A DNA stretch of 64,000 bases from Deltaproteobacteria bacterium (GCA_024276905.1 JAJRWF010000050.1:1-64000), one strand, 5' to 3'; counted from the first letter of the stretch, positions 1 to 64,000 are shown. The notes: generated by a model from the letters alone, not told the origin. Numbers and translations: made by a program.

Positions 1-602
1 AAATCTATGCCTGCATCTGGTCAACCGGCGAAGCATTGCTGTTTCGGGCTGAGATGGAAACCGGCATCTACCTTCAGGGCAAAGAGTTGCGCCAGGAGGT
101 GGTGCACTACATTATTCAGAGTCTGGTGCGTCGGGTCCAGCTGGCTGATCTGGCCGAACAGTTGATCGGTGTCAGTAAAAAACACAACTGGTCATTGATT
201 ATTGCCGGTGAAGGCTGGCATCTTTTTCCGGCCAGCGAACCCTACCGGCGGCGCCATATCACACCGGGCAAGGAACTGGCCCGTTTTTATCAGCGCAGTC
301 GCATCAATCTCCATATCAACGGTGACACCAACGTCCACCCGCGGGTGATGGAGTGCCTGGCCTGCGGAGCCTTTGTCCTGCCACGAGCCAACGTGACCGA
401 CAGTCAACCCGGCGGTCTGTTCGATGTTCTGGATGATCCTGATTATCCTTGTTTCACCGACATGAATGACCTGGAGGAGAAACTGCACTATTTTCTTGCA
501 CATGCCGAAGAAAGAGAGGCGCATGTCATAAAGGCAGGAACCGCCATCCGCGAGAAGTACACCATAAAAACAGCTGCCGATCTGCTGCTGGGGTCTTCCT
601 GA
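1..602 (+). CDS. Glycosyltransferase, C-terminal part (5' end outside window)
   Basis: The frame is open from the window edge (codons begin at base 3) with no stop before 600, so the TTG at 36 in the ORF track is internal and the gene starts upstream. The visible ~200 residues resemble the C-terminal Rossmann half of CgeB-like or group 1 glycosyltransferases: a GEGWH turn, then HPRVMECLACGAFVLP, where the Glu and the following glycine-rich loop usually bind the sugar nucleotide. It is the only + strand gene here and converges on the radical SAM gene at 642. Its position suggests a role in surface or flagellin glycan assembly. The fold is fairly sure; donor and acceptor are unknown. Confidence 0.6.
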   Translation, partial: IYACIWSTGEALLFRAEMETGIYLQGKELRQEVVHYIIQSLVRRVQLADLAEQLIGVSKKHNWSLIIAGEGWHLFPASEPYRRRHITPGKELARFYQRSRINLHINGDTNVHPRVMECLACGAFVLPRANVTDSQPGGLFDVLDDPDYPCFTDMNDLEEKLHYFLAHAEEREAHVIKAGTAIREKYTIKTAADLLLGSS

Positions 603-608
603 GAAGGC

Positions 609-643
609 AAGGACGCGGAACCAGCCGCGTCCTTGTTTGTTTC
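609..643 (+). terminator. Intrinsic terminator after the glycosyltransferase
   Basis: A 10-bp perfect stem (AAGGACGCGG / CCGCGTCCTT) with a six-base loop is followed by GTTTGTTT on the + strand, just after the TGA of the glycosyltransferase. It sits between two convergent genes and may also slow transcription arriving from the - strand operon. Confidence 0.7.
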
Positions 644-1706
644 AGATAAAATTAAGATGGTCCGGGGGATTCTTCAACGACCAGAGGAATTCGTTGATTT
701 CATTCTGACGGCACTTTTCACCACACATGGTTTTCACATCGACCTGCTGCTTGACCCGCTCCATCACCTGGCGATAGCGCTCACCGAAGACGATATCCTT
801 AAATGATTCTTCACAGATGTTACCGATGTAGAATTCCTGCTTGCCAAAGAAATTACCGCAACAGTAAACCTCGCCAGCCCCGTTGATCTGCGGCAGAAAC
901 TCGCAGCCGTAGCAATGATCATAGGTGCGCTGGTTGTATTCCATCTTGCGCCGTTTGATGATCACCCGGTAAGAGTCATCGGCTAAAGACTCGGCCTCCT
1001 GCATCACCTCTTCCAGGGGCGCTATCTCGGTGACAGCATTGCCACGACCGACCTCACCACTTTCCGAGCACTGCTTGATCACCACGTAGTCGACGCCCAG
1101 CTCCTTGCCCAGCCGGGCATAATCGACAATCTGGTCGACACAGTCGGCAATCAGCACCATCTGCATACCGATGGTCACATCCAGGTTGAAACGCTGCTTC
1201 AGTTCAACACAGGTTCTGATGTTGGCCACCACCTTGTCGAAAACCGACTGGGGAACCCCCATGATCTGCTGATATTTGAGCGCATCGGCAGCGCTGATAT
1301 TGAACCTGATCCAGGTCAGGGCCCGCAGAAAATCGAGCAGACCCTCTTCTTTCATCACCACGCCGTTGGTCGAAATCGCCATATCCAGTCCGCAATCGGC
1401 TCCGGCGGTGACCGCTTCGTAGACCCCGGGGTGGAGCATCGGCTCGCCATCACCGAGAAAACCGATCGCCTTGACGCCCATGTCGGCACAGTCGCCAAGA
1501 AAGCGAATCAGGGCCGGGGTGGGGATAATTTTGTCGGTACGGTTTTCCGGCGTTGCGTAGTAGCAGTATTTGCAGGCGATGTTGCATGACTGGGTGATAC
1601 CCATATCAAGATAGAGTGGCGCGATCTGCTGCCCTGTGGCCCAGTCGTGAACCCGGTCAAGATGCCACAAGAGCTTGTGACCGGACATTTTATAGCTGTC
1701 ATCCAT
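642..1706 (-). CDS. Radical SAM/SPASM enzyme, paralogue 1
   Basis: The 354-aa protein has a radical SAM CX3CX2C cluster (C41, C45, C48 in CNIACKYC) for a [4Fe-4S]-SAM centre. Its C-terminal third is cysteine-rich (CYGC, YCCGNFF, CGEKC), as in SPASM domains that hold auxiliary Fe-S clusters. An AAGGA sits eight bases before the ATG at 1706. It is the last gene of the island operon and one of three paralogues that share the N-terminal pattern KLL(W)H..RV..W..G....PL and a C-terminus ending in NFI. SPASM enzymes modify peptides, sugars or other small molecules. The neighbours point to a sugar or glycoprotein substrate, but the reaction cannot be deduced. Confidence 0.85.
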   Translation of the reverse strand: MDDSYKMSGHKLLWHLDRVHDWATGQQIAPLYLDMGITQSCNIACKYCYYATPENRTDKIIPTPALIRFLGDCADMGVKAIGFLGDGEPMLHPGVYEAVTAGADCGLDMAISTNGVVMKEEGLLDFLRALTWIRFNISAADALKYQQIMGVPQSVFDKVVANIRTCVELKQRFNLDVTIGMQMVLIADCVDQIVDYARLGKELGVDYVVIKQCSESGEVGRGNAVTEIAPLEEVMQEAESLADDSYRVIIKRRKMEYNQRTYDHCYGCEFLPQINGAGEVYCCGNFFGKQEFYIGNICEESFKDIVFGERYRQVMERVKQQVDVKTMCGEKCRQNEINEFLWSLKNPPDHLNFI

Positions 1707-1748
1707 TGCAGCGATCCTTTATCTTGCTTGGAAAAATCCTGGGGTTTT

Positions 1749-2837
1749 TCAGATAAAATTCACATGTTGCGGCGGGTGCTTGACCTGCCACAGGAAATCG
1801 TTGACGAAGTGTGATCGACAGTTCGAATAACAGTCGCAATGCACATCGAGCTGCTTGACCCGTTCGACCACGTCCCAGTAACGATCACTCTCGATAATCT
1901 GACGGAACGACTGTTCGACCAGGTCGCCCATGCAGAATTCGTCGACCCGGTGATCAAAAAAGGCCCCGCAGGGGAAGAGCTTGCCGTCGCCGCTGGAATA
2001 GAGCAGAAAAGGCGGCGCGTAGCAGACATCGTAATTGCGGGCACCCTCGTTCTCGATCATGTTCCACTTGATGATGACCTTGTAGTCATCGGTCGCCTGG
2101 GCCTCGGCTTCCTGCAATAACTCGTTAAAATCACGGTATTCCTTCAAGTGGTCGTAGATCCCGAGGGCGCTGTCCGGGGTGTCGCTGCACTGCTTGACCA
2201 CCAGGTAATCAACCCCGAGTTCACGCCCCAGTTTTGCCAGCCCCACCACCTGGTCACGGTTGCTCGGGGTCAGAACCATCTGCAACCCGATGGTCACATC
2301 GAGGTTCTTCTGCCGTTTGATACCGACACAGTACCGGATCTTCTGCATCGCGATTTCGAAATCATCACTATTGTGAATCCGCTTGTAACCTTCGGCACTG
2401 GCGGCACTGATATTGAACCGCAGCCAGGTCAGATATTCGAGTGCCTCCTCGCCCGCAGGCGACATTTCATAAAGGATCCCGTTGCTTCCCAGGGCGATAT
2501 CGACTCCGGCTTTTTTCCCAGCGACAATTGCTTCGTAAACCGCCGGGTTCAGCAAGGGTTCGGCCTCACCGATAAACGCCATCGAACGCACCCCGATGGC
2601 ACCAGCATCAGTGACATAACGCAACAGGCCCTCACGCGGAAAAGCGCGGGGGTCCTTGGTGACAAAGCGGTTGCCCTGCATCGAACCGAAGCAGTATTCG
2701 CACCGAATATTGCAGCTTTTACTCAAGCCGACATCGATGTGCAAGGGGGCGATCCGCTCACCTTGCTGCCATGAGGTCACGCGATCAAGATGCCAGAGAA
2801 GTTTCGAACCTTCCATCTGCAGTTTGCCGTTATTCAT
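1749..2837 (-). CDS. Radical SAM/SPASM enzyme, paralogue 2
   Basis: The 362-aa protein is a close relative of the next downstream gene, with a CX3CX2C motif (C42, C46, C49 in CNIRCEYC), the same KLLWHLDRV N-terminus and a C-terminus ending HPPQHVNFI. Its C-terminal cysteines (CYAPPF, FPCGAFF, CDCYSNC) are spaced differently from paralogue 1, so the auxiliary cluster may differ. AAAGGA precedes the ATG by five bases. The gene lies 43 bases upstream of paralogue 1 and one base downstream of the reductase gene, which supports a single transcript. The role is probably a radical step on a sugar or sugar-peptide; the substrate is unknown. Confidence 0.85.
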   Translation of the reverse strand: MNNGKLQMEGSKLLWHLDRVTSWQQGERIAPLHIDVGLSKSCNIRCEYCFGSMQGNRFVTKDPRAFPREGLLRYVTDAGAIGVRSMAFIGEAEPLLNPAVYEAIVAGKKAGVDIALGSNGILYEMSPAGEEALEYLTWLRFNISAASAEGYKRIHNSDDFEIAMQKIRYCVGIKRQKNLDVTIGLQMVLTPSNRDQVVGLAKLGRELGVDYLVVKQCSDTPDSALGIYDHLKEYRDFNELLQEAEAQATDDYKVIIKWNMIENEGARNYDVCYAPPFLLYSSGDGKLFPCGAFFDHRVDEFCMGDLVEQSFRQIIESDRYWDVVERVKQLDVHCDCYSNCRSHFVNDFLWQVKHPPQHVNFI

Positions 2838-2838
2838 A

Positions 2839-3705
2839 TCAATCCTTTCCCCCTGTCCGAGGGTTCATATCGAGGGTTGCCGCATAGTCGGCCAGCGCAT
2901 CCTGCCAGGGACGCAAAGCTTTTAACTTGACCGAACGCAGTGGGGTAAAATCATTCTTGCGCCCGACCGCAGCAAAATCCTGGTGAGACGCGGCCCGTAT
3001 TTGCACCGCCGGAGCACAGAGCCGACAGAGTTCTTTCATCAGTTCATAAAGTGAAGCCTGACCATCATTCGCGACGTGGTACAGCCCCCAAGGCCGCTCT
3101 TCTGCGACAATTTCCAGCAATTGCCGCGCGACATCCGGCGCATAACTGGGTGAGGCGACGATATCGGCGGCGATTTGCAACTCGGTCTGACCGTTACGGA
3201 TCCGTTCGAGCATCTTTTCTACGAACTGATTCTGTTTGCTGCTCGGACCGAACAGCAACGAGATCCTGAGGATGTAATGCTTGATCGCACCGGCTGTAAT
3301 CAGCTGATCCCCGGACAATTTGGTGACGCCGTAGAGATTGACCGGATCGGGACAATCCTGCTCACTCAAAAAGGCTTTTTTCTCCCCACTGAACACTGCA
3401 TCAGTGCTGAAATGGACCAGCGGGCAGTCGTAGCGCGCTGCCAGCCCGACCAGGTAGCGCGGCAGCAGGGCGTTGAGACAAAAGGCCGCCTGCGGATCAG
3501 CCTCGCTCGGGTCGATTCCCAGATAGGCCACACAATTGACGATCAGATCGGGGCGAAAATCTTCCAGCTGCACCAGCAGCGAATCGGGCTGCGCGGCATC
3601 GAAATCCTGCGAGCTCAGGGCCCTGAGCGTCCACCGGGGCGCAAAAACCTGCTGGATCGCGGTCCCCAATTTTCCGCTGCCGCCGAGTAACAGCATTTTT
3701 TTCAT
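2839..3705 (-). CDS. RmlD-like NAD(P)-dependent sugar reductase/epimerase
   Basis: This is an extended short-chain dehydrogenase related to dTDP-4-dehydrorhamnose reductase. It starts MKKMLLLGGSGKLG, an N-terminal Rossmann glycine motif, and has the catalytic Tyr-Lys pair in LYGVTK, preceded by FSTDAVF with a Ser/Thr typical of the family. I choose the ATG at 3705 (288 aa) because AAAAGG lies nine bases upstream; the longer ORF from 3828 overlaps the transketolase gene. The product probably reduces or epimerises a nucleotide-activated keto-sugar late in the pathway. No rmlA, rmlB or rmlC is nearby, so dTDP-rhamnose is not implied. Confidence 0.75.
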   Translation of the reverse strand: MKKMLLLGGSGKLGTAIQQVFAPRWTLRALSSQDFDAAQPDSLLVQLEDFRPDLIVNCVAYLGIDPSEADPQAAFCLNALLPRYLVGLAARYDCPLVHFSTDAVFSGEKKAFLSEQDCPDPVNLYGVTKLSGDQLITAGAIKHYILRISLLFGPSSKQNQFVEKMLERIRNGQTELQIAADIVASPSYAPDVARQLLEIVAEERPWGLYHVANDGQASLYELMKELCRLCAPAVQIRAASHQDFAAVGRKNDFTPLRSVKLKALRPWQDALADYAATLDMNPRTGGKD

Positions 3706-3731
3706 CGCTGACATCCTTTTCTCTTGTCTGG

Positions 3732-4652
3732 TCAGAGCAGCATCCTGGCCTGGGTAAGGATATTGTCGGCACAGATGCCGAAGCTGTTCATCAGATGAGC
3801 CTGCGAACCATAATCCTCGGGAAAACAATCGGGGACCCCGATCCGTCTGAATTTCGGCACCCTGTCCAGATCGGCTTCGAGCAGCGTCTCGGCGACGGCA
3901 CCACCAAGTCCGCCGATCACCGAATGCTCCTCGACCGTAATCACCGCCCGAACCTGCGAAGCCAGAGCCAGCAGACTTTCAATGTCGAAAGGTTTAATAC
4001 TGTGATAATGCAGAATCGCGGTCGAAACACCCTGGTTTTGCAGGTTTTCGGCGGCTTCCAGCACCAGTTTCAGGGTAATCCCGGTCGAAACCAGCAACAG
4101 CTCGCTGCCACTGGCATAGGTGACCGCTTTGCCGATTGCAACCGGCTGTTCACTGCGGCTGACTACCGGATCAAACCCCTTGCCGAAACGCACATAGATC
4201 GGCCCCTGGTAGTCGGTCGTCAGCAACATCAGCCGCTGCATCTCTTCGGCATCGGCGGGCGCAAGAATCGTCATTCCGGGGATCGCCCGCAACGCCGCCA
4301 GATCCTCGATTACCATGTGGGTCGGACCAAGAGGGGCGTAGACCATCCCGCCGCCGTTACCGAGCAACCGGACATTGACCCGGTGCAGACAAAGATCGAG
4401 CAGAATCTGCTCGTAGGCCCGTCGGGTCAGAAAAGGGGCAATGGTATTGACGTAGGGGATTTTGCCGTTCATGGCCAGTCCGGCGGCCATGGTCAGGATA
4501 TTGGCCTCGCTGATTCCTTCCATGAAGAAGCGTTGCGGAATCTCACGCCGAAAGTCCTCCAGCGTCCCTTCGCCAAGGTCGGAGCCGATAAAGACCACCC
4601 GTTCATCCTGCTGGGCCAGCTGATACACCGTATCGAGACAGGTCTGCCGCAT
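3732..4652 (-). CDS. Transketolase, C-terminal subunit (pyrimidine-binding and C domains)
   Basis: The 306-aa protein matches the second half of a transketolase: an N-terminal pyrimidine-binding domain with FMEGISEANILTMAAGLA, whose Glu activates the thiamine diphosphate ring, then the smaller C-terminal domain (ITVEEHSVIGGLGGAVAE). Its ATG overlaps the stop codon of the N-terminal subunit gene (ATGA), so the two are translationally coupled and should form one heteromeric enzyme. Transketolases move two-carbon ketol units between sugar phosphates. In this operon it could supply a heptulose or longer ketose phosphate to the SIS isomerase. 1-deoxyxylulose-type chemistry cannot be excluded. Confidence 0.85.
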   Translation of the reverse strand: MRQTCLDTVYQLAQQDERVVFIGSDLGEGTLEDFRREIPQRFFMEGISEANILTMAAGLAMNGKIPYVNTIAPFLTRRAYEQILLDLCLHRVNVRLLGNGGGMVYAPLGPTHMVIEDLAALRAIPGMTILAPADAEEMQRLMLLTTDYQGPIYVRFGKGFDPVVSRSEQPVAIGKAVTYASGSELLLVSTGITLKLVLEAAENLQNQGVSTAILHYHSIKPFDIESLLALASQVRAVITVEEHSVIGGLGGAVAETLLEADLDRVPKFRRIGVPDCFPEDYGSQAHLMNSFGICADNILTQARMLL

Positions 4653-5473
4653 CAGTTCACCTCCAGCGCCTGGTAGAGTTCGGCCAATTTTTCTGTCGGC
4701 AACTTGCTCTTGTGATGCCAGGCCAGATTGTTTTCAACCTCGGGAATCCCCTTGCCTTTGACGGTGTGGCAGATGATCGTCCGCGGCTGTCTCCCCGGCG
4801 GGCGCTCCAGCAGCTGTCGCAACGCCGCCAGATCATGGCCATCGACCTCATCGACCTCAAACCCGAAGGCCCGCCACTTGTCAGCAAAGGGATCAAGACT
4901 CTGGATATCCGCCGTCGGACCGTAGGATTGCAACTTGTTACAATCGACCAGTACGCAGAGATTTGCCAGCTGATGTTTGGCCGCCGCCATCGCCGCCTCC
5001 CACACCGAGCCTTCATTGCACTCCCCATCGCCGACAACCACATAAGTACGAGCCGGACTGTCATCCATGCGGGCATTGAGGGCAAAACCGACGCCGAAGG
5101 AAAGACCATGTCCCAGACTGCCGGTCGAGGCCTCGATCCCGGGAACCTTGTGCTCGGGATGACCGCCGAGCAGACCGCCGGGTTTGCAGAAATCCCACAA
5201 TTCAGATTCGGGGAAGAAACCGCGTTCGGCCAGCATCACATAAAGCGCCATACAGCCATGACCCTTGCTGAGGATCAGTCGATCACGCTGCGGCCAGTCG
5301 GGCTGTGCCGAATCGAGTCGCAGAATATCCTCATAAAGAACGCGCAAAATTTCGACCAGTGAAAATGCCGAAGCCAGATGCCCGCGTCCGGCCTCTTCCA
5401 TCATCCGCACCATCTGGTGCCTCAATTCACGCGATCTGCGATCGAGCGGAGTTTTGAGCGGATCAACATTCAT
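4652..5473 (-). CDS. Transketolase, N-terminal subunit (thiamine diphosphate binding)
   Basis: The 273-aa protein carries the thiamine diphosphate/Mg motif GDGECNEG...N, the substrate-site region LSKGHG and GHLASAFS near the N-terminus. The ORF track extends to 5611, but GGAGAAAGGA precedes the ATG at 5473 and the family normally begins near this point (MNVDPLKTPL). It overlaps the upstream kinase gene by 11 bases and the C-terminal subunit gene by four. Split transketolases are common in archaea and in bacterial secondary-sugar clusters. This copy is probably a pathway enzyme rather than the pentose-phosphate housekeeping one. Confidence 0.85.
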   Translation of the reverse strand: MNVDPLKTPLDRRSRELRHQMVRMMEEAGRGHLASAFSLVEILRVLYEDILRLDSAQPDWPQRDRLILSKGHGCMALYVMLAERGFFPESELWDFCKPGGLLGGHPEHKVPGIEASTGSLGHGLSFGVGFALNARMDDSPARTYVVVGDGECNEGSVWEAAMAAAKHQLANLCVLVDCNKLQSYGPTADIQSLDPFADKWRAFGFEVDEVDGHDLAALRQLLERPPGRQPRTIICHTVKGKGIPEVENNLAWHHKSKLPTEKLAELYQALEVN

Positions 5474-6455
5474 CTGCGGTTCCTTTCTCCAATACTTCAA
5501 GTCGAGCCAGCAAACTCTGTGCTTTTTCGAGCTGATATTGCTGACGCTGCTGACGTGAGGCTTTCTCACCGGCAAAACATCGCCGTTGCCAATGCTGCGG
5601 CAAAAATTCATTGAGAAGTAACAACACCCACTTCAGCCCGTGAATCGCATGTGAGTCTTGCCAGCGCTGGTAAAAACTTTCGCCGTAAAGCTCCCTGCAG
5701 CCCTGGAGGAAACTCGCTCTGAACGCAGCGGGCAATTCCATCGACGGATGCCAGAGAAAATCGCTGACCAGCTTGGCCGGGTCGTCACGACCGAAATATT
5801 CAAAATCGACAAACGAAAGACGACCATCTGCAGTACAAAGCGCATTGTGCAGACCGAAATCGGATGGACTCAGAGTCTGTTCTGTTTCGGGCAGCGCTTC
5901 AAAAAAGGCAGATCCGACCGCAGCCTGAAACCTCCTGCTCAACAGCTCGCAACAGGGATCAAAAGCACTGGTCAAAAATTTCTGCAGCCGGCCATCGTCC
6001 ACTCCTGCCAGCTGCTGACGGCGGTCCTGCACCAGAGCAATCGCAGCCCCCGCGCTCAGGCAGGCGTCTGCCGCCGGAGCAAAATCTGGCAGTTCGGCGC
6101 GAAAACCGTGCAACTGGCGGAGAAAATCGAGCAGCTGCGCAAGGATCCGGGTATCCGCTTTTTCAGCGCAGGGATGCTTCCCCGGCAAGCGGCTGTAAAC
6201 CGCGTAGAATTCTGCGGATCGCGCCATCAGCGGACGGGCAACCGGCAAGCCTTTCCGTGACAGAAACTTCAAGGCCATATATTCGGTTTCGAGCCGTCTG
6301 CGCCCGTCATCAACATAGCGCTTGACCAACAGTTCACCATGACGTGGGCTGAAAACCTGCAAGGTCCGACTGTTGCTGCCCTGGTCAATCATTGCGCAAC
6401 TCAAGAGCGGATCTTGCAGTTCTTGTTGCAGCACCTGATTCAATTCTTCTTCCAT
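5463..6455 (-). CDS. Aminoglycoside-phosphotransferase-fold small-molecule kinase
   Basis: The 330-aa protein belongs to the APH/choline kinase family. It has the catalytic loop SPSDFGLHNAL (Asp and Asn at the usual spacing) followed by the metal-binding DFEYFGRDDPAKLVSDFL. The upstream lobe has GELLVKRYVDD, with a likely ATP-binding Lys, and a Glu in LETEYMALKFL. In sugar clusters such enzymes phosphorylate sugars, choline, ethanolamine or similar alcohols. It lies between the HAD and transketolase genes with almost no spacing. Antibiotic resistance is unlikely in this context. The substrate is unknown. Confidence 0.7.
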   Translation of the reverse strand: MEEELNQVLQQELQDPLLSCAMIDQGSNSRTLQVFSPRHGELLVKRYVDDGRRRLETEYMALKFLSRKGLPVARPLMARSAEFYAVYSRLPGKHPCAEKADTRILAQLLDFLRQLHGFRAELPDFAPAADACLSAGAAIALVQDRRQQLAGVDDGRLQKFLTSAFDPCCELLSRRFQAAVGSAFFEALPETEQTLSPSDFGLHNALCTADGRLSFVDFEYFGRDDPAKLVSDFLWHPSMELPAAFRASFLQGCRELYGESFYQRWQDSHAIHGLKWVLLLLNEFLPQHWQRRCFAGEKASRQQRQQYQLEKAQSLLARLEVLEKGTADEC

Positions 6456-6458
6456 TCT

Positions 6459-7058
6459 CTATTCCAGCGCCTGACCGATCTCCTGCCAGTTACGGCAGCA
6501 TTCAATGCCGGGCAGCAACGGCTGAGCGGCAAAAAGAATTCGTCGAATACTCGTTGGAAAATCCCGTTCGGTAAATGTTTCCGGCAGATCATCAATAAAC
6601 AGCTCACAACCGAGGCTGGCGATCCGTCGCACTTTTTCAGCACGGCTTTCTTCAAAAAAAACCTGGTCCGGATTCAACAACCGCCGTTCGAACAAGCTGC
6701 TGCGGACCAGAAACTTGCGCGCCGCCTGATGGAGGTTGACTCCCTCCCGATCCTGGGCGGCAAAACGTGATTTGTGACTGACCACATACAGCTGATCACC
6801 ACGCTTCTGGCAGGCGGCCAGAACCTCCTCCACCCCGTTGAACAGCGTTGCTGCGCCTATCTGCGGGCCGTAGGCCTGGGCCTGCAATCGTTGCCAGGCA
6901 AGTTCACCCTCCGGCTGTACACGCAACCAGTCTCGCAGTGCGGTTTTGTCACGCAGTTTCGTCGGTACTTCATAGCCTGCCTCCCGTGCCAGCAGGAGGA
7001 ACAGCCGGTCATAACAGATCAGGGTGTTATCAAAATCGATACCGATGCGACGGGTCAT
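6459..7058 (-). CDS. HAD-superfamily phosphatase
   Basis: The ~199-aa protein opens with RIGIDFDNTL, the HAD motif I (DxDxT; first Asp the nucleophile, second the acid/base). It has motif II-like VVSHKS and motif IV-like ELFIDDLPE. I favour the ATG at 7058, with AGGA nine bases upstream, over the GTG at 7064. Its position near SIS, PfkB and nucleotidyltransferase genes suggests the GmhB-like step: removal of the distal phosphate from a sugar bisphosphate before nucleotide activation. It does not closely resemble canonical GmhB, which has an extra zinc-binding loop, so that role is inferred from context. Confidence 0.7.
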   Translation of the reverse strand: MTRRIGIDFDNTLICYDRLFLLLAREAGYEVPTKLRDKTALRDWLRVQPEGELAWQRLQAQAYGPQIGAATLFNGVEEVLAACQKRGDQLYVVSHKSRFAAQDREGVNLHQAARKFLVRSSLFERRLLNPDQVFFEESRAEKVRRIASLGCELFIDDLPETFTERDFPTSIRRILFAAQPLLPGIECCRNWQEIGQALE

Positions 7059-7069
7059 GTCCACAAGTC

Positions 7070-8137
7070 CTAAATGAAGTTCACATGCGCGCCGGGATGC
7101 TGCAGTTCGTGCAGATAACGGTTGATCTCATCCATTCGGCAGTTGACCCGGCAGCCGCTGGTATCGAGTTCGTCGGCCACCCAGGCGAGAGATTTCCGGC
7201 GGGCCTCACCCGACCAGATCTGCTCGAAACTCTGCTGATTGATATTGCCGTACAGAAAGCGTTCGTCACCGAGGTGGGCACTGCAACCCCAGACCCCGCC
7301 ACCGGCGTCAATGTAGGACCAGAAGGGTAGCGCCAGACAGCGCGGATAGGCCGGGGCCTCGTCATTCAACTTGGACATGGTCCCGGTCCGCACCAACACC
7401 TTGAAGTTTTCGGTGCTGTAAGAGGCCAACTGTTGCTGCAGATCCTCGATATCCGAATAATCGGTATCGCGGTACTGGTCGGTCTGACTGTGCAGGTGCT
7501 GCGAATAGGGTTTGATGACCAGGTAATCGATGCCGATCTCGCGCCCGATTCCGGCCAGTTCGGCGGCTTCATGTCGATTCTCCGGCAGCAGCAGCATCTG
7601 GAAACCGATGGTGCACTGCCAGTTGTTTTCTGTCCGCAGTTTCACCGCCCGCCAGAAATTTTCGATCACCTTGGCAAAGTCGCTTTCCTTGGTACGGTGG
7701 ATGGCGCTGTAGCTTGAGGCACTCCCGGCATTGATGCTCACCTTGATCCAGCTGAGCTGCGGCAAAATCCAGCGCGCGCGTTCTTCGTCCATCAACACCC
7801 CGTTACTGGTCAGGGCGACATCAATTCCGGCGCTTTTGGCGGCGCCGATCATCTGTGCCAGTTGCGGATGCAGAAAAGGCTCGCCTTCACCGGCGAACAT
7901 CACCGATTTCAATCCCAGCCGTCCCATTTCCTGCAGGCGTTTTTCCAACAGATCGGCATCCAGGTAACGCGGCAGATACTCCATATAATCGAGGGCGCAG
8001 AAGGTGCAGCGGTGGTTGCAGGCCCCGGTCGGACTGATCTCGGCGTAGAGCGGATAAACCTGCTCACCCTGCAACCAGGCATGAACCCGTGGGACATGAA
8101 ACATCAGTTTGTGGCTGTCGATCCGATACTTATCCAT
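7070..8137 (-). CDS. Radical SAM/SPASM enzyme, paralogue 3
   Basis: The ~355-aa protein has a CX3CX2C motif (C40, C44, C47 in CNHRCTFC), a GEGEPFLHP glycine motif for SAM, and C-terminal cysteines (YPRCLAL, GCSAH, SGCRVNC). I take the ATG at 8137, with GGAAGGGA upstream; the ORF to 8239 lies inside the SIS gene. It shares the N-terminal KLMFHVPRV..W pattern and the C-terminal HVNFI with paralogues 1 and 2 but is the most divergent and sits apart, between SIS and HAD genes. The three probably diverged after duplication to act on related substrates. The reaction is unknown. Confidence 0.85.
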   Translation of the reverse strand: MDKYRIDSHKLMFHVPRVHAWLQGEQVYPLYAEISPTGACNHRCTFCALDYMEYLPRYLDADLLEKRLQEMGRLGLKSVMFAGEGEPFLHPQLAQMIGAAKSAGIDVALTSNGVLMDEERARWILPQLSWIKVSINAGSASSYSAIHRTKESDFAKVIENFWRAVKLRTENNWQCTIGFQMLLLPENRHEAAELAGIGREIGIDYLVIKPYSQHLHSQTDQYRDTDYSDIEDLQQQLASYSTENFKVLVRTGTMSKLNDEAPAYPRCLALPFWSYIDAGGGVWGCSAHLGDERFLYGNINQQSFEQIWSGEARRKSLAWVADELDTSGCRVNCRMDEINRYLHELQHPGAHVNFI

Positions 8138-8738
8138 GGGTCCCTTCCGCAGCATCCTCCGCCAGATGAGCCCTTCGTTCGGCAACCTGATCCATCCAGA
8201 AATGCAGAATCGAGGCGTGTCCGCTTTCGGCCGTACCATAGGTATCTGCCGGGAGATACAGGTTGAGCTGGCCCGCCTGACGTAACGGGTTGTCGGCCCG
8301 CATCGCCGACAGGGTCACCACATAACCACCCATGTTACGGGCAGTTTCCACGGCACGTAGGACATTGGGAGAGCCGCCGCTGCTGCTGATTGCGACCAGG
8401 ATGTCGCCCTGGACCATCCGCCGCCGCAAGGGCTCGGCAAAAACCTCATCGTAACTGATGTCGTTAGCGATTGCGGTCAACAGCGACAGATCGCTGAAGA
8501 CCTCGGTGTGGACATAGGCGTTCTTGGCCAGATCGGCCGCCATGTGACTGGCCATCGAGGCACTGGCTCCGTTGCCGATCAGATAGACGGTCCGGCCGGT
8601 CAATGCGGTCCGACAGGTCCAGTCAGTCCAGAGTTCAAACCCTTCATCAGCAGGCAGAATAAACTTGTTGTGGCCTTTACTGATCTGCAGCGCTTCAAGC
8701 TGTCGTTGAAGCAGTCGGCTGTGATCCTGCCAGGTCAT
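8130..8738 (-). CDS. SIS-domain sugar isomerase, phosphoheptose isomerase-like
   Basis: The 202-aa protein is a single SIS domain of GmhA type: GNGASASMASHMAADL binds the sugar phosphate and AISSSGGSPNVLRAVETAR forms the second phosphate loop. A Glu-His pair (ESGHASILHFWMDQV) sits where GmhA has catalytic residues. GmhA converts sedoheptulose 7-phosphate to D-glycero-D-manno-heptose 7-phosphate. AGGGAGA is well placed before the ATG at 8738, so the 44-base overlap with the end of the upstream gene looks real. Context supports a heptose-like phosphate as product, although the exact sugar is inferred. Confidence 0.8.
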   Translation of the reverse strand: MTWQDHSRLLQRQLEALQISKGHNKFILPADEGFELWTDWTCRTALTGRTVYLIGNGASASMASHMAADLAKNAYVHTEVFSDLSLLTAIANDISYDEVFAEPLRRRMVQGDILVAISSSGGSPNVLRAVETARNMGGYVVTLSAMRADNPLRQAGQLNLYLPADTYGTAESGHASILHFWMDQVAERRAHLAEDAAEGTHG

Positions 8739-9726
8739 GAGATTCTCCCTTCATTTGTGCCTCCAGTGTGCCGATGGCGCTCCAGAGAGTCGGAATGGTG
8801 TCGGCGTGACGTCCCTGCAGGTAGATGCTGCGGCCACCATCCTTAACGGTGCGCACCAGCATGGTTTTCCAGGGCCGAAAATAGTAGGCCGGGTCGTCGG
8901 GACAAGGCTCGCAATGGTAATCCGCGGGCAGTTGCGGCAAGTCGGCAACCAGGGTAGTGAAATCGGCAATCTGCTCCTGACGCCGATGCGCGACATTGCG
9001 CACCATGGCCAGGGCCTTCAGATAAACTTCGGGAGCCATCACCGCGCTACCGAAGCTCATCACCACCCCTTTTTCAAGCCGTTCAAGCTCGGCGGCAAAA
9101 CGCAGAAAATCGCGGTAGCTGCAGGCGCCATAGGCCGCACCGTCAAAATCGGGATGCTGATGAATAATGTCCTGCCCGATGCCGATATGAACGGTCAGCG
9201 GAATGCCGAGCCGCCAGGCGGCAGCGGCCAGACTGATCCTGCGATGTGGAAAATCGCTGTTCTCAATCGCTTCACCGACCGCTTCACCCAATCCCTTTCG
9301 CGCCTGCGCCGCCGTGCTGACAATGGCATTGAGACGTCCGGTTTCCTGCCAGAAACCGAACTGGCCGTTACTGATATAACGTTCAACACACTCGGTGGTG
9401 GAACCGATCAAGGCCAGCTCATAATCGTGAATGATCCCGGCACCGTTCATCGCCAGAGCACTGATTAGGCCCCGCTCCATCAGATCGATCAGGTAATGCT
9501 GCACCCCCGAACGAATCACATGGGCACCCATCATCAGCACTGCAGCCCGCTTGTTTTCGCGGGCACTCAATAACTGTTCGGCCAGCAGCTGATAATCGGC
9601 ACTGAAGTCACTGTGCTTCTCAAGCGGCAACAGGATCGACAGGTCGAGCTTGTGCTGCCGCTGTGCCAGCGGCAGCAATTGCAATCGACTGCGATCAAAT
9701 TCACGATAGACCGGCCTGTTGGTCAT
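8695..9726 (-). CDS. Deoxyhypusine-synthase-like protein of unknown reaction
   Basis: I recognise this 343-aa protein only at the fold level. The stretch VIRSGVQHYLIDLMERGLISALAMNGAGIIHDYE lines up by eye with the deoxyhypusine synthase region [30 protein letters not shown]. The later GVVMSFGSAVMAPEV resembles its second glycine motif, and TVHIGIGQDI fits an NAD-binding turn. The family's catalytic Lys context (SWGK) is not obvious; PWKT is the nearest candidate. Bacteria have no eIF5A, so hypusination is not expected. Between a sugar isomerase and a sugar kinase it may perform NAD-dependent chemistry on a sugar or amine. Function should be treated as unknown. Confidence 0.5.
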   Translation of the reverse strand: MTNRPVYREFDRSRLQLLPLAQRQHKLDLSILLPLEKHSDFSADYQLLAEQLLSARENKRAAVLMMGAHVIRSGVQHYLIDLMERGLISALAMNGAGIIHDYELALIGSTTECVERYISNGQFGFWQETGRLNAIVSTAAQARKGLGEAVGEAIENSDFPHRRISLAAAAWRLGIPLTVHIGIGQDIIHQHPDFDGAAYGACSYRDFLRFAAELERLEKGVVMSFGSAVMAPEVYLKALAMVRNVAHRRQEQIADFTTLVADLPQLPADYHCEPCPDDPAYYFRPWKTMLVRTVKDGGRSIYLQGRHADTIPTLWSAIGTLEAQMKGESHDLAGSQPTASTTA

Positions 9727-9745
9727 TCCTGATTCTCCAGCGCTG

Positions 9746-11260
9746 CTATTTCAGCAACGCGGTAATAAACTTGAGGGCCGCCATACGATCGATCGATTTT
9801 TCGTTACCGATAATCTCGACCGCCAGCGAACCGGCAACACTGCCGGTAAAAGCAATCATCTCGTCCGGTGCATCAAGCGCCGCCGCCATGGCCGCAATCG
9901 AAAAGAACGCATCTCCGGCGCCGACCCGGTCAACGGCGTTACGGGCAAAAGAAGGCACCTTGATGAACTCCCCGCGAGTATTGCAAACCTCGCAACCGCG
10001 CCGACCGAGGGTCACGACAAAGCGCCCGGCGCCCAGACGCCTGACCAGATGGTGCAGATAGGGACGTACGTCACCACGCATGTCACGATATTCAAGCCGC
10101 AGTTCGTGCTCGGCCAGGCAGCCGAAATCAGCGCCCGGATAACGTCCGATGGTATTGAAACCACGATTCCCGGCATTGGCCTGGGTGTTAACAGCCAGAA
10201 AGGGCGCCTTCTGCAACAGCCGCACCGTCTCATCGGCGATAGTGCCATGGCCGAAATCAGCCACAATCACCAGATCGTAGTCGCGGATCCGCTGCCGCAA
10301 CCAATCGTTGAAGAGGGCCGTCTGTTCCGGCGGCAAGCCCGAATCATCCATCTCATAGATTTCGAGCAATTTGTTGAGAGAATAAGCATCGATGAAGCGG
10401 CGCTTGGTCAGGGTCGGGGCCTGTGGCTGGGTAAAAAAGACCGGGGTGATGTTGGAGTGCAGATGATTCCGGATAAAATCTTCCTGCGAGTTCTGCTCAC
10501 CGATCACGGTCAGCAGATCAACCTGGCGGGCAAAACCGGCCACATGGTTGGCGACTGCAAAGACGCCTCCGGCGAACAGATCTTCCGAACGGTATTTCAT
10601 CGCCAGGGTCGGATCTTTCGATGATTTGCCGATCGTATCGCAATACTGATAGGCATCCAGAATCGCATCACCGACCACCAGTACCTTGAGCTTTTCCATC
10701 CGCTCAAACAGTGCAGCAATTCCCTCGATACTGGTCCGGGTACGCAACAGATCGAGGTAGCTTTTAAGTTCATCGGGCTGCTGGGAAAAGTAGCGATTGA
10801 TCAAATTCGAGGAACTGAAAACGATGTCACCGGCAAAAGCCAGCTCGGCTCCGACCTCACGCACCACTTCAGCCTCCAGGGCCATTTTGCCGGTCGGGTC
10901 GTTGGCAACTTCCTTGAATTCCCAGCCTTTGACATAGATATCCGGTCGCAACACGCGCAGGGTTTCTTCGGCGGTCGGCCACTGATTGACGACCACAAAG
11001 TCGACCGGATCAAGTGAGGCGATACTTTCGGCCCGCAAATCTTCGGTAAAGGCCGGGCGGCCCGGTCCCTTGTCGACAAAACGATCGGGAGTCAAAGTGA
11101 CCAGCAACAGGTCACCCATCTCCCGTGCCTGCTCAAAGTATCGGATGTGCCCGATATGCAGCAGGTCAAAAACTCCGTGACAATGGACGACCTTCTGCCC
11201 CTTTTCGCGTGCCTGGCCAAGCAACGGCCTGATCTCTTCGATGGTTTTGATCTTGCTCAC
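9746..11260 (-). CDS. Nucleotidyltransferase-PfkB kinase fusion (HldE-like, domains in reverse order)
   Basis: The 504-aa protein joins an N-terminal cytidylyltransferase-fold domain (about residues 1-150; CHGVFDLLHIGH with the HxGH motif, and VKGWEF) to a C-terminal PfkB sugar kinase (about 190-504; DRVGAGDAFFS with the catalytic Asp). HldE makes ADP-heptose by phosphorylating heptose 7-phosphate and later adding AMP, but it has the kinase first. Here the order is swapped, so this is a distinct fusion or permuted architecture. With the SIS and HAD genes it completes a kinase-phosphatase-nucleotidyltransferase path to an NDP-sugar. The nucleotide used (ATP or CTP) cannot be read from sequence. 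Confidence 0.8.
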   Translation of the reverse strand: MSKIKTIEEIRPLLGQAREKGQKVVHCHGVFDLLHIGHIRYFEQAREMGDLLLVTLTPDRFVDKGPGRPAFTEDLRAESIASLDPVDFVVVNQWPTAEETLRVLRPDIYVKGWEFKEVANDPTGKMALEAEVVREVGAELAFAGDIVFSSSNLINRYFSQQPDELKSYLDLLRTRTSIEGIAALFERMEKLKVLVVGDAILDAYQYCDTIGKSSKDPTLAMKYRSEDLFAGGVFAVANHVAGFARQVDLLTVIGEQNSQEDFIRNHLHSNITPVFFTQPQAPTLTKRRFIDAYSLNKLLEIYEMDDSGLPPEQTALFNDWLRQRIRDYDLVIVADFGHGTIADETVRLLQKAPFLAVNTQANAGNRGFNTIGRYPGADFGCLAEHELRLEYRDMRGDVRPYLHHLVRRLGAGRFVVTLGRRGCEVCNTRGEFIKVPSFARNAVDRVGAGDAFFSIAAMAAALDAPDEMIAFTGSVAGSLAVEIIGNEKSIDRMAALKFITALLK

Positions 11261-11273
11261 AATCGGCCCCGTT

Positions 11274-13811
11274 TCAGTTTTCGATCTGCCCCTGCAGATC
11301 AGCTTCTGTTGTCAAATTCTGCTCAAGGGTCTCAAGGAAATGGAGGGCCGCCTGATTCCAGGGCTCACGCTCAAGCACCATATCGAACATCAGCTTTGCC
11401 CCTTCTGTAACCCCGGCCTCCATATAGAGACAGCCCATCTTCAGCATCACTGGCAGATCCTCGCGCACCGCTTCGAGATAGTCGGCGTAGGTATCAAGAG
11501 CCTTGCCCTTGTCACCGGTCAGTTTGAGCATATCGGCGTAGTAGGGCAGATAGGTCGGCGCGATCGAGGCCAGACATTCGGCTGCAAGCAAGGCAGATTC
11601 GCTATCTGTACGCTCAAGAGAAATAGAGAAAACCCGCAGCAGGCCCTCTTCGAGGACACTCCCCTTCTTCTCTTCGGCCAGTTCGTCGATCAAGTTTCGA
11701 TATTCTTCAAGTGCGTCATCAGTTTTTTCGTCAAGCTCGGCAATAAACCCCTGCCCCAGATGCAACAGGGCCTTCTCGTCCGTGCTGCGCTGTGGATCGA
11801 GACAATCAACCAGGTGAGCAAGATTTTCCCTTTCGCCGCGACGGTACAGCAGCTTCAGCTTGCCGCACACCGGTCCCAGTTCCGACCAGGCCCGGGCACG
11901 TGCCATATGCATGGTCTGCCGATCATCGAGATCTTCCTTGAATGCAGCTTCGAAAGCTGCGACCTGCGCCGTCAGTTCTTCAGAAATTGTTATCCCGGGA
12001 TTTCGCTGCCGCCACAGATAGAAGCGTCCGGGCTGTTGATCCCGTTGCCACTGGCTAAAAATCTGCGTCAAATCCGGTGAGCCGGACTCTTCCGCCAGTC
12101 GCGCTTCGAGTCGTTTTTGTGCATCTTCAACCATCTGTAACAAGCGGTCTGCAGTATCCCGGTAGGCCTCGAAATAAATCCGCCCGAGTCGGTCAATATC
12201 CTCGGAGGTCCAGCTGTCTGCGCCCTCGCCCTGGGTCAGCTTGAGAAAATCGCGAATTCCGGCTTTCTTGAGCATCGGATTAAAGACATCAAAACCTTTC
12301 TTCAGTTTCTTCTCGATCCGATCAAGTTTGGCCTTGTACTTCTGTTCTCCCTTACCGCCAGCCACTCGGCCGAAAAAACCGTCATTGGCGCGGACCCCCT
12401 CGCAGGCCAGCTTTCTGATTTCACGAAAAGCACTGGCTGCGGTTTCCAACTCGTCCAGCATTGCCCTCTGGTGAGCAGTCCGCAGTTCGCTATTCTCGGG
12501 CGGCAACCAGTCCGCCAGCATCTCGAAGGCAGGTTGCGGTAACGGGCTCAGTACGATATCGCGCCAACTGGCGTGCGCAACACCATCGATCCTGGCCGCC
12601 CAGTCACCCATATTTATCAGCTGGCAACCGCAGTCAGCCGCCATCGTCGCCTGCCCGGCAATGGTCGAGATCGCAAAATGGAAATCCGCGGTTGTCTCGG
12701 CCATCTCGCCACTGTTGGTTTCGACCCACAACTGTCCGGTTCCGAGTTGCGGCCCGACACCGTATTCGTTACTGCCCTGAGCGTGGGTGAAACCCTTGCG
12801 GCTGAAACAGAGGTCAACCCCGACGAGCAAAATCCGTTCTACTCCGATCTGAACCGCCAGATCGATCGCACAGTTGGTAACCGTCGGCCCGCGGGCGTTA
12901 AATGCCTGATCAGGGTCCTCTTCAACCCATTCCAGCCGCTGCCCCATATAAAAATTTCGCCCGCGCCACTGACCGAGCAGCCGCGAAGAAACATGGTACT
13001 GATTAACGAAAATCGTCCGCTCGTGCAGCAGCAGCATCTCTTTGCTGATGTCATAACTGATCTGGTTGGGGTCAATCGAAACCACGATATCGGGAATCAG
13101 ACCGACTTCGAGCAGACGGCGACAGATGCGTGAGACGGCAATCACCAGCATACTGTCGCGGTTTTCAATCACCCAGGAAATGCTGTCATCAAGGGATGGT
13201 CCGCCACCAAGAACCACGGCAGTGCGACCACTGAAACTGCCGCGCAGGCAGGCCGCCGACAACCGGTTTTCGGCCAGGTTCTCCAGCTGCCGCCGGGTGA
13301 ACAGTTCACTCCCCATCTCGGCATGCAGCATCCAGCGAATCTGCTCCAGTTCTTCCTGCAATTCGCGACCGATCTCCTGATAGGCATCAATATTCAGATC
13401 TTCGGCCGCAATCGAACGATGAAACTGCATATTGTCGAGATAGACATAGTTCTGAAATTCGATGGCGACCGCTTCTTTTTGCCAGCAGTCAAAGGTTGTC
13501 AACATCAGCTTTTCCGAATCTTCCGTCAGGTCAAGCTCGGTCCGTACTTCGTCAATCAGTTCGGGCAGTTCGATAAACATGTAGGTTGTGCCGACAGGCA
13601 GTCCCTTCTGCAGCAGATATTTCGGCAGCAACCCGGAATCGGTACCCAGAAAGACATAGAAATGATTCTCCTCGAAAATCTTCTCATCAAACTGTTTCAG
13701 GTAAACGGCGGCAGAACCGATCTTGTCGAAAGCTGTCCCATTAACCTTGAACAGATAGCGATCTCCAAATGAGTTCTGGATAAAGTCATTCGACTGCTGT
13801 TCGCTCTGCAT
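11274..13811 (-). CDS. Maf/DUF115 family protein (likely flagellin glycosyltransferase), large copy
   Basis: This 845-aa protein contains the DUF115 (MptE-like, motility accessory factor) domain at about 190-420, with AVVLGGGPSLD, VSIDPNQ and ILLVGVDLCFS. The C-terminal half is helical and TPR-like. In Campylobacter, Aeromonas and Clostridium, Maf proteins act in the cytoplasm to add nonulosonic or other sugars to flagellin before export. Here it lies four genes below fliW-csrA and heads a set of sugar-activation genes, supporting flagellin glycosylation. It begins 12 bases after the small gene. Two Maf copies could mean two sites, two sugars or a heteromeric enzyme. Confidence 0.8.
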   Translation of the reverse strand: MQSEQQSNDFIQNSFGDRYLFKVNGTAFDKIGSAAVYLKQFDEKIFEENHFYVFLGTDSGLLPKYLLQKGLPVGTTYMFIELPELIDEVRTELDLTEDSEKLMLTTFDCWQKEAVAIEFQNYVYLDNMQFHRSIAAEDLNIDAYQEIGRELQEELEQIRWMLHAEMGSELFTRRQLENLAENRLSAACLRGSFSGRTAVVLGGGPSLDDSISWVIENRDSMLVIAVSRICRRLLEVGLIPDIVVSIDPNQISYDISKEMLLLHERTIFVNQYHVSSRLLGQWRGRNFYMGQRLEWVEEDPDQAFNARGPTVTNCAIDLAVQIGVERILLVGVDLCFSRKGFTHAQGSNEYGVGPQLGTGQLWVETNSGEMAETTADFHFAISTIAGQATMAADCGCQLINMGDWAARIDGVAHASWRDIVLSPLPQPAFEMLADWLPPENSELRTAHQRAMLDELETAASAFREIRKLACEGVRANDGFFGRVAGGKGEQKYKAKLDRIEKKLKKGFDVFNPMLKKAGIRDFLKLTQGEGADSWTSEDIDRLGRIYFEAYRDTADRLLQMVEDAQKRLEARLAEESGSPDLTQIFSQWQRDQQPGRFYLWRQRNPGITISEELTAQVAAFEAAFKEDLDDRQTMHMARARAWSELGPVCGKLKLLYRRGERENLAHLVDCLDPQRSTDEKALLHLGQGFIAELDEKTDDALEEYRNLIDELAEEKKGSVLEEGLLRVFSISLERTDSESALLAAECLASIAPTYLPYYADMLKLTGDKGKALDTYADYLEAVREDLPVMLKMGCLYMEAGVTEGAKLMFDMVLEREPWNQAALHFLETLEQNLTTEADLQGQIEN

Positions 13812-13822
13812 CCTGATTCCTT

Positions 13823-14080
13823 TCAGTCCGGCAAGCCGGGCAGCAGGTTTTCATATTCAAGAAGATCGGCAACACAGAGAAAATCCATCCGCCCCTGTGC
13901 GGCAACGATCCGGTTGAGCAAGGGTGTAATCCTCTGCAGTTCAGGCGCTGGAGCCCTGCCCAGCAGAGGCTCGACTTCATCGATAAACTGCAGCAAGTGA
14001 TAACTGCCTTCTCCCTCAATTCCGAGACGGAAGTTGCGGACTGCGGCATCCAGATGCATTCGGCAGAGCGGGATACTCAT
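13823..14080 (-). CDS. Small unknown protein between two Maf genes
   Basis: The 85-aa acidic, probably all-helical protein (MSIPLCRMHLDAAVRNFR...) is placed by its ATGA overlap with the stop codon of the upstream Maf gene and by the short gap to the next Maf start. A competing ORF in another frame (13786-14049) would overlap the downstream Maf start and looks like a shadow. I do not recognise a family. Size and setting would suit a chaperone or adaptor linking Maf proteins to flagellin, in the way FliS binds flagellin. That is only a guess from context. Confidence 0.6.
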   Translation of the reverse strand: MSIPLCRMHLDAAVRNFRLGIEGEGSYHLLQFIDEVEPLLGRAPAPELQRITPLLNRIVAAQGRMDFLCVADLLEYENLLPGLPD

Positions 14081-15360
14081 GATGCCTCCTGCAGGTAACT
14101 GGTCCCTGAGATCCTGGCGCCAATACGACTGCCGTTGGTAAATTTCACCTGCGGGTGACTGTCAATGTAGCCTTCAAGATCACGCAGGAAACCGCGCATG
14201 TTCAGATGGGTCGGAACCCGTTCCTGCCTGCCATTAAGAACCCAGTGTTCGTGATTCACTGCCGGAAGCTGAACCTGGACCACACAACCATCAACATGGC
14301 TTTTGCGTTCCGGATAGCAAAAATCAGCACCCAGCAGCACAACCTCAGTCGCTCCGGCCTGTACCGCCAGATCCACCGCTGGATGCAAAACACTGCCGGA
14401 AGAAAAGAGACTGCCGCGCGGTTGCTGCAGCGCCAGTTCGGCATACAGGGGATGACGGGCGTAGGCACAGAAGCGGATCCCCGGCCAGGCCTCCAGGACA
14501 CTGTGGTGAACCAGCGGAAAGTAGACCAGCGCCGCATTCTCCAGTCGAACCCTGTCAATCCCCTCGAAAAAGGGCAGGATCCTTGTGTCGTGGGGGTCGA
14601 TGGTCAACACCACGTCGGGGGTAATCCCGGCCGCGAGCAAGGGCTTAAGAGCCGCATCGACCACAATCAGCCAGATACGGTCACGTTCTTTTCTCAACAA
14701 CTCGAAATGCTGTGCCAGACTGGGTCCGGCTGCAGCCACTACCGCCCGCTTGTCACCAATGCGGTCGAAGAACAAGGCCACATCCTCATCCTGCTCGATA
14801 TAGGCGTCATTCGCGATCAGTCGCTGCTGCAGCCGGGCATTGCCCGCTCCACAACGGCGCCTGATGGCCGGCGTGGCCAGTTCGAGCACAATCCTGTCCC
14901 GCAGCTCACAGGCCGATTCATCTGCCAGTTGCAGGCAAACCGGCGCAGCCGCAAAGGGCAGCCGCGGGTTTTTGAGCCTTTCTGCAGTCAAAAGATTGAC
15001 CCTTGAATCCTCAAGCCAACCGCGTTGATCGAAGTGCTCAAGGCAACAGCGCGCCACAGCAAGGTTCATCATCACCACATTCAGTTGTTGAAGTTCAGAA
15101 CGCTCCAGCAGCACCTGCTGCAAATCCCCCAGCGCCAGACCATAGACCTGCGCGGTCGTACTCTCCCGCGGGACCAGTGAAGCCTGCAATTGCGCTTCAC
15201 TGCGCCGGTCGAAACAACTGGTCAGCTGCAAGCCCTGAATCTGCAAACTCGGTTCAATAACCCGCACCGCTTCAACTTCGGTCAGGACCGTTGCGGCAGC
15301 AAGCCGAGCCCCCAATTCGGGCCAGCGTTGATCGATTATCTGGAGGTTTTGGTCGAACAC
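14077..15360 (-). CDS. Maf/DUF115 family protein (likely flagellin glycosyltransferase), short copy
   Basis: The 427-aa protein carries the DUF115 domain: AVVAAAGPSLAQH (glycine motif), PDVVLTIDPHD and EVVLLGADFCYPE, in the same order as the larger copy. It lacks the long helical C-terminus. It starts at a GTG (15360) with GGAG eight bases upstream and is the first gene of the island operon, about 275 bases after fliW and a terminator. Maf proteins glycosylate flagellin in the cytoplasm; donor and acceptor sites here are unknown. Confidence 0.8.
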   Translation of the reverse strand: MFDQNLQIIDQRWPELGARLAAATVLTEVEAVRVIEPSLQIQGLQLTSCFDRRSEAQLQASLVPRESTTAQVYGLALGDLQQVLLERSELQQLNVVMMNLAVARCCLEHFDQRGWLEDSRVNLLTAERLKNPRLPFAAAPVCLQLADESACELRDRIVLELATPAIRRRCGAGNARLQQRLIANDAYIEQDEDVALFFDRIGDKRAVVAAAGPSLAQHFELLRKERDRIWLIVVDAALKPLLAAGITPDVVLTIDPHDTRILPFFEGIDRVRLENAALVYFPLVHHSVLEAWPGIRFCAYARHPLYAELALQQPRGSLFSSGSVLHPAVDLAVQAGATEVVLLGADFCYPERKSHVDGCVVQVQLPAVNHEHWVLNGRQERVPTHLNMRGFLRDLEGYIDSHPQVKFTNGSRIGARISGTSYLQEAS

Positions 15361-15565
15361 TTAACGGACTCCGCGCGTCAAAATTTCGGCAAATATCATC
15401 CCTGAAGGGCCTTCCACGCCACGCGGAACAGTGAAAGATCATTAATCGTGCCAAGATTGAAATGGGCGATTATTTTGCTGTAAGCTATCCGGCCTGAATT
15501 GCGGCACCATTCTCTTCAGATCATTGTGCCGTGATTTTTGTCGTGCTGACGGCAAACCTGCCCCC
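15361..15565. other. Intergenic leader of the glycan operon
   Basis: About 200 bases lie between the fliW terminator and the first Maf gene. No ORF is convincing. A TGGCACG -24-like element is present (around 15446-15452, - strand) but the matching -12 GC is missing. A GCCGGATA resembling a sigma-28 -10 lacks a TAAA upstream. The operon promoter therefore cannot be assigned. Confidence 0.5.
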
Positions 15566-15600
15566 ACAAAAAAACACCCCAACCTGAGGCTGGGGTGTCA
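15566..15600 (-). terminator. Intrinsic terminator of the flgM-flgN-flgK-flgL-csrA-fliW operon
   Basis: On the - strand, ACACCCC-AGCCTCAGGTT-GGGGTGT forms a strong GC-rich hairpin followed by a run of eight T. It lies about 35 bases after the fliW stop, separating the late flagellar operon from the glycan operon. Confidence 0.85.
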
Positions 15601-15635
15601 GAAGACAAATCATACGTGTGAGAGCAAGAAAATAA

Positions 15636-16100
15636 CTATCCGGCAGCGGCCGCGCCCTGGCCATTATCCGTAGCAGGCCGCACCACTGGCAACGGCGTAC
15701 GACTCTCATATTTGCTTTTTTCGAGAATCACCTGCAACCCGCAATTTTTCTGTGGTGCATAGAGAATCGGGGCCTGCAGGTTGAGGGTCACGGTCTTGTC
15801 CGGGTGGACAGTTACAACCGACAGGGTCAGACACTCTTCGGCAGCGCTGATTCCGAGTTTGGTGCATTCACTCTGATCGGGAACCACCTTGTAGTCGAGA
15901 AAGAAGTTGGTCGGATCGGTCAGCACGAAGGCGATCTGCGAATCATCGACACTTTGAATCCAGAACAGTGGCCCCTCCTTACCACTGGGAACAACCACGA
16001 AATCATGCAGGCCATCAAAACCGATCAACCCATAAGGAAAATGGATGGTTTTTTTCGGGTCGTATTCGATCTCGCCAAAACGGGACATGATCTTTTTCAT
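15636..16100 (-). CDS. fliW: Flagellar assembly factor FliW
   Basis: The 154-aa protein begins [30 protein letters not shown], the typical FliW start, and has the family's length and beta-rich pattern. FliW binds CsrA and flagellin competitively. Free flagellin removes FliW, which releases CsrA to block flagellin translation. Its start overlaps the end of csrA (ATGA), the standard csrA-fliW pairing. A terminator follows. Confidence 0.95.
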
Positions 16101-16336
16101 GATTTCTTCTCCTGCACAATGCTCTGGCTCAAGGCATCGAGATCAGCGATATCCCACTGAGTCGCTTCCTTGTTCTCTTGAATAATCCGTTCGTAGACTT
16201 CCAGCCGGTGAACCTTGGTCGAACGCGGGGCATCGATACCGATTCGCACCCCGCCGCCTTTCAGCTCTACAATTGTAATTCGAATGTCATCGCCGATGAC
16301 GATCCCTTCACCTGCCTTGCGTGTCAGTACCAGCAT
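16097..16336 (-). CDS. csrA: Carbon storage regulator CsrA
   Basis: This 79-aa RNA-binding protein starts [18 protein letters not shown], and [15 protein letters not shown] contains the conserved RNA-contacting residues of the CsrA dimer. The C-terminal tail is longer than in E. coli CsrA, as in flagellar-linked CsrA of Bacillus and other FliW-containing bacteria, where it contacts FliW. It represses flagellin translation. It follows flgL by about 79 bases in the late flagellar operon. Confidence 0.95.
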
Positions 16337-16414
16337 TTCGCCCTCCCTGGCTCGGGTCCGAATCTGCTCCGCAGTTCGGGTTCGGGGTCTGCAGCTCTGT
16401 GCTGCATTGGTTGT

Positions 16415-17350
16415 TTAGATGTAATTGAGTATCGACAGATCATTGACCTTGCCGACAATGCTGAGTGCGGCCTGAAAACCCTGTTGCTGTTGTTCCAGGC
16501 TGGTTATGGTTTCAAGGATGTCGGCATCTTCGAAACGCGAACGCATGGTTTCCATATCAATTTTAATTTGCTCCATATGCTCACTGGCGAGCATCAGACG
16601 GGCACCGATATTCCCCTTGAGGCTGCGCTGGGTGCGAACCTGGTCTGTTCCGGTCTCAAGATTGGTCAACTGGGCATCGACTCCGGCCGGATTGTCGGCC
16701 CGCAGAGCTTCTTCAATCGAGGTGATAACCGCAAAAAGGTCAACGGCACCGGGATCGGTCGCACCATCGTTATCCGCATCGCCGAGCAACAGGGAACTGC
16801 CGGTTATATTGACGGCAATTTTTTCTCCAGGACCGATTTCAAACTGCACCACGCCCTGATCACCGTTGTAGACCACCGGGTTCGACTCGGTCGCCGGGTA
16901 GTTGGGATTGCGGGTAAAGGGTTTGGTCTTTTCAGCATAACCGGCAAATAGAAATTTTCCATCAACCTGTGCATTTCCGGTATCAAGCAGTGACTGTTTG
17001 AGCTGTCCGACCTCATCAGCATAGGTCAACCGGTCGTTGGCACTTAGGGTGTCGTTGATTGAAGCGAGACTGATCTCGCGAATACGCTGCATGACATTCT
17101 CGATGTTATTGAGGTTGCCATCCATGTTGTTGATCCGGTCAAGCCCTGACGCGATGGTTTCGAGGTAGCGGTCGGAGTTCTTGATCTGGGTCCGGGCCGA
17201 CAATACCGGGCTGATCGCCGTCGCGTCATCGGACGGCCGGTTGAGCCGTTTGCCGGTTGCGGCTGCCAGCTGCAGGGTCTGCAGACGAGTACTCGCCTTA
17301 TCAAGATAGTTCTGCAGACTGCGGAAGGTTGTGGTCTGGGTTGCTCTCAT
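16415..17350 (-). CDS. flgL: Flagellar hook-filament junction protein FlgL (HAP3)
   Basis: The 311-aa protein has the flagellin-like N-terminal helix (TTFRSLQNYLDKASTRLQTLQLAAATGKRLNRPSDDA) and matching C-terminal helix (LEQQQQGFQAALSIVGKVNDLSILNYI). These pack together in the hook-filament junction. It is secreted by the flagellar export apparatus after FlgN delivery. It lies six bases after flgK. The TAA stop at 16415 shows that TAA is a working terminator in this genome. Confidence 0.93.
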   Translation of the reverse strand: MRATQTTTFRSLQNYLDKASTRLQTLQLAAATGKRLNRPSDDATAISPVLSARTQIKNSDRYLETIASGLDRINNMDGNLNNIENVMQRIREISLASINDTLSANDRLTYADEVGQLKQSLLDTGNAQVDGKFLFAGYAEKTKPFTRNPNYPATESNPVVYNGDQGVVQFEIGPGEKIAVNITGSSLLLGDADNDGATDPGAVDLFAVITSIEEALRADNPAGVDAQLTNLETGTDQVRTQRSLKGNIGARLMLASEHMEQIKIDMETMRSRFEDADILETITSLEQQQQGFQAALSIVGKVNDLSILNYI

Positions 17351-17356
17351 AGCGGC

Positions 17357-18733
17357 CTACCTCTTCAGCGACAACAGGGTGTCCATCATTTCATCAACCG
17401 TCGACAGGAACTTGGCCGAAGCCTCGTAACCTTTCTGAAACTGCAGCAGGTTGATCATCTCCTCTTCGAGCGAGACGCCATCGACACTGTCACGCAGGTT
17501 GTTGAGCGAATCGAGGGAGTCACGCAGACCATCCTTGGCCTGCCGATTACGAGCGGTTTCGACGCCGACCGCTGCAGCAATTTTGCCGTAGAACGAAACA
17601 AAATTGTCATTGCCGATGGTCTGGGCAGATTCAAGATCCAGAATCGTCAGGGCGTTGGTATTGTCACCGGGCGCGCTGGTCATTCCGGCGGCGACTTCTC
17701 TGGTCTGGGTAATATTCATACCGATCGAAGAAGCGGCCCCGGCGACACCGGCCAGCGGAACAAAAAAATCACGGCCACTGACAGCATCCAGGCCACTGCC
17801 GAGCTGATGTTGGGTATTGACCCGTGAACTGATCTCGAACGCCAGGGTATCCAGACGGTTGAGAACATCGGGAATCATCACATCGCGAACCTGGTAGAGT
17901 CCACCGATCTCACCGCCGACATCGGTACGATCAAGATTGATATTGGTATTGCCGAACTTGAGGCGCAGTTGCAGATCAACCCCTGAAACATAGCCTTCGA
18001 GCGGAGTGACGATATCACCCTCAACCAGCGGCATGCCATTGGGCAACTGGACCGACAGGGTACTGGTCGAGGTTTCGAAACCGGTCACACCGAGGGTTTC
18101 GGACAAGCCCTTGAGCAGCATGTCACGCCGATCACGGTCGCTGTTGGCATCCTGCCCGGCAAGCTCGATCGCCGAAATCCGATTATTGAGGTCGGCAATT
18201 TCGTACAATTTCTGATTGATCCCATCGATCTTGCCGGTCAGATCAATATTGATATTCTTACGCACCTGCTGCAAACCGGTATCGATATTATGAAACTTAT
18301 CGGCAAGCAGTCCGCCACGTTGCAGGACTTGCTGACGCTCAACTTCGCCACCCGGGTTGGTACTGAGCTGGCGCCAGGCGTCGAAAAACTTGTCGACCTC
18401 ATCCGACAGACTGTTGTCACCGATGCCGATCTCGCGCTCGATCTCGGCCAGAGTATTGAGCTGTGAGTTTTCGAACCCGAACTCGGCACCCTTGTCATTG
18501 ATCTGACCGGCCAGAAAGCTATCATGGGCACGCTGAATCGAGCCGACAGTCACGCCGGTCCCGATAAAATAATCACCAAAGGCCAGCGCCGGGTAAGGTG
18601 TCAGGTAAGGATTCTGGCGTGAATAACCGGGAGTATTGACATTGGCCACGTTGAGGCCGGTAATTTCGATCGCTTTCTGATTGGTCAGCAGGGAGGTTTT
18701 CCCCGAGTTCAACGCTGCATTCAGGCCACCCAT
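17357..18733 (-). CDS. flgK: Flagellar hook-associated protein FlgK (HAP1)
   Basis: The 458-aa protein begins GGLNAALNSGKTSLLTNQKAIEITGLNVANVNTPGYSRQ, the FlgK rod/hook-type N-terminus. It ends with the coiled helix ...EEEMINLLQFQKGYEASAKFLSTVDEMMDTLLSLKR, typical of the family. It caps the hook and joins it to FlgL. The order flgN-flgK-flgL with short gaps indicates co-expression with its chaperone in the sigma-28-type operon. Confidence 0.95.
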   Translation of the reverse strand: MGGLNAALNSGKTSLLTNQKAIEITGLNVANVNTPGYSRQNPYLTPYPALAFGDYFIGTGVTVGSIQRAHDSFLAGQINDKGAEFGFENSQLNTLAEIEREIGIGDNSLSDEVDKFFDAWRQLSTNPGGEVERQQVLQRGGLLADKFHNIDTGLQQVRKNINIDLTGKIDGINQKLYEIADLNNRISAIELAGQDANSDRDRRDMLLKGLSETLGVTGFETSTSTLSVQLPNGMPLVEGDIVTPLEGYVSGVDLQLRLKFGNTNINLDRTDVGGEIGGLYQVRDVMIPDVLNRLDTLAFEISSRVNTQHQLGSGLDAVSGRDFFVPLAGVAGAASSIGMNITQTREVAAGMTSAPGDNTNALTILDLESAQTIGNDNFVSFYGKIAAAVGVETARNRQAKDGLRDSLDSLNNLRDSVDGVSLEEEMINLLQFQKGYEASAKFLSTVDEMMDTLLSLKR

Positions 18734-18736
18734 GGT

Positions 18737-19090
18737 TCAGACCTTTCCCGAAAGAAGTCGTCCCTCAACCTGATGGGAGCATTTCTGCCCCTTCAAACCG
18801 TAGGTCGACTGGGCCGTCGAACGCCCGAAGAAACCCATCATTTCACGCACCCAGCCGAGGCCGGCCCAGATCAGATAAGCATTGCGGCGGTTCTCATTGT
18901 CAATCTGTTTGAGCAGATCCTCAAGCCCTTCAGCTTCCTGCGGCTGCGGATCAAAACCATGCAGCAGTTGCTGCTTGCAGGTCACCACCCGCTCAAGTTC
19001 CTGCATGTCAAGATCGATAGCGGCACGACGCTCCTGCTTTAGAAGCTCAAGCAGGGCATCCAGCTTTTCCTGAACCCGTTCAACAGTCAT
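18737..19090 (-). CDS. flgN: FlgN-like export chaperone for FlgK and FlgL
   Basis: The 117-aa helical protein (VQEKLDALLELLKQERRAAIDLDMQELERVVTCKQQLL) fits the FlgN family in size and long N-terminal helices. FlgN binds unfolded FlgK and FlgL in the cytoplasm and docks them at the export gate. It lies directly between flgM and flgK, overlapping flgM by one base, the standard position. Sequence conservation in FlgN is low, so context carries much of the weight. Confidence 0.8.
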   Translation of the reverse strand: MTVERVQEKLDALLELLKQERRAAIDLDMQELERVVTCKQQLLHGFDPQPQEAEGLEDLLKQIDNENRRNAYLIWAGLGWVREMMGFFGRSTAQSTYGLKGQKCSHQVEGRLLSGKV

Positions 19091-19383
19091 CAGGATTTCT
19101 CCTCAACAATAAACTTGAGCAGGCTGGCCGCCACCTTTTCAAGATCCGGGCGATACTGGCCGCTGGCAATCTGCTGTTTAAGCTGCTGCAGCTTTTCACT
19201 GCGTGGCGTCTCGATTGTTGCTTCGGTCCTGGTCGCACGACTGGCATTCTGCAGCACATCGGAAAATTCAACACGGTCGCCGCGAGTTCCCTTTTCGGCC
19301 TGCTTCTTCGGCTCGGCCTTGCGGCTGCCCCTGGCCTCACTTAAGGGGCCGACCACCTTGCCACCGATAATTCGATCAACCAT
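19090..19383 (-). CDS. flgM: Anti-sigma-28 factor FlgM
   Basis: The ~97-aa basic, partly disordered protein starts MVDRIIGGKVVGPLSEA, with GAGGAG six bases upstream. It ends with the helical sigma-28-binding part (EKLQQLKQQIASGQYRPDLEKVAASLLKFIVEEK), which matches the FlgM C-terminal pattern. FlgM holds FliA inactive until it is exported through the completed hook. Its operon is preceded by a sigma-28-like promoter, giving the expected feedback. Confidence 0.88.
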   Translation of the reverse strand: MVDRIIGGKVVGPLSEARGSRKAEPKKQAEKGTRGDRVEFSDVLQNASRATRTEATIETPRSEKLQQLKQQIASGQYRPDLEKVAASLLKFIVEEKS

Positions 19384-19939
19384 GATTTTCTCCTCTTTCC
19401 TCATCAGTCGTGCCGGCAAAAGTATCGAGCTTGTCCATCACCGCGGCATAAGTCTGATGTGATATCTCTGGCAGCATGCCCCCGAAAACCTCTGCTGCTT
19501 CCTGAAAACCTTTTTCAATCGCATCCTTCATCTGTGCCAGCTTCGCCGGATCATTTCCGAATGCGTTGATCGCAAAATCGACGATTCGTTGCGAGGTTTT
19601 ATCGACCCCGAAATAACCATCCTCACTGACCAGATCACCGGCCGCCTCAGGTGTCAGGGTACCAAGGTCAATCTCGCCTTCGCCTGTGCTGATCAGGCTG
19701 GTTACTCCCTGATCGTTCAGGGTCTTGACCACCAGTTGCCGCAACAGCTGATAGGAGGATCCGACCTCAACACCGGCCAGCTTGCCATAAGTGGTCGCGG
19801 CGGTTTCATGCTCGACCGTCACCCGGTCCTCACCGGTAAAGATCTTGTCCCGGGTTTCCTTCTCGTCCTTGCTGGGAAAATTCCGATGCTGTTCGGTGGC
19901 ACGTTGAACCGGTTTGACCGGTGATAATTTATCAACCAT
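19376..19939 (-). CDS. Unknown protein heading the flgM operon (DUF5610-like)
   Basis: The ~187-aa soluble protein has a charged N-terminus and a helical C-terminal half with GYFGVDKTSQRIVDFAINAFGNDPAKLAQMKDAIEKGFQEAAEVFGGMLPEISHQTYAAVMDKLD. This resembles a domain I recall as DUF5610, found in flagellar and unknown proteins of deltaproteobacteria. I favour the ATG at 19939 (GGAGG five bases upstream) over the one at 19951. It overlaps flgM by a few bases and is the first gene after the sigma-28-like promoter, so it should be made late with the filament parts. Function is unknown. Confidence 0.6.
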   Translation of the reverse strand: MVDKLSPVKPVQRATEQHRNFPSKDEKETRDKIFTGEDRVTVEHETAATTYGKLAGVEVGSSYQLLRQLVVKTLNDQGVTSLISTGEGEIDLGTLTPEAAGDLVSEDGYFGVDKTSQRIVDFAINAFGNDPAKLAQMKDAIEKGFQEAAEVFGGMLPEISHQTYAAVMDKLDTFAGTTDEERGENHG

Positions 19940-20013
19940 CCTCTCCTCCATCCATGGAAGGGTCGGCCCTGGCTGCCTCGTGCAACCCCGACTGCTGCCG
20001 ACTCTTATGCCTG

Positions 20014-20041
20014 TTATCGACAGAATGAGAGGAAAGCTTTA
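20014..20041 (-). promoter_or_regulatory. Sigma-28 (FliA)-type promoter for the flgM operon
   Basis: On the - strand, TAAAGCTT then 12 bases then GTCGATAA resembles the FliA consensus TAAAGTTT-N11-GCCGATAA, with one -10 mismatch and one extra spacer base. It lies just downstream of the flgJ terminator and about 75 bases before the first gene of the late operon, exactly where a class III promoter is expected. Confidence 0.7.
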
Positions 20042-20054
20042 GTTTTTTTTGCAG

Positions 20055-20076
20055 AAAAATGGCCTCTGCTGAGGCC
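20055..20076 (-). terminator. Terminator after flgJ
   Basis: On the - strand GGCCTC-AGCA-GAGGCC forms a short GC stem followed by ATTTTTCT. It lies about 70 bases after flgJ and upstream of the sigma-28-like promoter, so it likely separates the middle flagellar operon from the late one. The stem is only six base pairs, so termination may be partial. Confidence 0.6.
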
Positions 20077-20144
20077 GGAAAGAAAGGGATAGAAGAAGGA
20101 CAACCTTACCTTCGGTGGTTCCTTTTTGCGGCCCGATACAAATC

Positions 20145-20471
20145 CTATCTATCCTCGCTTGAATCGGAGCGCTCTCCCTGCATCTGTTCGATCATCATTT
20201 CGGCCAACCCGATCCCCCCCTGATCGGCAAAATTCTGCGCCGCTTCGGTATCCTGCAGATCGGTGTAAATCGCTTCGGCGGTCCCTTTTGGCAACAGGCC
20301 TCCATCGGGAACCGTCGATCGCATTTCCTTGAACAGGGTCCGGATAAAAATCGCCTCGAACTGCTGGGCAGTCTTCACTCGCGCCTCTTTATCCTGCGGC
20401 TGTTCCCCCCGGGCGGGGAAGCCAGTGCTTGACTGACTGATCAACAGCCGGGATTCCATATTCAGTTTCAT
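20145..20471 (-). CDS. flgJ: FlgJ-like rod-binding protein (no muramidase domain)
   Basis: The 108-aa protein matches only the N-terminal rod-binding domain of FlgJ: AQQFEAIFIRTLFKEMRSTVPDGGLL...AEAIYTDLQDTEAAQNFADQGGIGLAEMMIEQM. The enterobacterial FlgJ has an extra C-terminal glucosaminidase that cuts the cell wall. That domain is absent here, as is usual outside the gammaproteobacteria, so another hydrolase must open the wall. It follows flgI by about eight bases and is the last gene before a terminator. Confidence 0.85.
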   Translation of the reverse strand: MKLNMESRLLISQSSTGFPARGEQPQDKEARVKTAQQFEAIFIRTLFKEMRSTVPDGGLLPKGTAEAIYTDLQDTEAAQNFADQGGIGLAEMMIEQMQGERSDSSEDR

Positions 20472-20479
20472 CTCATCTC

Positions 20480-21628
20480 CTACAGAACAACCAGGTCCGC
20501 GTAAAGTGCTCCGGCGGCCTTGATTGCCTGGAAAATTGCGATCAGGTCGCGGGGAGTGGCGCCGATCGCATTGAGGGCACTGGCGACATCGCCGATACTT
20601 ACGCCCATCTCCATCACCACCAGATTGCCCTTGTCTTCACTGATATCGACCGAGGTCTGCGGGATGACAACTGTTTGTCCCTGGCCAAGCGGATTTGGCT
20701 GTGAAACTTCGGCCGATTCACTGATCACCAGATTGAGGTTGCCGTGAGAAACGGCGACCGTGGAGATACGAACTTTCTCACCCATAACGATGGTGCCGGT
20801 TTTTTCGTTGACCACGATGCGGGCAATGGTATCGGGAACAACCTCGAGTCGCTCCAGTTCAGCAACAAACTCGACCGTTTGACCCTGATAGGCCGGCGGC
20901 GGAACAACCCGCATCGAACCACCATCAAGAGCTGCGGCAATCTTCAATCCAAAGTGACGGTTAACCGCCGCCGTCATACGGGAAACGGTCGTAAAATCAA
21001 AATCCTTGAGCCGGTAATTGAGCTCTCTCTGGGCACTGAAATCGAAGGGGACTTCCCGCTCCACCAAGGCACCCCCGGGAATTCTCCCGGCCGTGGGGTG
21101 GTTCTTCTGAACCTTGGCTGCCTTGCCACCGAAGGCCAGTCCGCCAACCACCATCGAGCCCTGAGCGATCGCGTAGACCTGTCCGTCGGGTCCTTTGAGC
21201 GGGGTCATCAGCAGGGTGCCACCGGCGATATCCTCGGCGTCACCGATCGATGACACCGTGACATCGATGCGGCTGCCGGTCCGGGCGAAGGGCGGTAATT
21301 CTGCGGTCACAATGACTGCCGCCACATTGTCGACCTTGACCCGGGAACGATCGACGATCAGGCCCAACTGTTCGAGCATGTTGGCCAGTGACTGATTGGT
21401 AAACTGGGTGATACTGCTGTCACCGGTGCCGTTCAACCCGACCACCAGCCCGTAACCGACCAGCTGGTTGGCCCGCACCCCTTCCAGTTGCGCCAGCTCC
21501 TTGATCCGCGAGGCCTGGGTCGCAACCGGAAGCACCAGGATAAAACACAGTCCCAGCAAGACCGGAGCAAACTGCTGCAGAAGGTGAGAAAACCTCTGTC
21601 GGTATGGGTTTTTTTGAAAAAAGATCAT
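20480..21628 (-). CDS. flgI: Flagellar P-ring protein FlgI
   Basis: The 382-aa periplasmic protein has a signal peptide (VLLGLCFILVLPVATQAS) and then the hallmark SRIKELAQLEGVRANQLVGYGLVVGLNGTGD. The family's C-terminus, with NAIGATPRDLIAIFQAIKAAGALYADLVVL, is intact. It forms the peptidoglycan-level bushing around the rod, with FlgA as chaperone. GGGGA lies eight bases before the ATG. It follows flgH directly in the flgF-G-A-H-I-J block. Confidence 0.95.
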   Translation of the reverse strand: MIFFQKNPYRQRFSHLLQQFAPVLLGLCFILVLPVATQASRIKELAQLEGVRANQLVGYGLVVGLNGTGDSSITQFTNQSLANMLEQLGLIVDRSRVKVDNVAAVIVTAELPPFARTGSRIDVTVSSIGDAEDIAGGTLLMTPLKGPDGQVYAIAQGSMVVGGLAFGGKAAKVQKNHPTAGRIPGGALVEREVPFDFSAQRELNYRLKDFDFTTVSRMTAAVNRHFGLKIAAALDGGSMRVVPPPAYQGQTVEFVAELERLEVVPDTIARIVVNEKTGTIVMGEKVRISTVAVSHGNLNLVISESAEVSQPNPLGQGQTVVIPQTSVDISEDKGNLVVMEMGVSIGDVASALNAIGATPRDLIAIFQAIKAAGALYADLVVL

Positions 21629-21648
21629 TTGGTATGTCCCCGGAAATT

Positions 21649-22332
21649 CTAAAATGGCCAGACCCTGTCGAGAGCTTTAACCAGCCAGCCCTGCTGTTGC
21701 TTGTCACTTACCGCCCCATTGCCGACATAAGCGATACGGGCATTAAGGATATTCTTGGAGTCGACAATATTGCTCGGAGAGATATCCGAGGAACGAACCG
21801 TACCGCTCAGGGTCACAATCTGCATTTCATTGTTGACGGTGACAGTCTTGTTGCCCTTGATACGCAGATTGCCGTTGGGTAACACCTCAATGATCTGGGT
21901 GGCCAGAGTCGCGACCAGGTCTTCTTTACGGGAGGTTTTGCCGCCGCCGGAAAAACTGTTGGACGCTGTTGCATCGAGCAATGCGGTCGGATCCATACCG
22001 AGATTGAACAGTCCTGGCAGTTTCTTCTCCAACCCGAGAAGTTTGCTGATGTCAGCAGTAATTTCGCTGTCACGCCCGGTAGATGTCTTGGCTTCCTTGC
22101 TGGCGCTGGCGCGTTCGAAAATGGCAACGGTAATCACATCGCCAAGCATACGCGCCTTGATATCGTAAAACAGACTGCCGCGATCTGCCGCCCAGAGCGA
22201 ACCCGACGTATGGTGCGCCACCGGAGGTGAAACCACTGGTGCCACCTCACGCAGGTCAGGTTTGGTCGCCGACCCGGCACAAGCACTCAGCAGCAGCCAT
22301 AGGCCAATCCCCATAAACCATCGAACTCTCAT
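21649..22332 (-). CDS. flgH: Flagellar L-ring lipoprotein FlgH
   Basis: The ~227-aa protein starts MRVRWFMGIGLWLLLSACAG, a lipoprotein signal with an LSAC lipobox, so it is anchored in the outer membrane. The body has GSLWAADRGSLFYDIKARMLGDVITVAIFERASASKEAKTSTGRDSE and ends with the FlgH signature NGNLRIKGNKTVTVNNEMQIVTLSGTVR. I use the ATG at 22332, which overlaps the flgA stop; the ORF to 22365 lacks a lipoprotein start. It forms the outer-membrane ring of the basal body. Confidence 0.94.
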   Translation of the reverse strand: MRVRWFMGIGLWLLLSACAGSATKPDLREVAPVVSPPVAHHTSGSLWAADRGSLFYDIKARMLGDVITVAIFERASASKEAKTSTGRDSEITADISKLLGLEKKLPGLFNLGMDPTALLDATASNSFSGGGKTSRKEDLVATLATQIIEVLPNGNLRIKGNKTVTVNNEMQIVTLSGTVRSSDISPSNIVDSKNILNARIAYVGNGAVSDKQQQGWLVKALDRVWPF

Positions 22333-22333
22333 G

Positions 22334-23275
22334 TCAGAACTCCAGAACCACCTGGCCGGGCGCAACCACCCGGGCCAGGATCTCTTTACGTGATTGACTG
22401 TTACGCACCCGAATCATCTCGCCGGCACGTCCATTCTGCTGCGATTTCCCCCGTGCAGTCAGGGTCAGGGCGCCGCGCCGGACCTGAATGCTGACCAGCT
22501 CGCCCCGTTTGATCATCGGTGGAAATTCCACCTGCAGACGCTGCAGGGGTTCTCCCAGCCGGACCGATCGCTTAAGCCGTTTTCCGTACAATTCTGCGGC
22601 ATTGAAGAGCGGGTTTCGCAACCCCGAAATATCGCGCGACTGTAAATCAAGCTGTGCCGGACCCAGCTCGGTCCCGCGCCGCAAATCACCTGTGGCGACC
22701 ACGACCTCGGCCAGAGCTTCCAGCTCAACCCGCAGTGACAGGTTACTCACCACCCGGTCATCAACCCGGGTCACCAGGGTCAGCCGTCGGCTGCCGATCA
22801 CCCGCGGGTTAGCCGGGATCAGCTGAAAGCTGAGACGCCCTGCGGGAACCTCGAACGGCTCTGGCAATACCAGCGAGCGAAAGCGAAGTTTCACGTGGGG
22901 AATCCGTGCCGATTGTTCAACCAGAAAACGGTTCAACAGGGGGTCGAGTTGCGCCGCTCCGACCTGCACTCCTTCCCGCCGGATCAGAACCTGTTTTGCG
23001 CCCCGCCAGGCAATTTCACTCACGCCCAGTTTGCGTTGCAGCAGACGTTCGATATCGGCCCGTTTGAGTTTTTTACTCTCGCCGAGAGCCGGTGTTACCA
23101 ACAGCGGCAACTGACCGACGGATTGCACCAGTGCGTCGGCCGAGACAAACTCCACCAGATCGTGCAACAGGACCTGCTTCCCGGATACCTGGGCCTGATT
23201 GCGCAGACGCATTTCCAGGGCCAGCCCCACAGAGGGCACCAACAACAGAATTATGAATGACGACAGCAAACGCAT
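22334..23275 (-). CDS. flgA: Flagellar P-ring assembly chaperone FlgA
   Basis: The ~313-aa periplasmic protein has a signal peptide (MRLLSSFIILLLVPSVGLALE) and a C-terminal SAF domain with LRRGTELGPAQLDLQSRDISGLRNPLFNAAELYGKRLKRSVRLGEPLQ, characteristic of FlgA. The ATG at 23275 fits an AAGGA upstream better than the GTG at 23284. FlgA helps FlgI polymerise. It lies between flgG and flgH. Confidence 0.9.
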   Translation of the reverse strand: MRLLSSFIILLLVPSVGLALEMRLRNQAQVSGKQVLLHDLVEFVSADALVQSVGQLPLLVTPALGESKKLKRADIERLLQRKLGVSEIAWRGAKQVLIRREGVQVGAAQLDPLLNRFLVEQSARIPHVKLRFRSLVLPEPFEVPAGRLSFQLIPANPRVIGSRRLTLVTRVDDRVVSNLSLRVELEALAEVVVATGDLRRGTELGPAQLDLQSRDISGLRNPLFNAAELYGKRLKRSVRLGEPLQRLQVEFPPMIKRGELVSIQVRRGALTLTARGKSQQNGRAGEMIRVRNSQSRKEILARVVAPGQVVLEF

Positions 23276-23288
23276 CGGAGTCACATCC

Positions 23289-24074
23289 TTAACGGACCAG
23301 CTGGTTGGTCATCTGCAGCATCTCATCAGCGGTCTTGATCGCCTTGGAATTGACCTCGTAAGCCCGCTGACTGGCAATCATATTGACCATCTCCTCCATG
23401 ACATTCACATTGGAACCCTCAAGAAATCCCTGGGTCAGGGTGCCAAAACCGACGTCGCCGGGAATTCCGGTCACCGGGGTTCCGGTCGTCTGGGTTTCAG
23501 CGTACAGATTGCGTCCCAGACTCTTGAGCCCGGCCGGATTACTGAAACGAACCAGTTCGATCGAACTGATCTTGGTCGGCAGATTCTCGTTATCGAGCAG
23601 CACTTCAACACTGCCGGTCGTACCAATCGAGACACTGCGGGCGTTCTCTGGAATAATCACCTCCGGGAAGATCGGCAGCCCGTCCGAGGTCACCAAGCGA
23701 CCGGTGCTGTCCTTCTTCAGCGCTCCGGCCCGGGTGTAGGCGTCCGTTCCGTCGGTCAGGGTCACCTGAAAAAAACCTTCTCCTTCGATGGCAACATCCA
23801 GTTCGTTCTCGGTCTGTCGAAAATCACCGCTGGTAAAAACCTTTTGTACCGCCGCTACCCGCGATCCGAGCCCGACCTGAACCCCGGTCGGCACTTCAGT
23901 CCCTTCAGCCGTCGTTCCGACCATCTGACTGGTCTGATAAAGAATATCCTGAAAGTCGGCCCGGCTTTTTTTGAAGCCGGTACTGTTGACGTTGGCCAGG
24001 TTGTTGGCAATGACGTCCAGGTTAAGCTGCTGGGTTTCCATTCCGGTTGCTGCGGTCCAGAGTGCCCTGATCAT
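23289..24074 (-). CDS. flgG: Flagellar distal rod protein FlgG
   Basis: The 261-aa protein starts MIRALWTAATGMETQQLNLDVIANNLANVNSTGFKKSRADFQDILYQ, the FlgG N-terminus with the rod/hook helix and NLANVNTxG motif. It ends with VNVMEEMVNMIASQRAYEVNSKAIKTADEMLQMTNQL. FlgG forms the distal rod through the P and L rings. AAGGAG precedes the ATG by seven bases. Confidence 0.95.
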   Translation of the reverse strand: MIRALWTAATGMETQQLNLDVIANNLANVNSTGFKKSRADFQDILYQTSQMVGTTAEGTEVPTGVQVGLGSRVAAVQKVFTSGDFRQTENELDVAIEGEGFFQVTLTDGTDAYTRAGALKKDSTGRLVTSDGLPIFPEVIIPENARSVSIGTTGSVEVLLDNENLPTKISSIELVRFSNPAGLKSLGRNLYAETQTTGTPVTGIPGDVGFGTLTQGFLEGSNVNVMEEMVNMIASQRAYEVNSKAIKTADEMLQMTNQLVR

Positions 24075-24112
24075 TTTGTATCTCCTTGATAGCGGGTTCA
24101 GTCACCCGCCGG

Positions 24113-24841
24113 CTATTGAACGTTTCCCAGTTCTGCCAGCTTGCGATCCATTTCGGCATAGGCGGTCAGCGCTTTCTGCGCCGCCTCAAAAGTCCGCAGG
24201 GTGGAAACCATACGTCCCATCTCCTGCATGACATTGACGTTTGATCCTTCCAGGTAGCCCTGTAAAATCTCCGGCTGCGTGCGTGGTGTCACCTGAGCAT
24301 CCGGTGGGGCGATAAAAACCCCGTCATTTCCGCGCTTGAGCCCGCTGGTATCCTCAAAGACGTACAGCGGGATCGAGCCCACCAGTTGATCGGCGGAAAT
24401 GATACTGCCACCCTGGGTGATACTGACATCCTCCGCCGGCAAAATAACCGGGCTATCACCGTTGCCGAGCAACTTGGCGCCACCGGGTGTCAGCATTTCA
24501 CCCTCGGCATTGCGCCGGAAACTGCCACGGCGGGCATATACGATCTCACCATCTTCCTGCTCAACACGAAAAAAACCGTCCCCATTGATCGCCAGATGCA
24601 TCGGATCGCCGGTTTTTTCGATACGCCCCGGTGTGAAATCAATCATCTCATTGCTCACAAGGACATAATTGGTTGCCATATTTCCACGGGTCGCCTTGGC
24701 CTCATCGAGTTGAGCCTCGAAAACAGCGATCCCTTTCTTGTAGGCAGAAGTGTTGGCATTCGCGAGATTGCTGTTGATATTGTCGAGCATTCGCATTCTC
24801 GAAATGGCCCCGGTCAAGGCACCGTATTTACCTGATCCCAT
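24113..24841 (-). CDS. flgF: Flagellar proximal rod protein FlgF-like
   Basis: The 242-aa rod/hook family protein (GALTGAISRMRMLDNINSNLANANTSAYKKGIAVFEAQL; C-terminal EGSNVNVMQEMGRMVSTLRTFEAAQKALTAYAEMDRKL) lies immediately before flgG, the usual place of flgF. It shares the basal-body core with FlgG but is shorter and more divergent, as expected for FlgF. The rod paralogues are hard to separate by eye, so the symbol rests partly on gene order. Confidence 0.88.
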   Translation of the reverse strand: MGSGKYGALTGAISRMRMLDNINSNLANANTSAYKKGIAVFEAQLDEAKATRGNMATNYVLVSNEMIDFTPGRIEKTGDPMHLAINGDGFFRVEQEDGEIVYARRGSFRRNAEGEMLTPGGAKLLGNGDSPVILPAEDVSITQGGSIISADQLVGSIPLYVFEDTSGLKRGNDGVFIAPPDAQVTPRTQPEILQGYLEGSNVNVMQEMGRMVSTLRTFEAAQKALTAYAEMDRKLAELGNVQ

Positions 24842-24897
24842 GGTCTGTCTCCGTTGTTGTCGACTATTTGACTTATCGACCAGCCGGTGTTTTTTAT

Positions 24898-25260
24898 TTA
24901 ATTCGAAACCCTCTTAAGCTGAGCCAGGCGCACGATCTGCACCGCCTCATCCTCACCGATATGCAGGGCGGTTGCGATTTGCGCAGCACTCATCCCCTGA
25001 CGGGCCATAGCACTGATGTAGCGATAGCGATCCGGCATCTCCTGAGGCTGGTGCGGTCGGGGTATTTTGTGGCAACGCTCAGCCTGGGCCAGATTCTGCG
25101 AGAAACGTTCGGGAGGATCAGGCTCACGCTGCAATTGCTCTTCAAGCCGACCAACCTGCAACCTCAACCTGCGGCAGCAGCGGCGCTGTAAAACCAGCGC
25201 AAAGAGCCCCGAAAAAACCGCTGCCGTCGCAAAAACAATAACCAATAGCTGTTCACTCAT
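24898..25260 (-). CDS. Membrane-anchored HTH-like protein between fliA and flgF
   Basis: The ~120-aa protein has one N-terminal membrane segment (LLVIVFATAAVFSGLFALVLQ), a basic and coiled stretch, and a C-terminal helical part (RYISAMARQGMSAAQIATALHIGEDEAVQIVRLAQL). The last part looks like a helix-turn-helix of the kind in DUF2802-type proteins of flagellar loci. The ATG at 25260 has better spacing from GGAG than that at 25263. It lies in the flagellar operon just after a heptamer repeat tract. It may anchor a regulator at the membrane, but no function is established. Confidence 0.6.
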   Translation of the reverse strand: MSEQLLVIVFATAAVFSGLFALVLQRRCCRRLRLQVGRLEEQLQREPDPPERFSQNLAQAERCHKIPRPHQPQEMPDRYRYISAMARQGMSAAQIATALHIGEDEAVQIVRLAQLKRVSN

Positions 25261-25263
25261 CAT

Positions 25264-25305
25264 TCACTCCTCACCCCTGACTCCTCACGCTTCACGCTTC
25301 ACGCT
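25264..25305. repeat. Heptamer tandem repeat between fliA and the next gene
   Basis: Six contiguous 7-base units share the plus-strand pattern TCACNCY: TCACTCC, TCACCCC, TGACTCC and three copies of TCACGCT. On the - strand they read GTGARG-like and contain GTGAGGA, which doubles as the ribosome binding site of the downstream gene. The array fills the whole gap from the fliA stop to the next start. Confidence 0.75.
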
Positions 25306-26057
25306 CACTTCCTTGCCCGATCACGTAAGCTGCGCGACATCTTGACTTTCATCTTCAGCAGGGCCTGACTGTGAAGTTGTGAAATACGCCCCTCTGAAAG
25401 CTCCAGCACCTCGGCAATTTCCTTTTGCGAGAGTTCCTCGTAGTAGTAGAGCGACAGCACCAGCTGCTCCTTTTCGGAGAGTGTGCCGATATAACCGGCC
25501 AGCTCCTGTGTCAATTCCAGGGCTTCAAGACGCTCCTGAACCGACTCCTGCTCGGTATCTTCGAGATTGTCAAGAAAGGTCCGCCCCCCTTCGCTGTCAT
25601 CCAGGGTTTCATGCAGACTGACGCAACCAAGGTGACTGACCTGCATCAGCATTTCGTGGTAATCCGCAAGCGAGAGTTCAAGTTCAGTGGCAATTTCATG
25701 CTCTTCGGGTTGGCGATGAAGCTTTTTCTCAAGCCGATCGATTGCCTTCGACATCCGCGATTGCTTCTCACGCATTGAGCGCGAAAACCAGTCCAGACGT
25801 CGGACTTCATCATAGATTGCCCCTCGAATCCGGCGCTCGGCAAAGGTCTTGAACAACACCCCGCGCTTCGGGTCGAAGCGACTGGCGGCATCGATCAGAC
25901 CGACCATTGCCGCACTGCGCAGATCGTCACGGCTGACAAACGCCGGAACCTGCGTCTTCATACGTTCAACCAGAAAATTAACCAGCGGCATGTTCACCTC
26001 GACCATCCGCTCGCGATCAGCGGCGCCAGGTGGTCCGTAGCGATCGACTGTTGTCAT
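25305..26057 (-). CDS. fliA: Flagellar sigma factor FliA (sigma-28)
   Basis: The 250-aa sigma-70-family protein has region 2 (VSRDDLRSAAMVGLIDAASRFDPKRGVLFKTFAERRIRGAIYDEVRRLDWFSRSMR), region 3 and region 4 with LSEKEQLVLSLYYYEELSQKEIAEVLELSEGRISQLHSQAL. This length and order are typical of FliA/WhiG. It directs late promoters such as the one proposed before the flgM operon. It follows flhG with a four-base overlap, the common flhF-flhG-fliA order of polar-flagellate bacteria. Confidence 0.95.
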   Translation of the reverse strand: MTTVDRYGPPGAADRERMVEVNMPLVNFLVERMKTQVPAFVSRDDLRSAAMVGLIDAASRFDPKRGVLFKTFAERRIRGAIYDEVRRLDWFSRSMREKQSRMSKAIDRLEKKLHRQPEEHEIATELELSLADYHEMLMQVSHLGCVSLHETLDDSEGGRTFLDNLEDTEQESVQERLEALELTQELAGYIGTLSEKEQLVLSLYYYEELSQKEIAEVLELSEGRISQLHSQALLKMKVKMSRSLRDRARK

Positions 26058-26950
26058 CCATACTGCTCCGTTTCAACACCGAGAAACCGCTTGAAGAAAA
26101 ACTGCAGGGTTCCCTTCGGCCTGTCGTGGATCGGGGTTTCAATCAGGCTGTCAGCCAGGGCGACAAAAGCTTTTGAAACCTTGTGCTCGGGGTAGAGGTC
26201 CTGAATAATCTGCTGGGCTCGCACCGCTTCGTGCATCTTGCGATCAAAGGGAACCGCCCCGAGATAATCGATACTGATGTCGAGATAGCGCCCTGAAACC
26301 ATCGTCAGTTTTTCGAAGACGTCGAGCCCTTCGTTGTTGTTGCGCACCGAATTGACGCAGAGCAGAAAATTTTTCTGGTGATACTGGCTGGAAAGCAGCT
26401 TCATCAGGGCGTAGGCATCGGTGATCGCGGTCGGTTCAGGGGTCGTGACGACCAGAATGTCCTGGGCCGCGACATTGAAATAGGTCACGTTGTCCGAGAT
26501 ACCGGCCTCGGTATCGATCATCACCAGGTCAAAATCTTCCTGCAGATTATCAATCGCCTCGATAAAGCGCATTTTGAGCTGAGCATCGAGACGCGTGTAC
26601 TGTTGAACGCCTGAGCCTGCGGGCAGAATTTTCAGTCCGTGAGGGCCTTCAACCATAATCTCTTCCAGGCTGCGTTCGCCCTTGAAAAAATGATTCAGAT
26701 TGTAGCCGGGCGCCAAACCGAGAATGACGTCAATATTGGCCAGCCCGAGATCGGCATCAATCACCAGAACTTTTTTGCCCTGACGTGCCAGGGCGATTGC
26801 CACGTTGGCGACGACTGCCGTCTTGCCAACCCCGCCTTTGCCACTGGTTACCGCTACGACCCGCGTCGTCCGAACCTGAGCCTCCGGCAGAGAGTCTCCA
26901 TTTTGCTGTTGGCGCAAGGTTGCGGCCTGATCGATTGCTGCAGGGTTCAT
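26054..26950 (-). CDS. flhG: MinD-like ATPase FlhG (flagellar number regulator)
   Basis: The 298-aa ParA/MinD-family ATPase has a deviant Walker A (TSGKGGVGKTAVVANVA), the Walker B region VLVIDADLGLANIDVILGL and a helical C-terminus. In polar flagellates FlhG (FleN/YlxH) limits the number of flagella by stimulating the FlhF GTPase and by affecting FliM/FliN assembly. It overlaps both flhF and fliA by four bases, so the three are translationally coupled. Confidence 0.93.
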   Translation of the reverse strand: MNPAAIDQAATLRQQQNGDSLPEAQVRTTRVVAVTSGKGGVGKTAVVANVAIALARQGKKVLVIDADLGLANIDVILGLAPGYNLNHFFKGERSLEEIMVEGPHGLKILPAGSGVQQYTRLDAQLKMRFIEAIDNLQEDFDLVMIDTEAGISDNVTYFNVAAQDILVVTTPEPTAITDAYALMKLLSSQYHQKNFLLCVNSVRNNNEGLDVFEKLTMVSGRYLDISIDYLGAVPFDRKMHEAVRAQQIIQDLYPEHKVSKAFVALADSLIETPIHDRPKGTLQFFFKRFLGVETEQYG

Positions 26951-28227
26951 ACGACATCCTTCTGTGCTTGAGGTTCGCTCCCCATCACCCAGTCAGCGAC
27001 CAGCCGGGGTTCCGCCAGCAGCAGATCTTCGGGGACCTGCTGTCCGTTGGTCAGACAGGCCAGCGGCAGGGCAGTGCGTGTCGGCAGATTGAGCAGAACG
27101 CCCCAGGTCTCACACTCATCGAGTTTAGTGAAAATGAGGCTGGAAATCGGCACGCGCGAAAAATTTTCTACCACCTGCTGCAACTGTTTTTCATGACTGT
27201 GGGCCGACAGTACCAGCCAGTTTTCAACCGTTGACTCCGGTCCGAGAAAATCGGCCAGTTCCTCGATTCGACTGCGATCACGCGGGCTACGTCCGGCGGT
27301 ATCAATCAGAATCAGATCTTTGTCGCGATGCTGTTCAAGAACCTGCGGCAGCTGGTCGGGACGAAAAATCACCTCAACCGGCAGATTCATGATCTCACCG
27401 TAAACCTTGAGCTGCTCGACCGCCGCGATGCGGAACGTATCGATGGTCACCAGAGCGACCCGGGAACCGGCGGCAATTGCGGCGGCAGCCAGCTTGGCGA
27501 TGGTGGTGGTTTTACCGACCCCGGTCGGGCCGATCAGGGCAATCCGTCGCTGCCCCTGCTGCGTCTCTTCCCAGGCCGGGGGACTGACCTGCACCAGATC
27601 AGCGATGGTGTCGCGCAAAAACTCGCGTTGCCGCTGTGGATCTCGCCGCTGCTCGGCACTCATCCGGCTTTCGGCAAAGCGGGCAATGGTTTCGGCAGCT
27701 TCATCATCGACCCCACTGGCACAAAGCATGGCTGCCACCGGTGACTGAGCCGTTCGCGGTGGATCTTCGATAACGGCTGCGGTCAGCGGCTGGAAGGCTT
27801 TGGCGCGGGTTTCGGTCAGCTTCTGCACCATCGACTTAAGCTCTTCAAGATCACGCTGCAGACCACCGACATTCTGTTCGGCAACCGTCTGACGCAGTTG
27901 ACTCAGTTCCATCTCAAGCGGATCAATTACCGGTTGGGAACCACGTTGCATCTGGCTGGAAACTTGAGATTCCGCAGCCCGATAAGCCGCGACAGCCGCT
28001 TTTCGGGCGACCGGCTTCTTCTCAGTCTGGGCAGGCTCCTCCTCCGGGTTGACCATCGCCGGTGATTCGATCGCCGCAGTCACTTCAATCATCGGCTTGG
28101 CCAGAAGGCCCAATCCTTTTTTGCGCAGGGTGCGCGTTGACAGAATCAGTGCCTCCGGACCCAGAGTCTGCTTCACCTTCTGCAGGGCCGTCGCCATATC
28201 CTCAGCGGTAAAGGTTCTAACTAGCAT
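26947..28227 (-). CDS. flhF: SRP-like GTPase FlhF (flagellar placement)
   Basis: The 426-aa protein starts MLVRTFTAEDMATALQKVKQTLGPEALILSTRTL, the FlhF B-domain beginning. It ends in an SRP54-type GTPase with IGPTGVGKTTTIAKLAAAA (G1), VTIDTFRIAAVEQL, LIDTAGRSPRD (G3) and FTKLDEC (G4). FlhF recruits the first flagellar parts to the pole. It overlaps the end of flhA by 11 bases and precedes flhG. Confidence 0.94.
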   Translation of the reverse strand: MLVRTFTAEDMATALQKVKQTLGPEALILSTRTLRKKGLGLLAKPMIEVTAAIESPAMVNPEEEPAQTEKKPVARKAAVAAYRAAESQVSSQMQRGSQPVIDPLEMELSQLRQTVAEQNVGGLQRDLEELKSMVQKLTETRAKAFQPLTAAVIEDPPRTAQSPVAAMLCASGVDDEAAETIARFAESRMSAEQRRDPQRQREFLRDTIADLVQVSPPAWEETQQGQRRIALIGPTGVGKTTTIAKLAAAAIAAGSRVALVTIDTFRIAAVEQLKVYGEIMNLPVEVIFRPDQLPQVLEQHRDKDLILIDTAGRSPRDRSRIEELADFLGPESTVENWLVLSAHSHEKQLQQVVENFSRVPISSLIFTKLDECETWGVLLNLPTRTALPLACLTNGQQVPEDLLLAEPRLVADWVMGSEPQAQKDVV

Positions 28228-30298
28228 TGACAGTCACCGTTCCTACCGATCGCACCTTCAGATGGGGTGCAATCTCGTTATGGGAAATAATTGCCAGCGA
28301 GGGAAGATAGCGCTCCGTCAACCGTCTGAGATGGATACGGATCGCGGGAGTACAAAGCAGCACCGGATTCCCCCCGGGAAAAGAATCGGCGGCGTCTCTG
28401 AGACTGCTGATCAAGGTCTGGGCAAAGCCGGGCTCGACCGCCAGGTAGGAGCCTTGGTCACCAGTATGCAGTGCGTCCTGCAGCCGATTTTCGACACTGC
28501 GCTCCAGGGTCATCGTCTCAAGCAGGCTGCCGTCGCTACTCAGCTGACTGCTGATTGAGCGCGCCATCACCTGCCGCACCTGCTCAACCAGCTGATCGGC
28601 ATCATGAATCGTGGGCGCCCAATCGGCCAGGGTTTCGAGAATGGTCCGCAGATCCCGAATCGAAACCTGTTCACGCAACAGGTTCTGCAACACCCGCATC
28701 ACCACGCCGAGATTGAGCAGATTCGGCACCAGTTCCTCAACCAGCTTCGGACATTCCTGGGCCAGGTTATCGAGCAGATTCTGCGTTTCCTGGCGGCCGA
28801 GCAGTTCATGGGCATGGCGGCGAATCAGTTCGCTGACATGGGTTGCAATCACCGTCGTGTTGTCAACGACGGTGTAACCGGCAATCTGGGCCCGTTCCTT
28901 CTTGTCATCACCGATCCAGATCGCCGGCAGACCGAAAGCCGGTTCAGTGGTCTCGACCCCCTTGAGTGTTTCAGTAGCGGTGCCGGGATTCATCGCCAGA
29001 TAATGATCAGGCAGCAGCTCACCACCACCGATCTTGACTCCCTTGAGAATGATGGCGTACTCGTTCGGCTTGAGTTGCAGGTTGTCCTTGATATGCACCG
29101 GCGGGACGATAAAACCCATGTCGAGCGCGAACTGTTTGCGGATCGACTTGATCCGCGGCAGCAATTCACCATTCTGGCCTGAGTCAACCAGTGGAATCAG
29201 ACCGTAGCCGACCTCCATCTCAAGCATGTCGACGCTCAACATCGCTTCATAATTCTCCTCGACCGGTGCGGCCGGCAGTGCTTTCTGTTCCTCGACCTCA
29301 AGCTCTTTTTCCTTATGACTCTTCTGGACCCGCCAGGCGATCCAGGCAAGGATCAGCGCCATCAGCAAAAAGGGAATCTGCGGCAGGCCGGGAATAACCG
29401 CAAAGGCACCCAGAATCCCGGCGACCACCCAGATGGCACGCGGATGAACACTGAACTGACGCTTGACTTCGGAACCGAAATCTTCTCCGCTGGCGGTTCG
29501 AGTGACCATGATGCCGGCGCCGGTAGAAATAATCAGCGCCGGAATCTGTCCGACCAGTCCGTCCCCGACCGTCAGGATGGTGTAGTTGGCGGCGGCATCG
29601 GCCATCGGCATGCCCTTTTGCATGACACCGATCACGAAACCGGCGCCGATATTGATCAGGGTGATAATGATTCCGGCAACCGCATCGCCCTTGACGAACT
29701 TGCTGGCACCGTCCATTGCTCCATAGAAATCGGCTTCCTGGGCGATCTCTTCGCGGCGGGTTCGAGCATCGTTTTCATTGATCAGACCCGCATTCAGATC
29801 GGCATCGATCGCCATCTGCTTGCCGGGCATCGCATCAAGAGTAAAACGGGCCGCAACTTCAGCCACCCGACCGGCACCCTTGGTGATGACCATAAAGTTG
29901 ATGATGACCAGAATGACAAAGATGACGAGCCCGACCACGTAATTTCCACCAACCACAAACTGGCCGAAGGATTCGATCACCGTACCGGCAGCGCCCACAC
30001 CTTCGTCGCCATGGAGCAGAATCAGGCGTGTTGAGGCGACATTCAGTGAGAGGCGAAAGAGGGTCGTTACCAGCAGAACCGAGGGGAAGATCGTAAAGTC
30101 AAGCGCCTTGACGGTATAGAGCGAGATGATCAGGATCATCAACGCCATGGTGATATTGAGGGAGAGAAAGATGTCGAGCAGCATCGGCGGCACGGGCAGA
30201 ATCATCAGCATCAGAATCAGGACCAGGCCGAAAGCGACCATCACATCCGAACGCAGAATAAGTTCACGCCAACGATTTTGAATCACTGCTTCGAGCAT
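28217..30298 (-). CDS. flhA: Flagellar export gate protein FlhA
   Basis: The ~693-aa inner-membrane protein has an N-terminal half with about eight hydrophobic segments, containing the FHIPEP-type signature PGKQMAIDADLNAGLINENDARTRREEI. The large cytoplasmic C-domain forms the nonameric docking ring for substrates and chaperones. The ATG at 30298 follows AGAGGA and gives MLEAVIQNRW. FlhA couples the proton gradient to type III export. It is separated from flhB by about 110 bases in which I see no gene or strong terminator. Confidence 0.95.
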   Translation of the reverse strand: MLEAVIQNRWRELILRSDVMVAFGLVLILMLMILPVPPMLLDIFLSLNITMALMILIISLYTVKALDFTIFPSVLLVTTLFRLSLNVASTRLILLHGDEGVGAAGTVIESFGQFVVGGNYVVGLVIFVILVIINFMVITKGAGRVAEVAARFTLDAMPGKQMAIDADLNAGLINENDARTRREEIAQEADFYGAMDGASKFVKGDAVAGIIITLINIGAGFVIGVMQKGMPMADAAANYTILTVGDGLVGQIPALIISTGAGIMVTRTASGEDFGSEVKRQFSVHPRAIWVVAGILGAFAVIPGLPQIPFLLMALILAWIAWRVQKSHKEKELEVEEQKALPAAPVEENYEAMLSVDMLEMEVGYGLIPLVDSGQNGELLPRIKSIRKQFALDMGFIVPPVHIKDNLQLKPNEYAIILKGVKIGGGELLPDHYLAMNPGTATETLKGVETTEPAFGLPAIWIGDDKKERAQIAGYTVVDNTTVIATHVSELIRRHAHELLGRQETQNLLDNLAQECPKLVEELVPNLLNLGVVMRVLQNLLREQVSIRDLRTILETLADWAPTIHDADQLVEQVRQVMARSISSQLSSDGSLLETMTLERSVENRLQDALHTGDQGSYLAVEPGFAQTLISSLRDAADSFPGGNPVLLCTPAIRIHLRRLTERYLPSLAIISHNEIAPHLKVRSVGTVTVNAS

Positions 30299-30411
30299 TA
30301 ATTTCCTCTGCAATCTCCGTTGCGGGCCAAGATTCCGTCGCGGACAGTCAATATTCCGGCGGACTGCACCGACGATTTTATCTGAAATATATTTTCAACT
30401 ATTTCAGTCTC

Positions 30412-31470
30412 TTAACTTCTTTTCAGGCTATAAACATAGGCCAGAATTTCGGCCACCGCCTTGAACATTTCCTCGGGAATCGATTCCCCTATCTCCAGTC
30501 TGTACAAGGCCCGTGCCACCGGCTTGTTTTCGATCACCGGAATATTGTTTTCGCGCGCAATTTCCCGAATCCTGAAGGCCAGGTGATCGGCGCCCTTGGC
30601 AACCATCTGCGGCGAATCCATTTCGTCACGAACGTAGGAAATTGCGATCGACAGGTGAGTCGGGTTGGTGATCACCACGTCAGCTTTCGGAACTTCAGCC
30701 ATCATCCGTTTGCGCGCCATCTGCTGTTGCATCGAGCGCACCCGAGCCTTGATCTGCGGATCACCTTCGGTTTCCTTGTGCTCTTCCTTGACCTCCTGCT
30801 TGGTCATTTTCATTTTCTGTTCCATCTCCCAGCGCGTGAACAGGTAGTCGATCGCCCCCAGAACCATCAGGATGGCGCAAGATTTGGCCAGAATCAGAAA
30901 AGCCGTATTGCCGAGAAAAAAAATCGTCCGTGACAACTCAACGTTAAGCAGACCGATTGCACCGGGCAATCTGTCCGCCAGGGTGTTGAACGCAACGGCA
31001 CCGACCAGAATAACCTTGGCCAGAGACTTGATAAGCTCAACCAGCGAACGCTTGGAAACCATGCGCCCGAGCCCCTTAAGGGGATTAAACTTGCTCAACT
31101 CGGGGATGAAAGGCTTGGTGGTGAAGAGCGGACCGACCTGGAGAAATGAGGAAAAAAACCCGACGACCAGCGCCAGAAGAAAAATCGGCCAGAGCAATCG
31201 CGCCATCAGCAGACCGGTCTTGTCTGCCAGCATCAGAATCCCCAGGACCGTGACCGGTACCCGGGCAAGGTGGCTCAGGTCATCATTGACCATCTGCAGC
31301 AGATTGCGCCAGAAATGCTCAGCATAAAAGACCCAGAGCAGCAGAGACATGGTCATCATGGCCGCGGTTGAGACTTCCTTGCTCTGAGCCACCTGACCAC
31401 GGTTGCGGAAGTCCTGCCGCCGTTTCGATGTGGCCTGTTCTGTACGTTCCTGATCGGAATCTTGAGCCAT
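30412..31470 (-). CDS. flhB: Flagellar export switch protein FlhB
   Basis: The ~352-aa membrane protein starts MAQDSDQERTEQATSKRRQDFRNRGQVAQSKEV, the conserved FlhB N-terminus. It has four hydrophobic segments and the autocleavage site NPTH in VVITNPTHLSIAI. Cleavage between Asn and Pro switches export from rod/hook to filament substrates. I use the ATG at 31470; the ORF to 31503 adds non-family residues. FliK, which triggers the switch, is encoded at 39.8 kb. Confidence 0.94.
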   Translation of the reverse strand: MAQDSDQERTEQATSKRRQDFRNRGQVAQSKEVSTAAMMTMSLLLWVFYAEHFWRNLLQMVNDDLSHLARVPVTVLGILMLADKTGLLMARLLWPIFLLALVVGFFSSFLQVGPLFTTKPFIPELSKFNPLKGLGRMVSKRSLVELIKSLAKVILVGAVAFNTLADRLPGAIGLLNVELSRTIFFLGNTAFLILAKSCAILMVLGAIDYLFTRWEMEQKMKMTKQEVKEEHKETEGDPQIKARVRSMQQQMARKRMMAEVPKADVVITNPTHLSIAISYVRDEMDSPQMVAKGADHLAFRIREIARENNIPVIENKPVARALYRLEIGESIPEEMFKAVAEILAYVYSLKRS

Positions 31471-31535
31471 AGGCACCGCCCGCCCTGCCGGAGAACATGG
31501 CAAGACAAAATATTGGCATTTTCAGGTTAATAAAA

Positions 31536-32312
31536 TCAAAGCAAACTGAATAATTGCAAGAAGCGGTCCGCAAGAAGAGAGAATTCCTGTTGCAGCAGGC
31601 CAGCCACCATCCCGAAGGTCAGGCCCATGATAATAAAGGAAATTCCGATATTGAGCGGGAAGGAGAGCATAAAGGCATTGAGTTGCGGGAAGATGCGCGA
31701 CATCACCCCCAGGGTCAGATTGGCCAGAATCAGCAGTGCCAGAATCGGGGCCCCCAGACGAAGACCGAGGACCAGAGAATGGTTGGCGACATCCATGATC
31801 ATCATGATTGCCCCGCCACCCAGGTCAAGGCTGCCCGGCGGCAGCATGCGGAAAGAGGCCACAATCGCTTCAAAAAAGAGGTGATGAACATCCAGCACCA
31901 GAAAGAGCAGGATGGCAAAAACACTCTGAAACTGGTAAATCAGGGCGACCTGACGCTGGTTGGCCGGATCGAAAACATTGGCGGCGGCGAAGCCCATCTG
32001 GTACCCGATGATTGAACCACCGAATTCGGCGGCCATGAAAACCAGGTGCGCCATAAATCCGACCATGGTTCCGAGCAGCAATTCCCCGCCGACCAGAATC
32101 ATCAGACTGACCGGTTCATAGACGACATCCGGCAAGCTGGACCGGATGGTCGGATAAAGCATCAGGGCAAAGAGAAAGGAGATACCGACCCGTAACTGGG
32201 CGGGAACCTGCCCACCACTGAAAATCGGGATGGTTGCGATCATTGAACCGATCCGTACCAGGCAGATCAGAAATCCCTGGATAACAACTACTGAAAAATC
32301 AGGTATTTCCAT
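31536..32312 (-). CDS. fliR: Flagellar export gate protein FliR
   Basis: The 258-aa protein has about six hydrophobic segments and the FliR pattern (VVVIQGFLICLVRIGSMIATIPIFSGGQVPAQLRVGISFLFALMLYP). With FliP and FliQ it forms the export channel in the MS-ring. It lies in the standard order fliO-P-Q-R-flhB-flhA, 15 bases after fliQ. Confidence 0.93.
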   Translation of the reverse strand: MEIPDFSVVVIQGFLICLVRIGSMIATIPIFSGGQVPAQLRVGISFLFALMLYPTIRSSLPDVVYEPVSLMILVGGELLLGTMVGFMAHLVFMAAEFGGSIIGYQMGFAAANVFDPANQRQVALIYQFQSVFAILLFLVLDVHHLFFEAIVASFRMLPPGSLDLGGGAIMMIMDVANHSLVLGLRLGAPILALLILANLTLGVMSRIFPQLNAFMLSFPLNIGISFIIMGLTFGMVAGLLQQEFSLLADRFLQLFSLL

Positions 32313-32327
32313 CGGTCGGCCCCCGGA

Positions 32328-32600
32328 TCAGGTTCCGATATTGGGGATGAGATTAAAAATAAACCCGAAAAAAGCAATCAGCTTCTGCAGAATCCAGGGC
32401 GCAAACAACAACAGGGTGACAAAAACCCCGACAATCTTCGGAATAAAGGTCATGGTCTGTTCATTGATCTGGGTCGCGGCCTGAAAGATACTGATCACCA
32501 GACCGATTAGCAGTGCTGCAATCAGCATCGGCGCTGCCACCAGCAGAGCCGTTTCAACTGCTCGCCGTCCGACATCGATCACAAGTTCGGGTGTCAACAT
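32328..32600 (-). CDS. fliQ: Flagellar export gate protein FliQ
   Basis: The 90-aa protein has two hydrophobic hairpin segments and the FliQ signature (VIDVGRRAVETALLVAAPMLIAALLIGLVISIFQAATQINEQTMTFIPKI). Four copies join five FliP and one FliR in the export channel. A strong AGGAGG lies upstream of the ATG. It follows fliP by 24 bases. Confidence 0.95.
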   Translation of the reverse strand: MLTPELVIDVGRRAVETALLVAAPMLIAALLIGLVISIFQAATQINEQTMTFIPKIVGVFVTLLLFAPWILQKLIAFFGFIFNLIPNIGT

Positions 32601-32624
32601 CGCCTTTCACCTCCTTTTGACTTG

Positions 32625-33365
32625 TCAGCCAAAACTCTGAACCAGTGATCCAATCACCAGACTCCAGCCATCGACCAGAATAAACAGCAGGATTTTAAAC
32701 GGCAGCGAGATAATGATCGGCGGCAACATCATCATGCCCATCGCCATCAGAATCGAAGCAACAACCATATCGATGACCAGAAAGGGCACAAAAATCAAAA
32801 AACCCATCTCGAACGCACGCTTGATTTCCGAGAGCATAAAGGCCGGGATCAGGGTCAGAAGCGAAAGGTCCTCTTTGGTTTCCGGTTGCTCACTGCGGGA
32901 AATCTCGACCAGCAGTTGCAGATCCTTTTCTCCCACCTGTGAAAACATGAATGCGCGCACCGGCTCGACAGCTTTTTCAAGTGCTTGTTCCTGGTTGATC
33001 TTTTTGGCCAGATAGGGCTGCAGGGCATTTTCATTGATCTGATTGAAAACCGGCGCCATGACAAAAAATGTCAGGAACATCGCCAGACCAACCACGATCT
33101 GATTGGAGGGAGCCTGCTGGGTGCCCATCGCCTGACGGACAAAGGAGAGAACTATCACAATCCGCGTAAAACCGGTGGTCATCAGCAGGATCGCCGGAGC
33201 CATCGACAGCACTGTCAACAGGACGATCACCTGCAGGGCGGTCGAAACCTGCCCCGGTTCTGTTGCTTCCTGTACTCCGAGAGTAATCGTCGGCAAGCCC
33301 TGTGCGCTGACAAGGGTCGGGAGCAGAAACAGAAAAATCAGCGCCAGAGGAAACAGCCGTTTCAT
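32625..33365 (-). CDS. fliP: Flagellar export gate protein FliP
   Basis: The 246-aa protein has a cleavable signal peptide (LFPLALIFLFLLPTLVSAQG), unusual for an inner-membrane export component but normal for FliP. Conserved FliP blocks follow: VLLTVLSMAPAILLMTTGFTRIVIVLSFVRQAMGTQQAPSNQIVVGLAMFLTFFVM. It overlaps fliO by four bases. It forms the pentameric core of the export channel. Confidence 0.95.
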   Translation of the reverse strand: MKRLFPLALIFLFLLPTLVSAQGLPTITLGVQEATEPGQVSTALQVIVLLTVLSMAPAILLMTTGFTRIVIVLSFVRQAMGTQQAPSNQIVVGLAMFLTFFVMAPVFNQINENALQPYLAKKINQEQALEKAVEPVRAFMFSQVGEKDLQLLVEISRSEQPETKEDLSLLTLIPAFMLSEIKRAFEMGFLIFVPFLVIDMVVASILMAMGMMMLPPIIISLPFKILLFILVDGWSLVIGSLVQSFG

Positions 33366-33769
33366 GGGGCCACCTTTCGTATCGGCAGGCTTTCGACCCC
33401 CTTGGCCTGTTCGAGGGTGGTGGCAAAATCAGCCTCAGAAGCAGGCAGCTGGGTCAGGCATTCGATCCGTTCGTTGCTGACTCCGAGTAAAAGTTCCTGG
33501 TCTCGGACACGCACCAGGCAGAGAAATTTTTTACCGCCCAGGGGGCGGGTTTCCAGCATGCGGATCTGACCGTCACGGGTGCGCGGCAGAATACCGAATC
33601 CCTTGCGACTTGCGGCATAAAACAGCAACAGCAGCCCGACCACAACCGCCAGGGCTCCCAACATCTTCAGAGCCGGGATCAACAGCCCCTCCGACCCCGC
33701 TGCAGCGTCGGCGGCAATGGCCAACTGCGGAAGGACCAACAACAGGCAGGTCGAAAAAACATGTTTCAT
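33362..33769 (-). CDS. fliO: Flagellar export chaperone FliO
   Basis: The 135-aa protein has an N-terminal signal or membrane segment, a second hydrophobic stretch (MLGALAVVVGLLLLFYAA) and a cytoplasmic FliO domain (MLETRPLGGKKFLCLVRVRDQELLLGVSNERIECLTQL). FliO helps FliP assemble. Overlaps of four bases with both fliN and fliP indicate coupled translation. The family is weakly conserved, but the order is diagnostic. Confidence 0.9.
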   Translation of the reverse strand: MKHVFSTCLLLVLPQLAIAADAAAGSEGLLIPALKMLGALAVVVGLLLLFYAASRKGFGILPRTRDGQIRMLETRPLGGKKFLCLVRVRDQELLLGVSNERIECLTQLPASEADFATTLEQAKGVESLPIRKVAP

Positions 33770-34101
33770 GAGCCGAGGTTCTCTATGCGCTCGGAGGGGC
33801 TGACCACATCGGTCAGGCGCAGACCGAATTTTTCATTGACCACCACCGCCTCACCACGGGCGATCAGACGCGAATTGACATAGAGATCAAGCGGTTCTCC
33901 CGCCAGTTTTTCAAGCTCGATCAGTGTCCCTTCCTGCATTTGCAGCAGGTCACGGACCAGAATACGTGCCCGGCCGACCTCAACCGAAACCTGCAGGGGA
34001 ATATCGAGCAGCAGATCAACCCCCTTCTCGTTGTGCGGGGCCGCGAGCTGCCGGGATGAGGACGGTGTTTCCTCTGCTGCAATGTCATTGTTTTCAACCA
34101 T
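33766..34101 (-). CDS. fliN: Flagellar switch protein FliN
   Basis: The ~111-aa protein carries the SpoA/FliN domain (LLLDIPLQVSVEVGRARILVRDLLQMQEGTLIELEKLAGEPLDLYVNSRLIARGEAVVVNEKFGLRLTDVV). It builds the lower C-ring with FliM. GGAGG precedes the ATG at 34101 by six bases; the TTG at 34107 is less likely. It follows fliM directly. Confidence 0.95.
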   Translation of the reverse strand: MVENNDIAAEETPSSSRQLAAPHNEKGVDLLLDIPLQVSVEVGRARILVRDLLQMQEGTLIELEKLAGEPLDLYVNSRLIARGEAVVVNEKFGLRLTDVVSPSERIENLGS

Positions 34102-34103
34102 GT

Positions 34104-35087
34104 TCAACCTCCATCGGGAATTATCCCGGATACGAGTATCGCTTTTTTATGGGCCTGGACTCCGGCAATTCCCTTGAATTTCGGGCGCCCTTCAACCAGC
34201 AGCTTGAGCGGGCTGTCGGGACCGCAATTCAGGTCGATAACATCCCCGACCTGAAAGTTAAGGATGTCCCTCACCCGGAGAGAAATCTGCGCCAGTTGCG
34301 CCTCCACTTCGACCTCCATCACGTCCAGTTCACCAAGAATCGACTGCTGCCACTGGCTGGCCCGCACCGCCGACATCGGCATGGCCTGTTCACGCTGTTT
34401 TTCAACCAGCGGCTCCAGCGCCGAATGTGACAGCACCAGGGTTACTTCTCCCTCCGTAGAGTCAAGGGTCACCTGATAATGAGCAACCAGAACTCCGGCA
34501 TCGCTGCTGATATGGCTGAGCAGGCGCAGGTTACTTTCGACCTTGACCAGATTGGCTGATATTTCCTGCATCTGGGCGAAGCTCTTTTCAAGGTCGGGAC
34601 AACTGTCGGAAATCACGTCGCGAATGACGTTCAACTCGATCGCAGTCATTGCCCGCTCGGGAATAATGTTCGCCTCGGATGATCCGCCGAGGACCAGCTC
34701 GACCAGGGCATAGGAAATTGTCTCGTCAAAGATCACCATACCGCTACCGCGCAAGGGATCGAGCTCAACAATACCTATGGCACCCCGTCCGGTCAGTTTC
34801 TGCAGCAGCGTATCGAATGCCATCGATTCGAAACCGGCCAACTTGACGGATGTTGAGCGTTGCATACGATTGGCCAGAGAAACAGCATAATTGCGGGCGA
34901 AGGCATCGAGAATAAGATCGAAGTTCGGCAGTTTCCAGTTCTCGGGACCCTGGGAACGAAACAGATCTATGCGGCTGGCGTTCGCGGCACCGGTCGCGTC
35001 CTCGATCGAGGCTTCAATCTCAACCTCGCCATGCCTCACTGCGGAGAGCAGGTCAGCAATTTCTTCTTTGCTAAGTATCCGTTCCAC
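34104..35087 (-). CDS. fliM: Flagellar switch protein FliM
   Basis: The 327-aa protein starts ERILSKEEIADLLSAVRHGE, a FliM N-terminus of the type that binds phosphorylated CheY. It has a central CheC-like domain and a C-terminal FliN-like domain (VMEVEVEAQLAQISLRVRDILNFQVGDVIDLNCGPDSPLKLLVEGRPKFKGIAG). It links the rotor to chemotaxis. It lies between fliL and fliN. Confidence 0.95.
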   Translation of the reverse strand: MERILSKEEIADLLSAVRHGEVEIEASIEDATGAANASRIDLFRSQGPENWKLPNFDLILDAFARNYAVSLANRMQRSTSVKLAGFESMAFDTLLQKLTGRGAIGIVELDPLRGSGMVIFDETISYALVELVLGGSSEANIIPERAMTAIELNVIRDVISDSCPDLEKSFAQMQEISANLVKVESNLRLLSHISSDAGVLVAHYQVTLDSTEGEVTLVLSHSALEPLVEKQREQAMPMSAVRASQWQQSILGELDVMEVEVEAQLAQISLRVRDILNFQVGDVIDLNCGPDSPLKLLVEGRPKFKGIAGVQAHKKAILVSGIIPDGG

Positions 35088-35096
35088 AGGCTCTCT

Positions 35097-35589
35097 CTAC
35101 TGGACTACGAAATCGGTAAAATAGATCCGCTTGACTTGCCCTTTACTGAGAATCTCGTTCAGGCGGTTAATCAGTTCGGCACGCAGCTGCATCTTGCCCT
35201 GCATGTCGCGCAACTCACTGAAGGTTTTGTTGCCGATCAGCAGCAGAATGGCGTCCTGGATCTGCGGCAGGCGGCTGTTGATTTCATCGGCGGCGGCCGG
35301 AACATCAACCTCAATCGTAATCGCCGCCTTGAGATACCGATTCTCGTCATCGTCCAGGATATTGACGATAAAAGTATTGATATCGACCATTGGACCGACC
35401 GCTTTGGCCTGCTTGGCCATTGCTGCAGCTTCGGCTTCAGGGTCAGGCTTTTCCTCCTTGTTCCCGAGCAGAAAAAACGCCGCACCACCACCGATAACGG
35501 CCAACAGAACAACAGCAGCGATGATGATAATCAGCTTCTTCTTGGAGCCACCCGCTTCTTCTGCGGGGGCTGCATCTTTTTTTTGCCAT
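35097..35589 (-). pseudogene. fliL: FliL, N-terminus out of frame at a run of eight A
   Basis: FliL is a membrane protein at the motor-stator interface. The 135-aa ORF (TTG at 35504) starts inside the membrane segment. Upstream the frame has only a TAA (35616) and no usable start. An ATG at 35589 with AGGAAAAGG upstream is out of frame by one base. If the A8 run (35577-35584) had seven A, the protein would start MAKKDAAPAEEAGGSKKKLIIIIAAVVLLAVIGGGAAFF, a normal FliL start with membrane helix. The rest is typical (FIVNILDDDENRYLKAAITIEVD; RINEILSKGQVKRIYFTDFVVQ). It may be a sequencing error, decay, slippage expression or a phase-variable tract. Confidence 0.75.
35577..35584 (-). repeat. A8 homopolymer at the fliL start (frameshift point)
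   Basis: Eight A residues (T on the + strand) follow ATGGC at the natural fliL start. One fewer A restores the reading frame to a canonical FliL N-terminus. Runs of this length are common sites of sequencing indels, polymerase slippage and phase variation. Confidence 0.8.
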
Positions 35590-35624
35590 GACTCATCCTT
35601 TTCCTGGCTGTGTCGTTATAAAGT

Positions 35625-36356
35625 TCAGAACGGTGCCTGCTCACTGGCATCGATCAGATAGGGCAATTCATCACTGGGCCCGCCCTGGCTCTCGAGCACA
35701 AACTCAACCCGCCGGTTCAATGCCCGTTCCGCTTCACTTTCATTGGGAAAAAGCGGTTTCTGTGAGCCATAACCGGTTGCCGCCAGACGATTTAACGGCA
35801 ACAGCTTATTGCTGGCCAGATAGCGCAACACCGAAACAGCCCGCGTTACCGAAAGATCCCAGTTGGCCAGTTCGTCACCCTGATTATCGGTATGTCCCTC
35901 GATTTTCATATTGAAAGACAGAGGCCTTACCAGTTCGGCGACCTTGCGCAAAATCGGGTAGGCTTCGGGATTGACCACCCGTTGACCGGATTTGAAAAGC
36001 ACCGAATCATCAACCCGCAGAATCACCGCACCACGGTCTTTGACCAGAGTGATATCTTTCTCGATTTTCAACTCATGAATCTTTGTTCGCAAGCGCCGGT
36101 AAACCCGGGTCGTCAGGTCATCATCGATCGGGGCATAGGTCACAATCCGCGGTGTGGTCACAGTTGTCGTGCTGCTGCTGGCCAGCACACCGAACGCTCC
36201 TGCCAGGGAATCACTGGCCTGACTGAACTTCACCTTGTCCATTGACGCCATCGATAACAGCAAGACAAAAAAGGTCAGCAGCAGGGTCACCATGTCACTG
36301 AAGGTGACCATCCACATCGGTGCTCCGACCGGTGGTTTCTTTTCCTTTTTCGCCAC
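35625..36356 (-). CDS. motB: Flagellar stator protein MotB
   Basis: The 243-aa protein has a single N-terminal membrane segment (MWMVTFSDMVTLLLTFFVLLLSMAS) that includes the conserved proton-pathway Asp in FSDMVT. The C-terminal OmpA-like peptidoglycan-binding domain has IEGHTDNQGDELANWDLSVTRAVSVLRYL. The start is a GTG at 36356 with GGGAG upstream. It pairs with MotA in the stator. It lies 13 bases after motA. Confidence 0.94.
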   Translation of the reverse strand: MAKKEKKPPVGAPMWMVTFSDMVTLLLTFFVLLLSMASMDKVKFSQASDSLAGAFGVLASSSTTTVTTPRIVTYAPIDDDLTTRVYRRLRTKIHELKIEKDITLVKDRGAVILRVDDSVLFKSGQRVVNPEAYPILRKVAELVRPLSFNMKIEGHTDNQGDELANWDLSVTRAVSVLRYLASNKLLPLNRLAATGYGSQKPLFPNESEAERALNRRVEFVLESQGGPSDELPYLIDASEQAPF

Positions 36357-36369
36357 GTGTTACGACTCC

Positions 36370-37134
36370 CTATCCGAAATTACTCTGGCGCAGTTTGGGG
36401 GCAACAAAGGCATGCAGTCGCTGCTCCATCAACCGCGGGTTTTCACCGCCGAGAATCGCCTTCATCCCTTCGGCGATCAGGGTCTTGACCAGCACCTCAC
36501 TTTGCGAGCGCAGTTTGAGTTTGGCCGCAATCGGCAGACAGATAATGTTAGCCAACATGGCACCGTAGAAGGTAGTCAGCAGGGCAACCGCCATCGCCGG
36601 GCCGATCGAGGAAGGGTCATTCATGGTCTGCAGCATCTGCACCAGACCGATCAGGGTCCCGATCATTCCCATGGCAGGAGCATAACCACCGATTGATGAG
36701 AAGATTTCGGCCCCTTTATCATGACGCTCCATGATGTACTCGATCTCCATCTCAAGCATCTCTTTCAGAGCTTCAGGCTCCTGACCGTCGACCGCCATCT
36801 GCAATCCCTTGAGAAAAAAATCGTCATCGATTTCGTTCATTACCGATTGCAGGCTGAGAATCCCCTCCTTGCGGGCCTTCCCGGCGTAGGTGATCAGCTT
36901 TTCGATTGTTTCTTCGGGCGGCAGTTCCTTGACAAAAAAGGCTTTGCGCGCAACACCGACTGCACCGAAAACCTCGCCGAAAGGATAGGCAACCAGAGTG
37001 ACCCCGAAGGTCCCCCCGAGAACAATCAGGGTTGACGGCAGATCGAGGAAAATCAGCAGCGAGCTGCCCTGGAGGATAGCGCCGACCAGCAGGCCGAAAC
37101 AGCCGATCAGACCAAGTAGTGTTGCTAGATCCAT
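36370..37134 (-). CDS. motA: Flagellar stator protein MotA
   Basis: The ~254-aa membrane protein has four hydrophobic segments and the MotA/PomA pattern, with PSTLIVLGGTFGVTLVAYPF, a cytoplasmic loop and GGYAPAMGMIGTLIGLVQML. It forms the ion channel of the stator with MotB. The ATG at 37134 has GGGGA upstream. It opens the operon that continues through fliL and the export genes, with a sigma-54 promoter about 90 bases upstream. Confidence 0.94.
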   Translation of the reverse strand: MDLATLLGLIGCFGLLVGAILQGSSLLIFLDLPSTLIVLGGTFGVTLVAYPFGEVFGAVGVARKAFFVKELPPEETIEKLITYAGKARKEGILSLQSVMNEIDDDFFLKGLQMAVDGQEPEALKEMLEMEIEYIMERHDKGAEIFSSIGGYAPAMGMIGTLIGLVQMLQTMNDPSSIGPAMAVALLTTFYGAMLANIICLPIAAKLKLRSQSEVLVKTLIAEGMKAILGGENPRLMEQRLHAFVAPKLRQSNFG

Positions 37135-37220
37135 GAACAATCCCCATTGCGTTATCTGCGGGAGGTCTGCGTATCAGACCCATGCAATCCCGCTTTGGAT
37201 GTGTCAGTACCTTCTCGTTT

Positions 37221-37236
37221 GGCAAGGAATATGCCA
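37221..37236 (-). promoter_or_regulatory. Sigma-54 (-24/-12) promoter upstream of motA
   Basis: On the - strand TGGCATATTCCTTGCC matches the sigma-54 consensus TGGCAYRNNNNTTGC at every fixed position. It lies about 87 bases upstream of motA and downstream of the flgE terminator, so it should drive the motA-to-flgJ operon. This fits flagellar systems run by an NtrC-type activator. Confidence 0.8.
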
Positions 37237-37321
37237 CTTCATGAAAATTCTATAAAATGTATTTTTGTTCTTTGTTTTCAACTACTTGGGCACGTAAAAT
37301 CCGTCGCCACAACCACCACAT

Positions 37322-37350
37322 AAAAAAAGCCGCTCCAGTAACGAAGCGGC
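37322..37350 (-). terminator. Intrinsic terminator after flgE
   Basis: On the - strand GCCGCT-TCGTTACTGG-AGCGGC is followed by TTTTTTT, about 35 bases after the flgE stop codon. It ends the flgB-to-flgE operon before the motA promoter. Confidence 0.85.
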
Positions 37351-37381
37351 CCATGAAATTGTCATGATTTTGACTGCAACT

Positions 37382-38656
37382 CTATCGTTTCAGATTAATG
37401 ACTTCGGCCAGCATCTCGTCGGTGGTGGTGATCGTCTTCGAGTTGGCCGAAAAACCACGTTGGGTAATGATCATCTTGACAAATTCCTGAGCCAGATCGA
37501 CATTCGACTGCTCAAGGGCATTGGTGAAAATATTGCCGACCCCCGAACCGACGGTACCGACCACCGGAGCTCCAGATTTGTCGCTGACAGCCCACATGTT
37601 GTTACCGATTTTATCCAACCCTCCTGGATTGGTAAACTTTGACAGCGCCAACTTCATCAGCTTGCGCGGCTGGCCATTACTGAAATTACCAATGATATTG
37701 CCGAATTCATCGACATTCAACTTGACCAGAGTCCCGGTCCCGAAGCCATCCTGTTGCTGACTGACGACAACCGAAGGACTGGCATACTGGGTGGTCTGCA
37801 TGTCGTAGGTAACCTGCTGGGTTTGCGTTGAGCCGTTGCTCCAGGCCAACGCATTGGCAGTCGTCGTCGCCGGGTCTGGAACCAGCGAAGCCAGGTTGCC
37901 ACTGGCGTCAAAATTAAGAACACCGGTACCGACCACCTGCAGATTCCCTGCGGTACCGCCGACCTCCCCGGCGTCAACCACGGCGTTCCACGACCAGGTC
38001 TGGTTGGCGGTCTTGGTGAAATAGGTCGTCATCAGATGGGTGCTGCCGAGACTGTCAAACAGGCGAATCGAGGTCGCATAATTCGAACTTGTTGAGGGGT
38101 TAAGCGGATCGAATCCTGCGGGGATGGCAATCGAGTCTGAATCGAGGTTGGTGTTCAGGGTGACATTGGCAGTAGGACCGGACTGGGTGAATGACTGGGT
38201 ATTGGCTCGAATCGGAACCAGATCCCCGATAGTATTTCCGTTGGTGTCAAGATTGTAACCCATGACATTGAAGCCTTCGGGATTGACAAAAAAACCGGCG
38301 GAGTCGAAACGAAAAGCTCCAGCACGGGTGTAGTTGTTACTCGCATTGCCCGTCGCCGGATCACTGACAATAAAGAAACCTGGACCCTCTACCGCCAGAT
38401 CGGTATTGAGTTCAGTGGTCTCGAAGGTCCCCTGACTGAAGATATTATCAACAATCGAAAGACCGACCCCGCGACCGACCTGCGAGGTGCCGCCCGAACC
38501 GGAAATCTGGCTGGAGAGCAGATCGCCGAAAACGGTCCGGCTCGACTTGAAACCGACGGTGTTGGCATTGGCGATGTTATTACCAATGACGCTCATGGCA
38601 TTACCATTGGCATTGAGCCCACTGACACCACTGAACAATGAACTGGAAACTCCCAT
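37382..38656 (-). CDS. flgE: Flagellar hook protein FlgE
   Basis: The ~424-aa protein starts MGVSSSLFSGVSGLNANGNAMSVIGNNIANANTVGFKSSRTVFGDLL, the hook N-terminus. It ends with NVDLAQEFVKMIITQRGFSANSKTITTTDEMLAEVINLKR. The middle holds the variable D1-D2 hook domains. AAGGAG lies seven bases before the ATG at 38656; the ORF to 38683 adds a basic stretch outside the family. It is the last gene before a terminator. Confidence 0.95.
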   Translation of the reverse strand: MGVSSSLFSGVSGLNANGNAMSVIGNNIANANTVGFKSSRTVFGDLLSSQISGSGGTSQVGRGVGLSIVDNIFSQGTFETTELNTDLAVEGPGFFIVSDPATGNASNNYTRAGAFRFDSAGFFVNPEGFNVMGYNLDTNGNTIGDLVPIRANTQSFTQSGPTANVTLNTNLDSDSIAIPAGFDPLNPSTSSNYATSIRLFDSLGSTHLMTTYFTKTANQTWSWNAVVDAGEVGGTAGNLQVVGTGVLNFDASGNLASLVPDPATTTANALAWSNGSTQTQQVTYDMQTTQYASPSVVVSQQQDGFGTGTLVKLNVDEFGNIIGNFSNGQPRKLMKLALSKFTNPGGLDKIGNNMWAVSDKSGAPVVGTVGSGVGNIFTNALEQSNVDLAQEFVKMIITQRGFSANSKTITTTDEMLAEVINLKR

Positions 38657-38731
38657 GTTTTTGCTCCTTCTTCGAGGGGGCACCTCTGTCGGTCGGTACC
38701 CCGCGAACCTCCTCGTTGAGGGCCGGTTCGG

Positions 38732-39112
38732 CTAGGCTATAATTGCACTGTCGATATTGGTGAAAACATTGTTCTTCATCTGTTCGCGGTCGACGACGGT
38801 CACCACGGTTTCATTTTTGACGCTGACAACCAGTGCGGTTTCATCGAGCATCACCAGCGAATCCCGTCCACCCTTGGCATCGACCTGTTTAACCGCCTGC
38901 TGCAGACGTTCGAGCTGGTTTTGATCAAAGTTGATCCCACGCGATTCCATACGGCCCAGGGCATGACCGGAAAACCTGACTCTGGATTGCTGCCGAGCCT
39001 GCTGCAGCAATTGATCGAACTGTCCAGCCTCCCCCTTGCCGGGTGCCGGGCGCTGTTGCAACTGTCCGGCCGGACGAATCGGCGACGGAATGATCGTCAA
39101 TCGATCAGTCAT
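38732..39112 (-). CDS. Flagellar operon protein, TIGR02530 type
   Basis: The 126-aa protein has the conserved block VRFSGHALGRMESRGINFDQNQLERLQQAVKQVDAKGGRDSLVMLDETALVVSVKNETVVTVVDRE. I recognise this as the TIGR02530 family, found between flgD and flgE in many Gram-negative and Gram-positive bacteria. Its role is not well defined. It overlaps flgD by four bases. It may help hook assembly, but that is an inference from position. Confidence 0.8.
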   Translation of the reverse strand: MTDRLTIIPSPIRPAGQLQQRPAPGKGEAGQFDQLLQQARQQSRVRFSGHALGRMESRGINFDQNQLERLQQAVKQVDAKGGRDSLVMLDETALVVSVKNETVVTVVDREQMKNNVFTNIDSAIIA

Positions 39113-39771
39113 GGGACGACTCCGACCTTTTCGACCTTGGCCATACTGAAGGTGCCGGCCGCTGTCGTCAGCCTGGTTTCATCGGAGCCCAGTTCAACCC
39201 CGGAGACGATGCTGCGAATCAGGCTGGTACTTTCGAGAACTTTTTCATCTCCGTCCAACGCGCGAACCACCAGGTTATAGGTTCCCGGAGCAACCGGCTG
39301 ACCGGCATCGCTGTACCCGTTCCAGTCGACAAAGTGTTCTCCCGGGGCGGTACCGCTCCCGCTGAGAGTTGCGACATTGTAGCCATTACTATCGAGAACA
39401 TAGAGAGTCACCTCGTCGGCCGGTGTATCAAGTCGATATCCGAAGGTCTGGTTGCTGCCATCGGTTTCAAAACGGTCGGCCTGGACCACAACTTCCTCGC
39501 CCATCAGCCCCAACGCCGACTGACGCTCGACCTGATCAGCCATGCCGGCAAAAGAATCGAGTTTGGTACTCATATTACTCAGCTGCTCAAGCTGACTGAA
39601 CTGCGCCAGCTGGGCGGTAAACTCGGTGGCGTCAGCCGGATTGAGCGGATCCTGGTTTTCCAGCTGGGCAATCAGCAGGGTCAGGAAATCATCTTTACCG
39701 AGCGATGTTTCCTTGCTTTGCTGTGACGGGAAAAGGCTGCTGCTATCACTGACACTGCCGACGGTTGACAT
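39109..39771 (-). CDS. flgD: Flagellar hook cap protein FlgD
   Basis: The 220-aa protein has the FlgD N-terminus (LGKDDFLTLLIAQLENQDPLNPADATEFTAQLAQFSQLEQLSNM). It has an Ig-like C-terminal region (GYRLDTPADEVTLYVLDSNGYNVATLSGSGTAPGEHFVDWNGYSDAGQPVAPGTYNLVV). It caps the growing hook and is then shed. It lies between fliK and the TIGR02530 gene. Confidence 0.94.
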   Translation of the reverse strand: MSTVGSVSDSSSLFPSQQSKETSLGKDDFLTLLIAQLENQDPLNPADATEFTAQLAQFSQLEQLSNMSTKLDSFAGMADQVERQSALGLMGEEVVVQADRFETDGSNQTFGYRLDTPADEVTLYVLDSNGYNVATLSGSGTAPGEHFVDWNGYSDAGQPVAPGTYNLVVRALDGDEKVLESTSLIRSIVSGVELGSDETRLTTAAGTFSMAKVEKVGVVP

Positions 39772-39825
39772 AGGTCTCTCCTTGCCTTAATCCGCAGACC
39801 AACCGGGATTAAAGTTCTGACGCGT

Positions 39826-41379
39826 TTAAACCCGCAGGCTGATACCTCCGCCCGCGTGCTCCAGTAATTGTTCAAGCGGAATATCCAGCTCCCGTTGCCA
39901 GTCGTCGGCCAGCCAGGGACTCTGGGGAGAATGATGCTGCTGTTGTTGCTGTTGCTGCCAGGCGGTCTCGTTCCCGGTCTGGTCCTGTCCGCTCTGGACA
40001 TCGACACGAAACTCGTCGATCTTTAGTCCCTGCTGCTGAAGAGCATCACGTAATTGCGGCAGATAACGGTCGAGAACTTCACGAACCTGTTGACTCTGGG
40101 CCTGGAGATGAGCGCGTACCCGATCACCTTCAACCATCAGATCGAGCCGTAAGGATCCAAGCTCTGCCGGATTCAGGCGCAGGCGCATCCGCCCCGTTTC
40201 CCCATCATTACTGCCGGCCAGATGGGTAACCACCTGATCGACGAGCTGAGTTTCGGCCAGCTGTTGCCCTGAGGGCAGCTGCATCATTCTGGGAACAGGT
40301 GATTCCATCTGGGCTTCACGAATGTGGGAAGCCTGAACTGCTTGAGCCGCCTGTTGCGGCTGATGGGTATTGTTACCCAAACCCTGCAGGCTGATTTTTG
40401 CAGCCTCCGGCTTTGATTCACTTGCCGTTTCAAGCTCGGACTCAACCACCGCACTGGCTTCCAGCTGGGTTTCCGGCCCAGCCTTGACGGATTTCTGTTC
40501 ATGAGGACTCGGCTGTTCGCGGCGCGGAGTGAGGATTTTTGCAATCTGCTCCTCCTGCAAACCGCCTCTGGTTTCGGGCGAAAGACTTTCTGTCGGCGGC
40601 AGAGTTTCAGCTCCGGCCTCTGTTTCGCTGTTCAGGGCTTCCGTTGCATTCGGCACAACAAGCTGTGCCTCCTGGCGATCTGTTCCGGCGACACTCTTTG
40701 CCGCCACCAGACCCAGAACTTTGTCGAGCCGCGGTTGCAGCTCAGCAGCCAGAGGTTGATTCTGCAATGATTCCGGGACCTGACCCGTTTGAATCATCAC
40801 CGCCATCAGCTGTTTGAGCTCCTCGATCTCCCCGGCGTTCAAATTCAACTCTGCCGGTGCGGTATCAGACTGCTCCAACTCGGGATCAGGCTCTTCCTGC
40901 GGCTTCTCTTCAACCAACTGGTCGAGAATCTCCCGTGCGGCGGCAAAAACTTCTTCCATATTATCCGGCTCAGTGGTTTCATCGAGCAGCAACTCCTCGC
41001 CCGATTCCTCATCACCCTGCTGGGACTGCAGCCAGGAACTGATCAGTTCCTGCACCTGCTCGGCGGCAGCAACCCGCTCACTGTTCTCCGATGGCTGAAT
41101 AAAGGCAGCGCCCTGATCGATCAATGCCGCCATCAAAAAGGGGGCCGCACCCGTTTCGGCCGCGCTGTTCTGTGCGGTGCCTTCCGCAGTATCTATCTCA
41201 ACAGCCTCCGGCACTCCCTGCTCAACGACAGCCTGTTCTGTCTTGGCCTCAGCCTTGCCGGTTTCGGTCCCCAGAACCTCCCCGAACGGTTGCTCCGGAA
41301 GCTCTTTCTGGCCAGCAGCAACAACGGACCCGCCGGGTTCCGGTACAGTCGTAAGGTCCTGAATCATCATTCCTTGCAT
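39826..41379 (-). CDS. fliK: Flagellar hook-length control protein FliK
   Basis: The ~517-aa protein is acidic and low in complexity over most of its length, as expected for the ruler part. The C-terminal Flg_hook domain has GRMRLRLNPAELGSLRLDLMVEGDRVRAHLQAQSQQVREVLDRYLPQLRDALQQQGLKIDEFRVDV. It measures hook length and signals FlhB to change substrates. GAGGTG is six bases before the ATG at 41379. Confidence 0.88.
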   Translation of the reverse strand: MQGMMIQDLTTVPEPGGSVVAAGQKELPEQPFGEVLGTETGKAEAKTEQAVVEQGVPEAVEIDTAEGTAQNSAAETGAAPFLMAALIDQGAAFIQPSENSERVAAAEQVQELISSWLQSQQGDEESGEELLLDETTEPDNMEEVFAAAREILDQLVEEKPQEEPDPELEQSDTAPAELNLNAGEIEELKQLMAVMIQTGQVPESLQNQPLAAELQPRLDKVLGLVAAKSVAGTDRQEAQLVVPNATEALNSETEAGAETLPPTESLSPETRGGLQEEQIAKILTPRREQPSPHEQKSVKAGPETQLEASAVVESELETASESKPEAAKISLQGLGNNTHQPQQAAQAVQASHIREAQMESPVPRMMQLPSGQQLAETQLVDQVVTHLAGSNDGETGRMRLRLNPAELGSLRLDLMVEGDRVRAHLQAQSQQVREVLDRYLPQLRDALQQQGLKIDEFRVDVQSGQDQTGNETAWQQQQQQQHHSPQSPWLADDWQRELDIPLEQLLEHAGGGISLRV

Positions 41380-41448
41380 ACGCGTCACCTCAGTTCACAC
41401 ACCCCTGAATCCGTGAAAGACCCAGGATATTTCATTTTCAACCACTGT

Positions 41449-41946
41449 CTAATATGACGGGGGCTGGTCAACCGGGAATTCGGTAAACCCGGTACTTAAC
41501 CTGGTTGCTGTCTTCTGATCGAGATTGTCGAGAATCTTGCCGGCATTTTTCTTATTCATTGCCGCCAGCAGCTCAATCGCCAGTCTCGGCTCCAGATTTT
41601 TAATCAGATCAGCCGACTTGCGGGCACTCATCTTTTCGTAGATCTTGCTCAATTCGGTCACCCGTTTTCCCTCTTCGGCCTGCTTGCGATTCAGCAGTCT
41701 GGTCAGTTCCTGACGCAGGTTCTGCATCTGGACGAGCTTCTTATCGACCTCCTGCTGCAGAGTCTTTAGCTGCATCTGCTCAACTTTGAGCTGATCACCC
41801 TCTTTTTGTATCCGGTTGTACTGTTCTTCAATTGCAGAGCGGATCCGTCGCTCTTCAACCGAGGTGGGTGCCGCCTCTTTCTGAACAGCTGCTTCGACGG
41901 GCGCAACCGACAACAAGACAAACAGCAGCAATTGCAGTTTTTTCAT
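41449..41946 (-). CDS. MotE-like flagellar protein (MgtE_N domain)
   Basis: The 165-aa protein has a signal peptide (MKKLQLLLFVLLSVAPVEA), a long coiled coil and a C-terminal MgtE_N-type helical repeat (LIKNLEPRLAIELLAAMNKKNAGKILDNLDQKTATRLS). It resembles the flagellar MotE family, which in alphaproteobacteria stabilises the periplasmic motility apparatus. The gene overlaps fliJ by four bases. A secreted coiled-coil protein at this place is common in deltaproteobacterial flagellar operons. Confidence 0.7.
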   Translation of the reverse strand: MKKLQLLLFVLLSVAPVEAAVQKEAAPTSVEERRIRSAIEEQYNRIQKEGDQLKVEQMQLKTLQQEVDKKLVQMQNLRQELTRLLNRKQAEEGKRVTELSKIYEKMSARKSADLIKNLEPRLAIELLAAMNKKNAGKILDNLDQKTATRLSTGFTEFPVDQPPSY

Positions 41947-42383
41947 CTGGGATCTCCCTTCTGACGCAGGCTGATCTCATCGAGCATCACCCGTTCCCTG
42001 CTCTCCAGTTTGCGCAGATACTCCGCCAGTTGCTTTTCCTTCAGCTTTTCAATAATTTTGCGCTCGCGGGCCGCGATCAGCAGTTCCTGGCGCCGCTCAT
42101 TCAACAACAACGTCAACTCCTGCTGCTGAAGTTGCAGTTTTTCACCCTGCTGGCGATGATGATCGATCTGGTCCTCGTAAAGTCGCAGTTCAAGGATCGA
42201 CAACCCGCTTTGTTGTTTCTGCTGCAACTGGTCGGTCAGTGCTTCAAGGCGACTGTGGATTTCGGCGCGTTGCTGTTCAAGCTGTGCTGCGACTCCCAGA
42301 AGTTCGGACAAACGTTGCTGGGCCTGTTCTTCCAGGGTTTTTCGGTACTTGAGAACGGTCTGCAGTTTGAATTTTTCGGCCAT
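41943..42383 (-). CDS. fliJ: Flagellar export protein FliJ
   Basis: The 146-aa protein is almost entirely coiled coil and starts MAEKFKLQTVLKYRKTLEEQAQQRLSELLG, a FliJ pattern. FliJ is the central stalk of the FliI ATPase ring and links it to FlhA. It sits immediately after fliI. Sequence similarity in the family is low, so position is important. Confidence 0.88.
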   Translation of the reverse strand: MAEKFKLQTVLKYRKTLEEQAQQRLSELLGVAAQLEQQRAEIHSRLEALTDQLQQKQQSGLSILELRLYEDQIDHHRQQGEKLQLQQQELTLLLNERRQELLIAARERKIIEKLKEKQLAEYLRKLESRERVMLDEISLRQKGDPR

Positions 42384-42435
42384 GCTGTTGCGGCTCCCTC
42401 TTTTCCTGACCGGACCTTCTCACGCGAGGTCGAGG

Positions 42436-43746
42436 CTAGACCCGCCGATCCTGGGCAAGCAGTTCCATTTCGGCAAGAGTTTCTTCCAGGTCGAAGGCAT
42501 CGTCCATCCCCTGGCGCAGAAAATCCATAATCACCTCAATCCGCGAAATTGCATAATCGATCCGCGCATTGCTCCCAGCGGCATAGGCACCGATATTGAT
42601 CAGATCTTCTGCTTCGCGATAGGTGGCGAGAATTTCACGGATCTGCCCGGCCATCTGCTGATGTTCGGCACTGACGATATCGCGCATCACCCGACTGGCT
42701 GAGTTGAGAATATCGATGGAGGGGTAGTGGTTGCGGGCCGCCAGATCACGCGACAGGACAATGTGGCCGTCAAGGATCGAACGGACTGAATCGGCGACCG
42801 GTTCGTTCATATCATCCCCCTCGACCAGCACCGTGTAGAGTCCGGTGATACTGCCCTTGCCGCTGAAAGAACCGGCCCGCTCAAGCAGCTTGGGCAGGGT
42901 GGCAAAGACACTCGGCGTATAACCCTTGGTTGTCGGCGGTTCTCCGATGGCCAGCCCCACTTCGCGCATCGCCATGGCGAAACGGGTCACCGAGTCCATC
43001 AGCAGCAGGACATTCTTGCCCTGCGCGCAAAAATATTCGGCGATCGTCGTGGCGACAAAGGCACCGCGCATTCTCAGCAGCGGTGATTGATCCGAGGTCG
43101 CGGTCACCACCACCGACCGCGCCAGACCCTCTTCGCCAAGGTCACGCTCAATAAATTCACGCACCTCGCGCCCACGTTCACCGATCAGGGCGATGACATT
43201 GACATCGGCGCGGGTATGTTTGGCCATCATCCCGAGCAGCACACTTTTACCAACCCCGGAACCGGCCATGATCCCCATCCGCTGGCCCTGACCACAGGTC
43301 AGCAGTCCGTTGATTGAACGTACCCCCAGATCGAGGGCCCGTACAATCTGATCGCGATCCATCGGGCTGGCGGGTTGGGCATAGAGTGGGAATTCCTGAT
43401 CAAACTTTGTCAGCGGACGGTTGTCGAGGGGTTCCCCCAGGGCATCGATCACCCGACCGAGCAATTCATCACCGACCGGCAGGGTGGCGCTGTCACGGAC
43501 AACCCGGATCAGGCTGCCTGGGCCCAGGCCACGCAGGTCACCCAGCGGCATCAGGAGAGCTTTTGAGTCACGGAAACCGACCACCTCGGCCGGAATCTTT
43601 GCGCCACCGCCGAGGGGCGTCAGTTCGCACAGGGTGCCGACGGTGGAGGCCGGGCAAAAACCTTCGACCACCAGGCCGACAATCTGTGTCACCTTGCCAC
43701 TGACCTTGAGAGGGCTGATTTCACGGATACGGGCGACAATATCCAT
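42436..43746 (-). CDS. fliI: Flagellar export ATPase FliI
   Basis: The ~436-aa protein is an F1-beta-like ATPase with Walker A GSGVGKSVLLG, Walker B VLLLMDSVTRFAMAMREV and the FliI pattern GEPPTTKGYTPSVFATLPKLLERAG. It energises substrate unloading at the export gate with FliH and FliJ. Its ATG overlaps the fliH stop by one base. Confidence 0.96.
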   Translation of the reverse strand: MDIVARIREISPLKVSGKVTQIVGLVVEGFCPASTVGTLCELTPLGGGAKIPAEVVGFRDSKALLMPLGDLRGLGPGSLIRVVRDSATLPVGDELLGRVIDALGEPLDNRPLTKFDQEFPLYAQPASPMDRDQIVRALDLGVRSINGLLTCGQGQRMGIMAGSGVGKSVLLGMMAKHTRADVNVIALIGERGREVREFIERDLGEEGLARSVVVTATSDQSPLLRMRGAFVATTIAEYFCAQGKNVLLLMDSVTRFAMAMREVGLAIGEPPTTKGYTPSVFATLPKLLERAGSFSGKGSITGLYTVLVEGDDMNEPVADSVRSILDGHIVLSRDLAARNHYPSIDILNSASRVMRDIVSAEHQQMAGQIREILATYREAEDLINIGAYAAGSNARIDYAISRIEVIMDFLRQGMDDAFDLEETLAEMELLAQDRRV

Positions 43747-44390
43747 CAATCTGACTCCGTTATGGCCCCAGCGAGGGTTTTACGAATCTCGTCAAGCTGC
43801 GTTTCGATGGTCGCATCGACATCGCCGAAATCGGACTCGACCCGGCAGCCCCCGGGAGTGATGGTTACGTCCGCATCAAGCGCAATATTTTTCAGCCCGC
43901 TGATGCTGGCGAGAAAAAGTGGTTTCTGCTGCTTGACCAACTCAAGATCCTGCGGGCTGACCCGAATACGGTAGGAATCTGCCCGCACTGAGGCCTGCAG
44001 GGCATTTTCTATCAGCGACAGTACCAGTTCCGGCTGAACCTCGATTGAACGCCGTATCACCTGTTCACTGATGGCCATCACCATTCTGAGCATATCCTGG
44101 CTGCTGTTGCGGGCCACCGATTCGCGCAAGCGATTGACCTCTTCGAGCGCTTGAGTCAACGCCTGCAACGTGCTGTCAAGTTTCGATTCAACGGCGGCCG
44201 CACCCTCCTGGCGTCCCCGGGTAAATGCCTCGCTGACCTCCTGTTGCGAATCCATCTGGATCGCAGCTGTTTCGACCTGATGTTCACTACCGGCAGCAGC
44301 AAGCGGCACACCATGATCACTGAATGAACGAAACTGAAAGCTTTCGAGTTCGCTGAATTCCTGGCCGCGATAAACCTTAGACAAGCTCAT
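43746..44390 (-). CDS. fliH: Flagellar export regulator FliH
   Basis: The ~214-aa protein has a charged helical N-terminal half and a C-terminal FliH/VATPase-E-like domain (RMVMAISEQVIRRSIEVQPELVLSLIENALQASVRADSYRIRVSPQDLELVKQQ...GGCRVESDFGDVDATIETQLDEIRKTL). It binds FliI and carries it to the export gate. GGAGG is eight bases before the ATG at 44390. It follows fliG with a short overlap. Confidence 0.9.
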   Translation of the reverse strand: MSLSKVYRGQEFSELESFQFRSFSDHGVPLAAAGSEHQVETAAIQMDSQQEVSEAFTRGRQEGAAAVESKLDSTLQALTQALEEVNRLRESVARNSSQDMLRMVMAISEQVIRRSIEVQPELVLSLIENALQASVRADSYRIRVSPQDLELVKQQKPLFLASISGLKNIALDADVTITPGGCRVESDFGDVDATIETQLDEIRKTLAGAITESD

Positions 44391-45390
44391 CGCCACCACC
44401 TCCGCGGCCCGGTATCACCAGGGTTCCATCCTCTTCAAGCTTGAGTGCAACCTTGACAATCTCCATCTGCATGGCCTCAACTTCGGACAGCTTGCGCGGA
44501 CCCATGGCATCGAGATCTTCCTCGATCATGTCGGCAGCACGCTGGGAAATATTCGAATAGATCTTGCTCTTGAGTTCATCAGAAGCGGTTTTAAGTGCCA
44601 GAGTCAGACTGTCGGTACTCACTTCGCGCAGGACCGCCTGCATGGAACGACCATCGAGCGCGATCAGATCTTCGAAGGTGAACATGCGGCGACGAATTTA
44701 TTCGGCCATCTCGGCATCGGCAGCTTCGATCCCGGTCAAGACAACCTGATCGGCACCTTTTTCCATGCGACCGAGAATCTCGACCACCTTGTCGACTCCG
44801 CCAACCTGTTTCTTGTCCTGACTGACAACCACCCCGATCTCTCGTTGCAACGCATCTTCAATCCGACCGATCACCTCAGGCGAAACATTCTCGATCTTGG
44901 CGATGCGGTACATCACTTCACCCCGAAGGTCTTCCGGCATCTGCATCAAAACCCGACTGGCGTGGTCTTCTCTCTGGGTCGAAAGAATCAACGCAACCGT
45001 CTGTGGGTGTTCGCTTTCGAGCAAACTGGCCACCATCCGTGGATGCATCTTCGAGATCGTTTCCAACGGCCGCCCTTCGATCCCGGCGGTGACCTGTTCG
45101 ATCAGGTATTCGGCCCGCTCATGATCATCACCGCCGAGGATGGCATTGCGCGCAAAAGCATCGCCCTTGATATAGACACCGAGATCGTTGCCCTTTGCGC
45201 CCTTGTATTCTTCAAGCACCGCACGAGCGAGTTCAGGATCGACATGGTCGACATCCATCATGCAGCGGCTGATATCACGGACTTCACTGTCATCAAGAGC
45301 TTCAAAAATCCGCGCGGCGGCATCTTCGCCCAGGCACAGAATCAAAATGGCGGCTTTTTGGGCTCCGGATAATTTTTCAGCTGCCTTCAC
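44377..45390 (-). pseudogene. fliG: FliG rotor protein interrupted by an in-frame TAA
   Basis: FliG couples the MS-ring to the C-ring and contacts the stator. ORFs 44698-45390 (230 aa) and 44377-44685 (102 aa) are in the same frame and together give a full-length FliG. The first carries the N and middle domains (SGAQKAAILILCLGEDAAARIFEALDDSEV; SEHPQTVALIL). The second is the torque-generating C-domain (MFTFEDLIALDGRSMQAVLREV...NISQRAADMIEEDL). Between them the codons read GAA TAA ATT CGT, where relatives have a continuous AE.IRRRMF-like helix. An ATG lies 12 bases after the stop but has no clear ribosome binding site. Error, inactivation and reinitiation are all possible. Confidence 0.8.
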
Positions 45391-45433
45391 GTTTTATGCT
45401 CCCGGAATTTGTCGGCATTGCATGGTAAACGGA

Positions 45434-46993
45434 TCATTCGACGGCTTCTTCACGTAACCAGGTTTTGACCACCTGCACCGGCGCCTGGTCACCACCCAGG
45501 ACTTCCTGGCGGATCTGCGCCAGCGGATCACCGGGGCCCCCCAGCATCGGCAGTCCGGACTGAAGTTCCGCCTCAAGCTCCTGCACAGTTTTCATCGGTT
45601 CTGCCTGTTCGGCGGCCCCACGCATGGTTTTAAGCAGCGGTCGCAAGAAGAGCAGATAGGCCATCAGCGCCGCGATACTGAGCAGTCCGTATTTGATCAG
45701 CGGCATGTAGGTGTAAATACGACTGATCGGCGAAGGAGCTGGCAGAGGCTCATCGATAAAGCTGGTTTCAAATGGCATCGAAACCACGGTCAACACATCA
45801 CCGCGACTGTCGTTGAGACCCAGTGCACTACGCACCATTCTTTCGATCTCCTGAAGTTCGGAGGCTTCCCGCGGGGTGGGCGTCGGTTTGGCACCCTCGG
45901 CTCCGGGTGTCATTTTGTCGGCCACCAATACCGAAACAGACAAGGCCTTGAGGCTGCCGACCGATTCAACCAGTTTGCTGGTAATGCGGCTCATTTCGTA
46001 ATTGATCGTTTCCTGGGCCTGACTGGCCGGTGTTGTCGTTGTATTCGTCTGGGTCGGTTGCAGGTTGGAGGCAACACCCGGTATTCCAGCCGCACTTTCT
46101 GTCGCCCCGCGTTCATTGCTGGTCTGTTCGCTGACGACCACCGCCCCGTTGGGATCAACCAGTTGCTCAACCCTTTCACGTTGATCAAAATTGATCTCGG
46201 CAGTCACCCGTACCATGGAGTTTCCGGCTCCGAGAGCCCGATCGAGCAGTGACTGAGCCCGATCCTCAAGGCGGCGTTCCACAGTCTGCTGATACTCCAG
46301 CATCCCCGGTGTCATCGGACCGGCAAGCACTTCGCCGCGGCTTCTCGACAACACCTTGCCCGAAGCATCAACCACGGTGACATTTTCCGATTCAAGCCCT
46401 TCGACGCTACCGGCCACCAGGTAGACGATTCCCTGCAGTTGCGAATCCTTGAGCTGACGACCGGAATGAAGTTTGACAATAATTGAAGCGGTGGCCGACT
46501 TCTGCTGGTCACGAAACAACCGTTTTTCGGGCAAGGCCAGATGGACTCTTGCGGTCTCAACCGGTGCCAGTGAAGAAATGGTCCGCATCAGTTCACCCTG
46601 CAGGGCCCGGCGATAATTGACCTTCTGGGCAAAATCGGTCAGCCCGAAACTCTGGCGGTCGAAAATCTCGAACCCGACCCCGCCTTCAGCCAGACCGGCG
46701 CCGGCCAGTTCCAGCCGAGCTTCGTAGACCCTGTCAGCGGGAATCATGATGTCCTTACCGCCATCTTCAAGACGGTAAAGTATTTTGCGATCCTTCAACC
46801 ACTCGACAACCATCGCCGCATCACGACTCGGCAGATTAGCGAACAACAGACTGTAGTCAGCAACACGACTCTGCATAATAATTGCGGCAAAAAGCAAAAT
46901 ACTGACCAGACCAACCCCGATCAGGCTCATCTTGCGCGCCAGCGACCATTCCTTCATCACATCGAACACACTCTTTTTATCTTCGTCCGCCAT
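45434..46993 (-). CDS. fliF: Flagellar MS-ring protein FliF
   Basis: The 519-aa protein has two membrane segments (about 20-45 and 430-450) and the ring-building domains, with LPSRDAAMVVEWLKDRKILYRLEDGG and ARVHLALPEKRLFRDQQKSATASIIVKL. The short cytoplasmic C-tail (QVVKTWLREEAVE) is the part that binds FliG. It seeds basal-body assembly in the inner membrane. It lies between fliE and fliG. Confidence 0.95.
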   Translation of the reverse strand: MADEDKKSVFDVMKEWSLARKMSLIGVGLVSILLFAAIIMQSRVADYSLLFANLPSRDAAMVVEWLKDRKILYRLEDGGKDIMIPADRVYEARLELAGAGLAEGGVGFEIFDRQSFGLTDFAQKVNYRRALQGELMRTISSLAPVETARVHLALPEKRLFRDQQKSATASIIVKLHSGRQLKDSQLQGIVYLVAGSVEGLESENVTVVDASGKVLSRSRGEVLAGPMTPGMLEYQQTVERRLEDRAQSLLDRALGAGNSMVRVTAEINFDQRERVEQLVDPNGAVVVSEQTSNERGATESAAGIPGVASNLQPTQTNTTTTPASQAQETINYEMSRITSKLVESVGSLKALSVSVLVADKMTPGAEGAKPTPTPREASELQEIERMVRSALGLNDSRGDVLTVVSMPFETSFIDEPLPAPSPISRIYTYMPLIKYGLLSIAALMAYLLFLRPLLKTMRGAAEQAEPMKTVQELEAELQSGLPMLGGPGDPLAQIRQEVLGGDQAPVQVVKTWLREEAVE

Positions 46994-47055
46994 AAATCAC
47001 GTCCTCATTTCACACTGCTGCCGACAAGCTGTTGTCCCCGGGCGATTCAAATCGA

Positions 47056-47358
47056 TCACACCTGCATGCGCATGATTTCCTGATAGGCATCAACAACCTT
47101 GTTGCGAATCTGCACCATCAGCCGCGTTGAAATTTCGGCCTCCTCCATCTTGATCATCACCTCATGGATATTGCTGCTCTGACCACTGGCGAGTTCGGCC
47201 GCAGCCTTGCCGGCATCCATCTGCTTGCGGTTCACAGCTGAGATCGACTCTTTGATCTGAGCAGCAAAACCCTCACCGAGACGACTGGCATCAGGCTTGG
47301 AAGTTCCTTTGAGGCCTTGTAAATGACTGCTTAGAGTGATGTCGCTAATCGTGTTCAT
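47056..47358 (-). CDS. fliE: Flagellar MS ring-rod junction protein FliE
   Basis: The 100-aa protein has the FliE pattern (FAAQIKESISAVNRKQMDAGKAAAELASGQSSNIHEVMIKMEEAEISTRLMVQIRNKVVDAYQEIMRMQV), all helical. It joins the rod to the MS ring and export gate and is the first rod-class substrate. It follows flgC by eight bases. Confidence 0.94.
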   Translation of the reverse strand: MNTISDITLSSHLQGLKGTSKPDASRLGEGFAAQIKESISAVNRKQMDAGKAAAELASGQSSNIHEVMIKMEEAEISTRLMVQIRNKVVDAYQEIMRMQV

Positions 47359-47366
47359 TGTTCACC

Positions 47367-47798
47367 TCACTGTCCTATTTCAAGGGCTTTCAAAGCCATC
47401 CGTTTTGCCGAACGCACCACCGTGACGTTGGCTTCATAGGCACGGGTCGCACTCATCATGTCGGCGACTTCTTCCATCAAATCAATATTCGGCATCGCCA
47501 CCATGCCTTCAGAATCGGCATCGGGATGTCCCGGGTTATAGATCATTTTCGGCGGACTGTTACTGGCCCTGATCTGTGCCACTTCCACCCCGGCAATCCC
47601 GTCACGTTGACTGGCGCTCAAGTTTTCGGCGAAGCCTTTTCCGTTACTGCGGAAAACCACTTCACGTTTGCGAAAAGGGCCTCCTTCCGGCGTCCGTGTG
47701 GTATCGATATTGGCAATATTGGTCCCTATCGCCCCCAAGCGTGTTCGCTGCGCCTTGAGTGCTGAAGCCCCGATCTTCATACTGGTCAGAATATCCAT
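47367..47798 (-). CDS. flgC: Flagellar proximal rod protein FlgC
   Basis: The 143-aa protein begins TSMKIGASALKAQRTRLGAIGTNIANIDTTRTPEGGPFRKREVVF, the FlgC N-terminus. It ends with NIDLMEEVADMMSATRAYEANVTVVRSAKRMALKALEIGQ. It forms part of the proximal rod with FlgB and FlgF. It lies directly between flgB and fliE. Confidence 0.95.
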   Translation of the reverse strand: MDILTSMKIGASALKAQRTRLGAIGTNIANIDTTRTPEGGPFRKREVVFRSNGKGFAENLSASQRDGIAGVEVAQIRASNSPPKMIYNPGHPDADSEGMVAMPNIDLMEEVADMMSATRAYEANVTVVRSAKRMALKALEIGQ

Positions 47799-47806
47799 GT
47801 TGCCTC

Positions 47807-48220
47807 CTATTGACCGTCGTTGACGGCATACTTGAGCATTTGCAGCCTGCGGCGGGTCATTTTTATCGTTGCTTCGTAAAGAATCTGATTCTCGGACAGC
47901 GCGATCATTTCATCTTCCACGACCACACTGTTGCCATCACCGAAACCGCTGCGGTCCGGATGACGGACCACTTCGCCCTGAATCTGGGCGAGACTGTTGC
48001 CACCCAGGGGGAAATGCTTCGGGTTCGTTACTTGGGGGGCCTGCTGCGGGCGCTTGAGAACGGCCTGCAAACGTTTTTCAAACTCGAAGGTTCGCGCGGC
48101 ATAACCCGGAGTCTCGGCGTTGGCGACATTGCCGGCGATCACCTGTTGTCGCTGGGCACGCAGATCAAGACTCTTCTGCAACAGTCGGGTGGTGGGATCG
48201 ATCAGATTGAAACCTGCCAT
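47807..48220 (-). CDS. flgB: Flagellar proximal rod protein FlgB
   Basis: The ~137-aa protein starts MAGFNLIDPTTRLLQKSLDLRAQRQQVIAGNVANAETPGYAARTFEFEKRL, the FlgB N-terminus. The ATG at 48220 has GGAG nine bases upstream and is preferred over the TTG at 48235. It opens the main rod-hook operon, with a sigma-54-like site about 60 bases upstream. Confidence 0.94.
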   Translation of the reverse strand: MAGFNLIDPTTRLLQKSLDLRAQRQQVIAGNVANAETPGYAARTFEFEKRLQAVLKRPQQAPQVTNPKHFPLGGNSLAQIQGEVVRHPDRSGFGDGNSVVVEDEMIALSENQILYEATIKMTRRRLQMLKYAVNDGQ

Positions 48221-48277
48221 GATGCAATTCTCCAAAGTCGTTTTCTGTCAAAAATTTGCACTACCTAATTTCCTTGA

Positions 48278-48292
48278 GCAAGTCCTGAGCCA
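48278..48292 (-). promoter_or_regulatory. Sigma-54-like promoter upstream of flgB
   Basis: On the - strand TGGCTCAGGACTTGC matches the -24/-12 consensus with correct GG-to-GC spacing and one mismatch (T for A at the fifth base). The implied start site is about 45 bases before the flgB ATG. Confidence 0.55.
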
Positions 48293-48342
48293 AAAGCACC
48301 CAGGGTCCGTCCTTATCTTTTTCGACAAGGTTCCGCAGAAGC

Positions 48343-50652
48343 TTAAGTCCAGACCTTTTTTCCCCCCTGCCGCAGCAGAATCTGTGCGCTGCGATACCTG
48401 GCCTGGTCGCCGAAAACTTTATTTTGCAGCAGCGTTTTGTAGAGTGCCGCGGATTCTAGATTACGTCCCAACCGGTAGAGAGTTTCTGCCAGCAGTGCCA
48501 TATCTTTGACCTCAAAAACACCGCCCAGTTTACGGGCATGTTCCAGACGCTCAGCGACATCGGCAAGCCGTTCCTGCTGCCAATAAATCCAGGCGGCACG
48601 AATATCGAGACTTGCGCTTTGCGGCCGATCCTGACGTTCCAGCTGTCGCAACAGCTCATCGAACCTTTTCTGTTTTTCAAGAGCATCGAGCATCAGGCCA
48701 TAGGCCGCGCTGCGCTGTGCCCCTTGCGGATAGGTATCGAGATAAACCTGCGCATAATCTGATGCCGCCCGGTACTCCCGGCGCAACAGATACAGCTGGG
48801 CAAGGGGCAGATAGATTTCTTCGCGAACAGCATCCGTTTTCGCACGATCAAGCTGAAACAACAGAACACGCGCTGCGCGCTTGAAGAGTCCAAGCCGAGT
48901 CAGGGCGCCGGCAACCTGGTCAAGGAATTCCTTGTCGAGCTGGTCCTTGAGCAACAACTTGCGATTCTGCTCAACCAACACGACCGCCGGGATATCTTCG
49001 TTCCTTTTTATCAGTCCGCTTATCACTGCGGGTAACTGCTCACGCAGCAGGGAATCAGCCTCAGCGCGTAAAACTCCACTGGCAAAGACGCGGCGAAAGG
49101 TCATCAACAGGTTGACGCTTTCCCTTGAATCTCCCAACAGGTAGAGCACCAGGGCCTGCTTGAAGGTCGCTTCTTCACGCAAGGCCCTGTTACGTGAATT
49201 CTTTGCCAAATCAGCATACTGGTAAACCGCTGTCGCCTGTGCACGCTCTCCACCGATCAGAACCTGATGATCCTGCAGCCGCAAAGCAGCCCGATCAGAC
49301 CCCTCGGTGCCGGGCATCTCCAGATAGATTTTTTGCAAACCGATCTGGGCCCACTCGGTATCACCGGCATCATAACTGGCCGCAGCGGCGGCGAAATATG
49401 CCAGATCCTCCTGAGGCTGATTGACCAACTGGCGGGCCAGTTCCTTGTAGGTACTGGCTGCACGTGAATATTCACCGATCTGAAAAGCAGCCCAGGCCGC
49501 TCGGGCGCGTGAACGCGGATACTGATCGAAGAGCTGAGCATTACGGGAAAGTTTGCGATAATTGTGCAGGGCGTCAGAATAGGATTCAATCCCGACGGCG
49601 GCATCGGCCTGACGCATCAGAACCAGCTGTCGCAGGCCTTCGGGCCAGCGAAGCTTCTTGTTGGCGAGTAATTGCGCGGCATCCTTATCGTTACCGCTGC
49701 CCAGTGCCGTCTCTGCCGCCAACAGCGTCATCAAGGGAGAGAACTGATCCTCTGCAGAAAGATGCTTAAGCTGCGCGACCAGCTTTAGATAGGCAGCGTA
49801 AGGCTGGCCGGTGGTTGCCAGAACGAAATCTGTCAAATAATCGACACGTCTCCGATATTGACCCTGCAGCTCTTCCAGTTTGAGCAAACGTTGATCTGCC
49901 GCATCGACCCCATCGGTCCGCAGTAACCCCTCAATTAGCAGTAACTCTTCAACGATCTGCTCATTTTCCGCGACCGGCGGCATCTGCGGTAAAAAACGCA
50001 GCAGACTGAGCCAGCGTTTTTCGGCCACCAGATCGAGGCGCTGCTTCAAGGCCGGCGACGGGTTTTCAATTTTCAGCGGCGGCAATTCCGGCAGACTGAA
50101 ATTGGGTGCGGGGTCAATTTCCCAGGGCGTGAGGTCCGCCTTGAACAGCTGTTGCCAGCTCTCGTGCCAGGGGGGAAACTGCCGGGCATCGCGAACCTTG
50201 CGCCCCCCCTTACGTCCCGGAATACCTTCGATTCGAAAGGCGACCGCAGGACGGCTGCCGCGGGCACTGTCCCAGTAGAGGTCGAATTTAATCTGCGCCG
50301 GATGCTTCTGGCTCTTGCTGACAATCTGCTTGGGGGGACGGCGCAGCAGCAGCGAGACCAAGAGGTCACCGCTCTTCTCCGCCAGCAGAATTTTCACCAC
50401 CGTTTCATCTTCCGGCAACCGTTGAAGCCCATCGGAAACCGTCGATTTACTGAGCAAAATATCGAGCCGCTGACCTGAGTGGTCTGAACTGAATTCAGGT
50501 AGCCGATCAAAAATAAGCGTTATGCTGGTACTGCTGAGCCCTTCATGCTTCTGCAACTCAAGCAGAATCGGCTTGTCGGCTGCAAACGACGGCACAACAG
50601 GCTGCAACCAGATCGCCAGTCCCATCAATAGAATTGTCAGTTTCTTCACCAC
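48343..50652 (-). CDS. Periplasmic TPR-repeat protein linked to flagellar genes
   Basis: The 769-aa protein has a signal peptide (TILLMGLAIWLQPVVPSFA), an N-terminal beta-rich part (about 25-165) and a long array of TPR-like helical repeats to the C-terminus, for example AAWAAFQIGEYSRAASTYKELARQLVNQP and YLPLAQLYLLRREYRAASDYAQVYLDTYPQGAQ. It starts at a GTG with GGAGGA upstream. It lies directly above flgB on the same strand, and similar proteins are often seen next to flagellar genes in this bacterial group. It may be a scaffold for motor or rod assembly in the periplasm; the function is not known. Confidence 0.7.
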   Translation of the reverse strand: MVKKLTILLMGLAIWLQPVVPSFAADKPILLELQKHEGLSSTSITLIFDRLPEFSSDHSGQRLDILLSKSTVSDGLQRLPEDETVVKILLAEKSGDLLVSLLLRRPPKQIVSKSQKHPAQIKFDLYWDSARGSRPAVAFRIEGIPGRKGGRKVRDARQFPPWHESWQQLFKADLTPWEIDPAPNFSLPELPPLKIENPSPALKQRLDLVAEKRWLSLLRFLPQMPPVAENEQIVEELLLIEGLLRTDGVDAADQRLLKLEELQGQYRRRVDYLTDFVLATTGQPYAAYLKLVAQLKHLSAEDQFSPLMTLLAAETALGSGNDKDAAQLLANKKLRWPEGLRQLVLMRQADAAVGIESYSDALHNYRKLSRNAQLFDQYPRSRARAAWAAFQIGEYSRAASTYKELARQLVNQPQEDLAYFAAAAASYDAGDTEWAQIGLQKIYLEMPGTEGSDRAALRLQDHQVLIGGERAQATAVYQYADLAKNSRNRALREEATFKQALVLYLLGDSRESVNLLMTFRRVFASGVLRAEADSLLREQLPAVISGLIKRNEDIPAVVLVEQNRKLLLKDQLDKEFLDQVAGALTRLGLFKRAARVLLFQLDRAKTDAVREEIYLPLAQLYLLRREYRAASDYAQVYLDTYPQGAQRSAAYGLMLDALEKQKRFDELLRQLERQDRPQSASLDIRAAWIYWQQERLADVAERLEHARKLGGVFEVKDMALLAETLYRLGRNLESAALYKTLLQNKVFGDQARYRSAQILLRQGGKKVWT

Positions 50653-50925
50653 GAGGATTCCTCCGGAAAACTATCCGGGATCTGTTCATGGCCAGAAGCA
50701 TGCCAACCCACGACATCAAAGCCTAAGTCACTATTTTAAAAGGGCTAATTCTTGTCTCGGATCATCCTGGAGGATGAACAGAAAGAGCCGGGTGCACCAA
50801 AAGAGAAAACCTGGTCGTTTTTTTGACTTGAATTTATTAACACCCCGACAGCATCCAGAGGACCGAAATCCAAAATACGCAAATTTTACTGTCCGAAAAG
50901 TGCGCTCAGAGGAGGGGGGCTCTCG
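50653..50925. other. Intergenic region between btuD and the TPR gene
   Basis: These 273 bases hold no convincing gene. They contain the sigma-54-like site at 50691-50705 and an imperfect CATCCTGGAGGATG palindrome near 50766. I see no clear terminator for the btu operon. Confidence 0.5.
50691..50705 (-). promoter_or_regulatory. Possible sigma-54 promoter of the TPR gene
   Basis: On the - strand TGGCATGCTTCTGGC keeps the -24 TGGCA and the -12 GC at correct spacing but has TGGC in place of TTGC. It lies about 40 bases before the GTG start of the TPR gene, a suitable distance. Confidence 0.4.
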
Positions 50926-51735
50926 TCATTGATCGGCGTCTTCCTGTAAACCGCTTCCACAACGCCGCAACGGGTAGGTTCGCGGAGTCCCCGTGTAGGG
51001 ATTGGTTTCAACCTTTACCTCAACCCGGAACACTTGGCGCAGGTTGGCCGAGGTGTACACCTCGGTCGGAGCTCCAAGTGCCACCGAAGAACCATTATCC
51101 GCCAGCAGCAGAATACGTTGAGAAATTTCTGCCGCTTGATCCAGATCGTGGGAGACCTGAATGACTGTCGTCCCCTGCTCCCGGTTGAGGCGCAGCAGCA
51201 GGTCCTTGAACTCCAGGCGATGATCGAGGTCGAGATGACTGCTTGCTTCGTCGAGTAATAACACCGGCGTCTCCTGCGCTAGGGCACGAGCCAACAGGAC
51301 CCGTTGCAATTAACCTCCGCTCAAGGTCGTGACCTTACGCTTGGCCAGATACAGGGTATCGGTAACGACCATCGCGCACTCGACCGCCTGTCTATCTCTC
51401 AAAGTCGATCTTGAGAAGCGGGATTGGCGGGCAAAACGTCCCATGGCGACCATCTCCTGCACCGGGTAAGGAAACACTGCCTGAGTCGACTGTGGAACAA
51501 CGGCTACAAGCTGCGCCATGGCCCGCCTGTCGAGCTGCGCGGCCTGCTGCCCTTGCCACAACACGGAACCCTTGACAGGTGTCAAAATGCCCCGCAGCAA
51601 GCGCAGCAGGGTTGACTTTCCACAACCGTTGGGACCAAGAATCGAGAGAATTTCACCCGATCTGATCTCCAGTTCAATGTCACGCAGTACCGGCTGCTCG
51701 GCATAAGAAAAATGCAGATGCTCCACCCGGATCAT
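50926..51735 (-). pseudogene. btuD: BtuD-like cobalamin ABC ATPase, interrupted by TAA in the signature motif
   Basis: BtuD powers cobalamin import through BtuC. The first ORF (51310-51735) has Walker A (GPNGCGKSTLLRLL), the Q-loop region and the first part of the ABC signature (TLSGG). The second (50926-51309) continues in the same frame with LQRVLLARALA, Walker B and D-loop (VLLLDEASSHLDLD) and the switch His (VSHDLDQA). The joint reads GGT TAA TTG CAA where LSGGE-LQR is expected, so the TAA replaces the Glu codon. Its start overlaps the btuC stop. If real, the mutation separates the two ATP-site halves. Error or decay is likely. Confidence 0.8.
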
Positions 51736-52724
51736 GATCCGTTCTCCTCTTTGCGCAGCAGATAGAGAAAAAAGGGCGCTCCCAACATTGCCGTCACCAC
51801 CCCGACAGGGATTTCCGCTGGAGCTAACAGAGTGCGGGAGAGTGCATCCGCCAACATCAAAAATGTTGCACCGAGCAGTGCCGAGGCAGGCAGCAAATGC
51901 CGGTGAGAGCCTCCCCAGAGCAAACGCACCACGTGGGGAACTGTCAAGCCGACAAAACCAACCAGCCCGGCCATGGCAACTGCGGCTGCCGTCAGTCCTC
52001 CGGCGGCGGCAAAGAGCAGCAGTCGTGATCTGCCGACATTCAGGCCAAGGTCAGCGGCAACCTCCTCCCCTTGCGTAAACAGATCAAGCGCAGGTGATTG
52101 CATCCAGAGTGTGATAAAGGCAACACCGACCCAGACCGCGAGCCAGGGGAGCCAGCCGGGGTTGACCAGACCGAGGTTCCCGGCCAGCCAGAAAACTGCG
52201 GACTTGACCGGGTCGGCCGGAGCCATCCAGAGCAGAAACAGCAACAGTGCTGAAGCCAGACTCCCAACCATCACCCCGGAGAGGATCAGGGTGTGGGAGG
52301 AACCGCGCTGAGCACGAGCAATCCAATACACCAGTAGCAGCGCCACACAAGCCCCGAAAAATGCGGCGGATGGCAGAAGGACTGGCGAATGGTAACCCAA
52401 GGTCAAAACCGCAACCGCGCCCAGCGCCGCGCCGCCGGAAACGCCGAGGATATAGGGATCAGCCAACGGATTGCGTAGCACCGCCTGAAAGGCACCGCCC
52501 GAAGCACCCAGGGCCGCGCCGACCAGGGCGGCAAGCAGCGCACGTGGCAAACGAATTTTCAGCACGATGGCGGTGTAGGTCGCCGATTCGGCCTGGCCAC
52601 AGAGAACCGCAACCAGCTCCGCTGGTGAAAGCGTCAATGAACCGGACCAGAGCGAGAGAAACAATGCCACGATCAGGGCCACCCCCAAAATCGGCAGCCA
52701 GCTTAAAGAATGACGAAAGCTCAT
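51732..52724 (-). CDS. btuC: Cobalamin ABC transporter permease (FecCD family)
   Basis: The 330-aa inner-membrane protein has nine to ten hydrophobic segments and FecCD-family motifs: LPRALLAALVGAALGASGGAFQAVLRNPLADPYILGVSGGAALGAV and GLVGFVGLTVPHVVRLLWGGSHRHLLPASALLGATFL. The family includes permeases for cobalamin and iron-siderophore. The operon's cobalamin riboswitch makes BtuC the best assignment. It overlaps btuF and btuD by four bases each and appears intact. Confidence 0.88.
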   Translation of the reverse strand: MSFRHSLSWLPILGVALIVALFLSLWSGSLTLSPAELVAVLCGQAESATYTAIVLKIRLPRALLAALVGAALGASGGAFQAVLRNPLADPYILGVSGGAALGAVAVLTLGYHSPVLLPSAAFFGACVALLLVYWIARAQRGSSHTLILSGVMVGSLASALLLFLLWMAPADPVKSAVFWLAGNLGLVNPGWLPWLAVWVGVAFITLWMQSPALDLFTQGEEVAADLGLNVGRSRLLLFAAAGGLTAAAVAMAGLVGFVGLTVPHVVRLLWGGSHRHLLPASALLGATFLMLADALSRTLLAPAEIPVGVVTAMLGAPFFLYLLRKEENGS

Positions 52725-53632
52725 TGTTGCTCCCGGTCGATCAGTTCATGCAGATCGAGATCATGAATAGCTTCAGCCAGAGTCAACAAGCCCAGCCCCA
52801 GACGTGGACCAGGACGGTGAACCCAGTCCGGGATAACACTGTAAATGCGCTGTTGTCTGACCGCTTTCAGCTCCGGCCAGGCGTTGAACAAGCCCGCCGG
52901 ATTCGGCGTTCCCTGATGGGGAGAGACCACAATCAAATCCGGGTCGGCCAGCAGCAGCGCTTCGCCCCCCCAGGTTGGGTAACGGTTGGGCCCGCTGGCA
53001 ACCACATTTTCACCCCCGGCCGTTTCAATAAGGTCACCGACCAGAGTTCCCGGGCCGGCGACAGTCAATGGCCGCACCATAACGCAGAACAGCACCCTCG
53101 GACGCTTCAGCCCTGCAACCAGAGAGCGGACTTGAGCCACTGTTGCTGTCAGTTTTCGCGCCAGCTGGTCCCCGCCCTCTTCCTCTCCGGTCACGCGACC
53201 CAGAATACGGATCATGTCGATAGTCACCTGAATCCCCCGCGGATAAACGACATAGACCGGCAAACCCAAGCTTTCCATCCGCGCCAGCAACACCGGATTG
53301 GCAGAGTCTGCCGAGATAAAAACCAGGTCGGGACGTTACAGGGTGACTGCCTCAAGATTGGGGCTGGAATAGCCGCCGACCTGCGGCTTGTTCCGGGCCT
53401 GCTCAGGGTAGGTGCAGAAACTGGTCACCCCGACAATCCGTTTTTCCAACCCCAAGGCAAACAGAACTTCGGTCACGCTGGGAACCAGCGAAACAATCCG
53501 TTGCGGCAACTCGGGAAGCTCGACCCGGCGTTGAACGGCGTCGGTCCAGATAGCTCCGGACACCGGCAAAGGTGCCAGCAGACAGACCAGCAACAGACAG
53601 ACAAAATGGATAGATTTTACACTGTACTTCAT
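52721..53632 (-). pseudogene. btuF: BtuF-like cobalamin-binding protein, interrupted by in-frame TAA
   Basis: BtuF is the periplasmic binding protein that hands cobalamin to BtuCD. The first ORF (start ATG 53632) has a signal peptide (HFVCLLLVCLLAPLPVSGA) and the BtuF opening RIVSLVPSVTEVLFALGLEKRIVGVTSFCTYPE. The second (52721-53293) is in the same frame and carries the C-lobe (YPTWGGEALLLADPDLIVVSPHQG). At 53336-53338 the codons read ACC CTG TAA CGT CCC GAC, where relatives have ...L-[K/R]PDLV, so a Leu codon probably became TAA. Its start overlaps a short upstream open frame. Both halves are well conserved, so the break is recent or an error. Confidence 0.8.
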
Positions 53633-53853
53633 AATCAACAGATCTCAGTTCTTCCCGTGCGGGTAGCCAGATCGGCGGCCTGGCCGCAGACCTGGCTCAC
53701 AACAACCTGCGCCCGGAGAACCGAGTCATTCTCGATCCGAAGCCAAGGTGCGGCAACAAACTGCTGCTGAGTATGCTCGACCACAGCACCTTCTTAAAAC
53801 GACTGACGCTCCCTGCACTCTTTATGGATCGAGTGACAGCCGGGATCGAGGTA
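53633..53853 (-). other. Gap between btuB and btuF with a short open frame
   Basis: No gene is called in these 221 bases. A 52-codon open stretch (53638-53793) follows a TAA and ends with a TGA that abuts the btuF ATG (TGATTATG). It reads as plausible protein (QFVAAPWLRIENDSVLRAQV) but has no ATG or ribosome binding site. It could be the remnant of a gene deleted between btuB and btuF. I do not recognise it. Confidence 0.3.
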
Positions 53854-55677
53854 TTAAAAATAGCTGGTAACCCCGACAAACAGCTGTCGCGGCGGCATCG
53901 GATAACCTGGATTCTCTTCATACTCCTCGTCAAGCAGGTTTTTCATCGATAGTCTGACATCCAGAACCAGACCACTGGCGAACATAAAAGACCGGGAAAG
54001 ACTCGCGTCCAGCACCATATGACTAGTGCTGTCGCGTGCAGTATCCGCATAGTAATTCAGGTAGCGCCCGTCCAGTCGCAGGCGTGCCTCCTTAAACGGG
54101 CCGACTTCAAAATAGAGATGTGCCTGATGGCGGGTCTTGTTATTGAGGATCTCCCCGGTTGCGCGATCCTTGGGGTAAAGATAGGTATAGTTCGCACCCG
54201 TACGCAACAGTTCAAGCAGCTGCAGGTCGATTTCGGTTTCTACTCCCCAGATCTGGGCCTCGTTAACGTTGACCGGACTCCAGACAAAACTGCTGTCCGC
54301 CTGCCAGTCGATAAGATCTCTGGCATCACGGCGAAAAACGGCCACAGAAAAATTGCCCCGTTGACCAAGATCCTGATCGACAGCCAGCTCATATTCCCAG
54401 GCAGTTTCCGGATTGAGGTTGGGGTTGCCTTTGGCAAAACTGGTGGTCGGCCAGAAACGGTCATTGAGGGTCGGCGCGCGAAAGGCCCGGCTGACGGAGG
54501 CGCGCAGTCGGGTGGTCTTGCTCAGAGAAAAGAGTGCCGCAGCCCGGGGGCTCCACTCATTGCGGAAATCGGAATGGGCATCGTAACGCAGCCCCAACAG
54601 CAACTTGACCCAAGATGTTGCATCGACTTCATACTGGCCAAACAACGACCAGCGGTCCTGATCCTGCTTGCCGCTGGCAGTAGAATCCAGCTCATCACGA
54701 TAAAAATCACCGCCGAATAACAGGCTGTGTTGCCCGGCCACCCAGCGTTCCGACAATTCACCGCCCAGGGTTTCAACAATGTGGGTGTCATCAACCGGAG
54801 CCCAGCCGCCCGGATCGGTGTAATGATTCTTGCGGCGTTCGTAGGTTCCCCGTACACTCAGCTTCACTGGCCCGGTCGGGCCACTCAGAGCCAGAGCCGC
54901 AAGGATATTCTCATCCTGCTGACGAGCTTCAGGGCTCGGCCAGGCGGTGGAACCCGGCACACCACTCTCCTTGTCCAGATAGTACCCGGAAAGGCGCAGA
55001 TCAAAATCACCACCCAGATCGAAGCCGAGCATCCCGTCCAGAGTGATCTGGGCCAAGTCGGAGTTTTCCCGGTAGCCCTGAGACCGATTCAGCCCGGCGC
55101 CAAAACGATAGCGCACCCCGTCCTTCTTTTGCGCGGTCGAGAAACTCAGATCGCGGGTTCCAAAACGCCCCTCGCTCCAGCCGAGGCTGGTCAGCGGCTC
55201 AGCTTCCGGGGTCTGGGTAAAAATCTGGATGACCCCTGCCAGAGCGTTACTGCCGTAAATAGCCGAAGCCGGGCCACGCAAGACTTCAATCCGCTCAATT
55301 TCACTCAGCGCAACAGGTAGATTACTCAAGTTGAACTGGCCGTTCTGCGGCGAATTGAGCCGCACGCCATCAAGCAGCACCAGCACCTGCGCACCTTCCG
55401 AGCCACGGATGCTGGGTGTCGCAATCGCCCCGGCCGGCCCACTGCTGGTCAACTGCATCCCGACCGTGTCGCGTAGCACCTCATCCAGCCGGGTCGCTCC
55501 GGTAGCAGCAATCTGGTCGGCGGTAATCACACTGACCGATGCAGCAACCTGCGAGCGCGGCTGAGCGGTACGCGTGGCCGTCACCACAACCGGTTCCAGA
55601 ACACTGATCTCTGCATAGCCTGACCCGGCGGCCAGCATCGTGAATCCGGCCACCAACAAACTGACAGTCTTTTTCAT
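53854..55677 (-). CDS. btuB: TonB-dependent outer membrane receptor, BtuB-like
   Basis: The ~607-aa protein has a signal peptide (MKKTVSLLVAGFTMLAAGSGYAE), a TonB-box-like segment (EPVVVTATR), a plug domain (ITADQIAATGATRLDEVLRDTVGMQL; VLVLLDGVRLNSPQNGQF) and a 22-strand-type barrel ending in the aromatic Phe (VGVTSYF). The riboswitch upstream and btuFCD downstream identify the ligand as cobalamin or a relative. AGGAGG precedes two ATGs (55686, spacing too short; 55677, spacing long); I use 55677. It appears intact, in contrast to btuF and btuD. Confidence 0.88.
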   Translation of the reverse strand: MKKTVSLLVAGFTMLAAGSGYAEISVLEPVVVTATRTAQPRSQVAASVSVITADQIAATGATRLDEVLRDTVGMQLTSSGPAGAIATPSIRGSEGAQVLVLLDGVRLNSPQNGQFNLSNLPVALSEIERIEVLRGPASAIYGSNALAGVIQIFTQTPEAEPLTSLGWSEGRFGTRDLSFSTAQKKDGVRYRFGAGLNRSQGYRENSDLAQITLDGMLGFDLGGDFDLRLSGYYLDKESGVPGSTAWPSPEARQQDENILAALALSGPTGPVKLSVRGTYERRKNHYTDPGGWAPVDDTHIVETLGGELSERWVAGQHSLLFGGDFYRDELDSTASGKQDQDRWSLFGQYEVDATSWVKLLLGLRYDAHSDFRNEWSPRAAALFSLSKTTRLRASVSRAFRAPTLNDRFWPTTSFAKGNPNLNPETAWEYELAVDQDLGQRGNFSVAVFRRDARDLIDWQADSSFVWSPVNVNEAQIWGVETEIDLQLLELLRTGANYTYLYPKDRATGEILNNKTRHQAHLYFEVGPFKEARLRLDGRYLNYYADTARDSTSHMVLDASLSRSFMFASGLVLDVRLSMKNLLDEEYEENPGYPMPPRQLFVGVTSYF

Positions 55678-55740
55678 TGCGTCCATTTCCTCCTGTGATA
55701 GCCCTCGCAAAAAGCAGGGAGAAAAGGAGGCCAAAACTCC

Positions 55741-55779
55741 AAAAGAAAAGCCCGCGCACTTAATACTAAGTGCGCGGGC
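55741..55779 (-). terminator. Riboswitch-associated intrinsic terminator upstream of btuB
   Basis: On the - strand a perfect 13-bp stem (GCCCGCGCACTTA / TAAGTGCGCGGGC, loop of four) is followed by TTTTCTTTT. It lies between the cobalamin aptamer and the btuB start, so it should be the expression platform: formed when cobalamin is bound, and otherwise blocked. Confidence 0.85.
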
Positions 55780-55847
55780 TTCCCGTTTTCATGAAGTGCC
55801 GCTTTATCCACCCTCCCTTTCCCGGGGAGTTGATTGTGGGGGGTCCG

Positions 55848-56016
55848 TTCCGGCAGGTCTTCTGGCTCGCGAATCATCCTCGGGACCGCCTTCCCGATCA
55901 AAAGTGATCAGTGGCATCATGGTCCTTTGTCCTCGCTTACAGCGGCGGGTCCGCGGGGGATTCACACCCCTCTTCCCTATCAAAGCCCTTACGGGCACCG
56001 GTGGACATATATAATT
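55848..56016 (-). promoter_or_regulatory. Cobalamin riboswitch of the btu operon
   Basis: Reading the - strand, the conserved blocks appear in order: GAATCCCCCGCGGACCCGCCGCTGTAAGCGAGGAC, then TGCCACTG, GGGAAGGCGG, and the 3' block GCGAGCCAGAAGACCTGCC. These are the classical adenosylcobalamin (B12-box) riboswitch elements. It lies just downstream of a sigma-70-like promoter and upstream of a terminator and btuB. It should repress the btu operon when cobalamin is abundant. Confidence 0.93.
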
Positions 56017-56023
56017 TTCCAAG

Positions 56024-56053
56024 AATCTAGCGTGACAGAACAAATACTGTCAA
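56024..56053 (-). promoter_or_regulatory. Sigma-70-like promoter of the btu operon
   Basis: On the - strand TTGACA, 18 bases, then TAGATT (four of six -10 matches) puts the start site close to the 5' end of the cobalamin riboswitch. Confidence 0.55.
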
Positions 56054-56225
56054 GCAAAAGGACATTGGCAATACCATCAAGCCCCCGGTTGCGCAAGCGG
56101 TTGATCCGTTGCCAAGAGATCGCACTCTTTTCGACAGGCAACAAGTGCAATTGTGGCGGGATCTTAGCCCGAAGACGCGGGAACCCCCGCATGTAAATTG
56201 ATTTCGGTTCAAGCCCTGTGCTTTA

Positions 56226-56750
56226 ATGCCGAAAGTTATGATTACGCAGCAAGAAACAACGGTTTTTCTGGGACTGGGCGGCAATCTGGGCGATCCGCTT
56301 GCAGCTTTTCGCCGCAGCAGACAGAAATTGATCGCTCACCCGGCAATCAGTGACTGTCACTCTTCGCCGCTCTACCAGACGCCGCCAATAGGTGGCCCGG
56401 CAGACCAACCTGACTATCTGAATGCGGCCCTTATGCTCAGAACAAGTCTCGATCCTCGGGCCTTGCTGGCATTCTGTCACTCTCTGGAAACGGAAGAAGG
56501 GCGAAAAAGGAAGGAACACTGGGGGGCGAGAACCCTCGATATTGATCTGCTGTTTTACGCACAACAACAGCTCAAGGAAGCAGATATTGAGATCCCCCAT
56601 CCACGCTTGATGGAGCGTCATTTTGTCTTGCTGCCGCTGGTCGCTCTGGCTCCGGACTACCACCATCCTCAGACAGGGATGAGCATGCAAGAGTTGCTGA
56701 ACAGATTACCGTCCGCTGAAAACATCCGGATGTTAACCCTGAACTGGTAA
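56226..56750 (+). CDS. folK: 2-amino-4-hydroxy-6-hydroxymethyldihydropteridine pyrophosphokinase
   Basis: The 174-aa HPPK catalyses transfer of pyrophosphate from ATP to hydroxymethyldihydropterin in folate synthesis. It has FLGLGGNLGDPLAAF, then SPLYQTPPIG, ALLAFCHSLETEEGR and the metal-binding signature RTLDIDLLFY, in the usual order and length. The start could be ATG 56226 or ATG 56238; neither has a strong ribosome binding site. It is followed closely by the small gene at 56759. The operon above it runs the other way. Confidence 0.92.
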   Translation: MPKVMITQQETTVFLGLGGNLGDPLAAFRRSRQKLIAHPAISDCHSSPLYQTPPIGGPADQPDYLNAALMLRTSLDPRALLAFCHSLETEEGRKRKEHWGARTLDIDLLFYAQQQLKEADIEIPHPRLMERHFVLLPLVALAPDYHHPQTGMSMQELLNRLPSAENIRMLTLNW

Positions 56751-56758
56751 AGAAGAAC

Positions 56759-56968
56759 ATGATCAAACTTCTCCTGCTGGCCCTGCTTTTTTTTCTCGGT
56801 TACAGCTTTTTCCAGGCGCTCTTCCCGTCACGCCGCAGCAGTAAACCACCTGCCAATCGCAGTCAGAATGGTGAGCAGATGGTTCAGGATCCCCAGTGCG
56901 GTACATATCTGCCGATCGGTGATGCGCTCAGTGCCAATATCCGTGGGCAACATCACTACTTCTGTTAA
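56759..56968 (+). CDS. Small membrane-anchored protein with a metal-site-like motif
   Basis: The 69-aa protein has one N-terminal membrane helix (LLLLALLFFLGYSFFQALF), a basic linker and a C-terminal DPQCGTYLPIGDALSANIRGQHHYFC. The last part resembles the YHS/TRASH or PP0621-type motif (DPxCGTYVP...YFCS), whose cysteines may bind metal. An A-G-rich segment precedes the ATG. It lies between folK and the transaldolase gene and is probably co-expressed with folK. Its role is unknown. Confidence 0.65.
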   Translation: MIKLLLLALLFFLGYSFFQALFPSRRSSKPPANRSQNGEQMVQDPQCGTYLPIGDALSANIRGQHHYFC

Positions 56969-57055
56969 CGAAAGTGCCGCAGAGAATATAAAAAACACGT
57001 GTAAGCCGTTTTTATACTGAAAATCATTCAACCCTTTTTCCCGTGAGGAGTCTCC

Positions 57056-57694
57056 ATGAAGTTTTTTATCGATACCGCTGAAGTTGCCGAAATCCGCGCA
57101 GCGCACGAACTTGGACTGGTCGATGGTGTCACCACCAACCCGTCGCTGATTGCTAAAAGCGGCCGTGATTTCAAAGAGGTTATTATCGAAATAACCGGGA
57201 TCGTCGATGGTCCGATTTCGGCAGAAGTCATCGCACTCGACGCCGAAGGTATGGTCAAGGAAGGCCGCGATCTCGCCGCAATCCACCCGAATATCGTCAT
57301 CAAGGTGCCGATGACCGAAGAGGGGCTGAAAGCGACCCGGATCTTCAGTGCGGAAGGGATCCACACCAATGTCACCCTGATCTTCAGCTCGGTCCAGGCG
57401 TTGCTGGCAGCCAAGGCGGGTGCGACCTATGTTTCGCCCTTTGTCGGCCGACTCGACGATATCGGTCACGAAGGGATGGAGGGTGTCGAACAGATCCGTG
57501 CACTCTTCGACAACTACGGTTATACCACCGAAATTATTGTCGCCTCGATTCGCAGCCCCCTGCATGTTCTGAACGCGGGACTGATCGGTGCCGATATCTG
57601 CACCATTCCCTACAGTGTCATGCAACAACTGACCAGACATCCGTTGACTGATGCCGGTATCGAAAAATTCATGGCCGACTGGCAGAAACGTTGA
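57056..57694 (+). CDS. tal: Transaldolase, small (TalC/Fsa-type)
   Basis: The 212-aa protein starts [39 protein letters not shown], the short class I transaldolase pattern. The Schiff-base Lys is in [11 protein letters not shown], with [15 protein letters not shown] later. It transfers dihydroxyacetone units in the pentose phosphate pathway; some relatives act as fructose-6-phosphate aldolases. GAGGAG is well placed. It could also feed sedoheptulose 7-phosphate to the glycan pathway, although it is far from that island. Confidence 0.9.
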
Positions 57695-57721
57695 TATTCT
57701 GAGACTGAATCTAGTTTTTCC

Positions 57722-57760
57722 AAGAGCCTGGCACTCGCTCATGTCCGGCTCTTTTTTTTG
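57722..57760 (+). terminator. Intrinsic terminator after the transaldolase gene
   Basis: AAGAGCC and GGCTCTT, with a further GG/CC pair inside, form a hairpin followed by T8 on the + strand, about 27 bases after the stop codon. Confidence 0.8.
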
Positions 57761-57871
57761 TCGAAACCAAGGGGCATTTCCTTTTTCCTCAGGCCGATAA
57801 TCTTTTCCGATTTTCGCCTTGATCACACCGATTTCAGCGCTATAGTTGGGGCTTGCAACAAGAGAAACACC

Positions 57872-57896
57872 GGCCTACCATTCGCATGGTCAGGCC
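57872..57896. repeat. Inverted repeat just upstream of the sucC promoter
   Basis: GGCCT-A-CCAT-TCGC-ATGG-TC-AGGCC is an imperfect palindrome ending three bases before the -35 box. It could be an operator or a small hairpin. No known binding consensus is recognised. Confidence 0.4.
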
Positions 57897-57898
57897 TC

Positions 57899-57927
57899 TT
57901 GACATTCTGCCAATGCGGGTGTATACG
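57899..57927 (+). promoter_or_regulatory. Sigma-70-like promoter of sucCD
   Basis: TTGACA, a 17-base spacer and TATACG (four of six) lie about 100 bases upstream of sucC. The rest of the 335-base gap from the transaldolase gene shows no gene. Confidence 0.6.
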
Positions 57928-58029
57928 CAAGCGGGGCGACGGAATCGGGTCTGTCGCTCCACACATTTTCCATCAGCCGGACGCCTACTAACAGGCGCCC
58001 TCCTGTCATCCTCGACGAAAGAGGGAGCA

Positions 58030-59196
58030 ATGAACATTCACGAGTATCAGGCCAAAGCGATCCTGCGGAACTTCAATGTGCCGGTCCCAGAGGGTCATGT
58101 CGTTTACAACAGCAACTCGGCTCGCGACTGGGCCCGGCGGCTCGGTGACGGCCCCTATGCGGTAAAAGCGCAGATTCACGCCGGTGGCCGCGGTAAGGGC
58201 GGCGGAGTCAAGATTGCCAAGACCGCCGATGAAGCCAAACAATTCGCCCGCGAAATGTTCGGCATGACCCTGGTGACACACCAGACCGGACCTGAAGGCA
58301 AGCTGGTCAAGCGGGTTTTGATCGAAGCCGGCTGCAATATCGCTGATGAATTCTATGTCTCCTTTCTGGTTGATCGCTCGACATCCCAAGTCACCCTGAT
58401 GGCCTCGGCTGAGGGTGGAGTGGACATTGAGGAAGTTGCGGCCAAAACACCGGAAAAACTTTTCTTTGAAGTGATCAATCCGATTGTCGGCCTGACCGCT
58501 TTTCAGGCGCGCAAGGTTGCCTTCAAGCTCGGCTTTGAAATCGCTCAGGTCAAACAAGCGGTGCCCTTGCTGATGAATCTCTATAAAACTTTTGTCGAAG
58601 CCGACTGCTCACAACTTGAGATCAATCCGCTGGTTCAGACAGCAGAAGGGCAGCTGATCTGTCTCGATGCCAAGATCAATTTTGACGACAACGCCCTCTT
58701 CCGGCACCTGCGTATTCGCGATCTGCGTGATTACGACGAAGAGGATATGATGGAAATCGAAGCCTCGCAGTACGATCTCTCCTACATTGCCCTCAACGGC
58801 AACATCGGTTGTATGGTCAATGGTGCCGGTCTGGCGATGGCAACCATGGATATCATTCAACACTACGGTTTCTCACCCGCCAACTTTCTCGATGTCGGCG
58901 GCGGCGCCACCATCGAACGGGTGACCGAAGCATTCAAGATCATTCTCTCCGACAAAAAGGTGGAAGGGATTCTGGTCAACATCTTCGGCGGCATCATGAA
59001 GTGTGATGTCATCGCAACCGGAGTGGTCGAAGCGGCCAAGCAGGTCGGCGTGCAGGTACCGCTGGTGGTCCGCCTTGAAGGAACCAACGTCAAACTCGGC
59101 AAGCAGATTCTGGCCGAATCGGGTCTCGACATTGTCAGTGCCGACGGTATGGCTGATGCCGCAGAGAAAATTGTTAAAGCGGTTAAGGAGAAATAA
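58030..59196 (+). CDS. sucC: Succinyl-CoA synthetase beta subunit
   Basis: The 388-aa protein (the usual length) starts [24 protein letters not shown], the ATP-grasp domain opening, and has [15 protein letters not shown]. The C-terminal domain has [13 protein letters not shown] and [21 protein letters not shown]. The ORF track's start at 57853 is too early; GAGGGAG precedes the ATG at 58030. It forms the nucleotide-binding subunit of the ligase that makes succinate, CoA and ATP from succinyl-CoA in the TCA cycle. Confidence 0.96.
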
Positions 59197-59198
59197 CA

Positions 59199-60074
59199 AT
59201 GAGTATTCTGATCGATAAAAACAGCAAAGTCATTACCCAGGGGATTACCGGTGCGACCGGCCTCTTCCACGCCCAGGGCTGCCGCGACTACTGCGACACC
59301 CAGATGGTCGGCGGGGTCACCCCCGGCAAGGGCGGTACCGAAATTGACGGTTTCCCGGTCTTTGACACCGTCGAGGAAGCGGTCGCCGAAACCGGCGCCA
59401 ATGTCTCGGTTATCTATGTGCCGCCGATCGGCAGCGCCGATGCAATTATGGAAGCGGTCGATGCCGGCATGGATCTGGTGATCTGCATCACCGAGGGGGT
59501 TCCGGTCCTCGACATGGTCAAGGTCAAACAGTACATGCAGGGGAAAAAGACCCGCCTGATCGGCCCCAACTGCCCCGGTATCATCACCCCCGGCCAGTGC
59601 AAAATCGGCATCATGCCCGGCTATATTCACAAGCCCGGCCCGGTCGGCGTGGTTTCCCGCTCCGGAACCCTGACCTACGAAGCGGTCTGGCAGCTGACCA
59701 GCCGCGATATCGGCCAGACGACCTGTGTCGGCATCGGTGGGGACCCGGTCAACGGCACCAGTCATCTCGATACTCTGAAGATGTTTGAAGAAGACCCTGA
59801 CACCAAGTCGGTGATCATGATCGGTGAGATCGGCGGGGATGCCGAAGAGCAGGCTGCCGAGTTCGTGCGTGATCACATGACCAAGCCGGTTGCCGCCTTC
59901 ATCGCCGGCGCTACCGCCCCTCCCGGCAAACGGATGGGTCATGCCGGTGCGATCATTTCCGGTGGCAAGGGCGATGCCGCCAGCAAGAAAGCCTTCCTGC
60001 GTGAATGCGGCATCTCGGTTGCCGATTCTCCGGCCGAAATGGCGGAGGCACTGCTGAAGGTCTGGCAACCTTGA
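59199..60074 (+). CDS. sucD: Succinyl-CoA synthetase alpha subunit
   Basis: The 291-aa protein has the CoA-binding Rossmann fold ([35 protein letters not shown]) and the active His loop ([16 protein letters not shown]), in which the His is phosphorylated. It starts three bases after the sucC stop codon. It forms the TCA-cycle enzyme with SucC. Confidence 0.97.
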
Positions 60075-60103
60075 TTTACCAAACAACCGGGGTTTACCCA
60101 CTT

Positions 60104-60139
60104 CCGGGCCGGTTTCTGTCTGAAACCGGCCCGGTTTTT
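60104..60139 (+). terminator. Intrinsic terminator after sucD
   Basis: A 13-bp stem (CCGGGCCGGTTTC / GAAACCGGCCCGG) with a five-base loop is followed by TTTTTC, about 30 bases after sucD. Confidence 0.88.
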
Positions 60140-60181
60140 CTCGCCCGCTTTCCAGAATCGACATAAATGCCTATCCAGCAA

Positions 60182-60210
60182 TTGTCATCTTCGTAAACAG
60201 CGAGTATGAT
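60182..60210 (+). promoter_or_regulatory. Sigma-70-like promoter of the two-component system
   Basis: TTGTCA, 17 bases, then TATGAT: each box matches five of six consensus bases. It lies about 40 bases before the histidine kinase start. Confidence 0.65.
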
Positions 60211-60251
60211 TCGACTGTTCAGATTTTTTCACTCCTCCCGGGGACCCTTCA

Positions 60252-61760
60252 GTGAAACGTCTTGGTCTGCGCAGTGAAATCGTACTCCAACTCAGTCTGC
60301 TGATGGCTGCAGCCATAATTTTCAGCAGTGTCCTGATCATGAAATTCGCCGAACAGGAGTTACTGAACCAACGCATTCAGCAAAGCCGCTCCCTGCTGGC
60401 TCTGTTCTCTCAAACCCTGGGAGGTCAACTCACCCCCTTGGAGGTGGGTGAAAAACTGCGCCGCCAGGGCCGGGACTTTTTCAAGGATAGCCACCTGGAG
60501 GCAATTGCGGTCATCGACAGTGAACGACAGACATTCAGTGCCCGTTTCGTCGATCTCAACGAATGGCCGGTGCAGCAGGAACTGAACCGTGCCCTTCTGA
60601 CCCGTGAACCGTCGCTGCGTATCGAGTATCAAGGCCTCTGGGAATATCTTTTCAGCAACCAGGTCGATTTCTTTCTCCTCACCGACTGGCTCGGTAGCGA
60701 CCAGAAGAACAGTCAGGTCCTGCAAGCCCGATTTTCACTTGCCGATATCAAGGGCCGTGCTTTTCATGCCCGCGGTTATCTCCTGATCTATATTCTGCTC
60801 TTCGGTTTGATCCTGATTCTCTTCGGGAGCTCATTGCTCAATAAAGGGATCGTCAGACCGATAACTCTTCTGCAATCGGCCACAGAACGCATCTCTGCGG
60901 GAAAACTGGGCCATCATGTCCGGATTGAGGGTCCGGAAGAAATCTCGACCCTGGCTGAAGAGTTCAACCGGATGAGTGATGCCCTTCACGACAGTCGCCC
61001 AAAAGAACTGACGCAGATTTCAGCCCTGGAAAAAGCAAACGCGGAATTGCACAAAACGCGCACCGAACTGACCCAGGCGGCAAAAATGGTTTCTATCGGC
61101 CACCTGGCGGCCGGCATGGCCCACGAAATCGGCAACCCTCTCGGGGCCCTGGTCGGCTATCTTGAGTTGCTGGGAAAAACGAACGCCACCGGGATGGACC
61201 AGGAGATCGTTAAGGCCGCCCGTACGGAAACGGCCCGGATTGATCGCCTGGTCCGGGACCTGCTCGACTATGCCCGGCCGGAAAGTGAACCGACACCGGT
61301 ATCGGATTGTGATGAAGTCCTGACAGCCAGCCTGAGGATACTGCTTCAGCAGGGGGTGCTCACCGAATCACGGATTACAGTTGATGGTCCGGAAACTCTG
61401 CCACCGGTCCGGATTTCGCCCAACCGGCTGCAGCAAGTCTTCATCAACCTGCTACAAAATGCCGTCGACGCTGCGCCGCCCGACTCAACGATTTCACTGC
61501 AGTCCCGCAGATCTTCCGGGGGTGTTACTGTCACCGTCAGCAATCAGGGCAAGCAGGTCCCCGAAGAAGACCTTTCCGCATTATTTGATCCCTTCTACAC
61601 CACCAAGGCCCCGGACCAAGGACGCGGCCTCGGTCTTTTCGTTTGCCACAATATCATCGCTGATGCCAAGGGGCGAATTGACGTCACCTCATCACCTGAG
61701 GGGATAACCAGCTTTACCCTGGTGCTCCCCGTTGCCGGAGAAGATCATGCCACGGCCTGA
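60252..61760 (+). CDS. Membrane sensor histidine kinase (HAMP, HisKA, HATPase)
   Basis: The 502-aa protein has two membrane segments (about 10-30 and 175-195) flanking a ~140-residue periplasmic sensor, a HAMP-like linker, the HisKA box with AAGMAHEIGNPLG (His at about 291), and a C-terminal ATPase domain with NLLQNAVDAA (N box) and GRGLGLFVCHNIIADAKG (G2 box). It begins with a GTG at 60252. It overlaps the response regulator gene by 14 bases, so it should phosphorylate that regulator. The sensed signal is unknown. Confidence 0.9.
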   Translation: MKRLGLRSEIVLQLSLLMAAAIIFSSVLIMKFAEQELLNQRIQQSRSLLALFSQTLGGQLTPLEVGEKLRRQGRDFFKDSHLEAIAVIDSERQTFSARFVDLNEWPVQQELNRALLTREPSLRIEYQGLWEYLFSNQVDFFLLTDWLGSDQKNSQVLQARFSLADIKGRAFHARGYLLIYILLFGLILILFGSSLLNKGIVRPITLLQSATERISAGKLGHHVRIEGPEEISTLAEEFNRMSDALHDSRPKELTQISALEKANAELHKTRTELTQAAKMVSIGHLAAGMAHEIGNPLGALVGYLELLGKTNATGMDQEIVKAARTETARIDRLVRDLLDYARPESEPTPVSDCDEVLTASLRILLQQGVLTESRITVDGPETLPPVRISPNRLQQVFINLLQNAVDAAPPDSTISLQSRRSSGGVTVTVSNQGKQVPEEDLSALFDPFYTTKAPDQGRGLGLFVCHNIIADAKGRIDVTSSPEGITSFTLVLPVAGEDHATA

Positions 61761-63111
61761 ACTGTTGAATATCCTGGTTATTGATGACGACAGGGCAATG
61801 CGCCATATGCTGCGCCTTGTCCTTGAGCGCGAACATTACCGGATCAGTGAAGCGGAAAATGTCGAAAAAGCCCTGGAAATGATCAGCAAAGAAGTTTTCG
61901 ACGCCATCCTTTGCGACATCCGCATGCCTGGTACTGACGGCCTCGGTTTTCTGGCCCTGCCGCAGGTGCGCGCATCAGATACCATCATTATCATGATGAG
62001 TGCTTACGGCAATCTGGACACGGCAATCGAGTGTATGAAACGTGGTGCCTATGACTATATCTCCAAGCCATTCAAGCCTGATGAGGTTCTGCTGACACTC
62101 AAGAAGGCCGAAGAACGTCTGCGGCTGGAACGTGAAAATTTTCGCCTTAAACAAAAGATTCAGCAACAGGATCAAGGCCCGGTGACGGGCCAGATCATCC
62201 ATAGCAGCGCCATCATGGAAGAGTTGCTTGAACAGGTTGATCGACTGGCGAACTCGGATACCCCGGTCCTGATCACCGGGGAGACCGGCACCGGTAAAGA
62301 ACTTGTCGCTCAAGCCCTTCATCATCAAAGCCCTCGCAGTGCTCAGCCTTTTCTGGCTTTGAACTGCAGTGCCATTTCCAGCGGCCTACTCGAAAGCGAG
62401 CTATTCGGGCATCTGCGGGGGTCCTTTACCGGAGCGGATCGCAACCATCAGGGACTGTTTGCCGCGGCCAGCGACGGAACCCTGTTCCTTGACGAGATCG
62501 CCGAACTGCCACTCGACCTGCAACCCAAATTGTTACGCGTTCTGCAGGAAAAGGAGATCAGACCGGTCGGCGCAACCCAGCCGCAAAAAATAAATACCCG
62601 CGTCATCGCTGCCACCAGCGGCGACCTCAAGGACCTTGTCCGCCAGCAACTGTTTCGCGAAGATCTCTACTATCGCCTGGCGGTGGTCGATCTGAATGTC
62701 CCTCCACTGCGTAAAAGAACTGAAGACATCGCCATCTTAGGTCAGTATTTCTTGCGCGAAATTACAGCTCGACAGGGGCTGCCACCGGCCGCGCTCAGTG
62801 CTGCCGACATCAAGCGCCTGCAAAAGTACCCCTGGCCCGGTAATGTCCGAGAACTCCAGAACTTTATTGAAAAAACCGTTATCTTCAGTCGCCCGGGAGA
62901 AATCCGCCTCTGTCAGCTGCCAGAGGAAAGACGAGAGCGATTGCGTTGCGATGAGAACCTGTCCCTGAAGAACACCATCAACCGGATAGAAAGGGAATAT
63001 ATTGAACGAGCGCTTGCTAAAACCGGTGGCAACCGGACCCAGGCCGCCAAACTGCTCGAAATCAGCCTGCGTTCATTGATGTACAAAATCAAGGAATATG
63101 AACTTGAGTAA
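61747..63111 (+). CDS. NtrC-family sigma-54-dependent response regulator
   Basis: The ~454-aa protein has a receiver domain (LVIDDD...; phosphorylation site D57 in LCDIRMP), an AAA+ domain with Walker A GETGTGKE and Walker B TLFLDEIAELP, and a C-terminal Fis-type helix-turn-helix (NRTQAAKLLEISLRSLMYKI). The sigma-54 contact motif reads GSFTGA rather than GAFTGA. GGAG precedes the ATG at 61747. Since flagellar operons here have -24/-12 promoters, it could regulate them, or the neighbouring pilY1-like gene. The target is not shown by the sequence. Confidence 0.92.
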   Translation: MPRPELLNILVIDDDRAMRHMLRLVLEREHYRISEAENVEKALEMISKEVFDAILCDIRMPGTDGLGFLALPQVRASDTIIIMMSAYGNLDTAIECMKRGAYDYISKPFKPDEVLLTLKKAEERLRLERENFRLKQKIQQQDQGPVTGQIIHSSAIMEELLEQVDRLANSDTPVLITGETGTGKELVAQALHHQSPRSAQPFLALNCSAISSGLLESELFGHLRGSFTGADRNHQGLFAAASDGTLFLDEIAELPLDLQPKLLRVLQEKEIRPVGATQPQKINTRVIAATSGDLKDLVRQQLFREDLYYRLAVVDLNVPPLRKRTEDIAILGQYFLREITARQGLPPAALSAADIKRLQKYPWPGNVRELQNFIEKTVIFSRPGEIRLCQLPEERRERLRCDENLSLKNTINRIEREYIERALAKTGGNRTQAAKLLEISLRSLMYKIKEYELE

Positions 63112-63152
63112 TATCTGCAGCAAGCAGAGACAATGGTCTCAAGGACTGCAAA

Positions 63153-63176
63153 GGCCGCCCCGGATCAGGGGCGGCC
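63153..63176. terminator. Hairpin between convergent genes (possible bidirectional terminator)
   Basis: GGCCGCCCC-GGATCA-GGGGCGGCC forms a 9-bp GC stem between the response regulator and the pilY1-like gene. T-runs on either side are poor, so intrinsic termination is uncertain. Confidence 0.45.
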
Positions 63177-63204
63177 TCAATAATTCAACAAACTGAGAAG
63201 CGAA

Positions 63205-64000
63205 TCAGTTCTCGTCCTGCCATGAAATGACCCCGCTTTTGGTAAAGCCCGGTGCTTTCTGTTCGAAACCGATGATACCGCCGGTACTGGTCTGCAAGAA
63301 GGCCTTGCTTCCCTTGTTTCGTCCGACATGGAGGTTCGGAGTCAGGGTCATGCCTCGTCCGATACTCTTCTTGCGCAACACTTCGTATGAAGTCGTTTCG
63401 TTAAAGCCATCACCATCACGATCTTCGGTGACTCCGATCGTACCAATCAGATTGAAAATATGTTTTTTATAAGCAGTCCCGGTCGTGTAGTAAATTGCGT
63501 AAAGGTTACTGTTCCCCTCTATTTCACAGGCATCCAGTGAAGGAACATAGGTTGAAAAGGTCAGAATTTCTCCCAATGCAACCGCTTGTCCCAGATTTCG
63601 CTCACGCGCATCGGTCAGATTGAAGCGCCAACCGTTAACAAATCCGGTTGCGGATGGGTCCTGAATTTTCATGCGCTCGACCAGCAGATTGAAAGCGGTC
63701 TTGGTGGTCGTGTTGGGATAAACCGTATAGACAGTTATCCCGTCCTCGAAAACCTTGGCAGCAGTTGTGTCCAGCAGTGTCGAGTTGGTGACAGTACCCC
63801 AGGTAAAGGTTGGGGGACTATTCGACACATCGAGAGGCTCTTTAATTCCATAGTAGGATTGAACATCGCCTGCCGTCGCCAGATTATTAACATCTTTGCG
63901 ATTAAAGAAACGTCCGGTCCCGAAGTAAATCCAACGATCATTTGTCAACGCATTCGGGGAGATTGAAATCGTCGCTGCTGCGGTAATCGGCTGACCACTC
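63205..64000 (-). CDS. PilY1-like protein, C-terminal part (5' end outside window)
   Basis: The reading frame is open to the window edge; the TTG at 63948 in the track is internal. The visible ~264 residues contain RWIYFGTGRFFNRKDVNN, a signature of the PilY1/PilC beta-propeller, and beta-rich repeats up to FTKSGVISWQDEN. A DRDGDG motif may bind calcium, as PilY1 does. PilY1 is a type IV pilus tip protein involved in adhesion and pilus extension and retraction. The gene runs towards the two-component system. Confidence 0.75.
   Translation of the reverse strand, partial: SGQPITAAATISISPNALTNDRWIYFGTGRFFNRKDVNNLATAGDVQSYYGIKEPLDVSNSPPTFTWGTVTNSTLLDTTAAKVFEDGITVYTVYPNTTTKTAFNLLVERMKIQDPSATGFVNGWRFNLTDARERNLGQAVALGEILTFSTYVPSLDACEIEGNSNLYAIYYTTGTAYKKHIFNLIGTIGVTEDRDGDGFNETTSYEVLRKKSIGRGMTLTPNLHVGRNKGSKAFLQTSTGGIIGFEQKAPGFTKSGVISWQDEN

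Follow-up and report, generated by a model that had tools for sequence, protein, structure and literature searches.

The window analysed here, a stretch of 64,000 nucleotides from a Deltaproteobacteria bacterium (GCA_024276905.1 JAJRWF010000050.1:1-64000), carries a fourteen-gene island at a flagellar locus that, judged from the sequence, would make an NDP-heptose and turn it into a two-carbon-branched sugar of about nine carbons, carried on flagellin or on its legionaminic-acid glycan; we give this reading a slightly better than even chance. A two-carbon-branched heptose appears to be the likeliest product because ThDP enzymes known or proposed to add two-carbon branches adjoin the putative ketone maker. 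A more specific version is held tentatively, with less confidence than the general one: a radical SAM dehydrogenase would replace an NAD-dependent C4-dehydrogenase and pass a keto-heptose to a split transketolase or a PDH-E1-like pair, giving a nine-carbon branched sugar placed, in this genus, on flagellin together with legionaminic acid.

The preliminary description had proposed fourteen tightly coupled genes, and all 14 ORFs were found where it had placed them, packed on the minus strand from 15360 down to 642 with neighbours overlapping or 1-42 bp apart (Table 1). Three starts are more likely to lie elsewhere than in the earlier reading, at 8137 for rSAM1, 5473 for TKN and 3711 for RmlD; the TKN ORF is open to 5611, and homology begins near 5473. 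Pfam and NCBIfam agreed with the earlier domain calls for two MptE-like/DUF115 proteins, a fusion of PfkB with a cytidylyltransferase-like domain, SIS_2, three Radical_SAM + SPASM proteins, APH, the N- and C-terminal halves of a transketolase, and RmlD, while the 85-aa ORF had no match in either collection. Catalytic motifs were intact across the island proteins in a motif check, including CX3CX2C in rSAM1, rSAM2 and rSAM3. The island was also said to stand right after csrA-fliW, which is true of its position; co-transcription with these genes is unlikely, and since the 275-bp gap behind fliW holds a strong terminator-like hairpin (15599-15573, minus strand), the island is probably a transcription unit of its own. 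A sister species (L025) carries the same 14 genes in the same order and place, with 69-97% identity (rSAM1 92%, RmlD 80%). A horizontal origin was considered on the basis of base composition and rejected, as the GC content of the island does not differ from that of its flanks.

Table 1. Features of the island and its borders, in window coordinates.
Feature	Coordinates	Strand	Evidence or remark
C-terminal part of a ~860-aa glycosyltransferase, cut by the contig end, convergent with the island	3..602	+	PF13524; remainder on contig C166 after the legionaminic cluster
rSAM3, radical SAM/SPASM, second clade; proposed later modification	642..1706	-	
rSAM2, radical SAM/SPASM, second clade; proposed later modification	1749..2837	-	
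RmlD-like reductase, proposed branch-ketone reductase	2839..3711	-	PF04321, 194 bits
TKC, split transketolase, C-terminal half	3732..4652	-	PF02779, PF02780
TKN, split transketolase, N-terminal half, ThDP site GDG...N	4652..5473	-	PF00456
APH-fold small-molecule kinase	5463..6455	-	PF01636, 49 bits
HAD-type phosphatase	6459..7064	-	Motifs invariant in 7 homologues
rSAM1, radical SAM enzyme, proposed ketone maker (NDP-heptose dehydrogenase); four C-terminal Cys	7070..8137	-	Exclusion with D_epi; ThDP adjacency
GmhA-like SIS isomerase, sedoheptulose-7-P isomerase candidate	8130..8738	-	PF13580; TIGR00441, 68 bits
GSU2086-family protein, DHS/LOR-SDH-type fold	8695..9726	-	NF052581, 378 bits
NT-PfkB fusion, reversed HldE order; putative heptose-1-P nucleotidyltransferase + heptose-7-P 1-kinase	9746..11260	-	Homology; HxGH, GAGD
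maf2, large Maf/DUF115 protein, 845 aa	11274..13811	-	PF01973, 153 bits
85-aa ORF, 14th gene	13823..14080	-	85% conserved in sister species L025
maf1, Maf/DUF115 (MptE-like) flagellin glycosyltransferase candidate, 427 aa, GTG start	14077..15360	-	PF01973, 114 bits
Terminator-like hairpin in the fliW-island gap; 12-bp stem, T tail	15573..15599	-	
fliW + csrA, end of the flagellar gene cluster (context)	15636..16336	-	PF02623, PF02599

On one side of the island, the ORFs between 16 and 48 kb of the window read as a long flagellar gene cluster. On the other side, the gene order in the sister species runs fliW, island, a convergent 860-aa glycosyltransferase (PF13524), NeuA, PtmE, NeuC, NeuB, an acetyltransferase-like gene, LegC and LegB, and these legionaminic genes adjoin two flagellin genes and fliD; LegB, LegC, NeuC and NeuB scored above their NCBIfam cut-offs. 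In the window's own genome, the legionaminic set lies with three flagellins on contig C166. The end of C166 shares its last bases with the start of the window's contig, and this overlap falls within the glycosyltransferase gene, the same joining as in the sister; therefore the island lies between csrA-fliW and the legionaminic and flagellin genes. Homologues of maf1 (45% identical) follow fliW together with Leg/Pse genes in L099 and L101, and homologues of maf2 (37-51%) follow fliW in L096, L099, L101, L102 and L103. Among these relatives of the same family or order, L096, L099, L101 and L103 have maf with Pse or Leg biosynthesis genes after fliW, L102 has maf alone in the short stretch covered, and several congeners have neither maf nor Pse/Leg genes there. 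The stretch after fliW is thus a variable flagellar-glycosylation site.

The flagellar setting claimed earlier was borne out in that two maf genes open the operon and maf and nonulosonic-acid genes occur together at the flagellar locus. The island shares with known flagellin glycosylation islands (Maf + pseudaminic/legionaminic genes) its position, its Maf proteins and a legionaminic cluster adjoining flagellin genes; it differs from them in holding a second, unrelated sugar pathway between fliW and the legionaminic genes. The position of the locus supports a flagellar use of the island's sugar, with a predicted attachment to flagellin. Nonulosonic acids are the known and normal substrates of transfer by Maf enzymes (PMC11339370), and because a legionaminic cluster stands at the same locus, the Maf proteins here may move legionaminic acid and not the island's sugar. 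The convergent ~860-aa glycosyltransferase is a better candidate than Maf for transferring the new sugar.

Three genes, NT-PfkB, the GSU2086-family DHS-fold protein and the GmhA-like SIS, were treated as the core of the island. Relatives of the isomerase, the heptose-7-P 1-kinase and the heptose-1-P nucleotidyltransferase are encoded together, which by homology supports the NDP-heptose logic of the preliminary description for SIS, PfkB kinase and nucleotidyltransferase; they match as relatives, with scores below the HldE/GmhA equivalog cut-offs. In NT-PfkB, HxGH at residue 35 and GAGD at 447 were invariant in 12 homologues. The protein previously called deoxyhypusine-synthase-like does have a fold that matches DHS, and its family is GSU2086 (NF052581, well above the cut-off of 250 bits), with no Pfam match above cut-off and no DHS family match in Pfam or NCBIfam. 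Its structural model (pLDDT 90.6) matched DHS and LOR/SDH-type NAD enzymes, with a Foldseek probability of 1.00 and a TM score of ~0.5 over ~300 columns to DHS and AgrE structures; against solved structures, the single sequence gave no match and a profile gave only 20-bit AgrE/ArgZ matches. In Geobacter sulfurreducens, GSU2085 (hldE), GSU2086 and GSU2087 (gmhA) are neighbours (PMC5585712), and the LPS operons of L029 and L077 have the order gmhA-GSU2086-hldE-gmhB. Taken together, fold and neighbourhood suggest that the GSU2086-family protein may carry out an NAD-dependent step in heptose metabolism.

The GSU2086 family matched in 242 of the 395 genomes of the phylum. The island's own subfamily, set apart by its FRPWKT motif and an insertion at the C-terminal end, occurs in 17 genomes including the window's own, with 55-61% identity compared with mostly 41-51% for the other matches and 35-48% for the LPS type. 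Since this subfamily is distinct, a second GSU2086 match is present in 10 of its 17 genomes and a separate, canonical hldE-gmhB stands elsewhere in the genome of the window, the island core is a paralogous heptose pathway and not the LPS one. It has in common with ADP-/GDP-heptose biosynthesis (GmhA, HldE or HddA/HddC, GmhB) the SIS isomerase, the PfkB kinase and the cytidylyltransferase-fold nucleotidyltransferase, and with the LPS heptose operons of many Desulfobacterota the GSU2086 protein. In contrast to that pathway, the island has a reversed fusion (NT first), a distinct GSU2086 paralogue, no clear GmhB and extra downstream enzymes.

In a comparison of about 400 genomes, the island breaks up into modules, pieces of which recur in many related bacteria; the sister species has the full set in synteny. 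The core lacks an accompanying flagellin in 9 of the 18 genomes that carry it, 7 of those 9 being at least 93% complete, and it therefore is a general surface-sugar module of which only the setting here is flagellar. The preliminary description had regarded an island conserved in non-motile relatives without flagellar genes as speaking against its view; this is the situation of the core but not of the fourteen-gene island. A tie to flagella exists only for the version with Maf, which stands at the flagellar locus of two sister species. Such a distribution, together with the occurrence of the core in general surface-glycan clusters with NeuB/PseB genes and the complete legionaminic set at the locus, is what would be expected if the island's sugar went to LPS, capsule or another envelope polymer, with Maf1 and Maf2 serving legionaminic acid only and sharing the operon by chance of locus evolution. 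We consider this unlikely, as in both species maf1, the small ORF and maf2 belong to one operon with the sugar genes, which they overlap or directly adjoin, and this operon lies between csrA-fliW and fliC; the GC content matches that of the flagellar cluster, and in relatives the site is one of flagellar glycosylation.

The role of rSAM1 was approached through an exchange of genes. The slot beside the core is filled by rSAM1 or else by an SDR, here D_epi. Among 17 core genomes, 7 had rSAM1, 9 had D_epi and none had both (P = 4e-4 under independence); only this within-core test counts, as over the full set of 395 genomes less than one overlap between rSAM1 and the SDR is expected by chance, so that its absence there has no power. 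Flagellin was present in 5/7 of the rSAM1-type and 2/9 of the SDR-type genomes, a difference that was not significant (p = 0.13). The closest solved relative of D_epi was 6VO6/6VO8 (187 bits), probably Cj1427 of Campylobacter jejuni. Cj1427 is a GDP-heptose C4-dehydrogenase (PMC10680097). For rSAM1, the closest solved relatives are two radical enzymes with sugar substrates, DesII and BlsE. In the 8 rSAM1 proteins, C40, C44 and C47 of CX3CX2C as well as C267, C285, C329 and C333 were invariant, a four-Cys, twitch-like pattern with one auxiliary cluster of the BtrN type; BtrN itself was absent from the PDB profile matches of rSAM1 at E <= 1e-8, so that the two are not close relatives by this measure. 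BtrN is a radical SAM alcohol dehydrogenase with one auxiliary cluster that oxidises a ring alcohol (PMC9012708). The AlphaFold2 model of rSAM1 was of low confidence (pLDDT 64.6). Because of the exchange with D_epi, we read rSAM1 as a probable keto-sugar former that, like the Cj1427-like SDR, would form a ketone on NDP-heptose; it could also be an epimerase or a dehydratase. In the capsular heptose modification of C. jejuni (Cj1427/MlghA C4-dehydrogenase, epimerases, C4 reductases), an NDP-heptose is first made into a keto-heptose, as is proposed here, and clusters related to the island have an SDR closest to 6VO6/6VO8. Here, however, a radical SAM protein takes the place of the SDR, and a ThDP enzyme follows, not epimerases.

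A phylum-wide search with the rSAM1 profile added loci that mostly lacked the core, and loci with enough flanking sequence were taken as informative. A split ThDP enzyme lay within 1.8 kb of rSAM1 at 19/19 of these, usually within 160 bp, whereas none of 6 control LPS-heptose loci had rSAM1 or a ThDP gene. This adjacency supports the earlier proposal that transketolase and radical enzymes could build a longer or branched sugar, and the chemistry itself is inferred from it. Three kinds of gene fill the ThDP slot: a transketolase ~60% identical to the window's, accompanied by HAD and APH; a divergent split transketolase; and a PDH-E1 alpha/beta pair. In TKN, the ThDP motif GDG...N is intact, next to an rSAM1 for which D_epi exchange suggests keto-sugar formation. 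In a transketolase tree, L062, which has rSAM1, groups with L067, L068 and L070, which have D_epi, and the divergent clade mixes rSAM1 and D_epi loci; since the two types interleave, the ThDP enzyme was kept through exchanges of the ketone maker. Branching of keto-sugars is known or proposed for ThDP enzymes of the YerE, alpha-KADH2 and split-transketolase classes (PMC12247030). A ThDP enzyme beside a keto-NDP-sugar maker is the arrangement seen with YerE of yersiniose and with AviB1/AviB2 and their paulomycin homologues (Pau11/Pau12). Split transketolases are proposed, and unproven, for miharamycin and amipurimycin, are listed only from Streptomyces, and acceptance of a keto-sugar in vitro is not known for any transketolase of the split class (PMC12247030). 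The island has in common with these systems (yersiniose, avilamycin/paulomycin, miharamycin/amipurimycin) a split transketolase or E1 alpha/beta pair, with a proposed two-carbon transfer onto a keto-sugar and then reduction; unlike the Streptomyces split transketolases, those found here belong to surface-sugar clusters of Desulfobacterota/Nitrospinota, with a probable heptose and a putative radical SAM ketone maker.

The same genes might instead make an unbranched modified heptose, the split transketolase supplying sedoheptulose 7-phosphate or another ketose phosphate for SIS and the radical enzymes epimerising or deoxygenating the NDP-heptose. Transketolase is the usual source of sedoheptulose 7-phosphate, many sugar-acting SPASM radical enzymes are epimerases or dehydratases, and HAD and APH would fit phosphosugar handling. 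However, the genome already has a full-length transketolase of its own (L108), and sedoheptulose 7-phosphate is not an expected product of the PDH-E1 alpha/beta pair that replaces transketolase at related loci. Even where heptose-core genes are absent, rSAM1 has a ThDP gene at its side; all 10 such loci have a gene of the GT9 heptosyltransferase family (PF01075 confirmed in three). We thus regard the unbranched product as improbable and the branched heptose as the preferred reading.

HAD and APH form a pair at 8 loci, each of which has a transketolase, and the pair is missing from all of the ~20 E1 or divergent-transketolase loci. The rSAM1 locus of L171 has SIS, NT-PfkB, transketolase, HAD and APH, and lacks the DHS-like gene. 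HAD had been placed in the NDP-heptose half of the island, a placement that needs revision, as it does not travel with the core: compared with a GmhB-type 7-phosphatase, the island HAD follows APH and transketolase, and gmhB is present elsewhere in the genome. As for its identity as a HAD phosphatase, the Pfam match fell below cut-off, NCBIfam gave no match and a profile found no solved relative; the catalytic residues D10-x-D12-x-T14, S96, K144 and D158-D159, which are invariant, fit a HAD enzyme. In the APH protein, D199, N204 and D217-F218-E219 were invariant, leaving D-x4-N and DFE intact.

The other two radical enzymes, rSAM2 and rSAM3, form a clade separate from rSAM1 and occur with either ketone maker, and for these reasons they probably act at a different step. 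SPASM-type enzymes often modify peptides, and the best NCBIfam relative, far below cut-off, is a tungsten-enzyme maturase, so that rSAM2 and rSAM3, and perhaps rSAM1, might modify a protein or peptide such as flagellin side chains and not a sugar. Nevertheless, no precursor peptide was seen except the 85-aa ORF, and rSAM2-like genes recur beside transketolase or E1 and NDP-sugar genes, including in flagellin-less L072 and L074, which makes peptide modification very improbable.

For the branched-heptose pathway, all of the reactions and their order, the position of the oxidation, the identity of the nucleotide, the attachment and the structure of the sugar are our inference. The pathway would begin with the conversion of sedoheptulose 7-phosphate to NDP-heptose by SIS, the PfkB kinase and the nucleotidyltransferase, with the DHS-fold protein contributing an extra NAD-dependent step. 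rSAM1 would then oxidise a ring hydroxyl of the NDP-heptose, probably at C4, to a ketone, onto which TKN/TKC would transfer a two-carbon ketol unit, so that the sugar would gain a branch and a tertiary alcohol. APH and HAD may serve a phosphorylated substrate or donor of this branching step, the RmlD-like enzyme would reduce the branch ketone, and rSAM2 and rSAM3 could add further changes. The glycan would finally be built on flagellin by the Maf proteins together with the ~860-aa glycosyltransferase.

The literature searched describes no pathway with this gene set, in line with what had been claimed for the island, and we found nothing joining flagellin, radical SAM and transketolase, nothing joining deoxyhypusine synthase and heptose, and nothing on a split-gene transketolase. 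The island offers genes with which the making of a bacterial surface sugar without a described pathway can be tested, and its rSAM1 ties an unassigned family of radical SAM proteins, through exchange with an SDR dehydrogenase, to one particular reaction that is predicted. It also provides split transketolases from outside Streptomyces with which the proposal that transketolases branch keto-sugars can be tested, and a pointer to a role of the widespread GSU2086 family in heptose metabolism. If the proposed pathway is true, sugar branching of the transketolase type would for the first time be known from outside Streptomyces antibiotics, and surface sugars would have a new route of general use.

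The end of contig C166 (locus L107), a contig of the same genome that carries a legionaminic cluster and flagellins, and the start of the window contig (positions 1-602) share at least 31 bp within one glycosyltransferase gene. Because the ends overlap inside this single gene, the two contigs are continuous. In a second genome (contig G441:C48; loci L120, L121, and L071), maf-like genes and a flagellin lie ~20 kb from a cluster comprising rSAM1, a transketolase, and the core.

A second core type, with a free nucleotidyltransferase gene and a divergent NT-PfkB fusion matching that of the window at 35%, was found at L027, L028, L064, L069, and L072-L074. In the SDR-type clusters L067, L068, and L070, a conserved ~221-aa methyltransferase-like gene, absent from the window, follows TKC, the C-terminal half of the split transketolase. 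At L164-L170 and L172, the compact order is rSAM1, E1alpha, E1beta, a glycosyltransferase, a B12-type radical SAM gene, and GT9; this cassette, seen in several families without NDP-sugar genes, is possibly an LPS heptose branching cassette.

The window encodes its GSU2086-family protein at 8695-9726. LPS-type GSU2086 and HldD (scored present when a TIGR02197 match exceeded the cut-off) avoid each other across the phylum: among 395 genomes, 14 carried both versus 51 expected (p about 1e-20, uncorrected for kinship), and at family level 14 had both, against an expectation of about 21 (p = 0.001). GSU2086 may take the place of the ADP-heptose epimerase, or it may be the sign of a different heptose pathway.
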